64,000 nucleotides of DNA from contig OZ025869.1 in assembly GCA_964019415.1 (NCBI GenBank), forward strand, positions 8,535,214 to 8,599,213, read 5' to 3'. This document shows positions 1 to 64,000 of the stretch, piece after piece. The position numbers and the translations under genes are program-made. The stretch is from Ianthella basta (lineage: Eukaryota; Porifera; Demospongiae; Verongiida; Ianthellidae). The notes under the pieces were generated by a model. It was not told the origin of the DNA, did not search any database, and was given only the letters and a program-made list of their open reading frames with translations. Position 1 is the first letter of the stretch. Every line of letters starts with the position of its first letter.

Positions 1-854
1 GGCTGAAGAGAATTAGATGGATAGTGCACACCTTGGACATGATCAAAACTGTATAGCATAGAGATAGGTAATCTGCAATGTGAGACTCCGTGCTTGCGTT
101 CATCCTCAGGTAAGTCATCCCAATTCTTCTTGCTTGATTCTACCTTAATTCTGTAAGTACACACACGCACACACACACAGCTTTGCTCTTATCAATGTGA
201 GTCGTAGGACTCCCAGCTGACATTTGATTCAATCCCATTTCACTTTCTCATCAGTTCACACATGAAGCTACCACAAAATGCAATTAACTATATGTGTATT
301 AACTGTGAAACTGTTGTATCTTCATTGAACAGACCAAGCAGCGGGTAATGGAAGCAAAGCAAGAACTGTTATAGGCAGGAGATGGTCAGACCCAAAGTAC
401 ATTTGAAGCATACAAGGAGATTCAGAGTGTTGCTAAAAGTACGTTGGCCATAGCTCCTGTTGAAAGCATGTCAATGCATGCATGTTTACTTATCACATAA
501 TTGCTTAGGGGAAGTCAGCCCAGCTGCTGACCCATTTGACATTATTCATCTTGAGTGCCGAGGAATGAGTGCCAAGGAAGTAGCCAATTCTGGTGGACAG
601 GGGAGCATTTATATCTGGGCACAGAACTTTGCAGTTGAAGCTTCTGCACTTCTGGTACAATACCATCTGCTGCTGCCACCTTACCTTGTAGAGCAGTTGA
701 AATGGTCTTGATTTATCGATGTTCATGGCCATGGGCTTCCAGGACATAACATTAAATGTGATCTGCACTTAGAGCATTTAAATCAATTGGTCAAGACTGC
801 AATTGAAGGCCTTCGGACTAATAAATGACATCTCAAGATTTCTACTGAAAACCA
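1..854. other. No recognisable gene; low-information sequence
   Basis: I see only a short CA-rich microsatellite near 159-180 and two short overlapping open frames on opposite strands (about 460-768) that match nothing I know. The A+T-rich composition resembles decayed intergenic sequence. Confidence 0.4.
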
Positions 855-1280
855 TTAAATGTGCCCTGAATGCCTTTGAGCAAAAGTAGCAGTATAATTT
901 CTGTCGGCTTGAACACAGTGTTGACCATGTGTGCTTCTTAAACGATTGTACCTGAACATATCTGGCTTGCTCACTTTTCCCCTGGCCCTGAATTCGCTTT
1001 GTCTTCTGAAGAATTTCTTTTTTGAGTCTGGCTGGTAAGGCTCATTTTGATCTTCCCTACAACAATCAGCTGTACAAACATCAACTTCAAGTATCGCTGA
1101 ACTTTCTTCTTCCCCAAAGGTACTTGAACTTGGCATCGGCTCATTAGTGTGCTCTATAGAAGAATGGTCTTGTACTTCTTTATTGTCATCACTTTCACTA
1201 ATGTCTTCACTAATGTTCTTGCTCTTCTTCGCAATACTGAAATAATTTGACAAACTCTGCTGACCCTGCTTGGCAGCCAT
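855..1280 (-). CDS. Partial hAT/TTF-zinc-finger-like transposon protein, N-terminal part
   Basis: The frame can start at a Met at 1278-1280 (MAAKQGQQSLSNYF). It opens with a polar and acidic linker rich in Ser and Glu. Near residues 75-95 it has a CTADCC...PYQPD motif followed by basic and aromatic residues. A cysteine pair followed by PYQP is typical of the start of TTF-type zinc fingers in hAT-derived and 52-kDa-repressor-like proteins. The rest of the zinc finger and the whole transposase domain are missing, and the frame ends at 855. I read it as a truncated TE remnant. A host gene exon is possible but less likely, because no downstream exon is visible. Confidence 0.4.
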   Translation of the reverse strand: MAAKQGQQSLSNYFSIAKKSKNISEDISESDDNKEVQDHSSIEHTNEPMPSSSTFGEEESSAILEVDVCTADCCREDQNEPYQPDSKKKFFRRQSEFRARGKVSKPDMFRYNRLRSTHGQHCVQADRNYTATFAQRHSGHI

Positions 1281-1457
1281 TTTAAACACATGGTGTGTTG
1301 ACACATGGTAATGGTTTTGATCACATGACCATGTCACAACTAAAAATGGCAGTTTCACATTGATTTAGATTGCCTTCATTTTAACTTCTTTTGGCAACTT
1401 GAATGGGTGAGTAGGACAGTTATATTGAGAAATAAGTTAACTGTAATAATATAGACA

Positions 1458-1886
1458 TATGTGAGCGCAATTGAGAAAAGGGACCACTTCGCGCTATGTA
1501 TAAAGTGTCACAACGGAAATACGCAAACAAGTGATGTTTCCAGTAAAGTCGGATTACCACATTATACGCACCTGTGGTATAGTCCCAACATCCTGGCCAA
1601 GTTTGAAACCCCTAGTCCTTTCCGGCACTTCAGACCAGGAAGATTAGTTATGCCGCCGCCATGTTTACGGATATTATAACGAAAGGGTTACAGGCCGTTT
1701 TCTCATAATTGCACCGAGCGTATTTTTGTACTTTAAGCGAGCGTATCTCGGGAACAGGAGCAGCTTTTGAAGCACAACAAAGTGCAACAGAGAGCCCATT
1801 ACCACTGTGACTTGGTACCACTAACTCTAACTCAAAATCGACCTTTAGCGTGAAGTGGTCCCTTTTCTCAGATCTTCTCACATATA
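1458..1886. mobile_element. MITE, about 0.43 kb, with terminal inverted repeats (family 1, copy 1)
   Basis: The 23-bp arms at 1473-1495 and 1847-1869 (GAGAAAAGGGACCACTTC plus GCGCT, one mismatch) are inverted. The similarity extends outward through a CATATGTGAG-like word at both ends. The body contains no credible gene. A diverged second copy lies at about 38004-38385 and shares the interior words GTATCTCGGGAACAGGAG and CTGGCCAAGTTTGAAA. The open frames inside are incidental. Confidence 0.7.
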
Positions 1887-2972
1887 TGTGTTTTCAAATT
1901 AGGGAAGCTCTACCTAGCTTCGTATGACTGAGCCTATTTCTATTTCTAGGCAGCAGGCTGAAAACGTGGGGGTGCTACATCACCCTCAGCACCCCTTGTT
2001 CCTACGCCTATGCTTGAAAGATTGTGAGTTTGCTGATTCTAGCTAACATGAGATAGCTACTCTATTGACTCTAATGTTGTTCTGTTTTGTTTGTTCTTAG
2101 GCCCTTTTGGGGCCAAAACGTTTTTCATGTCAGTAAAAAAAGTGTGCCACGTGTTTAACACTCAACCAACCCTCCCTAACGAATATCCGGACGTGGTAAT
2201 GAACCTCTATTCTAACATTACTCTAATGAAGTTGATTGTGCAAGCTAGCTAGCTGTTAAGAATTTAAATGGTTATCTGTATGCCTGGGGTTGGGAAGATG
2301 GAGCCTAGATCAACTCCTTCTGAATCTCAAACGAAAACACTAGTTGGCAAGAAACTGATCTGTTTAGATATATTAACTGATCTGTTTATGAAACGTCTAA
2401 ATGGATCAGTTTCTTGCCAGCAAGTGTTTTGTTCAAGATTCACCAGTTACGTAAGGTTTATGCACTGCCGTCTGACACAGGCCTTCCGAAGCTGGGGTCT
2501 GAGTCAAATCTGCAATTGCCACAACTCTGGCTAAGGCAGCCAACACAAGTGTGGCAACGCTTTCGCCATTGTAGTCAGTGAGATGGAATTGCACATGTGT
2601 GGAAGGGTAGCTCTGTAGTTGCTGTAGACATTGCAGCAGATATAGGCAGAGTTGCAAATGAAAGCTGCTCAGCAGTTGCTAGAGGTAGAGTCATAGATGA
2701 GACAGGCGGAGCAGGCACTAGGGGTAGAGTCGTAGATGAGACAAGCAGAGCAGGCGCTAGAGATAAACACTAGGATGAAAGGCAAATTTCCTGCTTCAGG
2801 ACATCTGTAGGAAATGTACCAGGAATGTCATGTCTCAGGATTGATTCCCTTCATCTGTTTTTGAGAATCGCAGATGTTCTCATTAATCTGTTAATTTGAG
2901 AATCTTGGATGGAAGTGAGAAGGCTACAAGCAGCAACCCCAATGCAACAGACATGAAAGCTTACAAGACTTT
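1887..2972. other. No gene recognised; contains a 39-bp direct duplication
   Basis: The only structure is a two-copy, 39-bp imperfect tandem repeat at about 2680-2757 (core GGTAGAGTC, TAGATGAGACA). The open frames near 2268-2657 lie on both strands without family resemblance. Confidence 0.4.
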
Positions 2973-3128
2973 CCTCAACAAGGTGTGCAACATTTGTTTA
3001 GTGTTGGAAGTGAAGTACATGGTCATTGCAGCAGTGTCATGGTTTTGTCCCCTCAACAAGGTGTGCAACATTTGTTTAGTGTTGGAAGTGAAGTACATGG
3101 TCATTGCAGCAGTGTCATGGTTTTGTCC
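2973..3128. repeat. Tandem duplication of 78 bp, two copies
   Basis: The unit starting CCTCAACAAGGTGTGCAAC at 2973 is repeated at 3051 with no difference that I can see. The unit length is a multiple of three, so the frame crossing it repeats a 26-residue block, but that frame matches no family. Identity between copies implies a recent event. Confidence 0.85.
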
Positions 3129-3316
3129 CCATCCTAATCAACTTTTACAGTGCTGATTAAAATTACTTTACCATTAAACCGTGCAAAACATGAGTTTGGA
3201 CTGGGCCATCCGCGTGTACTCTCCCAAGTCTCGCAATTATTAATGGCTGCGAGGGTGCAAACAGTGATGTAGCATGTAAATCTTATTGTGTGAGTCCTGT
3301 TGTACACTGTAAAAAT

Positions 3317-3450
3317 GGTGGTGGGTTCAACCCACAAAAAGTGGTGGGTTCAGCTCGTCCCTGAGAAACCACCACTTTGTGGTGGGTTAAGCCCACCGCC
3401 GCTGCATGGTGGGTTGAAAACACCACTTTTTGGTGGATTAAATCCACCAC
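3317..3450. repeat. Array of short palindromes built on GGTGGGTT / AACCCACC
   Basis: Several GGTGGGTT words and their complements alternate over about 130 bp, joined by ACCACTTT / AAAGTGGT spacers. Nearly every word can pair with a neighbour, so the segment can fold into several alternative hairpins. The overlapping open frames translate into Trp/Pro-rich nonsense. Confidence 0.65.
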
Positions 3451-4322
3451 ATATATTGACCAATTTTTCGGTACAGCTTGGCACATAGCAATAATGACAG
3501 TTTCAAAACAATACAGATTAAGCATGAATAGCAGAAAAGAAACAGCTGAATACAACACCCTGTTTGAAAGGTTTTCTGTTCAAATATATAAATTCCAAAA
3601 AGGTGAACACAGATTCTAAGCCAACAGGGTACTGAATGTTAAAAATAAAATGAGCGGCCAGTAAGGCAAGTGGGCCTTCATTGACAGCCACTTCCATGAC
3701 AGGAACTTTGTCAATAGCCAGGAAAATCTGCTTCTTTCCTTTTAGGAGCAAGCAAGCCGTATTCTTCTTGGGCAGAGATGCGGCCTCCTTGATAGGAATG
3801 GCATCCTACAGTGGAGATAGACATGCATGAACAGACATACATTATAGCATGCATTCATGGACTTACCGGGACGTCCATGCACAATACATCAACTATGTTG
3901 GCTGCCTTGGCTTTTCCTGTTTGCCAGCAGAAGCACTAACGCTTTCAGCGCCTTCACTCCATCTGTGTGTGTGGAAGCATGCATGCATAGTCCAGTCATT
4001 GGTGCATGAAAATGCAAATACTATACTTTGCATGCATGCAGCTATGAAAGTTATATACATTGCACCATTATACTGGCACATAAATGACATAGAAGATCTA
4101 ATGTATCCAAAAACAATGATGGTTACATTATCCAGTTAGCTACCTAGCTGTGGAATATTGGCTAACTCTGTAGATTGTGATACATACCCATGCTGGTTGC
4201 TTGAGATAACTTGAGAGAAAGACTACTTTGAGCTTCTGTTTGTGCTAAGCGACAAAGGAGTCTTTCACATCCAACCACTCCTCGAAGTCCTCATCAAATC
4301 CTTGAATGACGATATTCAAAAA

Positions 4323-4402
4323 GTCTTCCTCCTGAAGGGTATCAAGCAACGTCTTACCAATGTGTTGGTGAGACGTTGCTTGATACCCTTCAGGAGGAAG
4401 AC
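4323..4402. repeat. Near-perfect foldback: 38-bp arms, 4-nt loop
   Basis: Arm one (4323-4360, starting GTCTTCCTCCTGAAGGG) and arm two (4365-4402) are reverse complements with a single T/C mismatch, separated by TGTG. The full hairpin is 80 nt. It lies inside an anonymous open frame that reads through both arms. Confidence 0.85.
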
Positions 4403-5728
4403 AGAAGATGGGTTGATCCCTACTGGTTGTACAGGTAGTGAGAACAACTGCTGTTATGTATTTGAGAAGTCCTTTGGGAAACCATTACTGGAGTATGAGT
4501 TCAACAGCAGTTGCAGTTTGCCAGTATGGCCACACACACGCACGCACGCATGCACGCACACACACACACTTTCATGTTGTTGTCTTCCAATAGAAAAATC
4601 CAGGATCATGAATTCAAGTCCCTGAGTATGTTGGTGTGGTGGCCTGGCGAAACGTGAGTGGTTATGGTCCCCTACAGCTACTTGCACACCATCTACCACT
4701 CCCACTCCCCCCAATGCAGGATGCTCCCGTCTTTTTAGCAGGCAACAGCCAAGGCCAGATTAAGGTGTGTGCTTGCTAGCTATGCCTGCTTCAATATAGG
4801 AGCCCATGTGTGTGTGCATGTGTGTGTACACAATATAAATGGCTGGGTTACGGCAGACTAGAGGGGAGACACAAACACTTTGAATTCAGTGTCAAACATG
4901 CCTCCCTCCCCCCTCAGATACTGGAGATGGTCTGACACTTGGCTCTTATATTATTATCATTATATGATTTCCACTGTTATTATTCTTTTCCTATTGTATT
5001 ATTGCTCTGATTTTCTATGAAGGGGCCTACATGAGTGGCTAGAAAGTTCACTAAGAATCATGCATGGTATATAATTCTTGTTTCTCCTTGATGGGGCTTA
5101 AATTGTATGGGGGACTAAAGAGACTCACATGCTGATTTAGCCATTCCTCTCAATTTAGTTTTGGTTTGTAAGAATGTCCGGAGAAGAAATGAAATTGCAG
5201 TGGAGTGGCTGGTGTCCAAGGACAAGGGGAAGATTAATAGAGTGGATGCGACGCACGTCTTGGGAGACCTTAACAGCGCTGTGGAAGGCATAGACGTTTG
5301 CGTCAAGTTTTGTTCTCATTGTTATCGGGCAAAGATTATCCATTTGTTGGAGTGGCACTGCTATTGATGCATCTCATGGCTGTGACTAACTTGTACTGGT
5401 TGCAAGTATAGCTTCTTTATGGCTGATGCACTTGCTGTCATGACAAGACAATGACCCAGACTTTCCTGTTGCATGCTTCCAGTCTCAAAACCATTGCATG
5501 TGAAAGCTTTCTCTGGTGAACTGACACCAAAAAAGCGGCATGGAAAGCAAAAAGCAGCATCACGTTCAATGAAATATTCGATTCATGGAAAGGCACTGTA
5601 CCAAGCCTGCTGGAATAATCTGACCCCACTTGTGCCAAATGGTCTAGCAGGTAAACTGATGTGTTTGAACTGCAGATTTTGATTTATCCTGAGCTAAATC
5701 GGATGGTACTGCTTGACACTCAACCACT

Positions 5729-5730
<2 letters not shown>
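4403..5730. other. No gene recognised; microsatellite at about 4530-4571
   Basis: A CA/CG dinucleotide tract lies at about 4530-4571. Short open frames near 5161-5367 and 5473-5682 encode Cys- and Lys-rich peptides with no motif that I can place. Confidence 0.35.
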
Positions 5731-5760
<30 letters not shown>

Positions 5761-6345
5761 TATTTCAACAGGAGGCCCCATCAGTCTGAGACTGGTATTA
5801 ATGGGGGTCCTGCATAGCATGTAACATACATACACAGCAGCATACAATAAACTTGTGATGGAATGTAAAATCTAAGTGGTGATGACTAATCAGGTGAAAT
5901 GTGTTACAATAAATGTAATAAGAAAAAGGAGAAAGATCATTGCACAAGCAAATGAATGTTTCATTATTTGAAAAGAATAACAAATACAATTTCACAACCA
6001 ATTAACAATAAATAATGCAATAAATAGGGTGTAATTAAAATTGAAGTTACAGATCCATTGCAGCAAAAATTTGAGATACATGCATTACAAGGCAACTGAG
6101 AAATAGTTGTACACACAGATCAAAAGGTCATGTAACTGAGGACTCGTGCATGCGTACGTGGATCAAATCAGGTACAATCGATGGAGAAGCCTTTTAAAGG
6201 CCCGTGAGAAGTGGGTCTGTCTGGTCGCTCTAGGCAGGAGATTCCATACCCATGTCCCCCTGGCTGCAAATGACATTCAGTCTGGTTTGTGAAGATGTGG
6301 AGCTTCTTAGCCCCTCGTGTTGTTGTACCCCATCTCCTTGTTCCT
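5731..6345 (-). mobile_element. 3' end of a CR1/jockey-like LINE, minus strand
   Basis: Read on the minus strand, about 6330-6167 encodes the usual LINE ORF2 C-terminus: GTWVWNLLP, then a basic FSRAFKRLLHRLYL and a stop. A roughly 400-bp 3' UTR follows. It ends in TGTTGAAATAATTA and a TATC microsatellite (seen on the plus strand as GATA repeats, 5731-5758). LINEs of this group commonly end in such simple repeats. Everything upstream in the element is missing. Confidence 0.6.
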
Positions 6346-6435
6346 TACAAGACCCAGCTGTTGTTGCTGAGCAGAAAGGGTAAAGCCAATGAACTGGAAA
6401 AAGTCAAAGTGGCCCTCCAAGGACAGCATTCATAG

Positions 6436-6600
6436 ATGTGCAAGTGTAAGTGTCTGGGGGTAATCATCGATGATGGTCTCACATGGAAAGAACATATCAG
6501 GTCAGTGAGAAGGAAGTGCTTTGGACAGTTAGCCAGACTTAGGAAGCTCAGGGACGACTTGCAACTGACTCTAAGCTTATGCCTTCAGTCGTTCCCATTC
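6436..6600 (+). pseudogene. LINE reverse transcriptase C-terminal fragment
   Basis: The frame shows CLGVIIDDGLTWKEHI followed by a basic helix ending KLRDDL. This is the connection region that follows the palm of CR1/jockey-type reverse transcriptases. It matches the corresponding FLGVVVNDTLTWVDHI stretch of the longer LINE downstream at 8480-10318. The piece is about 55 codons long. It is in the opposite orientation to the LINE 3' end just upstream, so the two are separate insertions. Confidence 0.6.
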
Positions 6601-7457
6601 TCTTGTCAGCACAGGTAGCAGTAGCATCTTCTGTAGAAGAATCTACGTTAGTACCAATGTTCTGGCCACATTCTTCACTGTCATCATCAGACCTGGGACA
6701 TTCTGTGGCATTGCCACTAGTACTTTCTGATGACTCAGAAGCTATTAAGTGAGAACTGTGAGATGGATAAAGGCTTTAATTTATTGAGTAACACTAATTG
6801 TAACAGAAAGTTAAATGAGGGGTATTTGCCTTCATTTTGAGTTGGTCTGCTTCTCTTGGAAACAAAGGATAGCAGTGAAGTCTCTACGCTTTGCCATTGA
6901 TTTTTCATAATCAAAACCACCATGTGTAATCTGAACTATGACCTTGATGTCATCTATGATGTCATAAGTCTAGATTAGAAAATGGCGCCCTGTGGGAAAG
7001 TTATCCCAAACATCTTTCTGGTTTCAAACCAACAGAAGGAAGATAATAAATGTAAGTGTAAGGTAGGTGGTCTAGACTATTCATTAGTTACTGTGTACCC
7101 TGTAGCTAACTTGCCCAGGTAGAGGAGGTAACTGGAGACATTGTAGCTAGCTAGTTAGCTATAAAGCTAAACATAAATTTACAAGGTCCTACAGGTATAG
7201 CCCAGGCATGCCAGGGCCTACAGCTGCCTCTGCATCCACCCAGACCATCTCTCAATTCCTGTCATTGTTTCATCCCGAGGACACACTCTTCCAAACACTT
7301 GTACCCATCTGAACACCTACTTGCCGTACCCATTCACCCCTTGTGTGCCTCACCCATGGAGACCACATCTCTCCAACGATGCTGAGCTCACATCGGATGA
7401 ATGTGTTGAGTTGACCAGGTTTTTCAAAACTATGGCTCCTCATCACCATCACCGCTA
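6601..7457. other. No gene recognised
   Basis: Mixed-composition sequence with short open frames on both strands. I find no family motif, tandem array or long inverted repeat. Confidence 0.3.
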
Positions 7458-7766
7458 TTGTTCAAGCAGGAGGCCATTACTGAGGCATACAAAGAAGCCA
7501 ACTCCCAAGAGAATTTTGCCGTACAGCTAGTCAGAAGGGCCTACTTCAGGAAAGAGAGGGCTAGGTCCAACTGTTCAGGCAAGGCAAATAAGAGGTTGCT
7601 GTCCCCAAGAAGGCTAGCTGCCATCAAAGAGGCAGTATACTCCACTTACCCAGTACACCCAGGACAGCAGGAGAAGGATGCCTGGATACCATATAGACTG
7701 GCTATTGACAGTAGCTGTCACCAGCTAAATAGGCCAACACTTAGCTCTATGTTTTTCCTCTATTAG
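7458..7766 (+). pseudogene. BEN-domain-like fragment
   Basis: About 90 residues contain NFAVQLVRRAYF, SNCSGKANKRLLSP and a C-terminal AWIPYRLAIDSSCHQLNR. The order (hydrophobic helix, RxSN.xGK..K..L, then a tyrosine/proline segment and a final AID..CR-like helix) resembles BEN domains of animal and TE-derived DNA-binding proteins. No upstream exon or start codon decision is clear. It may be an exon of a decayed TE protein. Confidence 0.4.
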
Positions 7767-7959
7767 CAACCTCCATACGCAAACAAGTTTTCATGGTTCC
7801 TTTACTTGATGTACTGTGCTTTTGTTCTTGCATTTATCTTGATGTGCCTTTCACTGAATAATCAATTGACATAGTGCAAGTTGAAAGTTGAAACCACACA
7901 GAAATCGTAAAAATAATACACAAGGCATAATAACCAGTATGTTGTGGTTACTGTCTGCA

Positions 7960-8245
7960 ATGACTGTTATTCTCCGGTGATGCCTCCTTCTTTGGCCACA
8001 ATCTTAAAACCTTGAAGGTGTGATCAATGTACTTGCTGCACTACTCTGGTGTCATCCTCTGCCCCCAAAACAGCCAAATTCATTCGATCAGCTCCTTTTT
8101 GCTTTAAGGTTTAACTATTCTAGCGATAAAATGCTTTAGCTCCCTTCATACCCACTCAGTGGGGTTGAAGTCTGCACTGCTGGCAGGTGTTGGCCAGTAG
8201 CTGTGGCAGTCAATGCCATGATGTTGACTAATGATGGAATTAAAC
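7960..8245 (-). pseudogene. Tc1/mariner (IS630-like, DDE_3) transposase C-terminal remnant
   Basis: The minus strand reads PASSADFNPTEW (the proline-rich approach to the third catalytic residue, usually DxNPIE). A basic segment follows with KRELIEWI, then SKYIDHTFKVL and AKEGGITGE. This is the normal C-terminal order of Tc1/mariner transposases. At least two frame breaks are needed to read it through. It is dead. Confidence 0.6.
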
Positions 8246-8479
8246 TTCTAATCTTGCCCAGTGTTGAGAAGGCAACTCTAAATTCATCTCCCCTGTACTT
8301 CGAGATAATCAATCATGCTCACTACATAAGCTACCAAAATGCATAGCTACACTTAGCACATCAACATGAATGTGATTGGACAAGCTTACCATGACTTTAC
8401 ACAATGTGCCACGTCGACCACAATTGCACATAAATGCTCCTTGTAGACTGACGAAGTGAGCATGCCCTGAAAACCTAGG

Positions 8480-10318
8480 GAGGATCTATCTGCTGTTCCC
8501 TGGTGTGTGATGGATGCCTTTGATGACCCAGATGACTTGAAGCATTCAACCTTCTATTCTCAGACGTTTAGGATCAGCATGCCCCGGTTAAGACAGTTAG
8601 AGTACAGAAGAAACCATCTCCGTGGATCACCAAGTCAGTACGTAAGGAGATGGACAGAAGAAACAGGCTCTTTCGGTTCTACCGACGCAACCCCACTACC
8701 GCTGCCTGGGAGATATACAAGGCTCAGCGGAACCGTGTGGTTCAGCTACAGTGCAATGCTAAGTCTGCGTATTTCCATCATCTGTTGCTCAAGAAGTCTC
8801 ATCCATCGGCTCTGTGGAATACACTCAAGTTGGCTACCCGCACTTCAGTACACACAAATAACTCATTTTCCACTGGCTCAGATCCTACATCTGTTGCTGA
8901 CAACCTTAACAGCCACTTTGCTTCAGTCAGTTGCAACACCATTGCTCCTGCCTCCCTTTCTACTGTTTCCTCTCCAGCCACTCCCACTTCTACTTCCATG
9001 CCCGTCCTCTCTCTGACTTTAACTACTCCTGAATGGTGTGATCAAGCTCTCTCCAAGCTGAAACCCAGATGTGCCACAGGCCTTGATCAACTACCTCCAT
9101 CTGCACTTATTGCTGGTCGTTCCATGATCTGCTTTCCGCTCTCATCCATCATAAATTAATCCATCTCTTATTCCAACTTTCCCTGTCAATGGAAATGTGC
9201 CTCAATCCGTCCACTCCACAAGGGGGGTGACCGCGAGAAGGCAACAAACTACAGACCCATCTCCATTCTTCCAGCTACTAGCAAACTCATGGAAAAACAC
9301 GTCCAGCTTCAGCTGTTTTCACACCTGAACTCCAACAGCCTTCTCTTTCCTCTTCAGTCTGGTTTTCGCCCTTCCCACTCCACACAAACTCTACTTCTTC
9401 ATTGCTTAGACAGGGCTCTTGATCAGAAGAAATTAGTTGGAGTTGTCTTTCTCGACATATCCAAGGCCTTTGACACTGTCAGCCACGAACTTATGTTGTC
9501 TAAGCTTTCTAGCCTTGGCTTCTCTGCTTCTGCTGTTTCCTGGTTTTGTTCTTATCTTTCAAATCGTTGCCATGTCACTCGTGTTGCCGACTCTTACTCT
9601 TTCCCTGGCTTCCCTTCCTCTGGTGTTCCTCAAGGCTCGGTACTTGGTCCTACTCTTTTCTCTGTTTTTATCAATGATCTTCCTTCTGTGCTTCCTCCTG
9701 ACTCCACAGTACTGTTTGCAGATGACACCACCATCTACATCGTCAGTGACAATCTTTCCTCCATTCAATCCTCATTGCAGCTTTGCCTGGACCTTGCCAA
9801 CCTATGGCTACAGAGAAATGGCTTGAAGATCAATGTGTCAAAGACCAAGTCAATGTTGATTCATTCCAGCAGAAAGATTGTGGATGGCAACTTAACACTG
9901 AAGATTGAGGAAAGTATTGTGGAGCAGGTTCGGTGCAACAAATTCCTCGGAGTAGTAGTCAACGACACCCTCACATGGGTTGATCACATTGACATGGTTT
10001 GTAAGAAGGTCTCTCGTAGTCTAAATTTGCTTCGTCTTCTCTCTTGGTTTCTTCCCCAGCCTCTCCTGGTTCTTTTTCTCAAGTCCTACATACTCCCCCA
10101 CTTTGACTACTGTGATGTTGTGTGGTTTGACTGTACCAAATCTGAGTCCCATTGTCTTGAGTCTGTTAAACTTTGCTTGCCGTACTGTTCTTTGTAGATG
10201 TAAACACTCTTCTGCTTCTGCTGCTCGCCACGATCTTGGTCTATCAACACTGTCCTCCAGAAGGAAACTTCATCTTTCCCAGACTGTCTTCAAGTGCCTC
10301 TCTTCCCATTGTCCATGA
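8480..10318 (+). mobile_element. 5'-truncated jockey/CR1-like LINE with reverse transcriptase
   Basis: Homology starts near 8490 (MDAFDDPDDL), just after where an APE endonuclease would end, and runs through KKPSPWITKSVRKEMDRRN, then the 8650-9159 linker frame. The reverse transcriptase occupies 9289-10197: LDISKAFDTVSH, GVPQGSVLGP and the catalytic FADD. It continues to FLGVVVNDTLTW and a thumb. Damage includes a TAG stop near 8560, a stop at about 9159 and a one-base shift near 10180, after which the C-terminus continues to 10318. The endonuclease domain is absent. A CA repeat abuts the 3' end. Confidence 0.8.
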
Positions 10319-10319
10319 G

Positions 10320-10359
<40 letters not shown>

Positions 10360-10482
10360 CACACATGCACAGAGAAATCTCCAGCAAAGACAAACACATG
10401 ACTGCTTATAGCACATGCATTTACAGTGAGTATTTACACAAATATAATGTACCAAGGAGCCCAGAGAGTACGCGAAAGTACT
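10319..10482 (+). repeat. CA-tract-headed dispersed repeat (family 4, copy 1)
   Basis: A CA tract (about 10322-10361) leads into ACACATGCACAGAGAAATC, CCAGCAAAGACA, GACTGCTTATA and AATATAATGTACCAAGGA. The same words in the same order follow the CA tract at 34357-34545. The repeat is non-coding. Confidence 0.65.
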
Positions 10483-10562
10483 TAGTGGTCTGTACGGTGG
10501 CTGAGTGGGGTCATGTGGCCACAAGCGGTGCGGCCCACAATGGCCACCTCATACATGGCCCA

Positions 10563-10676
10563 TGTGGTGGCTGCTTCGTAGGCGGCCGTGGCCGCTTCAT
10601 AGGTGGTCCGTGGCAGCTTCATAGGCGGCCCATGTTATGGCCGCATCTTAGGCGGCCCATGGTCGCATCTTAGACG
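10563..10676. repeat. GC-rich degenerate tandem repeat, about 22-27-bp unit, 5 copies
   Basis: Units share GGCGGCC, (A/G)TGG and GC(T/A)TC(A/T)TAG. The segment stands out by its GC content against A+T-rich surroundings. It is preceded by related GGCC/CGGCC words from about 10510. No gene is apparent. Confidence 0.6.
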
Positions 10677-10959
10677 GCAAGATGGTCACCCAACATGTCC
10701 ATTATTGCCATGTGGCAGCCAAGGAAGATGGCAGCACAGGCTAATATTGATGATGGTATGTCTATAGACTCTGAGTATTTAATGCAAGCAGCTGCAATTG
10801 GCTGGATGAAGTCCCTTGTAGCTAGCTAGGTAGCTGTCCAACCCTATAAATCAATCAAATCAATCAATCAATCAATGAAGAATACATATCTCCACTTTCT
10901 GGAGGTCATCCCTAAAACAAGCTGTCTTAAGACAACATATATTATTATATCAGTCTGAA

Positions 10960-11983
10960 CATTACATTATCACTCCATCTCATCCTTAATTGGTCTACCT
11001 CTCAGCCTTCTCCCTTCCATCTCTCCTACATACACCTTCTTTGTCACTCTGTCGCTGTTCATCTCATTCAACCTGCCCTTCCAATTTTCCTGCCTTCTCC
11101 TTATAACATCTAATACATTTTCCTGCCCAAGATGCTGTCTAATATGTTCACTCCTTATTCTCTCCATTCTACTTACTCCTTGTATTCTTCTTAAAACATT
11201 CATTTGCGTTGCCTGCACTTTCGCCTTCTGCTGCTTTGTCAAGCTCCATGCCTCACAATCATACAACAAAGACAGCATCATTGTGGCCATGACTACTTTC
11301 AACTTTGTGCCTTCACGTAACTCTCTCTTCCTCAATACTGCCTCACTCATTCCTCCAATCATTCTCGTAGCACTCTCAATTCTTGCCTCCATTTCCTTCT
11401 GCATCCTACCATCACTACTTAACATCACCCCCAAATATTTCATTACATCTACCTGCTCAATAGCCTGGTCGCTAACTCTCACTTCACAGTCACCTCTCTC
11501 CCTTGCTACCTTCATCACTATTGTCTTCCTCCAATTTACCTTCAAGTCCCATCTAATCATTGCCTCACTCAATATCTGCAAATTGCTCTGCAGCCCCTCT
11601 TCCGACTCCACCATCAACACCATGTCATCTGCATAGAGTAGCACTCCCACCTCACCTGTAGACAGCCTCACCACTCTCACAAACCCTCCTCTTGCTTCCC
11701 TTGTCACCTTATCCACAAATACATTAAACAACCATGGTGATAGTGTGCAGCCTTGTCTCACACCCCTATTCACCCCAAACCAGTCTGACTCTATCTCCAA
11801 TCCTCACACTTGCGTTCCCACCCTCATACAGCAACTGAATTGCTAGTAATAATCTTCCCTCGATATCATGTTCTTCCAGCACTCTCCATAGCTTTTCCCT
11901 ATTCACCTTCTCTAACTCTACAAATGCCATATACACCACCTTGTCCTTTTCAAAGGTCTTCCCCATAATCTGCTTCACTGTAA
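10960..11983 (-). mobile_element. RTE/BovB-like LINE reverse transcriptase, 3' part
   Basis: Minus-strand frames overlap near 11766-11800 and need one frameshift. They carry FEKDKVVYMAFVELEKVN (finger/palm, region 2-like), GVRQGCTLSPWLFNVF, the catalytic LLYADDMVLM, and YLGVMLSSDGRM. A thumb follows, ending in a basic RRLRGRPIKDEME. The 5' continuation lies beyond the small CACTA element, at 13815-13960. Confidence 0.8.
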
Positions 11984-12230
11984 CACAGGAAGACATAGAT
12001 GAGAAGACGTGAGAATACCAAAGCCTGTCTTTCATGACAGACGGGGTCACAGACGTGGAAATACCAGCTGTGTGACTAGTCTATTAGCAGACTATGTGTT
12101 AGACGGTACATATAATTGTATTCATTGGTGTTGATGCATGGTACGTTGATATCATTAACCACAAAAGAATACGTGTGCTATATCAATGCACATATCAGTC
12201 GTTAACTTTGTGAGTCAGTGTATAGACCGA

Positions 12231-12665
12231 ATGGATCCCGAACGTGTGTTGGAAGAGTTACTGGCTTTAGAAGACAGTAGCGCTAGCAGTGAAATCTCCC
12301 TACCGCCAGCTAATGCCCTCGAGCGCAAACTGCTTAGCTCCGACAATGATGGCTCTGAAATTCAGTCTGATTCTGAACACCATGCCTGTGAAGGGACGTC
12401 CTTCAGTGGAACTGGAGCTCAGGATTACTACAATGCATCCTCCGCCAACGACGATGAAAAAGTGTGGCAGGAGTTTGCAACAGTAGAGGGCAAACCTTTT
12501 CTTCAAGAATCCTCGCCAGCCTGCCTGAATTTAGCATTGCAGCTAAATGTCGACTGGTTTCAGCCATTCAAGCACACTGTATTTTCCGTCGGAGCAATTT
12601 ATGTGTCATTTCTGAATTTGCCTAGGCACATGCAATATAAAGTTGGCAACACTATCCTAATTCTT
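12231..12665 (+). pseudogene. tnp2/Plavaka-type transposase, internally deleted N-terminal piece
   Basis: The start MDPERVLEELLALE matches MDPERALQEVLDLD of the large element. An acidic linker follows, with an apparent deletion. The frame then jumps to VWQEFATVEGKPF and the conserved LALQLNVDWFQPF...GAIYVSFLNLPRH segment. It ends at NTILI, exactly where the large element reads NTILVG. The catalytic core downstream is gone. Confidence 0.75.
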
Positions 12666-12672
12666 TTCATGC

Positions 12673-13351
12673 AGTGGCAATCTACAGATATTTTGAATCC
12701 CGTCACTGGGTATACCGAGATGCTCAGCCAGCCCGCAGGGAACAAGTGGCAAAGAACATGGCCAACACAACATTGTACTGCCGCAAAAAAGAGTAAGCAG
12801 CTATGCATGCATATTAGAGAGACAATATCATACTACCGTTTACAGCCTTTGATAGCTTTACTCCATCTTTGCATTATATACAGCTCTATGACAGAAGGGA
12901 GAAGCACCTTAAGTACGAGGCTGAGAAGCGGGCATGGAAGTCACTTGGCCCTCACTACATGTCTGAGGAAGACTCAGATGGGAAAAATTTAATTGTTCAC
13001 TCTCCATCTTGGCGTTCAACACGTAAGTTCCACAGCAATTCCACATTGATCATGATGTGTCACTGTAATTGTGGAACATTTCTTCCATTTTACAGAATTG
13101 ACCAACTTAATCAAGAAATTGGACGCCAGGATGGAGAGACAGAAAAGTGGCCTCAGGCAAGCTCAGGGCTTCCACAGCAAGAAAGGAATAGTGGGGTTAC
13201 CCTTGGAAAAGCCCCTCCAATGGCTGTGAAAAAGTGGGCTGTTAATCCAGAGGCTCTGGCCTCTATGACCACGGCTACAACTCAAGCGGGAGAGCAAGTA
13301 CCAGAGGAAGGGGATACTAGTGAGCTGACAGGACTTGACTTTGAAGAATAG
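12673..13351 (+). pseudogene. Accessory-gene C-terminal exons of the small CACTA element
   Basis: Three exons align with exons 4-6 of the six-exon gene at 26988-28347. The first has an acceptor at about 12674 and reads VAIYRYFESR...TTLYCRKKR. The second starts at LYDRREKHLKYEAEK, with HYMSEEDSDG and VHSPSWRST. The third ends AVKKWAVNPEALAS...LTGLDFEE and a stop at 13351. The same intron positions are kept. The last exon needs a frame change relative to its neighbours. The 5' exons were lost in the deletion that fused it to the transposase piece. Confidence 0.7.
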
Positions 13352-13814
13352 ACATTTAATATATCATTTAGTCATCTTTACATCGAATTACAATGTTTTA
13401 CTTTATCACAATTGATAACTATTGAGTTTACCTTTATTTTGTTTATATCCCACCATTTATGTATGCTTACTTACTGGAGTTTGTCACATTTGTTTAATAC
13501 TGAACGAAAGCCCAGTTTCTGTTGTCGTCGGCCATTTTCTCGATCAGTGCAATCTGAACAATTTTGACACTGAATCAGAACAAAGAAACGGGAACTGGGA
13601 CAAACGCAGACGTGTGCTAGACGGGCACGCTCACGATTGGCAGTCCACACGTAGACGGTGCGGTCAACTTACCCGTCTTTCGCACGTATCGGCCATATGA
13701 CACAGACGTAGGTAAGACGGGAACAATATTTGTTAGCTACACGCCGTCTTCGCACAGTATTCATAGAATACGGTGTAATAGATGGTACGGTGTTCGCGCG
13801 CTAGGTTTCCTGTG

Positions 13815-13960
13815 TAAAGAATTGATCATTACAGCCCCTACCAGCCCTAAAGCCTCCTTGCTCATCCATTACTTTTTCTGCCATTATCAACTTCACCCTA
13901 TCATTCAGCACTCCTGCATACACCTTACCAACCACACTCAAAAGGCTTCTGGGTAACATA
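13815..13960 (-). mobile_element. RTE-like LINE, 5' continuation beyond the small CACTA element
   Basis: The minus strand reads SLLSVVGKVYAGVLNDRV, GGFRAGRGCNDQFF, and then runs into the target duplication. Joined across the element, the next residues are TVKQIMGKTF of the downstream part. The LINE is 5'-truncated near 13960. The sequence beyond (an open frame to 14224) does not continue the protein. Confidence 0.75.
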
Positions 13961-14541
13961 TTGATCTGTTTGTCTAACATGCATTCTTTTTCTTAGACGA
14001 GAATGAGGAGACGGAATATGAATAGAAGGAGGAGGAGGAAAAATGGGGACAGGAGGCGGCCGATGAGGAGGAAGTACCTGCTTACCTACCTGTGCCAGCT
14101 CCAGCATGCCATTAATCGTTTGCAGCGCCTCATGTTGTTGCGAGATCGAGGCTGTTGGGGTGCTTAGGGGGCCCAGGGCAAGGCATTTAATCTGACACAA
14201 GCTCAGTGCATTAGATTCAATCATACTGTACTAGCTGCTCAAACTTTCACCTATACTTTCACCTATACTTGTGGCTTTGGCTAATGATTCAATTATACTC
14301 GCACACAATCTTGCACAATAGTCTCGAGTATGACCTGGCACACATAGCCACCATTTACATATATATTTGGATCAGACTCTGCATCTGCAAAAGACGTGCA
14401 CGGTCTGGGGACATCCTGACTTGGCAGAAAGCCAGCCCGTTGCTAAGTAATTAAACCATATTTGGGGAAAAGGTCAGCCTGTCATCTCATACTTGTGTGG
14501 GCCCAGTCAGGAGGTGCACTTGACCCTAAAGGCATGCAGTA
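13961..14541. other. No gene recognised
   Basis: A Pro-rich minus-strand frame (about 14224-13961) and an A+T-rich stretch. No TE motif is seen. Confidence 0.3.
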
Positions 14542-14692
14542 CAGTTGATTTCAGGATGCTTGTCCCATGAATGTAAAACGGGAAATCAAGCCAACCAATC
14601 AAAACTGCCTACATAATTAGTTACGGCAATTTTGATTGGTCAGTTTGTTTTCTCACTTTACATTCATGGGACAAGCAACCTGAAATTGACTG
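14542..14692. mobile_element. Foldback MITE, 151 bp, Tc1/mariner-like
   Basis: Two arms of about 67 bp are imperfect reverse complements (CAGTTGATTTCAGG... and ...CCTGAAATTGACTG) around a short A+T-rich centre near 14611-14625. TA dinucleotides flank both ends (14540-14541 and 14693-14694). TA plus CAGT termini are typical of Tc1/mariner-mobilised MITEs. No coding capacity. Confidence 0.8.
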
Positions 14693-14989
14693 TAACTTCA
14701 TTGAATTATGTAAAAAATGCACCAAATTGGCACGTGACCATGTACTTACATCATGGTCCATCGCACAACAACAAAATTACTGACAGTCAGTAAAGAAATA
14801 CTGAAGCAAACACATGCACACTTAGGCACAAAAAGATATTACACCTCATCCTTGTCATTATGGTGTGTGTGTGTGTACGTGTGTGTATGTGTGCATGCGT
14901 GCGCATTGTCACTCCCTTTGCTCATAATTAGATGAATTCATTACTTCACCCCCCCATTACATCACTTCCTGCCAAACCTTTGACACCCA
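14693..14989. other. No gene; TG-rich microsatellite
   Basis: An interrupted TG repeat lies at about 14861-14910, with a short C homopolymer near 14948-14954. Nothing else is recognisable. Confidence 0.4.
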
Positions 14990-15532
14990 ATGACACGCCC
15001 ACACTTATTTAATGTCACACTCCCTAAGTTTGTTCTAAGTTTCAACCAGCTGAAGAAGCTGCTGCGCAGTGATTCTGTGCACTGGAGCCCGGACTTCGAC
15101 CGTGAGTTTGTGTTGCAAACCGATGCGTCCAATCGGGGGATTGGGGCTGTATTGAGCCAGCTAGACAGTGCTGGGCAAGACCATCCCATTGCCTACTTTA
15201 GTAGGAAGTTGCTGCCGAGGGAAGAGAAATACTCCACCGTGGAGAAGGAGTGTTTGGCCATTAAACTAGCCATACACCACTTTCGTATGTACCTCCTTGG
15301 CAGGCGGTCCGCTGTGCAGACTGATCATCGTTGCCTGGAGTGGCTAGATCGCATCAATAAAAACAATGCCAGGCTGACGAGGTGGAGCCTTGCCTTGCAG
15401 CCATATGACTTCCAAGTCATCTACCGTAATGGCAAAGCTAATGACAATGCTGATGGGCTGTCGCAAGCCTTTACAGATGACTCAACCCACTGCGGGGTTA
15501 ACGAAAAGGGGGATGGAGTGTATGCACTGTAG
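14990..15532 (+). pseudogene. Ty3/gypsy-type Pol fragment: RT connection and RNase H
   Basis: The 180-codon frame has FNQLKKLLRSDSVHW, then an RNase H: FVLQTDASNRGIGAVLSQ (first catalytic Asp), IAYFSRKLLPREEKYST, VEKECLAIKLAIHHFR (catalytic Glu), VQTDHRCLEWL (second Asp) and NADGLSQAF. Pol stops 23 residues later at a natural-looking TAG, with no chromodomain or integrase downstream. A TGTTAG word 5-10 bp after the stop could start an LTR. The RT palm upstream is missing. The related copy at 30045-30398 ends in the same way. Confidence 0.8.
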
Positions 15533-15550
15533 ACAACTCTGTTAGGACAG

Positions 15551-15611
15551 TGTGTGTGTATGTAATAGTTACGCCATAGAAGCCCTGTAGTAACTATTAC
15601 ATACACACACA
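15551..15611. repeat. Hairpin with 21-bp perfect arms
   Basis: Arms 15551-15571 and 15591-15611 (TGTGTGTGTATGTAATAGTTA and its complement) enclose a 19-nt loop. It lies just after the RNase H stop codon, where an LTR would be expected. Confidence 0.75.
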
Positions 15612-15706
15612 CTATCGCATTATCGCAAGAATAGTCGCCCCAAAAGCGCGGTCGCACGGAAAGCACGGTAGGATTTGAATTTGTTGCGTACAGTTCCAGA
15701 GCAAGA

Positions 15707-15984
15707 ATGGCTAAACGTCCACCGCTTTCCAAGGGCAAGGAGAAGAGCAAGCGCTTGGACTTCACGCTGGACGACGACGACTTCCAGGAGCACACCAGAG
15801 GATTTGTACCGGCTACCACTGCTGCAGACACTCAGAAATGCGTCAAATTGCTCGAAGAGTGGAAGAGGGGACGAAACTCTTCATTCCCCGCGGATGAAGT
15901 ACCTGAAGGCGTTCTACTCGCTGAGAAGGGACAGCTATGTAAATGGCTGTGCAGCTTCAGCATCGAAGCCAGAAAGAAAGACGG
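15707..15984 (+). CDS. N-terminal fragment resembling ZMYM/QRICH1 or Crypton-like (DUF3504) proteins
   Basis: The Met at 15707 opens a basic then acidic leader (KGKEKSKRLDFTLDDDD). The conserved-looking FVPATTAADTQKCVKLLEEW, then LCKWLCSFSIEARKKDG, follows. A helix with TxxDxxxxxxxFxxW, followed by LxxWLxxFxxExRKxDG, is how the DUF3504-associated region begins in ZMYM- and Crypton-related proteins. After DGTHY the frame no longer matches. A shift of one base leads into KLLYRQKDVIIAAS, which joins the exons downstream. I cannot tell whether this is a host gene or TE-derived. Confidence 0.45.
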
Positions 15985-15995
15985 TACGCACTACC

Positions 15996-17030
15996 TACCA
16001 CTACCAGAAATTGCTGTATCGCCAAAAAGATGTCATCATTGCTGCATCTGCAGGTAGATATATTATGCATTAAGCATTCTTATCTTCATTTTTTACATTA
16101 TTATTCTTTCAGCTTGAGTGCATGCCTTTCTACATTCAACTTAATTGGTACACCCTAATACAGGTCCTTGTGTTGCAAGGCTTGAGATGTTTTTTGCTGT
16201 CACTTCAAGAAATCAAGTTATTTATCATTTTGTAGAAGTCACATTGTACAGAGAGTCAAGCATTGCATGCAATGCAATCTCAAACTTTTGTGACTATGAT
16301 GCTGTGGAACCTGAAGTCCCTTACAATCCTGCCAACAACAGTGTATTTCCTTTTGAAGCAGTCATAAGGAAAGTATGTTGACAGTATAATTATTGTAATA
16401 TGTATTTACATTATTTTACATGATACCTTGCATGCACTATATAGCTTTGCATGTATATATGGTTCTCTCTTTTCATGCAGGTTATGCTGTATCCCATGCA
16501 TATGCAGGATGGCAGTGGAGATTTCCTTGTTGTTCTGGACTTCCACAGGAAGCATAGCCGCCTCTTGGCCCCAGGCCAAGTTATAGTTCCCCTGCGGCCC
16601 CAGTGTGCTGACATGGTGTGGATTTCTGGAGAGGAGCGGTCTCCTGGTCAGGTCAGTATGATATAGAAATTACTCAATGGATGCAATGATTATATGCCAG
16701 ACCAGTAGCATGCAAATGCAACATTTTGGCCAGGCGAAGCATGCTTCTTGAACACTTATTGTCTCAATGAGCATTCTCAAATTCAATTATTCAACCCTCG
16801 TGCAGGCTATAGAATAATTATACAGATAGTATTTACATACTTATGAATGCAGTGATGCTATATGGTGCACGCATTGTGTGTATGCATGCATATATACACA
16901 CTTTATATAATGACAGCTTTAAATTTTATCATGTAGGCTTTTGTATGGCTTGCCAAGGTTCTGTCTGTCAATGCACATGCACAAAGTGCTAGAGTGGAGT
17001 TCTTTACTCCAGCTGAATCAATTTGGCTGA
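15996..17030 (+). CDS. Multi-exon gene remnant of unknown function, cut by the large CACTA element
   Basis: Four exon pieces join with agreeing phases. A piece ending at 16053 (phase 1) leads to 16164-16372 (GPCVARLEMFFAV...), 16481-16651 (VMLYPMHMQDGSGDF...) and 16937-17030 (AFVWLAKVLSV...VEFFTPAES). All introns are GT-AG. The protein is mostly beta-strand-like with short hydrophobic and Cys/Trp patches. It recalls the tudor-like tails at the C-termini of TE proteins, such as that of the CACTA transposase here, but I cannot name it. The transposon lands in the last visible exon. Read across the element, the same frame gives a stop nine codons later. Confidence 0.45.
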
Positions 17031-17175
17031 CACAGGAAACCTAGCCCTGGAAGACCTGAGAAGACCAAAAACCGTCTTCTTGGAAAGGAGAGGCAGCAGA
17101 CGTGTGAAAGACGGGGCATGTGATAGACGATTTGCAGACGATTCATACACGGGGGTGTTAATTGCATTCATTCAT
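17031..17175. repeat. Left terminal inverted repeat and subterminal AGACG repeats of the large element
   Basis: After CACAGGAAA come ACCGTCTTC, GCAGACGTG, AAAGACGGG, ATAGACGAT and GCAGACGAT within 115 bp. EnSpm-type elements use short subterminal repeats as transposase-binding sites, and these are the likely equivalents here. Confidence 0.65.
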
Positions 17176-17338
17176 TGTGGTAGAAGTACAGATTATGTCA
17201 TAAACCGCAGGCATTTGCTTACTGCGTATAGACCGTATAGATATTACGCGTAGCTAACGGTCGTGCAGCTCGATCGAACAGCTATATTATACTATATACG
17301 CCGCCACTGCAATCCTTTTAACCTGCGACAGCGGTGAG

Positions 17339-20300
17339 ATGGATCCCGAGCGTGCTCTGCAGGAGGTATTAGATCTAGATACCAGCAGCAGCGACAATGA
17401 CCAAGTCTCTCTGCCTTCACCACGCGATCTTGACTGTGAAGTTGGATCAGATTATGATTTCGATGGCCCAAATATTGGTTCTCAATCACCGTGCGATGTC
17501 TTAACAGGTGACAGCCCACCTACAATGGAAACATCTGCTACAGATCTAGAGGTAAATGTTGTACGCACGTATTTACCTCAAATGCATGTATATTATAGAC
17601 AGTCAGAATTATAGCTAGCTATTACTATTAGTGGGGCACTGTGGGAGATGAAGCGCTGCACAGTGACTGTTTCAGTCACGGATGCATGCATTAAACACTA
17701 AGCAGAATCATCCTCTTCTGTTCTCTTGTGCTGTCTCTGCGCTTCTACTAACTGGGTCAGCTTGGCGGCCTTCCTGTGTTGCGTGGTTCTGTTCCCTCCT
17801 GTGCACCCGCCATCGTACATCGTATTCCACTGCGCGTTTACCTAAGGAGACGCGCTCTCTTCACACTGGTCACCGTTCTTCCCTCTGTTTTGGCGTTTCT
17901 GAGGCACGCCGGGCCCGTTCTCTCCCTCTCTCCTCCTGCGCAGGCGGTCCTCTCCGTCGTTGGGCGAGTCTGACAGTCTACCATCCGTAGAATTGCCCAT
18001 GGTGCGATCCATAGCTGTAACATGCCGTGCCTAATAGGTAGGGTCTACTGACATTTCGTCCAGATGAGGCGAAGCGCAAACCCTCCGAGGTCACTCCCTG
18101 AGCTGCTGTGATGAAGTCGTCCGCGTTCGGCGTAGATTGATGGAGATCAAAGCGAACAACGAAACTACGATGTCTGCCCTATCCCAGATACTGAATCGAC
18201 CGTAAAAGAAGCAGCGTCCAGCGCAATGACTTTTAACCAAATTTTGGCTCTGCTATGTTGACCACACAACGCCTCTTTGTGTTCGTGTGTGGAGGCTATT
18301 CGTTGACAAGTGACGGAGTATACCCTGAACACAACATTGTACCCTATAGGTACAAGATTTGGCAATGACTGCCAAATCTTATACAAATAGAGCTTCAATC
18401 AGGGAACCATTTAGTGGCTAGACACCGTAATAATCACCTGCATGTCCCAGACTTGGGGATATTGAACTAGTGAAATAGTGACTAGTTTTCAAGTAGACTG
18501 TAACAGACCTATAGGAAAAGTAAGTGAAATTATACTAAATTCACTGTCTGCGTTATATGCGTGGCATCCATTATATTATGACGTTTGCATAATAACTTGC
18601 TATGTAATACCATAATTATTATATCCACCTAGGCAAGTATGCAGCCTGAGAATGTGACATTATTGGTCAAATCTATATCTTATTGGTATAGTTGTCTTTT
18701 TGCTGCATACGTTTTCATTACTTCCAGCATTACTACCTATACTTGCTAATATTGTTAGTGGAGCCATGCCTTTATACACTGTGTGAACATTACAGGCTTC
18801 AAGCATGCGAGGGCTAGGTTTGGCAGCAGGTTATCAAACTAATGCTGTTGGTATTTACCTCTAAATTGCATTAGAAGCTACTTCAGAAAGTCATAAATTC
18901 CAGTATTCAGTGCGGGGTTATGCCCCCCAGCAAGTGCATATGTGGGCCATGCAACATCTCATGCAACCTGAGCAACGCTGCCACAATTGTTTCCAATGGG
19001 ACAGATTTCCACTGATAATACATGCTTGTAGGGTATCATACCTTACATTCAGTTGTCTTTGGCTGACCCTAGACAGTAGACAGCTGGGGTGTGACCATGG
19101 GGAGGGTATATCATAAGTGGCAGATGTTTGCCAGATATTTCCACAGGCTTTTGCATTTGTACCTATTCTGTAATGAATGTCAATGGAAATTTGTTGCCTA
19201 ATAGAACGACACTTTATCAGGAACTATACAACATGCATGTGTAATGTGATTACACAGATACGTTCTTTATTGGAGTTAAAATGTATAATTAATTAATTAC
19301 ACAAGAATTTAAATTTACTATTTTCTCTATTACAGCAAACTGAACACACTGCCACAGTTCCCGGTTCAGAACAAGAATCAGAATTGTTCCAGTTTGACTT
19401 TTCAGCCAGGGATGACTCAGACGCAGAACCGGCAACTTCCATACAAGCACCACCTGTAAGTAGTTCTCTAAAAGGGGCAGTTAGTTCTATTTTGAAATGG
19501 TCTGCAAGATTTGGAGTCAGTGATACAGGCACATCAGAGCTATTCAGCATACTTCAGAAGTCGTTTGCCGTTATTAAAGGAAGTGGTGTATCACACAATT
19601 TAGTAGGGCCTGGCATTCCCGATTCACTGGGTAAAGCTATTGAAATGGTTAGTACAGCTAAGCAACCAAAGATTTCTGAGCTGCTAGTGTGTCCAGCCTG
19701 CCTTTCTGTGTACGGAGACTGGCATTCGGTGAAAGAATCACAGTGTAAGCATGTTGCAGCCCCATTTCATGTGCATGCTACCAGGCGAGTGAGTTGTGGA
19801 GCCAGTTTGTTTCAGCCAGGTGCAGTGAGGCGACCAGTACTCGTATACCCATATGTGTCCTTGGTTGAATCACTTCAAGCCTTTCTGGCACGACCTGGAT
19901 TCATGGAAGCTTGCCGAGTTGCTACTGAAGCTAGCAATAGCAATGCAACCACTATCTACTGTGATGTTTATGATGGCCAAGTCTGGAAGGACTTTATCAC
20001 AGTCGAGGATGCACCATTCCTAGGTGAATTGTCACCTGAGCGATTAAATTTAGCATTGCAGCTGAATGTTGATTGGTTTCAACCATTCAAACACACTGTA
20101 TTCTCAGTAGGAGCCATATATGTGAGCATCCTAAACTTACCCAGACACCTCAGGTACAAGGTGGAGAACACAATACTCGTAGGAGTCATTCCAGGACCAC
20201 ATGAACCCAGCCTACATGCAAATAGTTTCCTGGCTCCATTTGTATCTGAACTCTTGCAGCTGTGGGAAGGCATCACACTTGTTGGTAATGGCATAATGCA

Positions 20301-21915
20301 CCCTGTAGCTGTTCGTGCAGCACTATTGTCAGTGGTGTGTGACATCCCTGGCCTCACCAAGGTAGCTGGCTTTCTGGGACATGGGGCTAGACTGGGTTGT
20401 TCGAAGTGCTTGAAGACATTTCCAACAGAACGTTTTGGGGAGAAGCCAGAGTTCTCAGGTTATGATAGGGACCAGTGGCCAGAACGAGATATTGCCACTC
20501 ATAGACAGCGAGCAGATGAATACCCGTGCCTCCCTAACCGATCACAGCAAAAGGCTTTTGAGTCCCAACATGGTCTGCGTTACTCTGAGCTATTGAAACT
20601 ACCGTACTTCAACATTGTACGGTATTGTGTGGTTGACCCCATGCACAATTTGTTTCTTGGCAGCGCTCACCATTTCATGGAAGTAGTCATGGAGAAAGAC
20701 ATTCTCACAAAGGTAGATATGACTGCAGTAGAGGAGAGAGTCCAGGCTTTTAACTCACCATATGCTGTAGGGCGTTTGCCTCGTAAGGTGGCTTCCAAAT
20801 TTGCAGGCTTCAAGGCAGACCAATGGAGGAATTGGACTGTCATTTTCTCAGAAGTTGCTCTTAAGGGAATATTACCTTTACCATATTTCAATTGCTGGCA
20901 AAAGTATGTCAAAGCCATCAAATTGCTTTGCTCACATGCCATATCCAGAGCTAATATCATTGCTGCAGATGCGTTGCTGCAAGCATATTGTAAAGAGTTC
21001 GAGCAGCTCTTTGGCTCTGAAGCTTGCACCATCAACATGCACAAGCACTTGCATTTGATGAAATGCATGTTCGACTTTGGACCAATCTACAGTTTTTGGT
21101 GCTTTCCATTCGAGCGATTCAATGGACAGCTTGAATCTTACCACACAAACAGTAAGAATATTGAAGTGCAAATAGTAAAGAAGTTTTGTAGAACACAAGC
21201 TGTAATGTCACTACCAACAGCTGAGCAAGAGCCACCTACCGGCATGCTAATGCCACCGATCAGAAAGGCACAATATGAGCAGCTAATGCATTTGCAGACA
21301 GCTGCTCTACCACTCAGCACATTTGCCTTCTCCATTCATGACAGTGAGTTTGGAGCATGTATTGACATTGACCGAGCTAAAGTCAAGCATGAATTCCTGT
21401 CTGCAGCTGACCAGCAGCATCTACTTAAATTGTATGAAAGCCTCTACGGAGATATCACTATCATTTTTTCCTCCATGGAAGTAATGAAATATAAGAGAAT
21501 TGCTTTCGCCGGCCAATCTCTCAAAGCTTCGGAGTCTGGTCATGTAGTGTCCGCAATTTGGCCTGGTGCCCAGAATTCCCGAGTTGGAAGAATCATCTAC
21601 TTTTTCACACACAATATCAAGGTGGTTAGCAACACTCCCAGCTGCAGTATGGGGAGATCAACAGTGCACCTGCAACATTTCCTGGCTAAAGTTATATTCT
21701 TTCAACAGCACCCACAAGCAAATTATTTCAACAACCCTGACATTATTGTATCATTTAAGGAATACGATGCTAACATGAGCCATTGTACATTTATACCACT
21801 ACAGAGGTTAACTGGAGTCTGTGCAAGCGGTACTTTGTCACTATCGTTTGATAGCATGGAAGCACACAACGTATTGGTAACCAAGACTTTACCCTTCAAT
21901 TTTACGGTACTATGA
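17339..21915 (+). CDS. tnp2/Plavaka-type CACTA transposase, two exons, about 930 aa
   Basis: Exon 1 is 17339-17551 (71 codons, MDPERALQEV..., donor GAG|GTAAAT). Exon 2 is 19336-21915 (acceptor TTACAG). Both are phase 0, and the 1,784-bp intron is the only one needed. The protein should cut and join the element's own ends in the nucleus. Residues 1-190 are acidic and disordered. A CPAC...C...CG cluster near 190-235 may bind zinc. The catalytic region holds LNVDWFQPF (about 315), VCDIPGLTKVAGFLGHGA and GCSKCLKTFP. DPMHNLFLG lies at about 505, and HKHLHLM...FGPIYSFWCFPFERFNG at about 640-668, the DUF4218-like block. A tudor-like tail follows (SRVGRIIYFF..., about 813-905). No stop or shift is seen. 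Confidence 0.88.
17552..19335. other. Large intron of the transposase gene
   Basis: A 1.78-kb GT-AG intron. It contains a locally GC-rich block (about 17740-18000) with open frames on both strands but no recognisable protein. Otherwise it is A+T-rich and featureless. Confidence 0.6.
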
Positions 21916-22334
21916 CAGTACGCAAATATACTATTGACTCCACATTAAAATTAACTGTATGCATGTTTGTACATTAATCTTTTTTGTAATCCCCCTACCC
22001 AATCTATCATGGTCATTGAATCCCATCCACACACATGAAGATGAATTGCATGCGAATTAAGCAGAAAAAAATATACAACATAAGAAACAAAACGATATGT
22101 GATAACATGTAATAAGGTGAATCGCGCAAAACGACAGGCTTACTGCAAATGGTCAGCAAGTGCATTATGGGTTTGTACACTGCTCCATCCGTATTCCTGC
22201 AATGTGATAGTAAGAAGAGGATCACACCAATGACAACTAGCATGCTCTGACATGCAGCGAAACATACTTTCCATTGAAACTGTCTGATTCTTCTTTCTTC
22301 AAATTCTGTCATGCACCACTACACCACAACATTA

Positions 22335-22854
22335 GCACCAGATCCCAGCAGCATGGATCATGACACCCACAACTTGACACAGAACACACACAATATCATC
22401 TTGGTCACCATTGCTCCGTATACCCAGCGCCACACATACATGCAGCACCAGATCCCTGCAGAATGGATCCCACGGGCCCTATATCCTAGGCAACATCTAG
22501 CACATTCCCATGTACAGTGACCTAGAACACCTGCAATGAGGAGGTCAACCGCGCCACACCAATGCAGGGGGCTGGTCAACACAGCCTCGCAAGAGTTGTG
22601 CCTGCCCTGTCATTCTCCAATGCCGTGCATATCCAGCGCTAAAACAGCACCAGATCCCAGCAGCATGGATCATGACACCCACAACTTGACACAGAACACA
22701 CACACTACCATCTTGGTCTCCATTGCTCCGTATACCCAGCGCCACACATACATGCAGCACCAGATCCCTGCAGAATGGATCCCACGGGCCCTATATCCTA
22801 GGCAACATCTAGCACATTCCCATGTACAGTGACCTAGAACACTTGCAATGAGGA
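22335..22854. repeat. Two direct copies of a 208-bp sequence, 312-bp period
   Basis: Copies at 22335-22542 and 22647-22854 are almost identical (GCACCAGATCCCAGCAGCAT ... CAATGAGGA). They are separated by about 104 bp of different sequence. They lie between the transposase and kinase genes, inside the element. The frames crossing them have no homology that I recognise. Confidence 0.85.
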
Positions 22855-23184
22855 CCTAGAACAACAGAAGTACACTGACTTTTAGCCCATTAGCCCCTAC
22901 AGTGTCTACTGATAGGCCTCCACAGTTGCATAGAGAATAGGGCTTCCTATAAACTGATGATAGCTACAGCCTAGGCTAAGGTCACTTATCTTTCAACTGT
23001 GTGGCTCCCACATCAGCGATAATCGGGCCAAAGTCACAGTACACTTGCTCCAGAAGAGAAACGGCTGTCTCGCATTTTGCAGACCTGGGAGAATCAAGGA
23101 AGTGAAGCTCGCAAGGACTACACGTGGCTACGTAAGTGTGTATCCATGTACAAGGCTGGGTAGCTGTAAACTAGTGGACTTACC

Positions 23185-23331
23185 GTACTGCCGCAATCAG
23201 TATTCTATTCGTGACACACAGACTGTACCGCCACATTCAGTATTCTTCTCGTGACACACACATGGTACCGCCACATTCAGTATTCTTCGCGTGACACACA
23301 CACATGGTACCGCCACATTCAGTATTCTTCT
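23185..23331. repeat. Tandem array, about 40-bp unit, 4 copies
   Basis: The unit is GTACCGCCACATTCAGTATT, then CTTCTCGTGACACACACATG, with small changes. Length differences come from a CA tract within the unit. The array ends about 90 bp before the kinase-gene start codon. It may be promoter-proximal or an internal binding array. No function can be shown. Confidence 0.8.
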
Positions 23332-23424
23332 TGTACTATCTCTTGTTTTCTGAGAAAACGCCCACTTTTTACTTCAGGGTAACCCTCGCGAGGAAATAAG
23401 CTATATACTCTAGCACGTTCGGCA

Positions 23425-25943
23425 ATGGGGAAAAGATCAAAACGCTACGCATTGAGGCAGAGAGAGAATCGGCGCCGAGCCAAGCGCATTGCAGCGAGAT
23501 GGAGAAAACATCGTGACGTCAATGAAAGTGCCGATCATGAAGGCAAGATGGTGGACGAGGAAGCTCGGTCTTCGCAGCAGGACTGTCAAGTAGAGAGCAG
23601 GCAGTCATTGCAAGAAGCGGAGATTCTGGCTGAAAACAGACAGCAGCAGTCATTGGAGGAAGTAACGGCTCAGGAGTATAGGCAAATCCGACAACTCTTA
23701 TACATGGAACAAAGAAGACCTCGAGTGTTCGAGAAACAGTGTGTGAGGTGCCTAAGACAAAGGAATAGAAAAATCGCTGCAATGAACAATACATTGCGAA
23801 GAGCAATGTTTTCTGGCAAGACCTTAGGTTCTAGATACCTCCTTGCTGCTATGCAGAAGAATTGTAAACAGCTACACTAGCTAGCTAGTCTTAGCTATAG
23901 CTAATAATAATTTGTACTAAAATTGTTAATTCATCCATAATCTTGTGTGTAATGATGTTACATTAATAATCTTTTGTTTATGGTATATAGTATATGTGCT
24001 GTATATTGCAATGAAGTTCTTATTAATCTATATGAGTACGAAACTTGCATTAGTGTAAAATTAATATGAACAAGTGATAGCTATTGCATGAATCTTGTGC
24101 TGATCAATGTGAGCTTGTGATCATATGCAATAGCTATATGTAATATATAACTATTATTATTATTATTCCATTAATAATTATTGTTAAAGCTAGATAACTG
24201 TTACAGCTAATTATATAAATCAACCTCAAATTTGTAGAGTTTTGCAAATATGGCTTATATATATATATAGCTGTACCTATATATATATAATCATGAATCA
24301 AACCAATGACATATGCATGTACACTACATGTGATCATGCATACTATTTTTATGATGAACGTTTATGTATGTTATCATGTTTGTTCATGCAGGCCACTCTG
24401 ACACAGCTGCACCCACAATGCCTACTCCGCACGGAGGAAATTCATCTACGAAGAAACGCCGACAGCGGAAGAAAAGAGCTGTGAAACGTCTTCAGAAAAC
24501 AGTAAAGGAACTCCAGAAGCAGAAATCTGTCCTTATGATGCAAGCAGGCAAGCAGTCCAGGGTGCAATTACGGGATAGGAAAAAGCTATCTACCACAAGA
24601 GTTTTGCCAGAGTTTGTATTTGATAAAAATGTTAAAGTCATTCCCGAAGGATCAGTGAAGGAACTGCAGCTTACTGCATGTGCTTCCGGTAAGAATACTG
24701 AATTCTGCACAATTGCACATGCACAGCTATAGCATCATAGCTTTTAACATGATTGAATTTCTTACAACAGTATTGTATATACACATAGGATTGCCTGTTA
24801 TAATAGTAATTACAATGATACTATCTAATGTTGTGGAGCTGTAGCAATAAACTCCATGCATGCATTCTGTTACGGTAATTACTAATATATTTGCATGACT
24901 GTATACCCTGTATAATTGTACAATATCTTTCATGATCAGGAACTGGCCTGCTTGAAGTGGCACATTTGGTATTTGCCGTGCCATGTGGTATGCAGGAATC
25001 CGTGTTGCTGTAAAATCCTATCATCATCAGCATATACAACCAAAGCATATTTTAATGGAAGCTAATATGCTTGAGGCAAGTATTTGGCATATGGCATGCG
25101 ACATGATATATACAACATTGGATGTGCATGAGTTTAAGAATTGAAGACATTATAATTATTCAATTGTCTGTTTAAAGTTTAATATATTTTTGTATTTTTA
25201 TGCAGCGGTGCACTGGACATCCCAATATCCCATTCTTCTTTGGAAGCGTCCCTAACTTGAAGCCTGATAGCCTACCATCACTGGTTATGTCCATTCATAC
25301 AGTAGGTGGTTCGCCCCTTACTTTGCAATCTCTGCTTCATGACAGTGCTGTCACTGTCCACGAGAAGAAATGTGCATTTCTATTGCTAGGTGAGCATAAC
25401 CATTAAACTGCCTGCATTAATATATATATACAATGCATATTATGCATGCATGCATGCATTATATAGCTATATAGTATAGTTATGCAGGCGTCTTTCACAA
25501 ATTGTGCAGGTGTTGCTGAAGGTCTTTTGCATGTTCACGGCCAAGGAGTGTTGCACAACGACTTGAAAGCAGATAATGTAGCCCTATCTGACTGTTTGCC
25601 AGAATGCAAGGAAAATCCCACAAAGTTTTGGCCTACAATCATTGACTTTGGTAAAGCGTGCCCATCTGACAGAGGGAAAAAGTACTCTTTGCCGCACCAC
25701 CAGAAAAAAGTTTTTAAGGAACGTTATACACAATTGGCACCGGACCTGCTAGATGGAAACGTTGCACAAAGTTTCCTTTCAGACGTTTACTCGCTTGGAA
25801 AACTTATAGAAAGATTGGCTTCAGCGGCTGTCAATGGAAAGGCACTGTGTCAACTGTCACTGCAGTGTACCACCTATTCGTGCACTGATAGGAAAGAACT
25901 TGGAGAAGTGACTACTACTCTGAAGACCATTGCATATATTTAA
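23425..25943 (+). CDS. Protein-kinase-like gene carried by the transposon (5 exons, one phase conflict)
   Basis: Proposed exons are 23425-23863, 24392-24688, 24958-25075, 25206-25389 and 25510-25943. Phases agree at junctions 1-2, 3-4 and 4-5. Intron 3 uses a GC donor (GAG|GCAAGT). The first 245 residues are very basic and coiled-coil-like (KKRRQRKKRAVKRLQ). The kinase core follows: glycine loop SGTFG, VAVK (ATP-binding Lys), GHPNIPFFFG, HNDLKADN (catalytic Asp and Asn, with the usual Arg of HRD replaced), IDFGKA, QLAPDLLDG (APE-like) and SDVYSLGKL. It resembles tyrosine-kinase-like or TKL small kinases. Exons 2 and 3 differ by one nucleotide from an in-frame join, so either this copy has a one-base deletion at the acceptor or the splice site is unusual. 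From exon 3 on it is undamaged. Confidence 0.75.
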
Positions 25944-26987
25944 TAACTTACACTGTACTGAAACACCTATAAATTGTCTGGCTGTGATAGAAACTTACAC
26001 TAATTATGTCATGAGCCTCGAGCCATGATTTGCACTTGCAATTGTTCAATGTGGCTAGTTGCTAACACATATAATTGGAATCTACTAGCTACATACATGT
26101 TGCAACTGCATCATTTTGACTTGTACAAAGAGCAGTCTATACAGATGTGTATGGGAGTCACCAATAAAAATTATATTGTCATTTTCACCTATTGCACACC
26201 ATAAGGAAGTGGCATAAAAACACTTGAACTGATGCTGATTACAAAGTTGGTAGCTATATAGCTAGCTTGTTTGCATGCATCCTCTCGAACTGTTGCTTCA
26301 ATGCAGGAACTGCTGGCTTCTACTGACCTGTGTTACTTGCTAGGCATGGCACACAGGCACAGCTGCTGGCCAGCACACAGCCAGAATGACACTGGAGATT
26401 GAGAACATAGGTGGTCATCATCTACACCTGCAATAGACACAAACCGGCAAGAAATACAGCTAGAGGACCAGCTATACAATTCACAATGAACAAACAACAA
26501 TAGAACTAGCTACATGCAAAGCAACAACAGAAACATATAAACACTAGATGTAGACCTAGCATGCATATACAATAATGTTGCGTACAACAACTTACTACAT
26601 TACTTAGCCTAGAGCCATGGTAATGCTAGCTCAACATCGATTTAGCTAGGCTTCTGCTTAAGCTTGAGCCTAGTCCCATTGGAACAACCAAGTTAAACCT
26701 CGCTCACCAATAGTCCATGCCAGGAATACATTGGCGACGTATTCTGGGAGTCACACGATGATATACCCTGTGCGCGTTCTGTCCATCCACCCAAAGATCG
26801 AGGAAGAAAGTCCTCGATCTTTGATCCACCGTGTGCTGAATTCCGCCATTTTCCACACGGGCTGCACGTGGACGGATATCTATAAATAGCATGCATTAGT
26901 GGGCTATCAGGAGCACGTGCTGTGTGGGTGTGCACTGTTACCATGGTAAACCCTCCAATTTTCAAAGACTAGCGCGGATCTACAGAG
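25944..26987. other. Intergenic segment of the large element
   Basis: About 1 kb without a convincing gene. It contains a perfect 13-bp inverted repeat at 26792-26823 (CAAAGATCGAGGA, 6-nt loop) about 165 bp before the next start codon. That could act as a regulatory or binding palindrome. Confidence 0.5.
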
Positions 26988-28347
26988 ATGAGCACAGCTG
27001 CAGGCTTCCCTATACGACCTGCATATAGCAGGAATGGTTTTTATGGTGCCCCACTGCAATCTTCTCCAGAGGGTCCTAACACCAGTGGTAGTGCTAGCAC
27101 CCCAAGATCTCACTTCCAGCTGCAACCAGAAGAGCAGCAGCTGTGGTATAGACCGCAGCCACAGCAGCCCTTGGAGTCACAATCCATCCTCTCCCGCTTG
27201 GAAGCAATGGAGGCTCACCTTAGAACACTGACAGCCTCGATCAATCAGCCACGTGAACCGGAAGTTGTCACTACGCGATCATGCCGCATCCCACCAGTCC
27301 TATCAGTATGTCTGTTCAATTACCATACTAATGTTGCTTTAACAGTGATGTTAGTGGACCTTTTCCATACTACAGAAACAAGTGAAGGAGCTCCACTGTG
27401 TGCTGGATGTACAATTTGATCCACAGCAATTGTAAGGAAGTTGGTGTGATGACTGAATGTTTGACAAAGTAGTAACAGCCTGCAATTACTTACAGGTACA
27501 GATCTGAGCACAACCAAGCTGTTTGCACAACTATGCTAGAGCAGCTGTTGTCATCAGGTCGTGATGAATACAGCACATCCGTCATCAAAGGTATAGCATA
27601 ATGTTGCTTCTAGCTATGCATATTTACTTATAAATACTTGGACTTAATACTTGTGTGCATGCATTTGCAGCTGCTATCTACAGATATTATGAATCTAGGA
27701 GACGCCTTCATCGTGATAAGCAGAGCAGGCATGAGGAGCAGGTGGCAAGGAATGCAAAGAACACAATAGCATACTGTCGCAAGAAGAGAGTAAGTATGCA
27801 GTGATACACAAACATGGTCAAGTCCTTTGTCACTTTACTGTTTGACTTCTCCATTTGGTTCCTTTACACAGCTTTATGACCGAAGGGCACGATCCTTGAA
27901 GCATGAAGCGGAGAAGAAGGCATGGCAGTCCATCAATCCGCATTACATGTCTGAAGAGGAAACAGATGGGGAAGATGCATTCATTGTGCATTCTCCATCC
28001 TGGAGATCAACACGTAAGCTCAAACAGATTTGCAACTGATTAATTTTCCATCAAGGTTCAAACACAGTTGTCATACCATTGCATGATTTCATCTTTCAGA
28101 ACTTCAGAACGTAGTGCAAAAGCTGGATGCCAGGCAGGAGCGGCACAGCCATGGTACCAGACAAGGGTTCCGCTCCAAGTCACGTCAGCAGGGTGATCCT
28201 AGCACAAAGTCACCACCCAAAGCAGTCAAAAAATGGGCTGTCTCCCCAGATGTCTTGGCCACACTGGCAGAACCAGTGACACAGCCAGAACAGGAACCTG
28301 AGGCTGAAGATTCTGGTGAACTACATGGTATTGACTTTTCAGAGTAA
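26988..28347 (+). CDS. Intact six-exon TE accessory gene of unknown function, 325 aa
   Basis: Exons 26988-27305, 27376-27431, 27496-27590, 27671-27789, 27872-28013 and 28100-28347 join through five GT-AG introns of 64-86 bp. The phases (0, 2, 1, 0, 1) all agree, giving 978 nt with one stop. The N-terminus is Ser/Pro/Gln-rich with a short coiled coil (ILSRLEAMEAHLRTL). The middle has a helical YRYYESRRRLHRDKQ basic stretch. Later blocks are LYDRRARSLKHEAEK, HYMSEEETDG, VHSPSWRST and a C-terminal AVKKWAVSP...DFSE. The same last three exons are kept in the 1.8-kb sister element, so the gene belongs to the transposon family. A DNA-binding partner of the transposase, like TnpA, would fit, but nothing seen proves it. 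Confidence 0.8.
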
Positions 28348-28589
28348 CACTAACAGTCCCTTTGACTTATAATTAGCTCACAACTCTTATATACCCATTT
28401 ATCCTTCTCTTTATTTTTCTATTGTAACTCACCACATGTTTCGAAATTCATTGCTGAAAGTAAACTTTCTTCCCCAGTATTTTTCGGCCATTTTCTGCAA
28501 AGGCTATATAAATCGTGCGTGTACCGAAACGCGTTCCAAAGCAGTATAAATATCAAAATAGAAGCTGGACCGAAGTGAACGCAAACGTT

Positions 28590-28802
28590 CGGAAGACGGT
28601 TTGCTTACTGTGAGCGGACAAATTGTCAGACGGTGTCGTCACCTTCCCGTATTCCGCACGTATCGACTATATGCAGGAGACGTAGGTAAGACGGGAGCGG
28701 TCTTGATTGGTATTACGAACCCGTCTTCGTACGGTATTCCTGGAATGACGGTGCGGTTTTCTATGCTAGACGATACGGTGTTCTGGAACGCGATTCCCTG
28801 TG
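28590..28802. repeat. Right subterminal AGACG repeats and terminal inverted repeat of the large element
   Basis: AAGACGGTT, CAGACGGTG, GAGACGTAG, AAGACGGGA, CCCGTCTTC and TAGACGATA lie within 190 bp of the end TTCCCTGTG. The same words in similar order occur at 13610-13790 of the sister element. Confidence 0.65.
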
Positions 28803-28805
28803 TGA

Positions 28806-29432
28806 GGCTTTTCAAAAGGTCATCCTAGGTGGAACTACCACACCTGCAAACAGGCACGGGGTGCACAGAATGCGGTCATAAATGAAGTGACGCCTGCTGC
28901 ACAACTGAAGGAAGGGTTCCTGGGTTCCTGGGTTCCTGCCACTGAAGACTGGCATGCGCGGCTGTGTTTGATGGAGGTTTGACAAATGTAGAAGCTAATT
29001 GTGCTGTGGCTATTCATGAATTAAGCCACAATTTGTGTCATTCAGGTGATACGGAAGGGACTCTGGAATGCAAGAGCTGCAGGGGACAAAGGATCCCTTT
29101 TCCAGATCAAGAATTCCATCAACCATACCAATGTGCCCAGGGACCATACAGACAACATGAATGCTGCCGAAGCATTCATGGAGGACATCTTAGCTGGTCA
29201 CATTCTAGCTGCAGCCTGCACACTTCTGGATCTACCAACAGCAGATGACTTTCTGTCACCAAGCCTCAATCTACCTCCCACATTCTCTGGGGTATCCAAG
29301 CTGGCTGACGACATTGTCACCAATTTTGTGGACATATGGAACATTGGCACCACAGTAACATGCTACGCAGATGATGTCTACCAACATGCTATGGACACTT
29401 CGTCCATTGGTTTCATACAGTGCATCTCATAA
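28806..29432 (+). pseudogene. DUF6589-like TE protein, C-terminal part
   Basis: Reading through one small deletion gives AFQKVILGG, CKQARGAQNAV and TEDWHARLCLME. After a GT-AG intron (about 28970-29045) come VIRKGLWNARAAGDKGSLFQ, SINHTNV, EAFMEDILAGHILAAA and a stop at 29432. The GGDxLT...RGA, EDWHxR and helical H...AAA order is that of DUF6589 proteins. These are abundant in fungal and invertebrate genomes and travel with transposons. Here the GGD-type motif is damaged. The segment begins right at the target site of the large CACTA element. Confidence 0.6.
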
Positions 29433-30044
29433 GGCTTGCCTTCATTACATGCACTAAACTACTGTGTGCTGCATTGGAAGATGACACCTCTCCCACGCCC
29501 AATCACCCACTGATCACTCCTCACATCACTAATGGTCAAGTGAATTCTTCTTTATGTTCTACTTAGGAAAGTGCATTATGTAAGTGTTATTGCACACATG
29601 TTCACCATGCACCCAACCGGTGGTACTTTTCAAGGAATGCTCAGTGCTAAGTTTATTGTCACAAAAAGATATCCCAAGGAGCAGTTCAGATATGTAGTAT
29701 GCACTGCATCATGTAATTCCAAAACCATTTCAATTGCTGGTGTGGGAGCACCGACCACTACTGCTGACCTCCACAGTCTGTTGTTCATGTACGGATACCT
29801 GTAGTTGCTGTTTTACTATTATTATGTACCTGCACTCTTCCTGCACAGATTCATTTGTGCTGCAGGTCATCTTAATGCATTGGGCAGGATATCATCTTGG
29901 GATCGGAGTACTGAACTGCATTGAAATGGCACTCACCAAGTCATTATAAGCTTAGCCTAATAGATAATGCAAGAAGGCTAACCCTTGACATTACTCGTTT
30001 CCATTATCTTTCTGTACTTTATTTTCAAAAATGTTGTATACAGA
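29433..30044. other. No gene recognised
   Basis: Two short plus-strand frames (29571-29804 and 29734-29949) show no family motif. Confidence 0.3.
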
Positions 30045-30398
30045 CTAAGACATGATACTGAGCCAGCCAGACAATACTGGCCAAGACCGTCCGGTCGCCT
30101 GCTTTAGTGGGTAATCGCTACCTCGAGAGGAGAAGTACTCCATCATGGAGAAAGAGTGCCTGGCCATTAAGTTGGCTATACAGCACTTCCGTGTTTATCT
30201 CCTGGGAAGGCACTTTGTTGTGCAGACCGATCATCGTTGCCTCGAGTGGTTAGATTGTCTCAATGCGGGACTGACTAGATGGATTTCCAGGTTGTCTACC
30301 GCAGTGGAAAAGGGAATGACAATGCTGATGGGCTATTGTGAACCTTCCCCAACGAATCAACCCACTATGGGGTTGAGAAAGGGGAATGGAATGTGACG
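30045..30398 (+). pseudogene. Ty3/gypsy-type RNase H fragment, second copy
   Basis: This is homologous to 14990-15532. It retains LSQPDNTGQDRPVACF, LPREEKYSIMEKECLAIKL and FVVQTDHRCLEWLD. The DNA around NARLTRW is partly deleted and one stop lies near the start. In a shifted frame its C-terminal tail (ESTHYGVEKGEW) matches STHCGVNEKGDG of the first copy. A TGTTAG word follows about 20 bp after the tail, as in the first copy. It is dead. Confidence 0.75.
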
Positions 30399-30849
30399 GA
30401 CTACCATAAACCCCCTTGTTAGTGACTCTATAGGCCTATGTTGTATCCCTGTGTGTATGTTGTGTTACAATGGTGCTATGTTGTATTGCATGGTGTTATA
30501 CTAGGAACTGCAGTCTAGAATATTGTATGATGTAACGGTATGCGATTGGCTAGTGACTGCATGTTAGATTGCTGCTGCTGTGTGGTGATTTGAGTTTGCA
30601 TCTGCAGTGATCCGTAAGTGTACGTGCCCCACGACGTCCATTCCACTACAGTACAGATCCACAATTTTAAAGCAGAGTGGTTTCTCTCCATGTGGACACT
30701 GCGTGTGAACTAGGAATCCTGGGTGGATTACATGATTTGATTATTTAAATTCTTATTCAGACTGGGAAAACTACTAGCCCAATGTAATCGCAAAGTGAGA
30801 TTCTTGGTTGGCAATTCTTAGTCATTGCATTGTTTACTCGATTCCAACC
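30399..30849. other. Possible LTR-derived sequence; no gene
   Basis: Starting at TGTTAGTGAC (about 30418), this follows the gypsy Pol end and has no coding content. It could be a 3' LTR, but no second copy in the window confirms it. Confidence 0.3.
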
Positions 30850-31316
30850 ATGCAATGATTCTTGTAATTCAAGTAAGATTACTGACGTTTCGGCCACAAT
30901 TCTTTGGCCTTCACTGAACAAAACAACAGGACTACACAATAAATAGCACTTCTACACTGGTCAGATTTTTGTCTGTTAATCTCATGTACTGTCATAAATG
31001 TGTCAACAGTTCTGTTCTGTCCTTGTGTGTGTGTGACCCTGGATCTGTGAAAGAGGCTAGAAACCATACCTCTTTTTACATGGCAGAGGTGGTGGGAAGA
31101 GTACTGCAAGTAACAGTCCGTATGTGTGGGTTTTCTGTACACACTGAAATCAATCATCCCTCCATCTCCACGTTTGACCAGTGTGTCTAGGAAGGGCAGG
31201 CTGTTGTTCTCTACCATCTCCATAGTGAATTGAACTGATGGTGTGCGAGGAAGGCCTTCACATGTCTCTTAACCATTATGCAGAACATGTCATCGACATA
31301 TCTCTTCCACATACTT
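30850..31316 (-). pseudogene. Penelope-like element reverse transcriptase, C-terminal part
   Basis: The minus strand shows WKRYVDDMFCIM (the catalytic YVDD at about 31300), HVKAFLAH, QFTMEMVENNSLPFLDTLV and VYRKPTHTDCYLQYSSHH. VKRGMVSSLFHR follows. PFLD followed by YRKPTHTDxYL is diagnostic of Penelope-like reverse transcriptases. One frame break separates YVDD from the downstream frame. The GIY-YIG domain that normally follows is not here, and one occurs separately at 56783-57253. Confidence 0.75.
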
Positions 31317-31324
31317 AGTATCTG

Positions 31325-31702
31325 GCTATTTCATCTCCCACTGGTGCTACTTGGTATCCGCTCCTCCATCAAAACTGACTTGAAGTGCACCACAGCTGAG
31401 CTGGTTTATGGCACCACACTCCGCCTTCTGGGTGATTTTCCATCATCCAAGAGCACAGCAGCTGTTGTGCCGGACCCACTGTCCTATATGGAACGACTCA
31501 GGTCCACCATGTCACGTCTGACTGCTACACCACCCCGCCACCCCTCCAAGTTCTCATCCCGAGTACCTGCCAGCCTCACCTCCTGTACTCATGTCTTCAT
31601 AGGACACGATGCAGTTCGCTAGTCACTTCAACGACCCTACAATGGCCCATTCACTGTCATCAAATGCAGGGCCAAGTATTACATCATTCAAGTGAATGGA
31701 AA
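31325..31702 (+). pseudogene. Ty3/gypsy integrase C-terminal fragment
   Basis: The frame reads LPLVLLGIRSSIKTDLKCT, TAELVYGTTLRLLGDF, HVFIGHDAVR, then (after a stop) LQRPYNGPFTVIKCRAKYYI. GIR...D...SPAELVYG followed by LxRPYxGPFxVI is the end of the gypsy integrase core and its C-terminal domain. It abuts the Penelope-like fragment on one side. A 54-bp hairpin insertion lies just after it. Confidence 0.75.
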
Positions 31703-31756
31703 CAAGTATTTCGAGTTAAAAATTCGTGGGGCTGCCACCCCAACTCGAAATACTTG
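31703..31756. mobile_element. 54-bp hairpin element (family 2, copy 1)
   Basis: Arms CAAGTATTTCGAGTT and AACTCGAAATACTTG are perfect complements. The centre GTGGGGCTGCCACCCC also folds. Homologous copies lie at 36104-36167 and 39949-40003. Confidence 0.8.
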
Positions 31757-31826
31757 CTCCCTTTGGTCGCAGCTCTGTCACTCACAATAGGTAAATATGG
31801 CATTGTGTCATACACCTCAGCAACCT

Positions 31827-31828
<2 letters not shown>

Positions 31829-31861
<33 letters not shown>

Positions 31862-32163
31862 CGCCACTGTCACCAGACACATGAGACACACACCACACAC
31901 AACACACACACGCACACTGCACACCACACACACCACATACACGCACACTGCACACCACACACACCACATACACACACACACACACACACACTGCACACAC
32001 CACACACTGCACACACCACACACACATGCACACTGCACACCACACACACACCACATACACACACACACACACACACTGCACACACCACACACGCACAACA
32101 CACACACTGCACACACCACACACACCACATACACACACTGCACACCACACACACCACACACAC
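31829..32163. repeat. Compound CA-rich microsatellite, about 335 bp
   Basis: CA repeats are interrupted by TG, CG and CC in a higher-order pattern (CACTGCACACCACACACACC recurs). The His/Thr- and Cys/Val-rich open frames across it are artefacts of the repeat. Confidence 0.95.
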
Positions 32164-32224
32164 CTTCTCCTTCCTCCTTTATACACCTTGTCCACAATTG
32201 GACGTTGGGCGACATCACGACAAA

Positions 32225-34300
32225 CATCAGACAGGGTTGGTTGAGCTAGCTGGCAGATGTAGCTGGTGGATAGCAGACCGCCACTGGGCTCTGTCCTTCA
32301 CTAGGTCTTCCCAGTTGGTGATCTTGGACAGGTCCCTATTGACAACGTCTATCCAGCGGAGTGAGGTTCCTCCAGGCTTCCTCTTCTTGCCTCGTGGCCG
32401 GCATTTCAGCACCTGTCGCTGTGGCCGGTGGGCTGGCATCCTTTGGAGGTGACCAAACCATTGCAGTCATCTCAGTTTCACCTGGTCTTCCACTGGTATT
32501 TCGCCTACTTCTGCCAAAATATCGTCATTTCTTCTCTTGTTCCACAAGGTCACTCCAATAATGTTTCGCAGGCACTTCATCTGGAAGGCATGCAATCTTG
32601 TGAGGTCCTGCTGAGTGACTGCCCATGTCTCCAATCCATACAGAAGTACAGACATTACCATCACTCTGAACATATGAGCCTTGGTCTTCTTACTCACACT
32701 TCGACTTCTAAACACCTTCCTCCTCCACATCTGGTACACTGTGGCTGCCTTCTCCAATCGTGTGCTCACCTCTCCATCTACTCTAGCAGTCTGCCCCACT
32801 TTACTCTCCAGATAGGAGAATTCTTCCACAGCCTCCAGTGCATTGCCCCTAAGTGTGCTTGTTGGTTGGTCATCATCAGTACCTGCTCCGATACTCATAA
32901 TCTTTGTCTTCGCTCCATTGATGTCCATCCCCCACTTCATACAGGTCCTGTCCAGAGTGTCCACCATAAAATGCAGCTCTTCTCTGGTTTCCTCCACGGT
33001 AGACCCTGGTATCCAGGATTGATGACATCATCCTCTGCTTTACCAGAATATAATCCTTGAGGCTGGGTGGTTTCCTGGCATCTGGGGGGTACCATGTCGC
33101 TTGATGGATACGTTTGTGGGCAAAGAAGGTATTGGTAAGGCATAGACCATTGGCACATGCAAATGAAACAAGCCTTTCACCATTGTCACTAGTTGTAGCC
33201 TCAAGTCCATAGGAACCAACTACTCCATGCAGACCCTCACTTACCGATGCATTGAGATCACCCATTAACATCACCTGCCTGTTACCTCTTGCCAAGATGC
33301 AGTTGAGATCCTCATAGAACTGGTCCTTCTCTTCAGCATTGTCCTGGTTGGTGGGGGCATATGCTACTACAATCATCAGTGGGCCAACTCGTGTCAGAAA
33401 CTCTGCTATCAGGATTCTAGCTGATATGCTCTGGTGGTGGCGCAGTGCTTCTCGTGCTTGTGGTGACAGTGCTAGCCCTACACCCTCGACACCTCGACCA
33501 TCCTGCCTTCCAGAGAATAGCAGAGTATATCTGCCTTCTTCATTTAGCAGCATTTCTCCCTCGCCACTGAGGTGGGTTTCTGTTACTGCTAGGATGGATA
33601 GTCTGTACTGTTTCATCTCCATTGCCAGCTGTTTGGGCCTTCCTATACCGTGAAAAGTACGCACATTCCAAGTTCCAAACCTTTGTACTTCGTGAGCGCT
33701 CAATAGTCTGTTCTTAACTTCTTTTCTTTTCGTCCTTGGTGGCGTTTTCTTCTGGTCCTGTTTCCTCTTTCCGCACTTCTGACCTGCCTTCTGCGAAGAC
33801 TCGTTGGTAGATACCGCGCTTGCTACCTGCTGCTCAGTCCCGTCCGACAGTTGTTGTCGCGATCCTGTTTTCCTAGCCCTTACCATAGTGGATGATCTGG
33901 CCAGCCTCAAGCCTGGTCCTGCACGCGTATCCCTAGTGCAGGTAAGGGTCTGAGAACTCCTCAGAAAATAACGGGAGGCCGTTGGGGCTACTGGTGCCCT
34001 CCTCCGCCCGCCAGTCGTTGGGGAGACGCATCCTTCATCCGCCTGCCGGAGTCCCGTTAGCTCCGAGTCAGGTCCTGTGGTTGCCTAATGCACCGGTGTG
34101 GCGTTGCTGTTCTTCGTAGCGAGGTCTTCACAGGATGTGTCTCCCCTCCGGTTTTTGGGTACCTTCGAGGTGTCATCGCAGCGTCGACTCGCCATTTGGT
34201 CACTTCTGCTTCGCGATTCTGTCGGGATCAGATCCCGATGTTGTCGCATTCTCAGGTCTGGAAACGGGTAGCAGTCCTCTTCTGATAAGCATTACCTAGG
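32225..34300 (-). mobile_element. RTE/CFDP2-like LINE with internal deletion of the reverse-transcriptase core
   Basis: The minus-strand frame 33910-32876 carries an APE-type endonuclease: FGTWNVRTFHG, AVTETHLSGEGE (catalytic Glu), VVAYAPTNQ and LMGDLNASV. Then TSDNGERLVSFAC and KDYILVKQRM. Near 33005, instead of the reverse-transcriptase fingers and palm, it jumps to EETREELHFMVDTLDRTCMKW. This is the stretch that normally follows the YADD site. The thumb continues through 32467, and a basic tail (RPRGKKRKPGGTSLRW) runs to 32227. The YADD is gone, so it cannot be autonomous. The 5' end is GC-richer, up to about 34300. Confidence 0.8.
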
Positions 34301-34356
34301 TTCTGCTAGGCCAGTTGAGCGCCCGCTTTGTCGCATCCGCCATCTTGATTTTCACA

Positions 34357-34670
<314 letters not shown>

Positions 34671-34954
34671 GTGCTCTGTGATAGCAACAGCTACGTATGT
34701 AGTTTGCTACAGAGCAGTACGCGTGGACCAGGTTCTGAATAGCATTTAGAAGGGCAACCGTGCGAACTAAGCTTTTCAATGCTAGAAACAGTTGAAGAAT
34801 GTTAGCATGTACATATCACGGCGCTCACCAGTTTCTAAGTTACTCCTGTCATGTGTTCCAGGCGGTGGAGTGAAGTCCTCCGAGGCGGGCGCGGATATTA
34901 TCGACGAAGGCACGGAGCAAAGTCGATGACCTCAGAGCTACCATGAGGGGACAC

Positions 34955-35165
34955 CTGCAGTTTATAAGACCAAGTTCAGTAAAGACTGGACTAAGAAGTG
35001 GCCTTTTATATGTGAAGTCCAAGGAAACCCTTATCTTTTCGAATGTACCCTATGCAAGAGGCAACTTGGGTGTGAGCACCAGGGTCAGCATGATGTCGAG
35101 AGGCATATTGGCAAGGAGATGCACAAGAAGAATGCCAAAGCTGCCCAGACTCAAACTAGAGCAGA
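34955..35165 (+). pseudogene. BED/C2H2-like zinc-finger fragment
   Basis: A frame with FSKDWTKKWPFICEVQGNPY, then FECTLCKRQLGCEHQG and DVERHIGKEMHKK, shows a Trp-rich start and C-x2-C ... H-x4-H spacing. It lacks a start codon and the domains that would follow. Such fingers commonly open hAT and related transposases. No transposase core follows. Confidence 0.5.
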
Positions 35166-35499
35166 TGTTACCTACCATTTAGTACAGTGGGAATACTACC
35201 TAATCTCAAGCCTACAGAATTCTTCACCTTGGCAGCTATGTGACCTGTTCGGCGCTGACTCTTTGTCCGTTGACCAGAAGTGCTGTAGGAGTCTGTTCCA
35301 GGATCAGAGGTGGAAGAGAATGTCCAAAGTTTGCTAAGACGTTGTTTAGAAGCCGGTTTTCGATGTCCCTTGCTCTCGCACACGGTCCACTTCCGGCTGA
35401 ATAAAATGGCCGACAGTATAAATTCCCTATACCCAATACTTCGCCCAATACATTCAATATAAATGTAAGCACTGATGTACAACCGTAGGTTCACGCATT

Positions 35500-35566
35500 A
35501 TATATATATATATATCGTTCAGTAACATGAAGCCATACGAAAATGCCGATTTGAAAACAATATAGG
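35500..35566. repeat. TA-repeat-linked dispersed motif (family 3, copy 1)
   Basis: A TA tract leads to AACATGAAGCCATACGAAAA, ..., TTTGAAAACAATATAGG. Copies occur at about 36880-36957 and 55775-55852. Confidence 0.7.
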
Positions 35567-35635
35567 CATGTAATTTCTAAGTTCTTAGTTTCACAAGTTA
35601 CAAGTACACATGTTTTTGGTTACGCAAGTATGATT

Positions 35636-37895
35636 CTAACGAAGGTGGTGGAACATTAAAAAAGTACTAGTTTGTGAACTATAACAACAAGTATGGCAGT
35701 TAGTGAGTAGAGCACCTACTAAATAGTATTTCCCGACTGGCTGTAGAAGAACTTTTTGGTTCTTCTTAAAGTCCAGATATACAAACTGCTGAAGAATCTT
35801 TCCAAATGCCCATTCGATGCTGATACGAACAGCACTCATGGAGCAATTGAACTCTTGCTCAGATGGAGTAAGGTGTAGGCCACGAAAAGGGGACAGGATG
35901 TGGCTCGATACACCATAAGCAGGGTTCCCATACAGCACATAAGATGTGCTGGGCTGGCTGAGCTGTTGCAGCTTGTTTGGCAGTCAGTCCACTTGCCGAC
36001 AACATGAATGCATCATGCCATCTCCCTTCATTAGGTCCAAACATATGTGCAATTAGGCCATTGGGAGTTACGAAAGACTTCACATATATAGGATAGAATG
36101 AAACAAGTATTTCGAGTTAAAAAAAACTCGTGGGACGCCAGGGCGCCCCTGAACCTCGAACTACTTGCTAGCAATTATCCCATGTACGTTCAGTAAATCA
36201 GATAGTTGGGGGTACAGTATTGTTGTTGGCCTGAAAGATACATCAAGACACACTAGACCGTTGGGTTTGCAAGAGTTTCAAGTCTCCAGAGCAGCCAGTC
36301 ATATCCAGTGAAAGCATCCCTACCAAACTGTCAAATGTTTGCCTACTGCTTTTTTATCTATATGACATTCTGAATGAGCAATTGTTACTTTGTGCCTGGA
36401 GGAGGAGTGTGCTGGCTAAAAGGCTACCCTATGATGACTCTATGAGCGAATCATGGCTATAATTATGTGTCACGACTCGCTGGTCTCCCATTATTGGCCT
36501 ACGGATCACTAGACTTCTGTTGTATTTAGGGCTGTATCTCGCAGAAAAACAGTTAAGTAAGCTTCCTACCACAATAATATTACTTAAACATGTCCTAGAA
36601 ACACTTTTCGTTCTTTGGATACAAGGCGAAATCTAAAGAAAGATGGTTTTGAGCCTGGCAAACACAAAGCGTCGAGCGCGCGGCCATTTTACAATGTCCG
36701 TCAGTGATAATTGGAGCTGTATCTCGCAGAATAGACGTTCCTTAGGCTTTTTATTAGTATCACTCTATTAACACATGTTTATGACCACATTTCGTTCGAT
36801 TCAAACACGGTGAAACGTCAATAGAGAGGATTTAAAGCTTTGTAAAGATTGACGTGAGCGCCGCCATTTGCAATGACAGAAATATATATATATATATATA
36901 TATACATATATACGAACATGAAGCCATACGAATACCTAAATCTGAAAACAATATAGGGGCGCCTTTGGCGCCCCAAAAAGAACAAGTGACATCAGCCAAA
37001 CAGCAAAAACAGTTAAAACTATCATACCTGGAACTTCAGACAGTGCACCCTTTTGTGCCTGCTGTACATGATGCGCTGATTGATGGTTGGTCGCGAAATT
37101 GGGCGTACTGTCCCATCGATAAAGCCAATACACTGACTCAAAGGTGCCCCCTTGTCTTGAATAGTTGCTGCAAAAGTTGATGGATCCATCCACACTAGAT
37201 TGAGATTCGTCAGTAGGTACCCAAAATGATTATGTATGTCATCCATAACCGAAGTACATATAACGTGGAGACTCAAGAGACATGCACCATACAACTAGTA
37301 AGACAAATACACAACTGACCTCGTTAAATATGAAACTCTCAATTCATACTCTGATCGACCAAATAACGGTACCAAGTCACAGAGTCTGTTGGGGTAACTT
37401 AGTCTACGAAGCATGACAAGCATTGCTTCCATGCCAGTAGCTTTTGTCCCTTGGGAGCACTTGTACTCTTGTAGGAGCTCCAACGCAGCTGCCAGACGTG
37501 TCAAATTGCCTCTACTAAATCTATGTCAAGTAGGTTTGAAAAACAGCTTCATGTGAAACTACTGCATTCTCATCCTGCACTAGCTATGCAATAAGCGCCA
37601 TTCGCTAACCTGAACAGTCTTTCGCATTCCAAGTCACTTAAATCCTCGAGGTTCACTCTAGGGCCAATAAACTGCTTGGGTTTGACTACCAGGTCCAATA
37701 GAACGAGGTCCAAGTCGTCATCTTTGCTACTCGAGGGGGAGGAACTGCTGTCCGCACAGTACATTGCCTCTAAAACTGTTTTAACTTCTTTTCTGTACTG
37801 AGTACCAAAGACAAACACATTGTAATAAAGAGCACAGGCCCTAAATCACAGCAATTTCACCATACCTTGTAGAGTACGCCATCTTTTCTCATTGT
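35636..37895 (-). CDS. PIF/Harbinger-type DDE transposase, multi-exon, one frameshift
   Basis: Minus-strand exons in order: a short MRKDGVLYK (about 37890); YRKEVKTVLEAM...LECERLFR (to 37610); FSRGNLTRLAAALELLQ...RLSYPNRLCDLVPLFG; then MDDIHNHFGYLL...CIGFIDGTVRPISRP...CLKFQ (to about 37023). After a roughly 950-bp intron come SFVTPNGLIAHMFGP...GRWHDAF, and, one base out of frame, LYGNPAYG...SIEWAFGKI...VGKYYLVGALLTNCHTC (to 35640). The DDE residues appear in FIDGT, RWHDA and IEWAFG. Gene length and motif order fit DDE_Tnp_4. The frameshift near 35940 suggests it is inactive. Terminal repeats were not located. Confidence 0.8.
36104..36167. mobile_element. 64-bp hairpin element (family 2, copy 2)
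   Basis: Arms CAAGTATTTCGAGTT and an imperfect complement ending ACTACTTG. The centre, GTGGGACGCCAGGGCGCCCC, is longer than in the other copies. It lies in the long intron of the Harbinger transposase. Confidence 0.75.
36515..36860. repeat. Degenerate direct repeat with GCTGTATCTCGCAGAA motif, two copies
   Basis: Two stretches starting near 36530 and 36715 share GCTGTATCTCGCAGAA, TTACTTAAACATGT / ATTAACACATGT and TTTCGTTC words. Each is followed by a CGCGGCCATTTT or GCCGCCATTT word. Period about 185 bp. Non-coding. Confidence 0.5.
36875..36957. repeat. TA-repeat-linked dispersed motif (family 3, copy 2)
   Basis: ATGACAGAAATATA leads into a TA tract, then CGAACATGAAGCCATACGAA and AAATCTGAAAACAATATAGG. 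It is the closest match to the copy near 55.8 kb. Confidence 0.7.
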
Positions 37896-38003
37896 ACACT
37901 GATCTAAAACGCTTCCACATGCCGTAAACGGTGTGATGTCATTAAAATTATGTCATCGTACCATTCAACGTTCAACGTAAGCGCAGATCTAAAACTCTCT
38001 ATT

Positions 38004-38385
38004 ATATGTGAGTGGATTTGACAAAATTGGCCACTTGTTCCTACGTATAAAGTGTCACTATGGACGAAAACATGCAACCGAGTGATGTTTTCAGTAAATT
38101 CGGATTTTTGCATCTTTTGTACCTGTGGTATTGTCCCAACACCCTGGCCAAGTTTGAAATCCGTAGTCCTTTCCTGCGCTTCAAAGCAGGAAGAATACTT
38201 ACGCCATCACCATGTTTACGGATATAATAATGGAAGGAATTTGGGCCATTTTCTCACAATTGCATCGGGCGTATTTTAGTATTTTATGCAAGCGTATCTC
38301 GGGAACAGGAGTAGCTATTGAAGCGCAACAAAGTGCAACGAAGAGCTCTTCTACTGTGCTTCCATCCAGTACCACTAGCAACTCT
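38004..38385. mobile_element. MITE, about 0.4 kb, degenerate (family 1, copy 2)
   Basis: It aligns along most of its length with 1458-1860: TATGTGAG at the start, GTATAAAGTGTCAC, CTGGCCAAGTTTGAAAT, CCATGTTTACGGATAT and GTATCTCGGGAACAGGAG. The right inverted repeat is not preserved. Confidence 0.65.
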
Positions 38386-38776
38386 GAGAATGTGCAAACT
38401 GTGTACAGGATAAGCAAGTTAATGTACTGGGCTGTTGTGCAAATGTTTGTCAAAATATTTGGACTCTATTCATGTCCGCTTCAATCATTTGCGTTCATTC
38501 TTGCCTATGAAGTGTGTTCACAAGTGTGTTGATGAATTACACAAAATTAGCTGCAATTGCTACTATATATCGATAACACAGCAGAAACTGGAAGGATAGT
38601 CTTGCGTAGCCCAGACCCTTTCCTTTCCGGTTATTGCGCAATAACCGGGTGGAAAGGGTCTGGGAGTTTTCTCAAGTGTAACTGTTCGATGTCCGTGGGA
38701 ACCCGGACAAGGTGTGAATCTAACACCTCTTTGATGTGGTACCACAGTCGTCACAAGCTAGTCAGCGAAAAAGGCG

Positions 38777-39003
38777 GTGAGTGTTTGTGCGAGCGAAGAC
38801 GAACGGGAACGAGACCGTATTACCGCAATAGTGCGTGTAGCTGTGGCCGAAGCAGGGTTCCAAGATCTAAAGCCAGAGCAGATGCAAGTCATCTTAGAAT
38901 TCATCAAAGGTTGTGATATTTTTGTGTCGCTTCCTACTGGCTACGGTAAATCTCTTATTTACGAATTGCTGCCCTTGTCATTGAGCGAGTGCAGGGAAGA
39001 CCT
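38777..39003 (+). pseudogene. RecQ-like helicase N-terminal fragment with Walker A
   Basis: The frame reads FQDLKPEQMQVILEFIKGCD, then IFVSLPTGYGKSLIYELLPL. The LKPEQ Q-motif followed by LPTGxGKS is the start of RecQ-family superfamily-2 helicases. Such helicases are greatly expanded in sponges and cnidarians and are also carried by some transposons (Academ-H). After CRED the sequence no longer matches. The DEAH box and helicase C domain are absent. Confidence 0.6.
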
Positions 39004-39323
39004 GAAAATACATCTGCCGCTGTTTGCAGTTGCTTACAGAAGTAGCAGTTCGCCATCTCAGTCTTCGACGTGCACGCGCATCTCCGGTGTAATACCTAAT
39101 CAACACCTCTGAATTATTGTCCCACAATAGTGTTAAGTAAACAGTGGCTGTGCGTGGGTGGAACAGCTTATGCCGTTTGCAGCATATTTGGAATACCAAC
39201 GTGGTCAGCTGGTGGCCCTCTGCGTCCGTCCTTCAGATCCGATAGACACACGAGGGAGTCTGTCGTGTGTCTACGTTCAGATGTGTCCGATCTCTGAGCT
39301 GTGTGTTGCCTAGAGACCAGGAG

Positions 39324-39674
39324 ATGGAGCGTTGGTTGCGAGTAGCAGCTTACGAAGGAGACCTTCCGAAAGTAAGAAGTCTTGGCAAGCAGGGCTGTCC
39401 GGCTAATGCACAGAATAAGGCCGGCTTCACTCCTCTTTTGTGTGCAGTGGAGAAAGGCCATTCTGATATGGTCCAGCATCTATTAGAGAATGGCAGCAGT
39501 GTAAAGGAGAGAGTTATGATATTCACAATGGAGAAATGCCAGTTACTGCAGAAGAGGAGGGCCGCAGAGGGACTGTTCAAACAGCAGGAGTTACGCGTAT
39601 ACTACCGTAACTCAATTCAGGAAGGCAGGACGAGAGCAGGATTAATTCTTAGAATGGCGAAGAATGGGAAATGA
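39324..39674 (+). CDS. Short ankyrin-repeat protein or exon
   Basis: Met at 39324 (MERWLRVAAYEGDLPKV) opens one ankyrin-like unit and a second clear one, NAQNKAGFTPLLCAVEKGHS, then MVQHLLENGSSV. A Lys/Arg-rich tail follows to 39674. Two repeats are few for a stable ankyrin domain, so it may be a captured exon. It sits inside the foldback-ended element next to the helicase fragment. Confidence 0.5.
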   Translation: MERWLRVAAYEGDLPKVRSLGKQGCPANAQNKAGFTPLLCAVEKGHSDMVQHLLENGSSVKERVMIFTMEKCQLLQKRRAAEGLFKQQELRVYYRNSIQEGRTRAGLILRMAKNGK

Positions 39675-39948
39675 ACTATGTCATAATCACTATACGTATG
39701 TGTGTTTCTCTATGCAAGTATTGTTTAATTTATTCTTGTCTAACTGTTTTATCGTGCTTGTAATCTTTACTCTTAACTAGAGGTTCACCTTTGTATCAGC
39801 TGCTTTCATGCAAGCTGTTTGGTGTTAATCTCTTAAAATAATGATGATGATGATGATGCTTAGGAAAACTCCCAGACCCTTTCCTTCCTATTATGCAACA
39901 GCAGAAATGGAGGAAAGGGTCTGGGCTACGCGAGACTACCGGAAGGAG

Positions 39949-40003
39949 CAAGTATTTCAAGTTGGGGCGGCAGCCCCACCAGTTTCTTAACTTGAAATAC
40001 TTG
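39949..40003. mobile_element. 55-bp hairpin element (family 2, copy 3)
   Basis: Arms CAAGTATTTCAAGTT and AACTTGAAATACTTG. It is inverted relative to copy 1 and aligns with it end to end after complementing. It abuts the possible target duplication of the 1.34-kb element. Confidence 0.8.
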
Positions 40004-40714
40004 TTTCAATCTATTGCCTTGTAGTGGGTTACTGCAAGCAATCGTCCCCTTCCTTCAATGTTCATCTCTTTTGTACTTTAATTTCTTTCTGTCCAGCTTC
40101 CATTTGGAAATGAAACAACCTGCACTGGTCAGTGTGCACAATTAATCACAGAATATTAGCAATATTGCATGATAGGTTTTATTGCAAAAAAAACATGTAG
40201 GAAATATGTCATGAAATGTGGAATGAAATTTGGTATTGAACTGCATATACCGTAAATATTCTAAAAAATCTAAATCTAAAGTTCACAAACTTCCAGCGAT
40301 CTTGCCTTAATCGCTCTAAAAATTCGATTTATTGGCTATCTCAAACGTTTGGGAAAACCTGTAGTAGCAGCAAGCACAAGGATATCTTGCTGTTAATTTC
40401 ACCTGCATGCCTGATGAACACGAATGCTTCTCCAATTCTGGGGTTCCACACCTCCTTGTTGACATGATATCTGTGAATAACGCAAGATACTGTGATAAAG
40501 AAAGAACCAGCGGTGGCCATTTTCTATACAGAGCCTTCCTAAAAATGGCGGCAGAGAACACTTCAATTTGCAAAAATGCTCTATTTTCACAAGAAGACAG
40601 CAAAGATCATATTGCCTCATAAATTTCAAAAAGTTAGATTTGAAAAGCAGAAAAAATTCACGAATTTTTACATACATTCTATCTTGAATTATTACTCAGA
40701 ATCATGTTGGTTTA
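40004..40714. other. No gene recognised
   Basis: A+T-rich sequence. A minus-strand frame (about 40316-40677) lacks known motifs. Confidence 0.3.
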
Positions 40715-41330
40715 TTGGTACTTTATCCAACACAGTTGATCTATGATGAGTACAATGAGTATTCTGAATCTGCTGACAATCCTGGAGATGACTCAGTGCT
40801 AGCAACGTTCACCTGGGTAGAACATCTTTTCACCTTCCTGTTCTTCTGGCAAACTGCTTTCAAAGTGTCCACAGCAGCCATTCAGTACATTCTGAAGTTC
40901 CTTATGTACGTTTTACACTCTCTAGGAATAGACTTTAACCAGGATCACTTGATCCCGCACCCATAGCCATACCTTTAACGAAATGTACACTTTGTAAAAT
41001 TCTCGAACTTACTGAATATCAAAAGTAGCAGACGGGTGTTGCATGTTCTAAATGCAGCTCAGTTTACGATCTTGACCTCTGTCTATCTAAGCATAGACAC
41101 AGGAGGGAACTGGACTGGCAGCGATGCATGGAACCCTCGAAGGAAGGCTGCTTGCCGTATTGGACGTTTTCGAGACTGGAGTTTATCAGAACTTGTTTTC
41201 CAAAAGGGGTAAGCGACGGACAGAGGAAGTTCATCGTTTCAAGCAGGCGATTCGCTGAGAGAACCAGTGTGAACCCCTTCAGCAATTTTGCACACAACTA
41301 TTTCAAGACATACGTAGTTGCATAACGGAA
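40715..41330 (+). pseudogene. Degenerate N-terminal part of a TE protein with a Cys cluster
   Basis: A first frame has FTWVEHLFTFLFFWQTAFKV, then IQYILKFLMYVLHSLGI, a hydrophobic helical segment. After frame breaks comes CSKCSSVYDLDLC, a likely zinc-binding cluster. This order (helical hydrophobic block, then CxxC...C with a YD word) is what I associate with N-termini of large sponge and cnidarian transposon proteins, including tnp2-type ones. The identity is tentative. Confidence 0.35.
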
Positions 41331-41342
41331 TAATCAGCTTCT

Positions 41343-42095
41343 GTGGACGTAAGAAGAGAGAAGTCCTACAAACTTTTCTATCAGAAGCGGATCAAGGATC
41401 TAACTACGTTATGGAATGATTTCCACGTTATTTTTCAGTTGCCTCAGCCAGCCCCGATATGGACTCAGACTGTCAACAGACTGCTATTTAATGAGGCACT
41501 CGTTGCAAGCATTGGGGAGGATGCAAGCCATCAGCCAAAGGTAACTTCTACCAGTTTGCCAAGTGCTGAACTGGGGACTGATGAAGAGAACACAATCTGG
41601 TATATGGCTGGTTACGTACCCTTCAATTTGATGGTGTATGAGAGAAAGGACACACAGGATGATGCCAATATTCCAGACTGTCTTAGTGCAATGGCAGTTT
41701 CAGGCCCTGTGGACGCCTTTTATGCGTACACGCATGAGTGGACAAAGTCTGTTAACAGAGGAGGCCTGTTTTAAGGTCAGCACTACAACTTTCACCTTTT
41801 TCTGACAACTGTAGATTCTCATTAGAGGTATTCCACCCCAATATTTGCTTGGAGGAAGTGTAAGCAAGAGGATGTACATGACCATATCTAGAATGATGAA
41901 GACCTGATCTCTGAGTGGAACGTTTTGTTAGGCCATCTATCACATGACAATGCAAGGCTGCTGTTAACGGAGATAATAGATTTGTGGCTGACTATCCGTT
42001 CACATGCGTTTGCAAAGCAAATAATGGAAGAACACAAGCAAGACAAGAACAAATTAATAAAGGAAAGTGTAGCATTAAGGAAACAAATGTAGTAA
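41343..42095 (+). pseudogene. TE-associated unknown protein with EWTKSVNRGGLF motif, degraded copy
   Basis: Frame 41343-41774 includes a basic start, IWYMAGYVPFNLM, and ends EWTKSVNRGGLF. After stops, another frame continues as ISEWNVLLGHLSHDN, LLTEIIDLWLTIRSHAFAKQ and a Lys-rich coiled tail to 42093. The same blocks in the same order occur at 57600-58405, so this is an independent decayed copy of one family. Function unknown. Confidence 0.6.
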
Positions 42096-43058
42096 TAAGA
42101 GAACTGTAAAGATATAACATGCTGAAAGTTTGTAATTAGTCTAAGAATTTTACTTCTGTGCATGTGCCACTTTCTTCGCTTTGAGAGGGGGGTATGGTCA
42201 ATCTTTGGCTCTGCTGTAGTTAGCACTTTCCGCTTCACTTTTGGGATTCCCCGTACTTCATTAAGTGCTGATGAGGCAGGATATTGATCAATGATCTACG
42301 TAGTAAAGAAGAAAGGGCATGCGAATTTAACCTTCTAAGCACTAGATCTATGATGGAACTACACAGCTGCAGCAGTTTACTCGCCACAGTTAACATCTAA
42401 AGCTCATGAGTGGGACACAAAACATGTGCATTGCAAAATGCTCTCCTTCGAAAGTCTTGGTAGTAAAGCAGAGAGGACAAGTCGTTTTCACTTCTATGCA
42501 CTAGATCTGCAATAGACCGAGACATCTGGAACAGCTTACTCACCACATTTATCTTCTGAAGCAAAGGGAAGGGACACAAAGCTTGATTCTTGCTGCGCTT
42601 TCTTCTTCGTAGCAAAAGCCACACCTCGCTTCACCAGCCAGTAAGCACTGATTAGCAGCTTCGAGTGGTAATAGGGCCATATGTGCCTGAATGCGGTGAT
42701 TATCCTGAATTCAAGTACAGTATTAGTCCGCTTACTAGTTCCTAACGACTGTTGCTATGATACCGCCCCTGTACAAACCTCATACATGCATTTTTATCCG
42801 TTGTGTGTACAAATCTATATTGAGGCTACGCACTTCCGGTTTTGTGTTGCCAGTCCCATTCCCTCCTTTGTCTATGATCTAAGAGGGCAAATGGAACATT
42901 TGAGGTCAAGAAATGTTCTTATGTGAAGTGGCCAAATCATCCTCACAAATTACAAGAAGCGCCTGCAGTAGTCATATAATAAGCATGTACAGATTAAAAG
43001 GGAAATCTGGAATGCGTACTGTCTATCGACCTATAAAAATCAATCATGCTTAGAGCAT
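42096..43058. other. No gene recognised
   Basis: Only short frames on both strands. Two loosely similar blocks (about 42270-42410 and 42440-42560, sharing GCACTAGATCT and AGCAGTTTACTC / AGCTTACTC words) suggest an old internal duplication. Confidence 0.35.
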
Positions 43059-43700
43059 TTGAAGCGGTGCAGCGAGGATAGGTCAGCATACGATGAGCTT
43101 CAGAGATGTATGCTGTGCCCAGGACAACCTTACAGGATAGAATATCCAGGAAGGACAGCCTCAACGCCAGAAGTGAAGCAGGCAGACTGCTCACAGGTGA
43201 GGAACAGAGTAGACTGGCTGACTTCCTCATCACTTGTGCCTCAACAGGCTATGCAAAATCACGAAAAGATGTGCTAGCCATTGTTCAGCAGATCGTGGAC
43301 TCCCGCAATCCGGGTACACTGGTTATGAAGGGATGGTGGGCCTCCTTTCAGAAGAGGCATCCAAGTCTGACGCTGAAACATGCAAAGGCATATGCACGGG
43401 CAGTGGCAAATAACAGCAAAGTATTTCATAGATATTTTGACTTATTGGAAAAGACTTTGCGTGAAAACAAAATCGCTGATCGCCCTGCACAGATCCAACT
43501 GTGATGAGACCGGCATGCCCCTCATGCACAAACCACCAAAGGTCGTCGCAGGTTTAGGACAGAAACACCCATGTTCCATCACAGGGAGCAACAGATCCCA
43601 AATGACAATCCTTTCATCAACACAACTTCGTCAGTTAAGGCTGCATGCTTTTGGCCACCTTGCCTGCCATGATGGTATCGCACACAGTGCAATGGTCTAC
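43059..43700 (+). pseudogene. pogo/Tigger-type (CENP-B-like) transposase, N-terminal and first catalytic part
   Basis: Across a frame change near 43120 it reads LQDRISRKDSLNARS (psq-type helix-turn-helix end). Then LLTGEEQSRLADFLI, TGYAKSRKDVLAIVQQIVD, GWWASFQKRHPSLTL and YFDLLEKTLREN follow. After one more shift comes CDETGMPLMHKPPKV, with the first catalytic Asp. The rest of the DDE domain is mostly missing. Confidence 0.7.
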
Positions 43701-44179
43701 ATACCAGAAGTACAATAGATTAGACAAAATGACATGAAACACAGTTATGTATGCAATAATGTAATGGTTTTTCAGTTCCATATAAGTAACACTGTGTGAT
43801 ACATGACTATTCTTCTTTATCAGAACTAGCATTCAGATCTTCCTCCCCAGGATGCAGATAATCCACAATTGATCCCGCGATTGAAGCACCAATGTCAGCA
43901 TCACCGTACAGTATGATGCCATTGCTTGCTGCTTTAAAGCAGACAATGGCAAACTGACTTGGATTTGATGAGAATAAAATAAATGTGCAACTAGTGCAAA
44001 TATGTACACTAGCAAATGTAGTGCAAATTTGGGATACGAACATGGTACATGGACTCTTGGAGATGATGAAGATTTCAAAACCAAATGTAAGATCAAATTT
44101 ACTGAGGGTAACTGCACAACTCAAACCGACCTAGCAGCTTGTGAGAAGACAGGCAGATGATAATTCAGAATTAATGGAA
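43701..44179. other. No gene recognised
   Basis: A+T-rich sequence with minus-strand Ser-rich frames that match nothing I know. Confidence 0.3.
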
Positions 44180-44710
44180 TTAACCCTACTTTAAACCAAT
44201 TCAATATTCCGTCATCGACCCAATGCATAATCTGTTTCTGGGCACAGGCAAACACATGCTGGAAATGTGGTTGGAATTAGACATTCTGACAAAGACAAAC
44301 TTATTGTGTTCGGAAAAGTGCATGCATAGTTTCTTAATCCCAGATGGCATTGGCTGACTGCCAACCAACATTGAAGGCGTAATTGCAGGATTTATTGCAG
44401 ATCAGCGGAGGAATTGGATCCTCATATTCTCCCCAGTTTTGTTGTGCGGCCTCATAGAGAATGAGCACCGGAGGGATCCTTGATGCTGTTTGTTACAGCA
44501 TGTTCCATATTTACATCTAGGATTCTGCGCCTTACTCGTGCTAAAGAAGCTGATGATCGCATATTGTCATTTTTCAAAACCTACCTGCATCTGTATAAGA
44601 ATAAGTCTTGTACCATGAACATGCATCTACATTTTCACCTGTTGCAATGTATTCATGATTATGGTAGTACTAGTGGGTTTCGGTTGTATGTGAAGCTTCA
44701 TGCAGCATGA
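44180..44710 (+). pseudogene. tnp2/Plavaka-type CACTA transposase fragment, third and most decayed
   Basis: The sequence reads YSVIDPMHNLFLGTGKHMLE, then DILTKTNLL and AGFIADQRRNWILIFSPVLL. After a frame change come CTMNMHLHFHLLQCIHDYG and a truncated end where FGPxxxFxFExxNG should lie. Blocks are in the same order as in the intact transposase (DPMHNLFLG...), with several stops. No terminal repeats were found. Confidence 0.7.
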
Positions 44711-44949
44711 TTAGATAGCGTCCACAAGTAGTGCAGGAAACTCAGGTTCAGAGGCAATTGGGGCAGCTCGTGAACATCACTAACAACCTGCCAACACTGA
44801 ACAACACCAGAAAGCTAGTCTGCACACCACACAATGTAGTGCAGTTGAAGGGCAATGCAGGGTTTGCCACAGAGAATGTCTCCAATAGAGCAGTGGAGGA
44901 AGAGATTGATGAGAGGAAAGAGGTTTAGCTTGAAGTCTTTCTTTACTAC

Positions 44950-45600
44950 TAATCAACCCTTTGAACTTGTCCCATACGATGATGAAGAGCTGCCGAAGTT
45001 CAAACCTGCACCACAGTTCTTGGTATGACAGTCCTTGGTATGAATGGTATGATGATGTCCTTGGGTAAGACAAGCTCTACAAGATCTGCCCACTGCTGGA
45101 GTCAATCAGTGTGAACTGCCAGCAACACTATAGGCTACACAGAGAGTTTCTGTTGATGAGGCTATGGTGGCATTCAAGGGACGATCCACAATGAAGCAAT
45201 ATGTTCCAAAGTAACCCACTAAACATGGGCACTCTGCGATGCTCACTGTGGTTACATGTGCAATTTTGATGCGTACTGTGGGGCAACACCAGGCGTACCA
45301 GAGCATGGATTGGGTCAAGCAGTTGGCCGGAAGGTAGCATAACCTGTACTTGGCAAAGGACATTTCCTCTTCTATGACAACGTCTTCTCATCTGTACTCT
45401 TGGCATTGCACTTGTTGATCAAAAATACCTACCCTGTCGCCACTACACGAGTGAATCTGACGGATTGGCCCAAACCACTGAAAGCCATGAAGAAGCTCAA
45501 CCGTCAACTCCAGCGGGGACAACACCATCATGGATCCGTCTGGTGCACTTGTTTTTTGATAATGCAGGAAGTAAACTGCTACTTTATGTCGTAGGGCAAT
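44950..45600 (+). pseudogene. piggyBac-type transposase (DDE_Tnp_1_7) fragment
   Basis: Reading with shifts gives VSVDEAMVAFKGRSTMKQYV (the second catalytic Asp block), PTKHGHSAM, CNFDAYCGATPGVPEHGLGQ, KGHFLFYDNVFSSVLLALHL (third catalytic Asp) and NLTDWPKPLKAM. This is the ordered core of piggyBac transposases. The first Asp region and the C-terminal RING-like finger are absent or unreadable. Confidence 0.7.
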
Positions 45601-46679
45601 GGAATTGGTGTAGCAGCAGGTTCGTGACTACATTAGAGCATGTCTATCCACATCTTCATCACCATCTGCTGCTGATCATGTTTCAATTGTACCATCATCA
45701 CCATTTTATCTGTGGCTGGGTCACCTACATCTACAGCTTCTACAGCACTTCAACCCTACCTTCCTCCACGGGTAATTTTGTTTAATTTGTGGCTTAACTA
45801 AAGCTTCCACTATGCAGCTGACAAATGTCTGTGTGGCTGAAGCTTGTTTTCAGATTAGTTTATTGCTACATCCCATCTGCCTGTTTGCTGAGTTAGTCTC
45901 TATGTAGCATTGTGTCTCGACTCTACCACACCTGTTCCATGCGTGTATACTCGTCCATGTATACTCATACAAGCACACAGCAGACACAGCACACCAGATG
46001 TGTACATGCAAGTACACCAGAGATGAGATATATTCTTTGTGTGTAAAGTCAGGTCCATCCCACAACAAAGGTCGGAAGAAACGATGCCATGTCTGCATCG
46101 GCTGCAAAAGTCGACAGCAGTTGTAAATATTGTAGGCAGCCACAACAGAAGAAAGCATGTGTAAACAGAAAACGTGTCAACTTGTAGTGATTGTAGCTGA
46201 ATTATCTAACCGTAGACATTTCCATTTTAAGCCTTTTTCATAGTTTGCTTGTTTTCCATGGTTTTTGGCATATTAGGGTAAGTGCACAGCAGAATCTTAC
46301 AATTGTGATCATTATATTATACAGTTTATTGCGAGTCATCTTAGAGATGCTCATATATCAGTACATATGTATTATGTGGGTGAGTGTTGTCTCACTGTAT
46401 GTACCCATTCTGGAAAACTTTAAGCTGGATGAACCATATAAGAGTGGAGCACAGCCTTGCCAGCCCATTTTCTTGCATGCAGAGTATCGCAATCCAGCTA
46501 GTATAGAGGCATGTCAAGATAGTAAACAACACCATGTCGTGTCAAATTAGGGTTAGTGTCCAGAGGCTATCACAGCATATATCCATTACGCCAGAGAATA
46601 AATATTGTGCCAAATGTTGAAGTACATTTTTAGTACAATTAAACAGTTACAGCAATTCACACTGCAAATGAAAAGCAGT
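45601..46679. other. No gene recognised
   Basis: Open frames on both strands (for example 45850-46158 minus and 46245-46550 plus) lack known motifs. Confidence 0.3.
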
Positions 46680-47532
46680 ACTATCTATATAATATAATTA
46701 AGTGTGTTTGCTTGTTTGTCTGTTCGTTCGTGATTCGGGCAAAAACTACCGCATGTGGATTATGGCAAACATTGTTTACATAGGGTGAACCGTGTGGTTA
46801 ATCACGTTCTTCTATGTTACCATGACTACGCATGTGACTGTGCGTGATGTGCGCGTGATTTGAGAGCTGGATTGAACAGAAATGCAGAATTCATCCTGCC
46901 TCTCTGAAGCATTTACGAAGAAAAGCGTTTTTCTTTGCAGCAAGACGTCTGTGCGTGGCGTGAGGAAGGTTACGTGGTCATTTTCAAGGGCTTGTTCGAA
47001 TGAATTATGACGTTTCAGCAGGAAGTCACGATATTGTCATGTAATATGCCTACCTATTTCACCATTGCTTCCACTAAACGGCTGTGCCACAGTTGTCGAG
47101 AAGGTTTTTTCGTGGGATGAAGATAAAAATGGTTAGTCAACTGAATCCTCTAGCTTCTCCATGTGGGCAAATACTGTGCAAGGTTCCTATCTAGAATTAT
47201 ACGACCCTAAACATTCCTAACCATCGAGTAGCCGCAGTTTTCTCATCATAGCTTCACAGCGGAATGGAACTTTGCCCACATGGAAAAGTTAGATAGCACA
47301 AATGCGCATCAAATGATGCCCTTTCCTTTGGTCTGAGACTTTCCCTTCAATGTGGCAACGGCATTTACCTCCATTTTGGTGCCTTCACTATTGTCGATAT
47401 AACTCGCTGTAATAGAGCTCTATTAACAAAAGTCATGCACAGAGTTACAAAGGGGTACTTTGTCTCTTCCGCAGTACTTGTCCTGTTCTGATCTAGCTGT
47501 AGCTAGCACTACCAACAAGCATTGGAACCCTA
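46680..47532. other. Candidate Helitron 5' end and spacer
   Basis: At about 46686, after an A, comes TCTATATAATATAATTAAG followed by TTGTTTGTCTGTTCGTTCG. Helitrons start with TC, usually in a TCTATATA-like context, after a target A. The only Helitron protein piece in the window lies 850 bp downstream. No 3' CTRR end was found. Confidence 0.3.
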
Positions 47533-47874
47533 GTGCAATCACTTGATGAGCTCATTCAGATGGTGTATCCAAACATCAGTGTCAATGCAAAGAACACCAA
47601 GTGGTTGGGTGAGCGTGCTATACTTGCTCCTTTGAATAGCATAGTGAACAGCGCTAACCAACAGATGACACATAAGTTTGCTGGAGAATCTGTAGTCTAC
47701 AGGTCAGTTGACACAGCCATTTCAGAGGATGAAGCAAATCATTTTCCTGTTGAGCTTCTTAACTCTATTGATGTGTCAGGGTTACCACCACACACCTTAT
47801 GCCTTAAGGTTGGATTCCCTATCATTGTTCTGCGCTCACTAGATCCGCCCCACCTAACCTATAATGTATGCTGA
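47533..47874 (+). pseudogene. Helitron/PIF1-type helicase C-terminal fragment
   Basis: The frame reads WLGERAILAPLNSIVNSANQ, VDTAISEDEANHFPVELLNS and SGLPPHTLCLKVGFPIIVLR, ending in LDPPHLTYNVC. The RAILAP and LNSxxxSGLPPHxLxLKVGxP blocks are characteristic of PIF1-like helicases of Helitrons. The Walker motifs upstream are missing. Confidence 0.75.
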
Positions 47875-48959
47875 GCACAGCTACTACTAAGGATTGGTAC
47901 AAATTATAGGAGTCATACGTATGATCATTAGTCACAATTCTGTAATGTGCTTGGGCCTGAGTTGATGTGAATTACAGAGAGAAGACAAGATGGGAGCCCT
48001 TGGGATAAAACTTGCTCATGAGGCACTGTACACACACACCTAGAGGCAGTGCGTATACACATTGCTAATATTAATACAAGTGACACTCAGATCTAATTGG
48101 ATACACTAGGCTAGCCACTGCATGATTCATACTGTCGTGTGCCTCAGGTGATCGTTTTGGTGGCCACACAATCATATAAATAGCAGCTCCCAGCATCAAC
48201 CACCTTACCTACGCTTACTGCATGCTTACTGCTAGAGCAATGGCCACTAAAATACTTACCACATGAAAGGTGGAACGTTGAATGTCTACCAAGCCGATCG
48301 TGAGCTGGTCAGGTGGAGGGGATCAAAGAGACGGACAACAAGAAGCCTGTGTCACTTCCAGCACTATTGTCAAAAAGGCCTGGAGTAATGCCGCTTTGAA
48401 CACAAAGCTATCTACAACCTCCCGTAACACCACCCTTTGGGATATGCTGGAAGTTCTACTTGGACGGCTGCAACAAACAGGGCTGCCATTTCATTCATTG
48501 GAAAACAGACTATGAGGCAAAGCAATAGTAGCTGAACTCTAAACACTACCACAAACGGCTTTCTAAAAGCCACCACTGGCCAGAAAATTATCTAGCTGTA
48601 TACTACGTAGCTACCTATACCACACCTTGTGTCGCACATGCATTGCGCTTGGTCTTCTTTGCCAAGTAGTGTAGTAGGTTCCTGGAAAGAAGTGGTGGAA
48701 GGAATTTCTACAGCGTTGGCCATGCCTATCTGAAAGGAAGCCACAGCACTTTCCAAACAACCGGGCTCAGGCATCCACACTGGAAGTGATGGACAAGTAC
48801 TTCCAAAACCTGCAGGTAACTACAAATAGGTGCTACTTGTGCATGTATAAAATAATGTTAGTTAGTATACAGTAGGCAGAGTTGTATCTAAAAGAATAAG
48901 AATGTAAAGTGTAACTACCTTGTGTCTAAATAGGAACTTTTCCGAAAGCATAAACTGGA
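47875..48959. other. No gene recognised
   Basis: A short frame (48282-48515) and mixed sequence. The region before 48960 may be the decayed N-terminus of the pogo fragment, but I cannot support it. Confidence 0.3.
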
Positions 48960-49230
48960 CAGGATGACTCCGAGTGAACAAGGAAGGCGCATTTGGAACT
49001 GCAATGAGACAGGCATTTGCACAGCAGTTGCATCACAGAAAATCATCACACGAAGGGGGGATAAGGATGTCCATGAAACGGGAGGGGGCAGCAGCAGAGA
49101 TTACATCACTATTCTAGCTGGTGGATCGGGCATTGGAGAGAGGTTGCCTCCCTACATCGTGCACAAGGGTAAAAATCTACAAGCAACTCACACTCAAGGT
49201 GGTCCTCCAGGTACACATTACTCCCAATGA
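48960..49230 (+). pseudogene. pogo/Tigger-type transposase fragment (DDE_1)
   Basis: The reading IWNCNETGICTAVASQKIIT includes the first catalytic position (normally CDE, here CNE). Then RRGDKDVHETGGGSSRDYIT and GERLPPYIVHKGKNL follow. This is the usual first half of a DDE_1 domain. The Asp-to-Asn change and truncation mark it as dead. It differs in sequence from the pogo fragment at 43 kb. Confidence 0.65.
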
Positions 49231-49864
49231 GGACGTTGTCGCTTCGCTCTCATGTTTCATACAGTGGTACGTGTTCAAATTTACATCGCAAGAAGGAGTA
49301 TAACTGAGGTAAGTAAAGGTACCCTGTGTTTTGCATTGTCCCATATCGCTAGCGGCGTTGGTAGAAGACAAGACTCCAAAATCAGTCCGGAATTAGGCGC
49401 CCTTACCTTACACAATTTTACTCAATAACTCTACACAAAGTACAACAATGCACAATGGTTCACACCACAGTCCCTACCAGATTAAACTGCAATATCACCT
49501 TTTGTGTCAACATTGCAGGGTCTGTGAAGACTCAAAACCCACATTACTGGATTCATTGTTCAAACTGATGTTTAGCATGGCAAGAAAGTATATGCTTTCG
49601 TGAACCATCTGCAATGGCCACATGACTCCAATTTGACAATAAACATTTTGGAGGAAGTACTCTCAGAGTGGCACCACAACCAACTCCCAGAAGTCCTATA
49701 TCTATGCTATCTAATCTATCTATCATATCTATTTCTGTTACACTTTTATGTACCTAGCTGCCTCCACATGCTCATTAGAAAGAACAAGCTTGTAATGAGG
49801 ATCCAAGAATGTACCAGCTACGTAGGGTGAATCAAAGTCAACACAGTGAGTGTCCTGCATCTTC
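49231..49864. other. No gene recognised
   Basis: A+T-rich sequence with no motif. Confidence 0.3.
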
Positions 49865-50086
49865 CTAAATTAATTGCTTGTTCAAGTCGCAAAGCATGCA
49901 GCCAGAAACCATTGCTAAATCGGGCTTTTGCCCCATTTCTTCCAGGTGCATGCTAAGCTCGATAAGAACAGAGATGACAGTTGAAATTGTTGTCATGTCC
50001 TCAGCACTTTCCAAGTTTGTGTAATGAGCAAATGGTTCAAGCAGCTGCTTGTAGTTCTCAAGCATTTTCCAGTCACTGTTTTGCAA
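49865..50086 (-). pseudogene. hAT-type transposase fragment
   Basis: The minus strand reads SDWKMLENYKQLLEPFAHYT, NLESAEDMTTISTVISVLIEL and LAMVSGCMLCDLNKQ. The W..LE....LEPF...T..LS.......S.V.P block precedes the dimerisation domain in hAT transposases. Only this block is left. Confidence 0.55.
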
Positions 50087-53000
50087 GCAGTCTCAAGTCA
50101 ACTCTGCACACACAGCTGAGACACAAACATGCAACTTGAGTAAACGAGACACTACCAAAAATCTCGAGCTCCATCACGTAGGGCAGTCTACTACTAGCTT
50201 TTATCAGACAACTGAATCAGTCTCTCTGTACCTTTGGTGGATCTATTAAACTTTGCTACCAAGTTGCGCACCTTTGAAATAATATTTTACTGGCAATGAA
50301 TATATCCAGCCATGGCCCATCACTGACGGCCCATCACCAACCAACTCACAGACAGACCAACACACAGAAGATGCTCCTGTCCTGGCCTAGTCTATTGCGC
50401 TAGACCAGCTCAGCATTTCTGTGTATAAATGTGATAGAGGTCTATCTCGACAGACCAACCCTGGACCCCCACTATAACTTCAGCACTTCCTTGAGCCTGG
50501 TCCTACCCTCTACAGGATTGTGACCAGGTCATTGAATCATGTGAATCATGTTGAATTCCGTCAATGAGGTGTTGGGGAAGAGGAGGCAATAGAGAGTTGG
50601 GGGAGGTGAACCTGATAGCAGTTGTCTACACAATCAGAGTCTTCAGCTGTGTGCTATTTAGAGACCAGGTAGGTGCAGTACTAATTCATTGGGTGCTTGA
50701 GGGATTGCGGGACTGTCCACTCGTCCGCTGTTTTACCTACTGGGATAGAACAAAAGTCAGCTTGCGCGTTCGAGCAAAGAAACAAAGTGATTATGCAAGT
50801 ACATTATGTACACTATAGATCTCCACGATCCAGGCAAGAACTGCACCAAGGATGGTGTGCATTGTGTGTGATGCTCTTGCATAAAACTGTATATTGTTTA
50901 TCATCGGTTTGTGAACAGCTTTGTATCAAAAGTCTATCAGTATGTATGTACAGTGTAGTTATGGCTATAGTTCACTTCTTTTCCAAGTATGGAATTTTGT
51001 ATAGGTGCTTAACATTTCTCTTGCCATACGTGCGCTTCCATCAGAGAAGGGAGCTTCTTCGCGAAGTCCAAGATGACCCTCCAGAAGTGGCTGATCTTGC
51101 TATACTGGTATACAAATCAAAGGATAAACCTAACCCTCCTAAATTGTGAACATTAACACTATCTACAGATGGCGGTGTCCAACATGCCACAAATGTGTTA
51201 CAATCCAAGAAGGCAGTTTCTTCAGCAAATTGAAGCTGTCACTCCAAAAATGGCTGGTTCTCTTCTATTGGTGGTCGAGACAGTATCCCAATACAGATGC
51301 TGCTAAAGAGGCAAAGTGGACATAAATTCAGTTGTAGCCATATACCGTTGGCTTAGGGAGGCATGCAGCACTATCAGCTAGTCAGCACACCAGCAAAGCT
51401 AGGTGGTGCTGGAGTAGTAGTACAAATTGGCGAGTCTCAAATTCAGCACAAATCCAAGGTATGCATAAGGTGGTACACAAAGTGACACATGTATCTAGGA
51501 ACATGAGTGAATATGCACTTCCTTTTAATTTTGTCACAGTACCACTGGGGAAGAACCACCTCCAATGAAGTCTGTGTTTTTGGCATGGTGGACACCAGCA
51601 GCCTGCACTTGGATACATGGAGATTGTGCCATGCCGAGATGCCAGTACACTGCTCCCCATCATTCAAGCACACACACGCCCCAGCACTATCATCCACAGC
51701 GATCAGTGGAGTTCTTACAATTTACTGCTTTTCAGAAGAAGCCTATGGCGGAACAGCAGCTACCTGGGCAGTTGACCGACTCCGGAACAAGCGAATCAGC
51801 AGGCACTACTCCTTTGGCTTCAAAACCCACTAGTTGGAGTAGGAAGCGAGCCCGAAAGGCACAAATACACGCTATGAGGCAGAAGAGGTGGAGCAGTGAT
51901 CTCCCTGCACCATTGCCTGGCCTACCAGGACAATCACCAGTGGTATCCTTCAATTTGACCGGGGAATTGTCTGTAGCCTCCCAAAACTTATGAGAAGAGT
52001 CATCTATGCTGCTCCCTAGCGTCTCTAGACAACCCCCCAGCATACCTACTACCACCAATCTTGACGAATCTTCAGATGCCACCACTGGTAATATAGCAGA
52101 TGAACTTCTACCTCCAAATGATTGCTTGTCTTCAACAGTTCGATGACTTTAAGTACGAGCTGTCAGCAGTTGCGTCATACCTCATCCGAGACCTGAAACA
52201 TCACTGCATCTACTTGCCCAAGGTAAACTTTGCTACACACAGCACTAATTGACCAAGGTATACAATGTTCAGTAGCGAACTTCAATTTATGCAATTTCAT
52301 TCAGAGCTGAGCCCCATCGAATAATGCTGGAGACGGGCCAAGAAGTACGCAAGGTCACACTGCGACGACAGCTTTCCGCAACTGCAGAACACCGTGCCAA
52401 GAGCCCTGGCTGTTGTGTCCCTGAACCTGGTCCAGAAATACTTCCAGAAGGTCCGGGACTATCAGAGGACTTACATGGAGGGAAAATCGCTTGCAAATCC
52501 GCAGTCGAAGGTGGATACTTGCAAAAACGGTGCTACAATTTCTTTGTGTTACTTGTGAGAGGTGACAGTTTCCCATTAGACAGTGATTATATCTTATTAA
52601 AGAGCAAGAATATGTGAGCGCATAGAGTAAAAATGCAAGCATAAACACGCATGCTGAAAGGTGAGAAACGTGAGTATGAATATCCTAAAATAGTGATGGA
52701 TAGTTGCATCATAGTTCTATAACAGGAACACTGGGGCCTTCCCTATGGCTATATTTAGAATCTACAAGTTGTCTAGATGCCTTTTATAGAAACCTTTTAC
52801 CAATTCAATTTTTGCAACTCGCAGAAACGATCGTGTGGCTAAAAACAATCTGCAACAACGAGTAATTATTTCAAGATGGACGTGTTGGTAGCAATCCTGC
52901 TGGTTCTTATTGCAAATTTGCTTGCTATGTATGAGATCAATCTTCTCCTGTTGTTCCTTATCGAGATAGCGTATGCCAGAGAAAGAATTCTGTACTTGGA

Positions 53001-53252
53001 TTATGCGAGTTCTTCTAGTCGTGTTATGAGGAGACTGCGTTTCCGCGTGCAAAGCTCTTGCATCACATCATCATCACTTACACTTGTAGACTGTCATGTT
53101 GATGCAGCTTCACAGCTGGAGGTTTGCTCCCACTGCTCGTAGGTTGCTGGGTAGCTACAGCTTCGCTATTATGACTCCACGCACCAACATATGTGAAACA
53201 TGTGAGAATTTAAGAGGTAATGTCATGAGATCTGTCACCAAAGAAGAGTAAC
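50087..53252. other. About 3.2 kb without a recognisable gene
   Basis: Several open frames exist (for example 50697-51149, 51565-51993 and 52324-52617 plus). None shows a domain I can name. The 51835-51900 stretch encodes a short basic WSRKRARKAQIHAMRQKRW block. It may be old TE sequence. Confidence 0.3.
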
Positions 53253-54500
53253 TTGAAGCAACACAGGAATTTCAAAAGCGCCTGCACATTGCTCAGGAAC
53301 ATCATACCTTCTATTCTAATGCAGCCACCTTGCGTGTGGAATTTGGAGAAGCTGCGCAACTTCAGGGATGACCTTCGAGACAAAGAGAATGAAAATGAAA
53401 TAAGGCAGCTGGTGAACTGCGTAATGGATGCACATGGACTAGTTACAGCACAGATGCTACTGCAATTGGGAAGCTCAGCAGCTATGGAAGCTGACATCAT
53501 TGCAGAGGGATTCAGGGAGGGGTACGTGTCAGTCATTGGTGATGATGACAGGTCTGTGATGGCAACCATACAACAAGCAGTGCCTTTATGGTCAAGAAGA
53601 TAGTGTGTGCAAATCATGGCTGCAAGGCATACAGAAGTCGACTAGAGGCACTTGCAAAAGACAACCCCAGTATTGTGACAAAGGTGGGCTAGCCAAGAAA
53701 GCAATTCAAAGGCTGTCAGTACCAGGATTGCAATTGACAGGCACAGCACCACGTACAATATGCAACTGAGACATGACCTGAGGAACGGACCATCACACAG
53801 TTTTAGTGATCACACACGTTGCAGCAGAGAGATTTGCACATTTCAGCAGTCAGAGAGTACACCTGTGTCCGACGACATCGATGACAAAGATCAAGCCGTA
53901 CCACCTGCAAGTGACAACACACAATATAGAATAACAGATTGACACCATTATCCTGGCTGAAGCAGACAACACAACTCCTGACGACGAACATGATGCAACT
54001 CATGGTGGAGATCCACTAGTGGCTTCTGATCTTGTTCCGGGTCTAAATGCTGTTGCCAAATGTACCGATTGCATTGTATCTCTTGCACCACAACTGATTG
54101 TGAACCAAACCAGCAATCTGGCAGAAAACAACATGTCCATCAAACATGTCATGGATGGAGGAAGTAAGTAGTTCAACTGCATCCAGAGTGGCTCCTTCAA
54201 ACACTGCTGCACAGCTGTTGGTCTTGCAACACAGCATGGGCTAAACTGGACATCATTTTGGATGGCTGCCGCCAAGCATGAGGCAGGACCAGTGCTTAGT
54301 GCTCACACATCTGCTAAGGTGAGGAAACTTGCAGAGGAGAACAAGCACAAAACACACTAAGGAGTACAAGCTCCAAAGGAGGAGCACACACACTAAATCT
54401 GCTGCAGCCAGCAAAGATCACCACTACGGCCCAGACTCTCATCAACAATGTTCACTGACAGAGCTACTACAGCTCTGCCAAGAGTTCTATCAAAGAGAGG
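53253..54500 (+). pseudogene. Mutator-like transposase, degraded
   Basis: Reads LLQLGSSAAMEADIIAEGFR, then SVIGDDDRSVMATIQQAVP (the usual GDGDSSV site, damaged). Scattered over several frames come LRHDLRNGPSHSFSDHTRCS, then LAENNMSIKHVMDGGK, QSGSFKHCCTAVGL and a Lys-rich tail with DHHYGP. The order AMEA.I...GF / GD.D.SV / L..DL.NGP.H.F..H..C / GGK..N..Q.GSF is that of Mutator-like transposases of sponges and cnidarians. At least five frame breaks. Confidence 0.6.
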
Positions 54501-55770
54501 TACACGTCTCGATCACCACAACAGCATAGTTACATTGATTGAGCACCACACACGGCGTCAATCTGAAGACAGTTTGTAGCACTATCAGAACAGATTGAGA
54601 CACAGCTTCTAACTTTGGCAGAATTGCAAAGTGGTGTCCCACCACACCTGTTGGCAACCTGGTGCACTGTCAATGCAAATCATGCAGTGGTTACCATTCT
54701 CTCACTTTCTCTTAGGGTTGTGAAGAAATTCTTAGCTGCTCTTGGTGCGAACATAACTTCCGATGTCATGACTCGGCTTGGCAAGTGTTTTGGACCACTA
54801 AATGCATTCTTTGAGCACTACCCTGAAGGTCAACAACTGGACTCACAACGTCACGCTGCGGGAGGAAGACATCAAGGCCATGATAGACCAAGAGCACGTG
54901 TTTACTACCACTCCATCCCAAAAGTGACACGTCCTAGGCAAATATCACTCCCTCTTCCACAAGCATTCAGCTATGGACCTGAGGACGTGGTCAAGACAAA
55001 GCATGGGGATGTGCGTGTGTTTGCCTGTAACTGCAAACTCGGCTGACAGCAGTTCTGATGCGTAAATCAAGTGACAAATCCACCCCTGCACATAAGATAA
55101 GCTGGAACGTTCCAGGCAGTACCTGGATGGGGAGGCAAGGCGTCCTTATCGTCAGACATGCACAATATCAACTAGATGGATCTGTTAACCTGTCCTCAGC
55201 TGATGAGGTTAGTTGTGATGCTAGATTCGGATTCTACACCTTTGAAAACACCCATAACGATATGCAGATCATAGTGGTGCGATCTGATATCGCAGAGAAT
55301 CAAGATTATATATGAACAGAGGAAGCCTTTTAAATTAAACGCACTACATAAGCAGGCAAATTTGGCTATTTTTTTGTCTTTTTGAACATTCCATCATGGC
55401 TGGTGTGTCCTCTTGGATCACAGGAGTAGGACAGTCAAAATCAAATCAAATGCTTGTGTAGGAACACCTGCAGGTACTCCTACAGGCTCAGCTGCAAGCA
55501 GGTCAGTAGCGTGCAACAGTTGCTGTCCTGTTCTAGATAGGTACACACACACACATTTAAGAGCATGCTACAAAGATGCATACACAGAAACCCCGATGAA
55601 GATTGTGAGTGGCCAATTGGCAACAGAGAGAGCCATCTCTTTGTGTGAGGATACTTACACTCTCTGTTTGTAACGCATTTTGAGCAAATGCATGCCAACT
55701 TTGCACCAGAAAAGTGACGATCAAACTGATCATAATAAGGCATGCTTATATTAAGATATTGTAACTCTAT
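54501..55770. other. Unassigned open frames
   Basis: A 143-codon plus frame (54615-55046) has a hydrophobic helix (FLAALGANIT) and LGKCFGPLNAFFEHYP, but I cannot identify it. The 55058-55315 frame is also anonymous. A few stretches of CA occur near 55545. Confidence 0.3.
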
Positions 55771-55774
55771 ATGA

Positions 55775-55852
55775 CAGAAATATACATATATATATATACA
55801 GTATTACGAACATGAAATTATACGAATACCCAAATCTGAAAACAATATAGGC
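55775..55852. repeat. TA-repeat-linked dispersed motif (family 3, copy 3)
   Basis: ATGACAGAAATATA, a TA tract, ACGAACATGAAATTATACGA, then AAATCTGAAAACAATATAGG. It lies just before the exon set at 55874. Confidence 0.7.
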
Positions 55853-55873
55853 CAGAAATGCAACATCCGTAGT

Positions 55874-56684
55874 GTGTCCCAAGAGACTCCTTCAACCTCT
55901 AGAGCTGTAGAATCTGTAATGACACCCTTGAGCTCTGCAGTGCCCATCACAACACCATCAAGTTCAGCGCTAGCAACACACAACCAAATGCTTGCTGGGC
56001 CTGATCATGAGGCAGTGCTCGAGGAAGTGACTCGGATGCCTGAGGAGACACCCCTAGATCAAGAGACCTGCAGGTGTGTCATATTTTATACAGATCAGTC
56101 AATGTGTGACTACAGAGTAAAGCACTGTCTGAAACAGTGCAGTAAATGGCTATAGCTTTGTAATGCATCCGCCTTTCTCTAAAGGCCAGCTTTAGCTGAC
56201 CCTCAGGTGGTTGCTGTAGACATACTTCATCATATGCATCAATACTTACGTGCTACATATCAGAGTACTTGTTTGTGTATTAAGTTTCTCAAATTTGCCA
56301 TCTCTTTGTACTTTGCAGTGCGGTCCCAGGACTCCCTTGTGCTTAAGGAGCTGTCAAAGACAAACGACCTTTTGCAGCAATTGGTGGGTGATATGAGGAA
56401 AACCATTCATCGTGTGGGTGTGTTGGAAGACAAAATCATGAGTGGCAATTCTAGCTGCACTAGTAATACAGTTCCTCCATCAAAGACTCTTCAAAAGAGA
56501 ACCACCCCAGCAGCAGTCAGAGTAAGTACCATATATGGTTTGAAGCATGTGCTATGTATTGCTGTGTGCATATAACATACATTACATTGTAAGCACAAAA
56601 TCTCTAGAGAGAGGCAAGAAGAGTACACAGGATGCCACAGAAAAAGGATGAGGACTTCAATGGATGGCTGATTGCTCCTGGGTA
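55874..56684 (+). CDS. Exons of an unidentified protein with a coiled coil
   Basis: A first Ser/Thr/Pro-rich piece (SQETPSTSRAVESVMTPLSS...) ends near a GT at 56072. A second exon (about 56319-56520) has VLKELSKTNDLLQQLVGDMR, then VGVLEDKI, a coiled coil. The donor AGA|GTAAGT joins in phase to 56608-56681 (REARRVHRMPQKKD...GWLIAPG), which ends at another GTAAGA donor. The next exon is not found. The Ser-rich, coiled-coil, basic order is like the accessory gene of the CACTA element and like N-termini of BEN proteins. The identity is open. Confidence 0.4.
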
Positions 56685-56782
56685 AGAATGAGATTTAGTA
56701 ATCAGCATTAATTTTGGAGTAGGATTCTGCCTATATGGCTTGTCTGGATTGATTCTAATGTAAGTCTATGGTAGAGACGGGG

Positions 56783-57253
56783 TTACTGCTTCAGCACTCT
56801 GATGTTATCCCAGTCCACAGGATAGTGGTGGCTCCATGTGGCCAGTGCTGAGTTTGCACAGTCCCCCGACTCCACAGCCTTCCGGTGCTCCTTCATCTGC
56901 TTTCTCAGGCACCTGCCTGTCTGGCCTACGTAAGTGGCTGGGCAACCTGCACATGGGATCTGGTACACAACTCCAGCCAGCTCTTCTGTCCAGACACGAT
57001 CTTTGGTTTCACCAGCAGCTGTCTGAGGGTGGTGATTGGGCGAAATGAGACCCTCACTCTTAATGGAATAAGGACTTGGCGTACTGCCTTGGACAGACCA
57101 CACACATATGGGAGGGTGACCACTGACCCTGGGACTGGTTGTCTGTGTGCCTGGTGTGGGTTGGTGTAGAGTGGAATTGAATAACCCCTTTGGGGTACCC
57201 ATTAATGGTGTGGCGTATGACTCTTTAACATGTTCATTGTGTCTGTAATGCAT
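56783..57253 (-). pseudogene. Penelope-like element GIY-YIG endonuclease, C-terminal part
   Basis: The minus strand carries LAGVVYQIPCAGCPATYVGQ, TGRCLRKQMKEHRKAVESG, NSALATWSHHYPVDWDNIRV. The VYxIPC..C...YxGQTGR...R..EH motif series is the GIY-YIG nuclease of Penelope-like elements (first Tyr in VVYQ, YVG for YIG). Frames further 5' are only loosely readable. The reverse transcriptase is not adjacent. Confidence 0.75.
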
Positions 57254-57599
57254 GTTGCATGTTTATTGAGTTATTGCATGTACCATCATTTTATATGCTT
57301 GCATGCTTATGTATTATCATTTATCTGCATGTCTTAGCCTTGTAGCCATTGTTTACGTGCCTTTGATTAGTTTAATATTATGCACTGTAATTTATGCATG
57401 CTTTTTATTTTACCACTTGTAACTGCGCATGCGTGGTAGCAAAAGATTGCCTCGTGCTTTGTCCTGTCCAGTTGGACTGCATTCATTGCGTAGTGAGTTG
57501 TTCGATTGTTAGATTTCCTTCGCGAGTCGTGTTGCTTGTGTGGACCGTGACGATCAGAAGAAAACACTTTAAGGTATGCCAGTGGGTATGTACCCTTCA
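57254..57599. other. No gene recognised
   Basis: A+T-rich spacer between the Penelope fragment and the DDE_3-type cluster. Confidence 0.3.
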
Positions 57600-58405
57600 A
57601 ATTGTTAAAGAAGACTCACAGCAAATGGAGCACAACCCAGAAGCAGGGGCTGTGGCAGAAACCTTATCTCAAATGGCAGTCCCTGGAGAATTCAGTTCAA
57701 ACTATGATTACACCAAAGAATGGGTAGAGCAAGATACTGCAAGATGAGGAAAGATATAGCAAGATGAGGCAAGACATTGCAAGATGAGACAAGATATTGC
57801 TAGATGAGGCAAGAAATAGCAAGATGCGGCAAGATATTGCAAGAAGAGGGAAGATATTGCAAGATGAGGCAAGAAATAGCAAGATGAGGCAAGACATTGC
57901 AAGATGAGGAAAGATATTGCAAGATGAGGCAGGAAATAGCAAGATGAGGCAAGTAAACAGAGGTGGACTCTTCATTATTAACAACGAGACCTTTTTGTTT
58001 TTTAAACAATTGGAGCTGCTCACAAGGCTTCACTTAGCCAAACAATTACACCCTAGTGTTCAAGGTGCAAAGAAGAGCAGAGACAACATCATCAGTGACA
58101 TTAAAAGTGACAATGACTTGCTGTTTCTCTGGGACATGCTAGTGGTTTATATCTCTGCCGAGCAGGCTGATAGGCTACGGACAGATACTGTCACACTGTG
58201 GTTATCCATTAGGGGCCATTCAATGGCTGCAGCATGGTTACATGAATACAAAGAGGTGAAAGAAGTCCTAATGAGAAAGAAGAAAGGACTAAGAAAAGAA
58301 CTGAAAAAAGCTGATACAAGCACAACTGGTAATGTCTTCTTTGACCATTTACTCCTTCTGCCATTTGTTGCCTTCAATCCAAAATCCCCTACCATCACAG
58401 AGTAA
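57600..58405 (+). CDS. TE-associated unknown protein (NRGGLF family), interrupted by a minisatellite
   Basis: It begins in an open frame with QMEHNPEAGAVAETLSQMAV and YDYTKEWVEQ. It is broken by the 20-bp minisatellite and resumes as VNRGGLFIINNETFLFFKQL. Then LLFLWDMLVVYISAEQADRL, VTLWLSIRGHSMAAAWLHEY and a Lys-rich coiled tail follow. The 41343-42095 copy has the same blocks with EWTKSVNRGGLF uninterrupted, so EWVEQVNRGGLF must be the ancestral reading. The stop at 58405 lies 18 bp before the DDE frame, so the two may be exons of one gene or neighbours. Confidence 0.55.
57735..57950. repeat. 20-bp minisatellite, about 11 copies
   Basis: The unit is GCAAGATGAGGCAAGAAATA, with variants ending GATATT or CATT. 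Stops occur in all frames that would join the flanking protein. The first and last units share GCAAG with the flanking coding sequence. Confidence 0.9.
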
Positions 58406-58423
58406 AATTGGATCAGCGACAGC

Positions 58424-59590
58424 TTGGAGGTTGATGAAGGAGGCTGGCTTCCAATGAAGACTGGCTTCCAATATTCCCAAATATCCAAAAGTTTCGTTGA
58501 TAGCCATGAGCGCTCGGACGTCAAAGCAGATCACGTCAAATTCATGGATGTTCTGTGTACTCTGGAAGCAACCCACAAGCCACCCCCAACCTGCTCAGAT
58601 GGAATTCATCCATACGCATTGGGCAGCTCCAGTGCTGACAAGCATGTTGTGCTAATCTTTCATGATGAGACGGTATTCCATTCAAATGAAGGGAGGATCT
58701 ACGCTTGGCATGAGAAAGGTTCTGGGCCACTACGTCCCAAGGATCAGGGCAGGGAGATAATGGTCACAGATTTTATTGATGAATTCAGTGGTTACCTCGC
58801 TATCTCACAGTCTGAGATAGCCAGAAGGGATGAACTTGGACAAGATGTACCAATCTATGACAGGGAGGTCAGGCATATTGGTGAAGAGCATGAAGGGTAC
58901 TTCACTGCAGACCACTTCTGTCTTAAAGTCGCCAAAGCTGCCCAGAGGGCAGCCTTTAAGTACCCACCAGAAAATTATGACGTTATCTTTGTATTTGACC
59001 AGGCCAAAATTCACATGACATATGAAGCTGATGCCCTTGTTGCTCATCGGATGAATGTCAAGCCTGGCGGTAAAGCACCTATAATGAGACCTTCTTCGTT
59101 GTACACAATCAATGGGGCTCCTCAGACAATGACTCTTCCGGATGGTCACTCCAAAGGCTTGCAAATGGTGCTGGAGGAGAGGGGAGTGAATACACACAAA
59201 CTTGTGAAGGAGCAAATGATAGAAATTTTGGCATCACATGATGATTTTCGCAACGAAAAGAACAAAGTTGAAAGACTATTAGTCCGCTTTGACTACCGGG
59301 CTAGGTTCATTCCCAAATTTCACCCTGAGCTTATTAACCCCATAGAACGGGTGTGGGGTAGGGCTAAAGTCTGTGCACGGAACCACTGCAACTACTCTTT
59401 TGTGGGCTTGCAGAACACAGTGACACCAGCATTGGAAAGTGTTTCACTTGATGCCATACGCAAGTATTTCCGGAAATCAAGGGACTACATTCATACATAC
59501 AGAGAAGGAATTAGTGGATATCAGGCTAATGATGCTGTAAAGAAATACAAGTCCCATAGGAAAGTGCCAGAGCAAGAAAGTTTTCCATGA
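58424..59590 (+). CDS. DDE_3-type (IS630/Tc1-mariner-like) transposase, 388-codon open frame
   Basis: Near residue 23 SFVDSHERSDV corresponds to the DGHER-DV block of this family. PPPTCSD is at about 53. The first catalytic Asp is D81 in IFHDETVFHSNEG. D192 lies in FVFDQAKIHM, and E308 in INPIERVWGRAK (the usual ELNPIE has one extra residue here). NVKPGGKAP, PDGHSKGLQMVLEERGV and RNHCNYSFVGL are in the expected order. The frame is undamaged but lacks the N-terminal helix-turn-helix. It is either an exon or 5'-truncated. The last two-thirds is duplicated immediately downstream. Confidence 0.75.
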   Translation: MEVDEGGWLPMKTGFQYSQISKSFVDSHERSDVKADHVKFMDVLCTLEATHKPPPTCSDGIHPYALGSSSADKHVVLIFHDETVFHSNEGRIYAWHEKGSGPLRPKDQGREIMVTDFIDEFSGYLAISQSEIARRDELGQDVPIYDREVRHIGEEHEGYFTADHFCLKVAKAAQRAAFKYPPENYDVIFVFDQAKIHMTYEADALVAHRMNVKPGGKAPIMRPSSLYTINGAPQTMTLPDGHSKGLQMVLEERGVNTHKLVKEQMIEILASHDDFRNEKNKVERLLVRFDYRARFIPKFHPELINPIERVWGRAKVCARNHCNYSFVGLQNTVTPALESVSLDAIRKYFRKSRDYIHTYREGISGYQANDAVKKYKSHRKVPEQESFP

Positions 59591-59610
59591 ACACTGCATT
59601 TATATGTTCC

Positions 59611-60368
59611 AGAAGGGATGAATTTGGACAAGATGTACCAATCTATGACAGGGAGGTCAGGCATATTGGTGAGGAGCATGAAGGGTACTTCACTGCAGAC
59701 CACTTCTGTCTTCAAGTCGCCAAAGCTGCCCAGATTGCAGCCTGTAAGTACCCACCAGAAAATGATGATGTTAACTTTGTATTTGGCCAGGCCAAAATTC
59801 ACATGACATATGAAGCTGATGCCCTTGTTCCTCATCGGATGAATGTCAAGCCTGGCGGAAAAGCACCTATAATTGAGACCTTCTTTGTTGTACACAATCA
59901 ATGGGGCTCCTCAGACAATGACTCTTCCGGATGGTCACCCCAAAGGTTTGCAAATGGTGCTAGAGGAGAGGGGAGTGGATACACACAAACTTGTGAAGGA
60001 GCAAATGATAGCAAGTTTGGCATCACATGATGATTTTCGCAACAAAAAGAACAAAGTTGAAAGACTATTAGTCCGCTTTGACTACCAGGCTATGTTCATT
60101 CCCAAATTCCACTGTGAGCTTAACCCCATAGAACGGGTGTGGGGTAGGGCTAAAGTCTATGCCCGGAACCACTGCAACTACTCTTTTGTGGGCTTGCAGA
60201 ACACAGTGACACCAGCATATGCAAGTATTTCCGGCAATCAAGGGACTACATTCATGCATACAGAGAAGGAATTAGTGGATATCAGGCTAATGATGCTGTA
60301 AAGAAGTACAAGTCCCATAGGAAAGTGCCAGAGCAAGAACGTTTTCCATGAACACTGCATTTATATGT
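59611..60368 (+). pseudogene. Tandem duplicate of the DDE_3-type transposase C-terminus
   Basis: It repeats 58823-59605 with a 788-bp period, starting AGAAGGGATGAATTTGGACA. An extra T near 59873 shifts the frame, and about 25 bp are lost near 60220. It ends with the same 3' word, AACACTGCATTTATATGTT. The duplicate lacks the first catalytic Asp, so it cannot be functional. Confidence 0.9.
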
Positions 60369-62280
60369 TGCTGTACATGACCTTTGCGTGTACTGAATTT
60401 ATAGTTGTCCATAATATGCACAACCGTAACAGAATTGACCATGCAGTATGTAATTTGACTAATCATGATAACACATCAAGTGAACTGCAGACTGGTGAAG
60501 TGTGCACTCCATACACTATCACTCGATTGAGGCATGGAACTGAGCAAGTCACGGAACTATTGCAGGCACTAGCAGTTCATGCAACTACAGCAATAAGGCA
60601 GCATATTAGCAGCAGGAAGAGCAAGGTTGGAGGAAGCATTGGCTGGAAGGACAAGGAGTGAATTGACAGACAATGAACTACGACAGTATGTTAAAAGTCA
60701 TCTAGCTCTTTGCCACTTAGCCATTACAGCAGATAGGGTAGAATGTGTAAAGGCATTGGACACAACTTTGCAAGCACCAAATGGCACACACATCAAGGAC
60801 GCACTCCAGTTCTTCAATGGTGACAAAGTGGCACAGTGGATTAAGGGCAGAATATGTGTGGTTGCTATGTAGTGCCTAGTGAGTCATTAATTGACTCTGC
60901 ATGCTGCAGCCAGATCCAGTACTGGTCCCTTGCAGATGAATGTCCAAGCCCATGTGCTTGCAGGTGTCCAGGATGGGAAAAAGAACTGTGCAAGGCCCTT
61001 TGAAGATCTTTCCTTGAAAGACGTTAGAAGAGTATTAACAGTAAGGAAACTGGACTCAGAAGGAAGCAGCACAAAACAGACTTAGGCTGGCACAGCACCT
61101 AAGGAGGATACAGCATGTACCTCTACTTCTGGTAGACAATCCTCATGAGGACATCGAAGCACTTCACCTAGGGAACTATTCAATTAATGATTTGAGCCAC
61201 TCCATTCCATCAAAGCGCACCTTGTCAACTTGTTTGCTGACCTACCGAACCTTCTACCATCTTCAGTTAAACACAAGACTGACTTACCACATGCCTTTGG
61301 AAGAAGATCACTGGATGTGATTTGTGAGCTACTGCAATTGTACTACGCCAATTTCAAACTGGGAAGGTTTCCAGTGAGATCCACACTCTACTGGACACCA
61401 TTTCCAAATTTCCAAATTTCCAGAGTAGAAGCACACGCCAAGGTCAATGCTGCAGCTATATAACTTAACGTGGTACAAACATGAACTACTGCAGCATCTC
61501 TTTCCTCCTACTATCCTTGCACGCTCCAATCTCTTTGGCTCATACCATGACATTACCTGCCATGCAGCTCCACAGTTTGAACTGCTTACCCTAAGATCCT
61601 GCAACACCAAGTTCGAAGAACGGTTGTTGGATAAGCTATGTCCAGTTGTGTGACGCTTCAATGCATTTTCATGCACTGTGCTGCTGGATTTGTTCTTGTG
61701 TTGTGAAGGCCACTGTACCTCAAGGTAAAGGACCTTGCAAATGACTTGCAGCAGAAGGGAGACACACCTCAGAAGTGCACAGCATTCAGCGCAGGCTGTG
61801 AAGCTTTGCCTTGCCAAATCAATTTCTTGACAGATGAGACCAGAGACTGTGGCAAAACAGCTGATGCGGTAAGCAGGGTGCCAATCACGGCTTTGGAGAA
61901 AGTGTGACGTTCCTGCATACAGACAACTGCACAGGCCAAAACAAGAACAGCTACACAATGCAGTATCTAGTTTGGCATACTCTCACCAACCGACACACCA
62001 ACATAACCCTGTCATTCATCCCTGTTTGACAAACAAAGTTCAAACCAAATTGGTGTTTTGGCCTCTTCAAGCATCATGTGTTTTTGCCTGGAACAGGCAA
62101 GGGGAGAAAAGCGCTATCGCCAAGAAGGCGAAAAAGACTACTTTGGCCTTTCATCACAACTAGGCCCTTCTCTTCATCACAACAAGTAGATTCAGAGGCA
62201 TTGCTGCGCAGGTCAAAGTGACTGAAGCAAGCCACAATTAACAAGGAACAGGAGGGCAGAGAAGAGCAAAACGGTAAAGT
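60369..62280 (+). pseudogene. Degraded TE-associated protein of unknown function
   Basis: Scattered frames share an order that I associate with a large uncharacterised protein family of sponges and corals. SHLALCHLAITADRVECVKA and LQFFNGDKVAQW come first. Later come HSIKAHLVNLFADLPNLLPS, YNLTWYKHELLQHLFPP and RSNLFGSYHDITCHAAPQFE, then CNTKFEERL. Frame breaks are frequent. Its place between two DDE_3-type transposase copies suggests that it travels with them. Confidence 0.45.
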
Positions 62281-62349
62281 ACCACACATGTGCATGTGAA
62301 TAATCATACTGTGAACACTTCAGCTAGTTATGAGTATCATTTTGTTGCC

Positions 62350-63753
62350 TCAGAAGTGGAGATTCCAGAGCCAGAGGACAGCAATGAAAGTGATGCGTCA
62401 TACACACCCCAATTGGACACTGATGCAGATAAGTTATTTCAAACGACGAGAGAGTAATGGGTATCTACCTTAGGTAGAGATGATGTTCAGGCACTCGAAT
62501 TCAATTCTGCTACACTTCGCTTTTGTGTCTAAACTAGGACTCCTGATTATGACAGCAGCAAGTGTTATGGGCGAGTTACCAGGCAAGAACGAACATATGA
62601 TTCGTGACTGGTGGTCTAGCTTTACTGAAAATGATTATGCCTTCCCAGGTAATCTTCAAGGTGCGTATCAATGAAGTGGAGTTTTGTGGTGAAGTGAGGA
62701 AGTGAATAAAAAGGTTGTGAAGTATGTCCGAGAAAATGCTGCTGTTCAGGTCGTCCGAACATGACTGCTGACTCATTCGCAACATGGGTTCATAACAAAC
62801 TTTGCTGTCTCAGGTCCTTGAATCTGGATTTCCAAGAAACATTTCAGTTGAAACTGGTAGGAAATAGCTGACGAGCTTGTTTTTTTCATTGTAGATTGGA
62901 AAAAGGAATTTACTGTGATGGCCATGAAAGAGATGATGTACTTGCGTATCAGAAAACGTTCTTGTGAAATGTTGTTGTCCTTGGTTTTCGAAATGAAAGA
63001 ATGCCCCAACACCCGAGTCTGTTCAGTCTCTTCTCTCTGATATAGAGGTACCAAATGACGATCTAATTAAAAAGACAATTATTTTCTTTCATGACAAAAG
63101 CACTTTTCAGACAAACGACGATCAGCCAACTCAATGGGGTAATTCAACAATGAAGGCAAGTATATTGTGACCGAAGAGTCAGGGTGCTGGCATTATGGTG
63201 TCAGATTTCATTACCCTTGTGGAAGACGCTACAATTTCTGCCCACATGATCGCTAAACCAGGTGGTGCACAGCCTGTCACGCATGAAATACACTGTGTTC
63301 AACGGTACAGTGCAAAAAATGATTTTCTCTGATGGCACCCCTAAGGGGCTGTATCAAGTTCTCGGATGGATGATTTGCGCACCAAAATGAATACATTATC
63401 AGATTTTTTGCGAAAAGAAAAGTTTAGTTGAAACATTCACTACTGGTCGTAGTCATGGTTATATCATGCTTCCTAAGTTTCATTGTGAATCAAACCCAAT
63501 TGAGTGATGCTCGGTGCAAGTGAAATGTTATGCTCGATCTCATTGTAATTATTCATTGCCTGGACTTAGAAAGAACATACCAGGTGCACTCAACAGTGTG
63601 ACATTAGCCAACATTCAAAAGCACCTCAGAAAAGTCAGACACCGCATGTTTTCTTATTTGCTAGGTAAGACTGGTGGTCCAGAGCTGGAAGATCAGGTCA
63701 AGATATTCAAGATGACGTATAAATTGCATCGAAGAATTCCAGCTGCAGAATGA
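62350..63753 (+). pseudogene. Second DDE_3-type transposase, degraded nearly full-length copy
   Basis: After an acidic start (EIPEPEDSNESDA...), frames give FATWVHNKL, LEKGIYCDGHERDDVLAYQK (family hallmark), IIFFHDKSTFQTNDDQPTQW (first catalytic Asp) and KFHCESNPIE (third catalytic position). The open C-terminus is CYARSHCNYSLPGLRKNI...HRRIPAAE (63514-63753). More than five stops or shifts. It is clearly diverged from the copy at 58.4 kb. Confidence 0.7.
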
Positions 63754-64000
63754 TGCTGTATCTTTCTGACTGTGTGATGTTTTCGCTTTTCTCTCTGTAA
63801 CTGTTTAACTGTACTCACATACTGTAACACTAAACAGCTTGGAAGCTGGTTGGCTTCCTTACTCAATAATAAAATGATTTTTTGATGGTCATGGTTCATT
63901 TGATGGTCATAAGTGTCCTAATGTCATAGCAGAATGTTGCAGATTTGTAGAAGCTCATGGTAGCTCACTTCATTGATGAGTTCACTGGTCAATTACGTCT
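63754..64000 (+). other. Spacer, then the start of another DDE_3-like segment at the window edge
   Basis: The last 45 bases read MVAHFIDEFTGQLRL if frame-adjusted, matching MVTDFIDEFSGYLAI of the intact copy. A further copy probably continues beyond the window. Before it is A+T-rich spacer. Confidence 0.45.

Follow-up and report, generated by a model that had tools for sequence, protein, structure and literature searches.

The locus considered here raises the question of why a protein kinase gene should lie between the ends of a DNA transposon, i.e., whether it is a captured piece of host sequence or a standing component of the transposon family. The window (the whole 64,000-nucleotide stretch of DNA that was analysed) harbors a CACTA/EnSpm element, referred to below as copy A, at positions 17031-28802, delimited by the ends CACAGG...CCTGTG and flanked by a perfect TGA target-site duplication read directly from the sequence (17028..17030 on the left and 28803..28805 on the right). 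The left terminal inverted repeat (17031..17044, forward strand) begins with CACAGGAAACC, an end common to copies B and C (see below), and the right one (28789..28802, reverse strand) terminates in TTCCCTGTG; past the hexamer the two repeats agree only weakly, matching at 8 of their first 10 bases and at 19 of their first 40. Short subterminal repeats are present on the forward strand at both ends, as AGACG/CGTCT units at 17073..17140 and AGACG units at 28594..28773, and the 7-mer AAGACGG, counted on both strands, has five occurrences in the 300-bp end regions taken together but none in the middle. The boundaries are supported by copy B, whose match of about 99% begins at 17030/17031 and ends at 28802. 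A chance origin of the ends is disfavored, since copy B shares them and possesses an ATA duplication of its own. A tandem repeat (22334..22854; unit spacing of 312 bp) is represented by two units in copy A and by more in copy B, which makes up the main difference in length between the two. The window also contains a 1.8-kb deletion derivative with a TAA duplication, devoid of the kinase and of most of the transposase.

All genes of copy A modelled here are encoded on the forward strand. The transposase comprises exon 1 (17339..17551, beginning with MDPERALQE... and ending at a GT donor; a similar start is found in the C4 copy) and exon 2 (19336..21915), which carries the Pfam domain Transposase_21. 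The frame at 19297-21915 (872 aa) matches Transposase_21/tnp2 above the cut-off (E 4.7e-16), and D259, D349, C368/C371, H582/H586 and E606, numbered in this frame and assigned by motif, give a DDE triad whose second D and E enclose the C(2)C and H(3-4)H motifs, following the motif definition in the available text of PMC12730594. Two more genes accompany it, namely that of a small basic protein of 151 aa (gene B, 23425..23880), with relatives in copies B, C, C4 and C3a, and a 325-aa gene modelled as six exons (gene D, 26988..28347). The Pfam search with the latter returned no match; its relatives adjoin several tnp2 copies, and it is a candidate for the slot of the second, DNA-binding (TnpA-like) protein.

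The kinase gene consists of four exons: exon 1 (24418..24688) encodes a basic, Lys/Arg-rich N-terminus, exon 2 (24940..25075) the glycine loop, VAVK and the helix-C Glu, exon 3 lies at 25206..25389, and exon 4 (25510..25943) encodes the HNDLKADN catalytic loop, DFG, APD and DVYS. The last exon of copy A matches Pfam Pkinase at 1.4e-10 and the spliced protein of copy B matches it (PF00069) at 3.4e-21. According to reading and alignment, the Gly loop, Lys, Glu, the catalytic Asp/Asn and DFG are present in copies B and C. Protein kinases usually possess HRD where this family has HND; the latter is shared without exception, along with the Asn of the catalytic loop and the Asp-Phe of DFG, by all 26 aligned members. 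The AlphaFold2 model of the kinase from the C3b copy displays a kinase fold (mean pLDDT 85) and matches solved kinases. By its predicted fold and catalytic residues, the element kinase qualifies as a putatively active eukaryotic protein kinase (PF00069). The CACTA/EnSpm ends with their duplication, the tnp2-type transposase, the multi-exon kinase-like gene and the 325-aa gene named in the initial annotation were all borne out. A feature missed there is that the glycine-loop exon of copy A is out of frame with the other exons, this exon being open in copies B and C; an assembly error may be the source of the shift.

The initial annotation also proposed searching the source genome (209 Mb) for further elements with CACAGG ends and AGACG repeats, and two further full-length copies with CACAGG ends and a duplication were found, both with the kinase. 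Copy B resides on another contig (C1:16052644-16066850), and copy C (C2:13071563-13083256) has a TGA duplication, CACAGG ends and a transposase 60% identical to that of copy A. A fourth element, C3a (C3:866161-877287), is more distant: its transposase is 46% identical over residues 128-639, its ends (the best of four candidate end pairs) are of the CACTG type with GTTAAC repeats, its duplication is CAA, and the 7-mer AGTTAAC occurs in it seven times in the ends vs. none in the middle. The hallmarks of CACTA/EnSpm elements are therefore displayed as CAC...GTG termini (CACAGG/CCTGTG in A, B and C; CACTG in C3a), 3-bp duplications (TGA, ATA, TGA and CAA, respectively) and subterminal short repeats in copy A and C3a. 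The flanks of the C4 and C3c copies are unmatched, with no pairing of target duplications, and a search for the element ends of C3b found none; this check of ends and duplications left out C62 and C6.

The transposase, B, the kinase and D are all present in each of A, B, C and C3a. The kinase lies inside the bounded unit in these four elements, so its interpretation as a host gene flanking the element was rejected. Full-length copies lacking the kinase had been named in advance as grounds for refutation; none of the three full-length CACAGG copies with a duplication lacks it. The expected position of the kinase between the transposase and the 325-aa gene recurs in copy C, where the four genes follow the order of copy A; in C3a the same genes are rearranged.

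As to the origin of the kinase, the initial annotation left two alternatives, of which the standing component has held up, with four duplication-bounded elements from two end-type subfamilies sharing the same partners, whereas recent host capture has not. The latter would imply that a host kinase gene or its fragment was picked up, as in Pack-CACTA elements, and is carried without a role. CACTA elements are indeed known to take up pieces of host genes, the kinase of copy A is frame-shifted, and no kinase match lies within 10 kb of 11 of the 17 tnp2-domain loci; still, the same gene set is retained although the transposases are only 46-60% identical, and the intron positions of the kinase are identical in copies A, B and C. 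Moreover, the kinase is under purifying selection: its dN/dS amounts to 0.158 (B-C, 329 codons), 0.129 (B-C, catalytic exons), 0.165 (B-C3a) and 0.178 (C-C3a), i.e., 0.13-0.18 with synonymous sites near saturation in these pairs. Close pairs, differing by few changes, suggest a weaker constraint, with 0.28 for C-C4 and 0.33 for C3b-C3c. The silent sites of the transposase are saturated, so there is no transposase ratio to set beside that of the kinase.

A close source kinase, such as a Pack-CACTA origin calls for, was not found in the genome outside the family. The query with the last kinase exon returned family loci only and no other kinase. With the C3b kinase as the query, the next kinases past the family had E values of 3e-7 or weaker at an identity of 22-31%, which also speaks against recent capture; one stop-ridden stretch of 90 aa was matched at 40% identity. 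Taken together, the four-gene set in divergent elements, the purifying selection and the intact catalytic residues render recent capture highly improbable. We consider it likely that the feature represents one copy of a CACTA/EnSpm family in which the kinase is a long-standing component inherited along with the transposase, B and D.

This association covers only a part of the CACTA lineage. Fifteen kinase-family loci were detected in the genome (14 places with the last-exon query and one with the C3b-kinase query), several of them with stops within the matched stretch; ten have a transposase match no more than 10 kb away, and five have no such match at this distance. Among the 11 tnp2-domain loci without a kinase match nearby, the locus C2:399k features an open transposase frame of 852 aa, and a search of 14.9 kb around it revealed no kinase match. 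Two loci are 99.6 and 99.7% identical to it over 4.9 kb, one open and one with a stop; these near-identical loci could represent a segmental duplication. A collagen-like reading frame was noticed by eye near C2:404615, which is suggestive of an animal source. The pieces at transposase loci without a called kinase, extending about 1.5 kb past each match, yielded a kinase match in 0 of 16 cases.

In the kinase tree, which took in nine of the 15 loci, the element kinases group with P0024-P0029 in a single clade (support 0.965). A different, deeply diverged kinase of the same clade is found in C3b, along with a C-type transposase, and in C3c, along with CACAGG ends, the C3c kinase containing a stop. 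In these two copies the kinase was apparently exchanged and not lost. These exchanges, as well as the differences in gene order and strand between the CACAGG and CACTG elements, could be explained if the kinase were a passive module passing between transposons and kept owing to its good mobility or a tolerated position, and the transfer of TET/JBP genes among fungal transposons is termed passive in the available text of PMC12730594. The purifying selection and the intact catalytic residues point instead to a selected function, which makes such a passenger rather unlikely.

Beyond the family, related kinases (P0003-P0021) are 30-36% identical and belong to clusters of up to 105 members; several of them possess a similar basic N-terminus. 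The search of viral contigs gave nine pattern matches and no confirmed relatives, and that of contigs of GTDB genomes gave five matches that were confirmed but weak, at 28-41% identity, each of them in a bacteria-titled record. A doubtful, broader possibility is that P0003-P0021 are transposon genes as well, and that an ancient CACTA clade with its own standing kinase in distant hosts might license transposition or disarm silencing by this means.

Related tnp2 elements in the genome appear to be without the kinase, and so it is regarded as an accessory rather than a part of the core chemistry. Its role as a standing component can be outlined tentatively, with somewhat less than even confidence in the whole chain: the kinase would be expressed, would enter the nucleus, as its basic N-terminus suggests, and would phosphorylate the transposase, B or D, or else host chromatin or silencing proteins, thereby raising or timing transposition. 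Slightly more guarded is the proposal that it acts as an anti-silencing or host-manipulating factor and does not regulate the proteins of the element itself. That sister tnp2 elements apparently do without it is what one expects of an add-on, and VANC of the VANDAL elements offers an analogy. Another is provided by the transposon-borne TET/JBP genes in the available part of PMC12730594; the present data, however, fit phosphorylation of the transposase, B or D equally well.

A kinase could also serve as a selfish toxin-antidote device penalizing loss of the element. The kinase-bearing Spok genes of fungal giant transposons are the model for this, and the element kinase resembles them as a standing cargo apparently dispensable for transposition chemistry, but Pfam finds no nuclease or toxin domain in the kinase, B or D, and the copy number is low and scattered; we regard such a device as very improbable. 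DNA transposons are usually thought to rely on host kinases for any phosphoregulation. That this family has kept a kinase of its own, with transposases now only 46-60% identical, implies that a selected step of transposition or of evading the host works through phosphorylation. Sister elements that have the kinase, lack it or have exchanged it coexist in a single genome and constitute a natural test set.

Compared with known systems, the family shares CAC...GTG ends, 3-bp duplications, subterminal repeats, tnp2 and DDE/C(2)C/H(3)H motifs with CACTA/EnSpm elements (CMC clade, tnp2) and differs from them in that its standing genes include those for a small basic protein and for a protein kinase. 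Pack-CACTA and similar elements hold captured fragments of host genes; a gene other than the transposase is likewise present in a CACTA element here, but it is common to divergent elements and under selection. Alpha-kinases, in turn, are an atypical kinase family. The initial claim that no kinase is known as a regular cargo needs to be narrowed to CACTA elements, for which no kinase-bearing precedent was found among the literature matches listed (nor was a transposon-borne kinase found in the available portions of PMC12810828 and PMC4938662), since alpha-kinase genes are mentioned for fungal IS3EU DNA transposons (2025, PMC12730594, in its available text). As far as that text goes, these are DNA transposon families regularly holding a kinase gene beside the transposase, the two in opposite orientations; they belong to another superfamily and carry an alpha-kinase vs. 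Pkinase (PF00069) here. According to the same portion of PMC12730594, TET/JBP-bearing transposons of fungi, among them EnSpm and KDZ elements, also keep an enzyme gene and exchange it between lineages, the enzyme there being a dioxygenase acting on methylcytosine and not a kinase.

The kinase gene is part of a transposable unit that has been mobilized in its entirety, and recently so in the case of copies A and B. Copy A, the element of the window (G000:C2:8535214-8599213 in an assembly of 209 Mb and 96 contigs, denoted C1, C2, etc.), occupies positions 17031-28802 (11,772 bp), starting with CACAGG, ending with CCTGTG and having TGA on either side. Its inverted repeat is short, with 8 matching bases among the first 10 and 19 among the first 40, and the 7-mer AAGACGG, counted on both strands, has five occurrences across the two terminal 300-bp segments and none in the middle. 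Copy B (C1:16052644-16066850; 14,207 bp), its surplus length made up mainly of additional units of a 312-bp tandem repeat, is about 99% identical to copy A; their match starts at window position 17030/17031 and stops at 28802, and copy B is flanked by ATA on both sides. Copy C (C2:13071563-13083256), with a transposase 60% identical to that of copy A, has a TGA duplication; its ends are the sole pair in 16.5 kb that are of the CAC(T/A)(G/A) type, 8-16 kb apart, matched at at least 9 of 14 bases and bordered by a matching duplication. Since the boundaries match and copies A, B and C have duplications of their own, the kinase resides inside a unit mobilized as a whole. The CACTA/EnSpm element enclosing a kinase gene, proposed in the initial annotation from copy A, is upheld by the same boundaries with a different duplication in copy B.

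The gene order in copy A is transposase, a small basic protein gene (gene B, 151 aa), a four-exon kinase and a six-exon gene D (325 aa); copies A, B and C share all four with another element, C3a. The first transposase exon (MDPERALQE) spans 17339-17551, and the first intron harbors a dispersed repeat roughly 400 bp long (17647-18055) found in more than 25 other places of the genome at 71-83% identity. The 872-aa frame at 19297-21915 matches Transposase_21 (4.7e-16), and its residues D259, D349, C368/C371, H582/H586 and E606 share the DDE, C(2)C, H(3-4)H pattern given for EnSpm in PMC12730594. In Pfam, neither the B nor the D protein matched a family above the cut-off; the motifs LLYxEQ, PR, CxxC and GSRYLLAA of gene B are invariant in all four aligned sequences (A, C, C3a and the related locus C4).

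The spliced kinase of copy B (341 aa, N-terminus basic) matches Pkinase (3.4e-21) and displays the motifs GSGTFG, VAVK, HNDLKADN, DFG and DVYS; all 26 aligned relatives retain HND as well as the first two residues, Asp and Phe, of DFG. For the kinase of another locus, C3b, AlphaFold2 predicted a kinase fold (mean pLDDT 85, pTM 0.80) with solved kinases as best matches. The sequence matches are weak (STE20-, RAF- and PINK1-like among them, best 2.6e-8) and the fold matches are headed by the Src family, so they point to no single kinase group; its catalytic-loop lysine suggests Ser/Thr specificity. In copy A, the exon bearing the glycine loop is frame-shifted relative to the adjacent exons, whereas the frame is open in copies B and C; by itself, copy A is therefore unlikely to yield a complete kinase, barring an assembly error at the shift. 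The donor of kinase intron 2 (window 25076-25205) is GC in A and B and GT in C.

The initial annotation proposed looking for the kinase between the transposase and gene D in other elements; it is present in copies B, C and C3a, but the gene order is altered in C3a, where the kinase and D lie on the strand opposite the transposase. C3a (C3:866161-877287) represents a second subfamily and has CACTGCACCA ends, the best (11/14) among four candidate pairs having a duplication, here CAA, and backed by GTTAAC-type subterminal repeats (AGTTAAC: seven in the ends, none in the middle); its transposase is 46% identical to that of the window over residues 128-639. At another locus, C2:2681k, a kinase that is near-identical over the compared stretch lies about 6 kb from a B gene. 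C4 (C4:152334-162380) retains both CACAGG ends, B, kinase and D, its flanks (TTA, AGA) being unmatched and its transposase seen only as exon 1 and a C-terminal fragment. A deletion derivative of 1,831 bp that belongs to the copy-C subfamily (window 11984-13814; CACAGG ends, TAA duplication) still has transposase exon 1, another 201 bp of the transposase and the right-hand portion including D; missing are the kinase, B and the bulk of the transposase. Two left ends of this family (G000:C3:1402429 and C3:2251898; 82-85% identity, no transposase match nearby) perhaps represent non-autonomous copies. The window also contains decayed tnp2 fragments at 44151-44731 (27-42% identical to its transposase), reverse-transcriptase- and endonuclease-like frames at 8572-10197, 10970-11803 and 32876-34084 that by eye look like LINE remains, and a 394-aa open frame at 58406-59590 that, likewise by eye, looks like another DDE-type transposase.

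The kinase gene is under selection and travels with the element. Its dN/dS is 0.158 for B-C (329 codons; 0.129 in the catalytic exons), 0.165 for B-C3a and 0.178 for C-C3a, rough values, given that synonymous sites are almost saturated (pS 0.67-0.70); the close pairs C-C4 and C3b-C3c give 0.28 (18 changes) and 0.33 (9 changes). Across the 233 kinase codons compared, all from exons 1 and 4, a single replacement and no silent difference separate copy A from copy B. In the transposase, saturated silent sites (pS 0.81-0.82) preclude an estimate for A-C and A-C3a; the A-B value of 0.71 on 44 changes is perhaps due to frames differing at the C-terminus.

In a kinase tree of 238 columns including 9 of the 15 kinase loci, the element kinases and the database relatives P0024-P0029 formed a clade (support 0.965) within a larger one adding P0003-P0011 and P0014-P0021 (0.963), with eight outgroup kinases apart. 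In C3b, the transposase is of the C type (branch sum about 0.11), but the kinase, encoded on the opposite strand, falls on a second, deep branch and shares 29% identity with that of copy B. At C3c (10784358-10791646; CACAGG ends, unmatched flanks ATC and AGA), the kinase is 97% identical to that of C3b with one stop, and all that is seen of the transposase is a short C-terminal piece. Such pairing of a C-type transposase or CACAGG ends with a second-branch kinase suggests that the kinase has been exchanged at these loci.

Genome-wide, two kinase queries yielded 15 loci of the family (14 places plus one from the second query, weaker, general kinases being excluded), to which a third, P0029, added none. 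A transposase match lies within 10 kb of 10 of them, in one case 9.2 kb away and in decayed pieces; the per-locus chance is 0.26% (27 transposase clusters in 209 Mb). Because copies arising by transposition are non-independent, the binomial value computed from this chance does not measure how likely independent captures would be. Conversely, a kinase match lies no farther than 10 kb from 6 of the 17 tnp2-domain loci; the other 11 have none within the reach of the queries, which more diverged kinases could escape. In the transposase tree, built from the 20 of 23 loci with at least 200 aligned positions, carriers occur in three places among non-carriers (A/B/C with C3b; C3a; and, weakly placed at 0.397, C62).

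One of the 11 kinase-less loci, C2:399k, with no kinase match in the surrounding 14.9 kb, has two counterparts, also among the 11, that are 99.6 and 99.7% identical to it over 4.9 kb; two of the trio have open 852-aa frames and one has a stop. This near-identity suggests that kinase-less relatives moved recently, although segmental duplication could also have generated these loci, whose ends were not found. The kinase is probably outside the cut-and-paste chemistry, since tnp2 relatives apparently moved recently in the same genome without it. It would be expressed, enter the nucleus and, in the preferred though tentative reading, modify either element proteins or host silencing proteins, thereby favoring transposition.

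Among the matches listed in protein searches, which covered the candidates with the most shared words, the nearer kinase relatives are P0024 (83%) and P0025-P0029 (57-70%), and the transposase relatives P0126 and P0127 reach 83-84%. By eye, P0001, P0002, P0022 and P0023 look like kinase exons of the I. basta genome itself, and several of P0003-P0021 have a basic N-terminus. The initial annotation knew of no kinase as a regular cargo. Among the papers listed by full-text searches, none was recognized as describing one in a CACTA element. According to PMC12730594, the TET/JBP gene of every TET-bearing IS3EU family sits between genes for the transposase and an alpha-kinase, so kinase-bearing DNA transposons are not without precedent.
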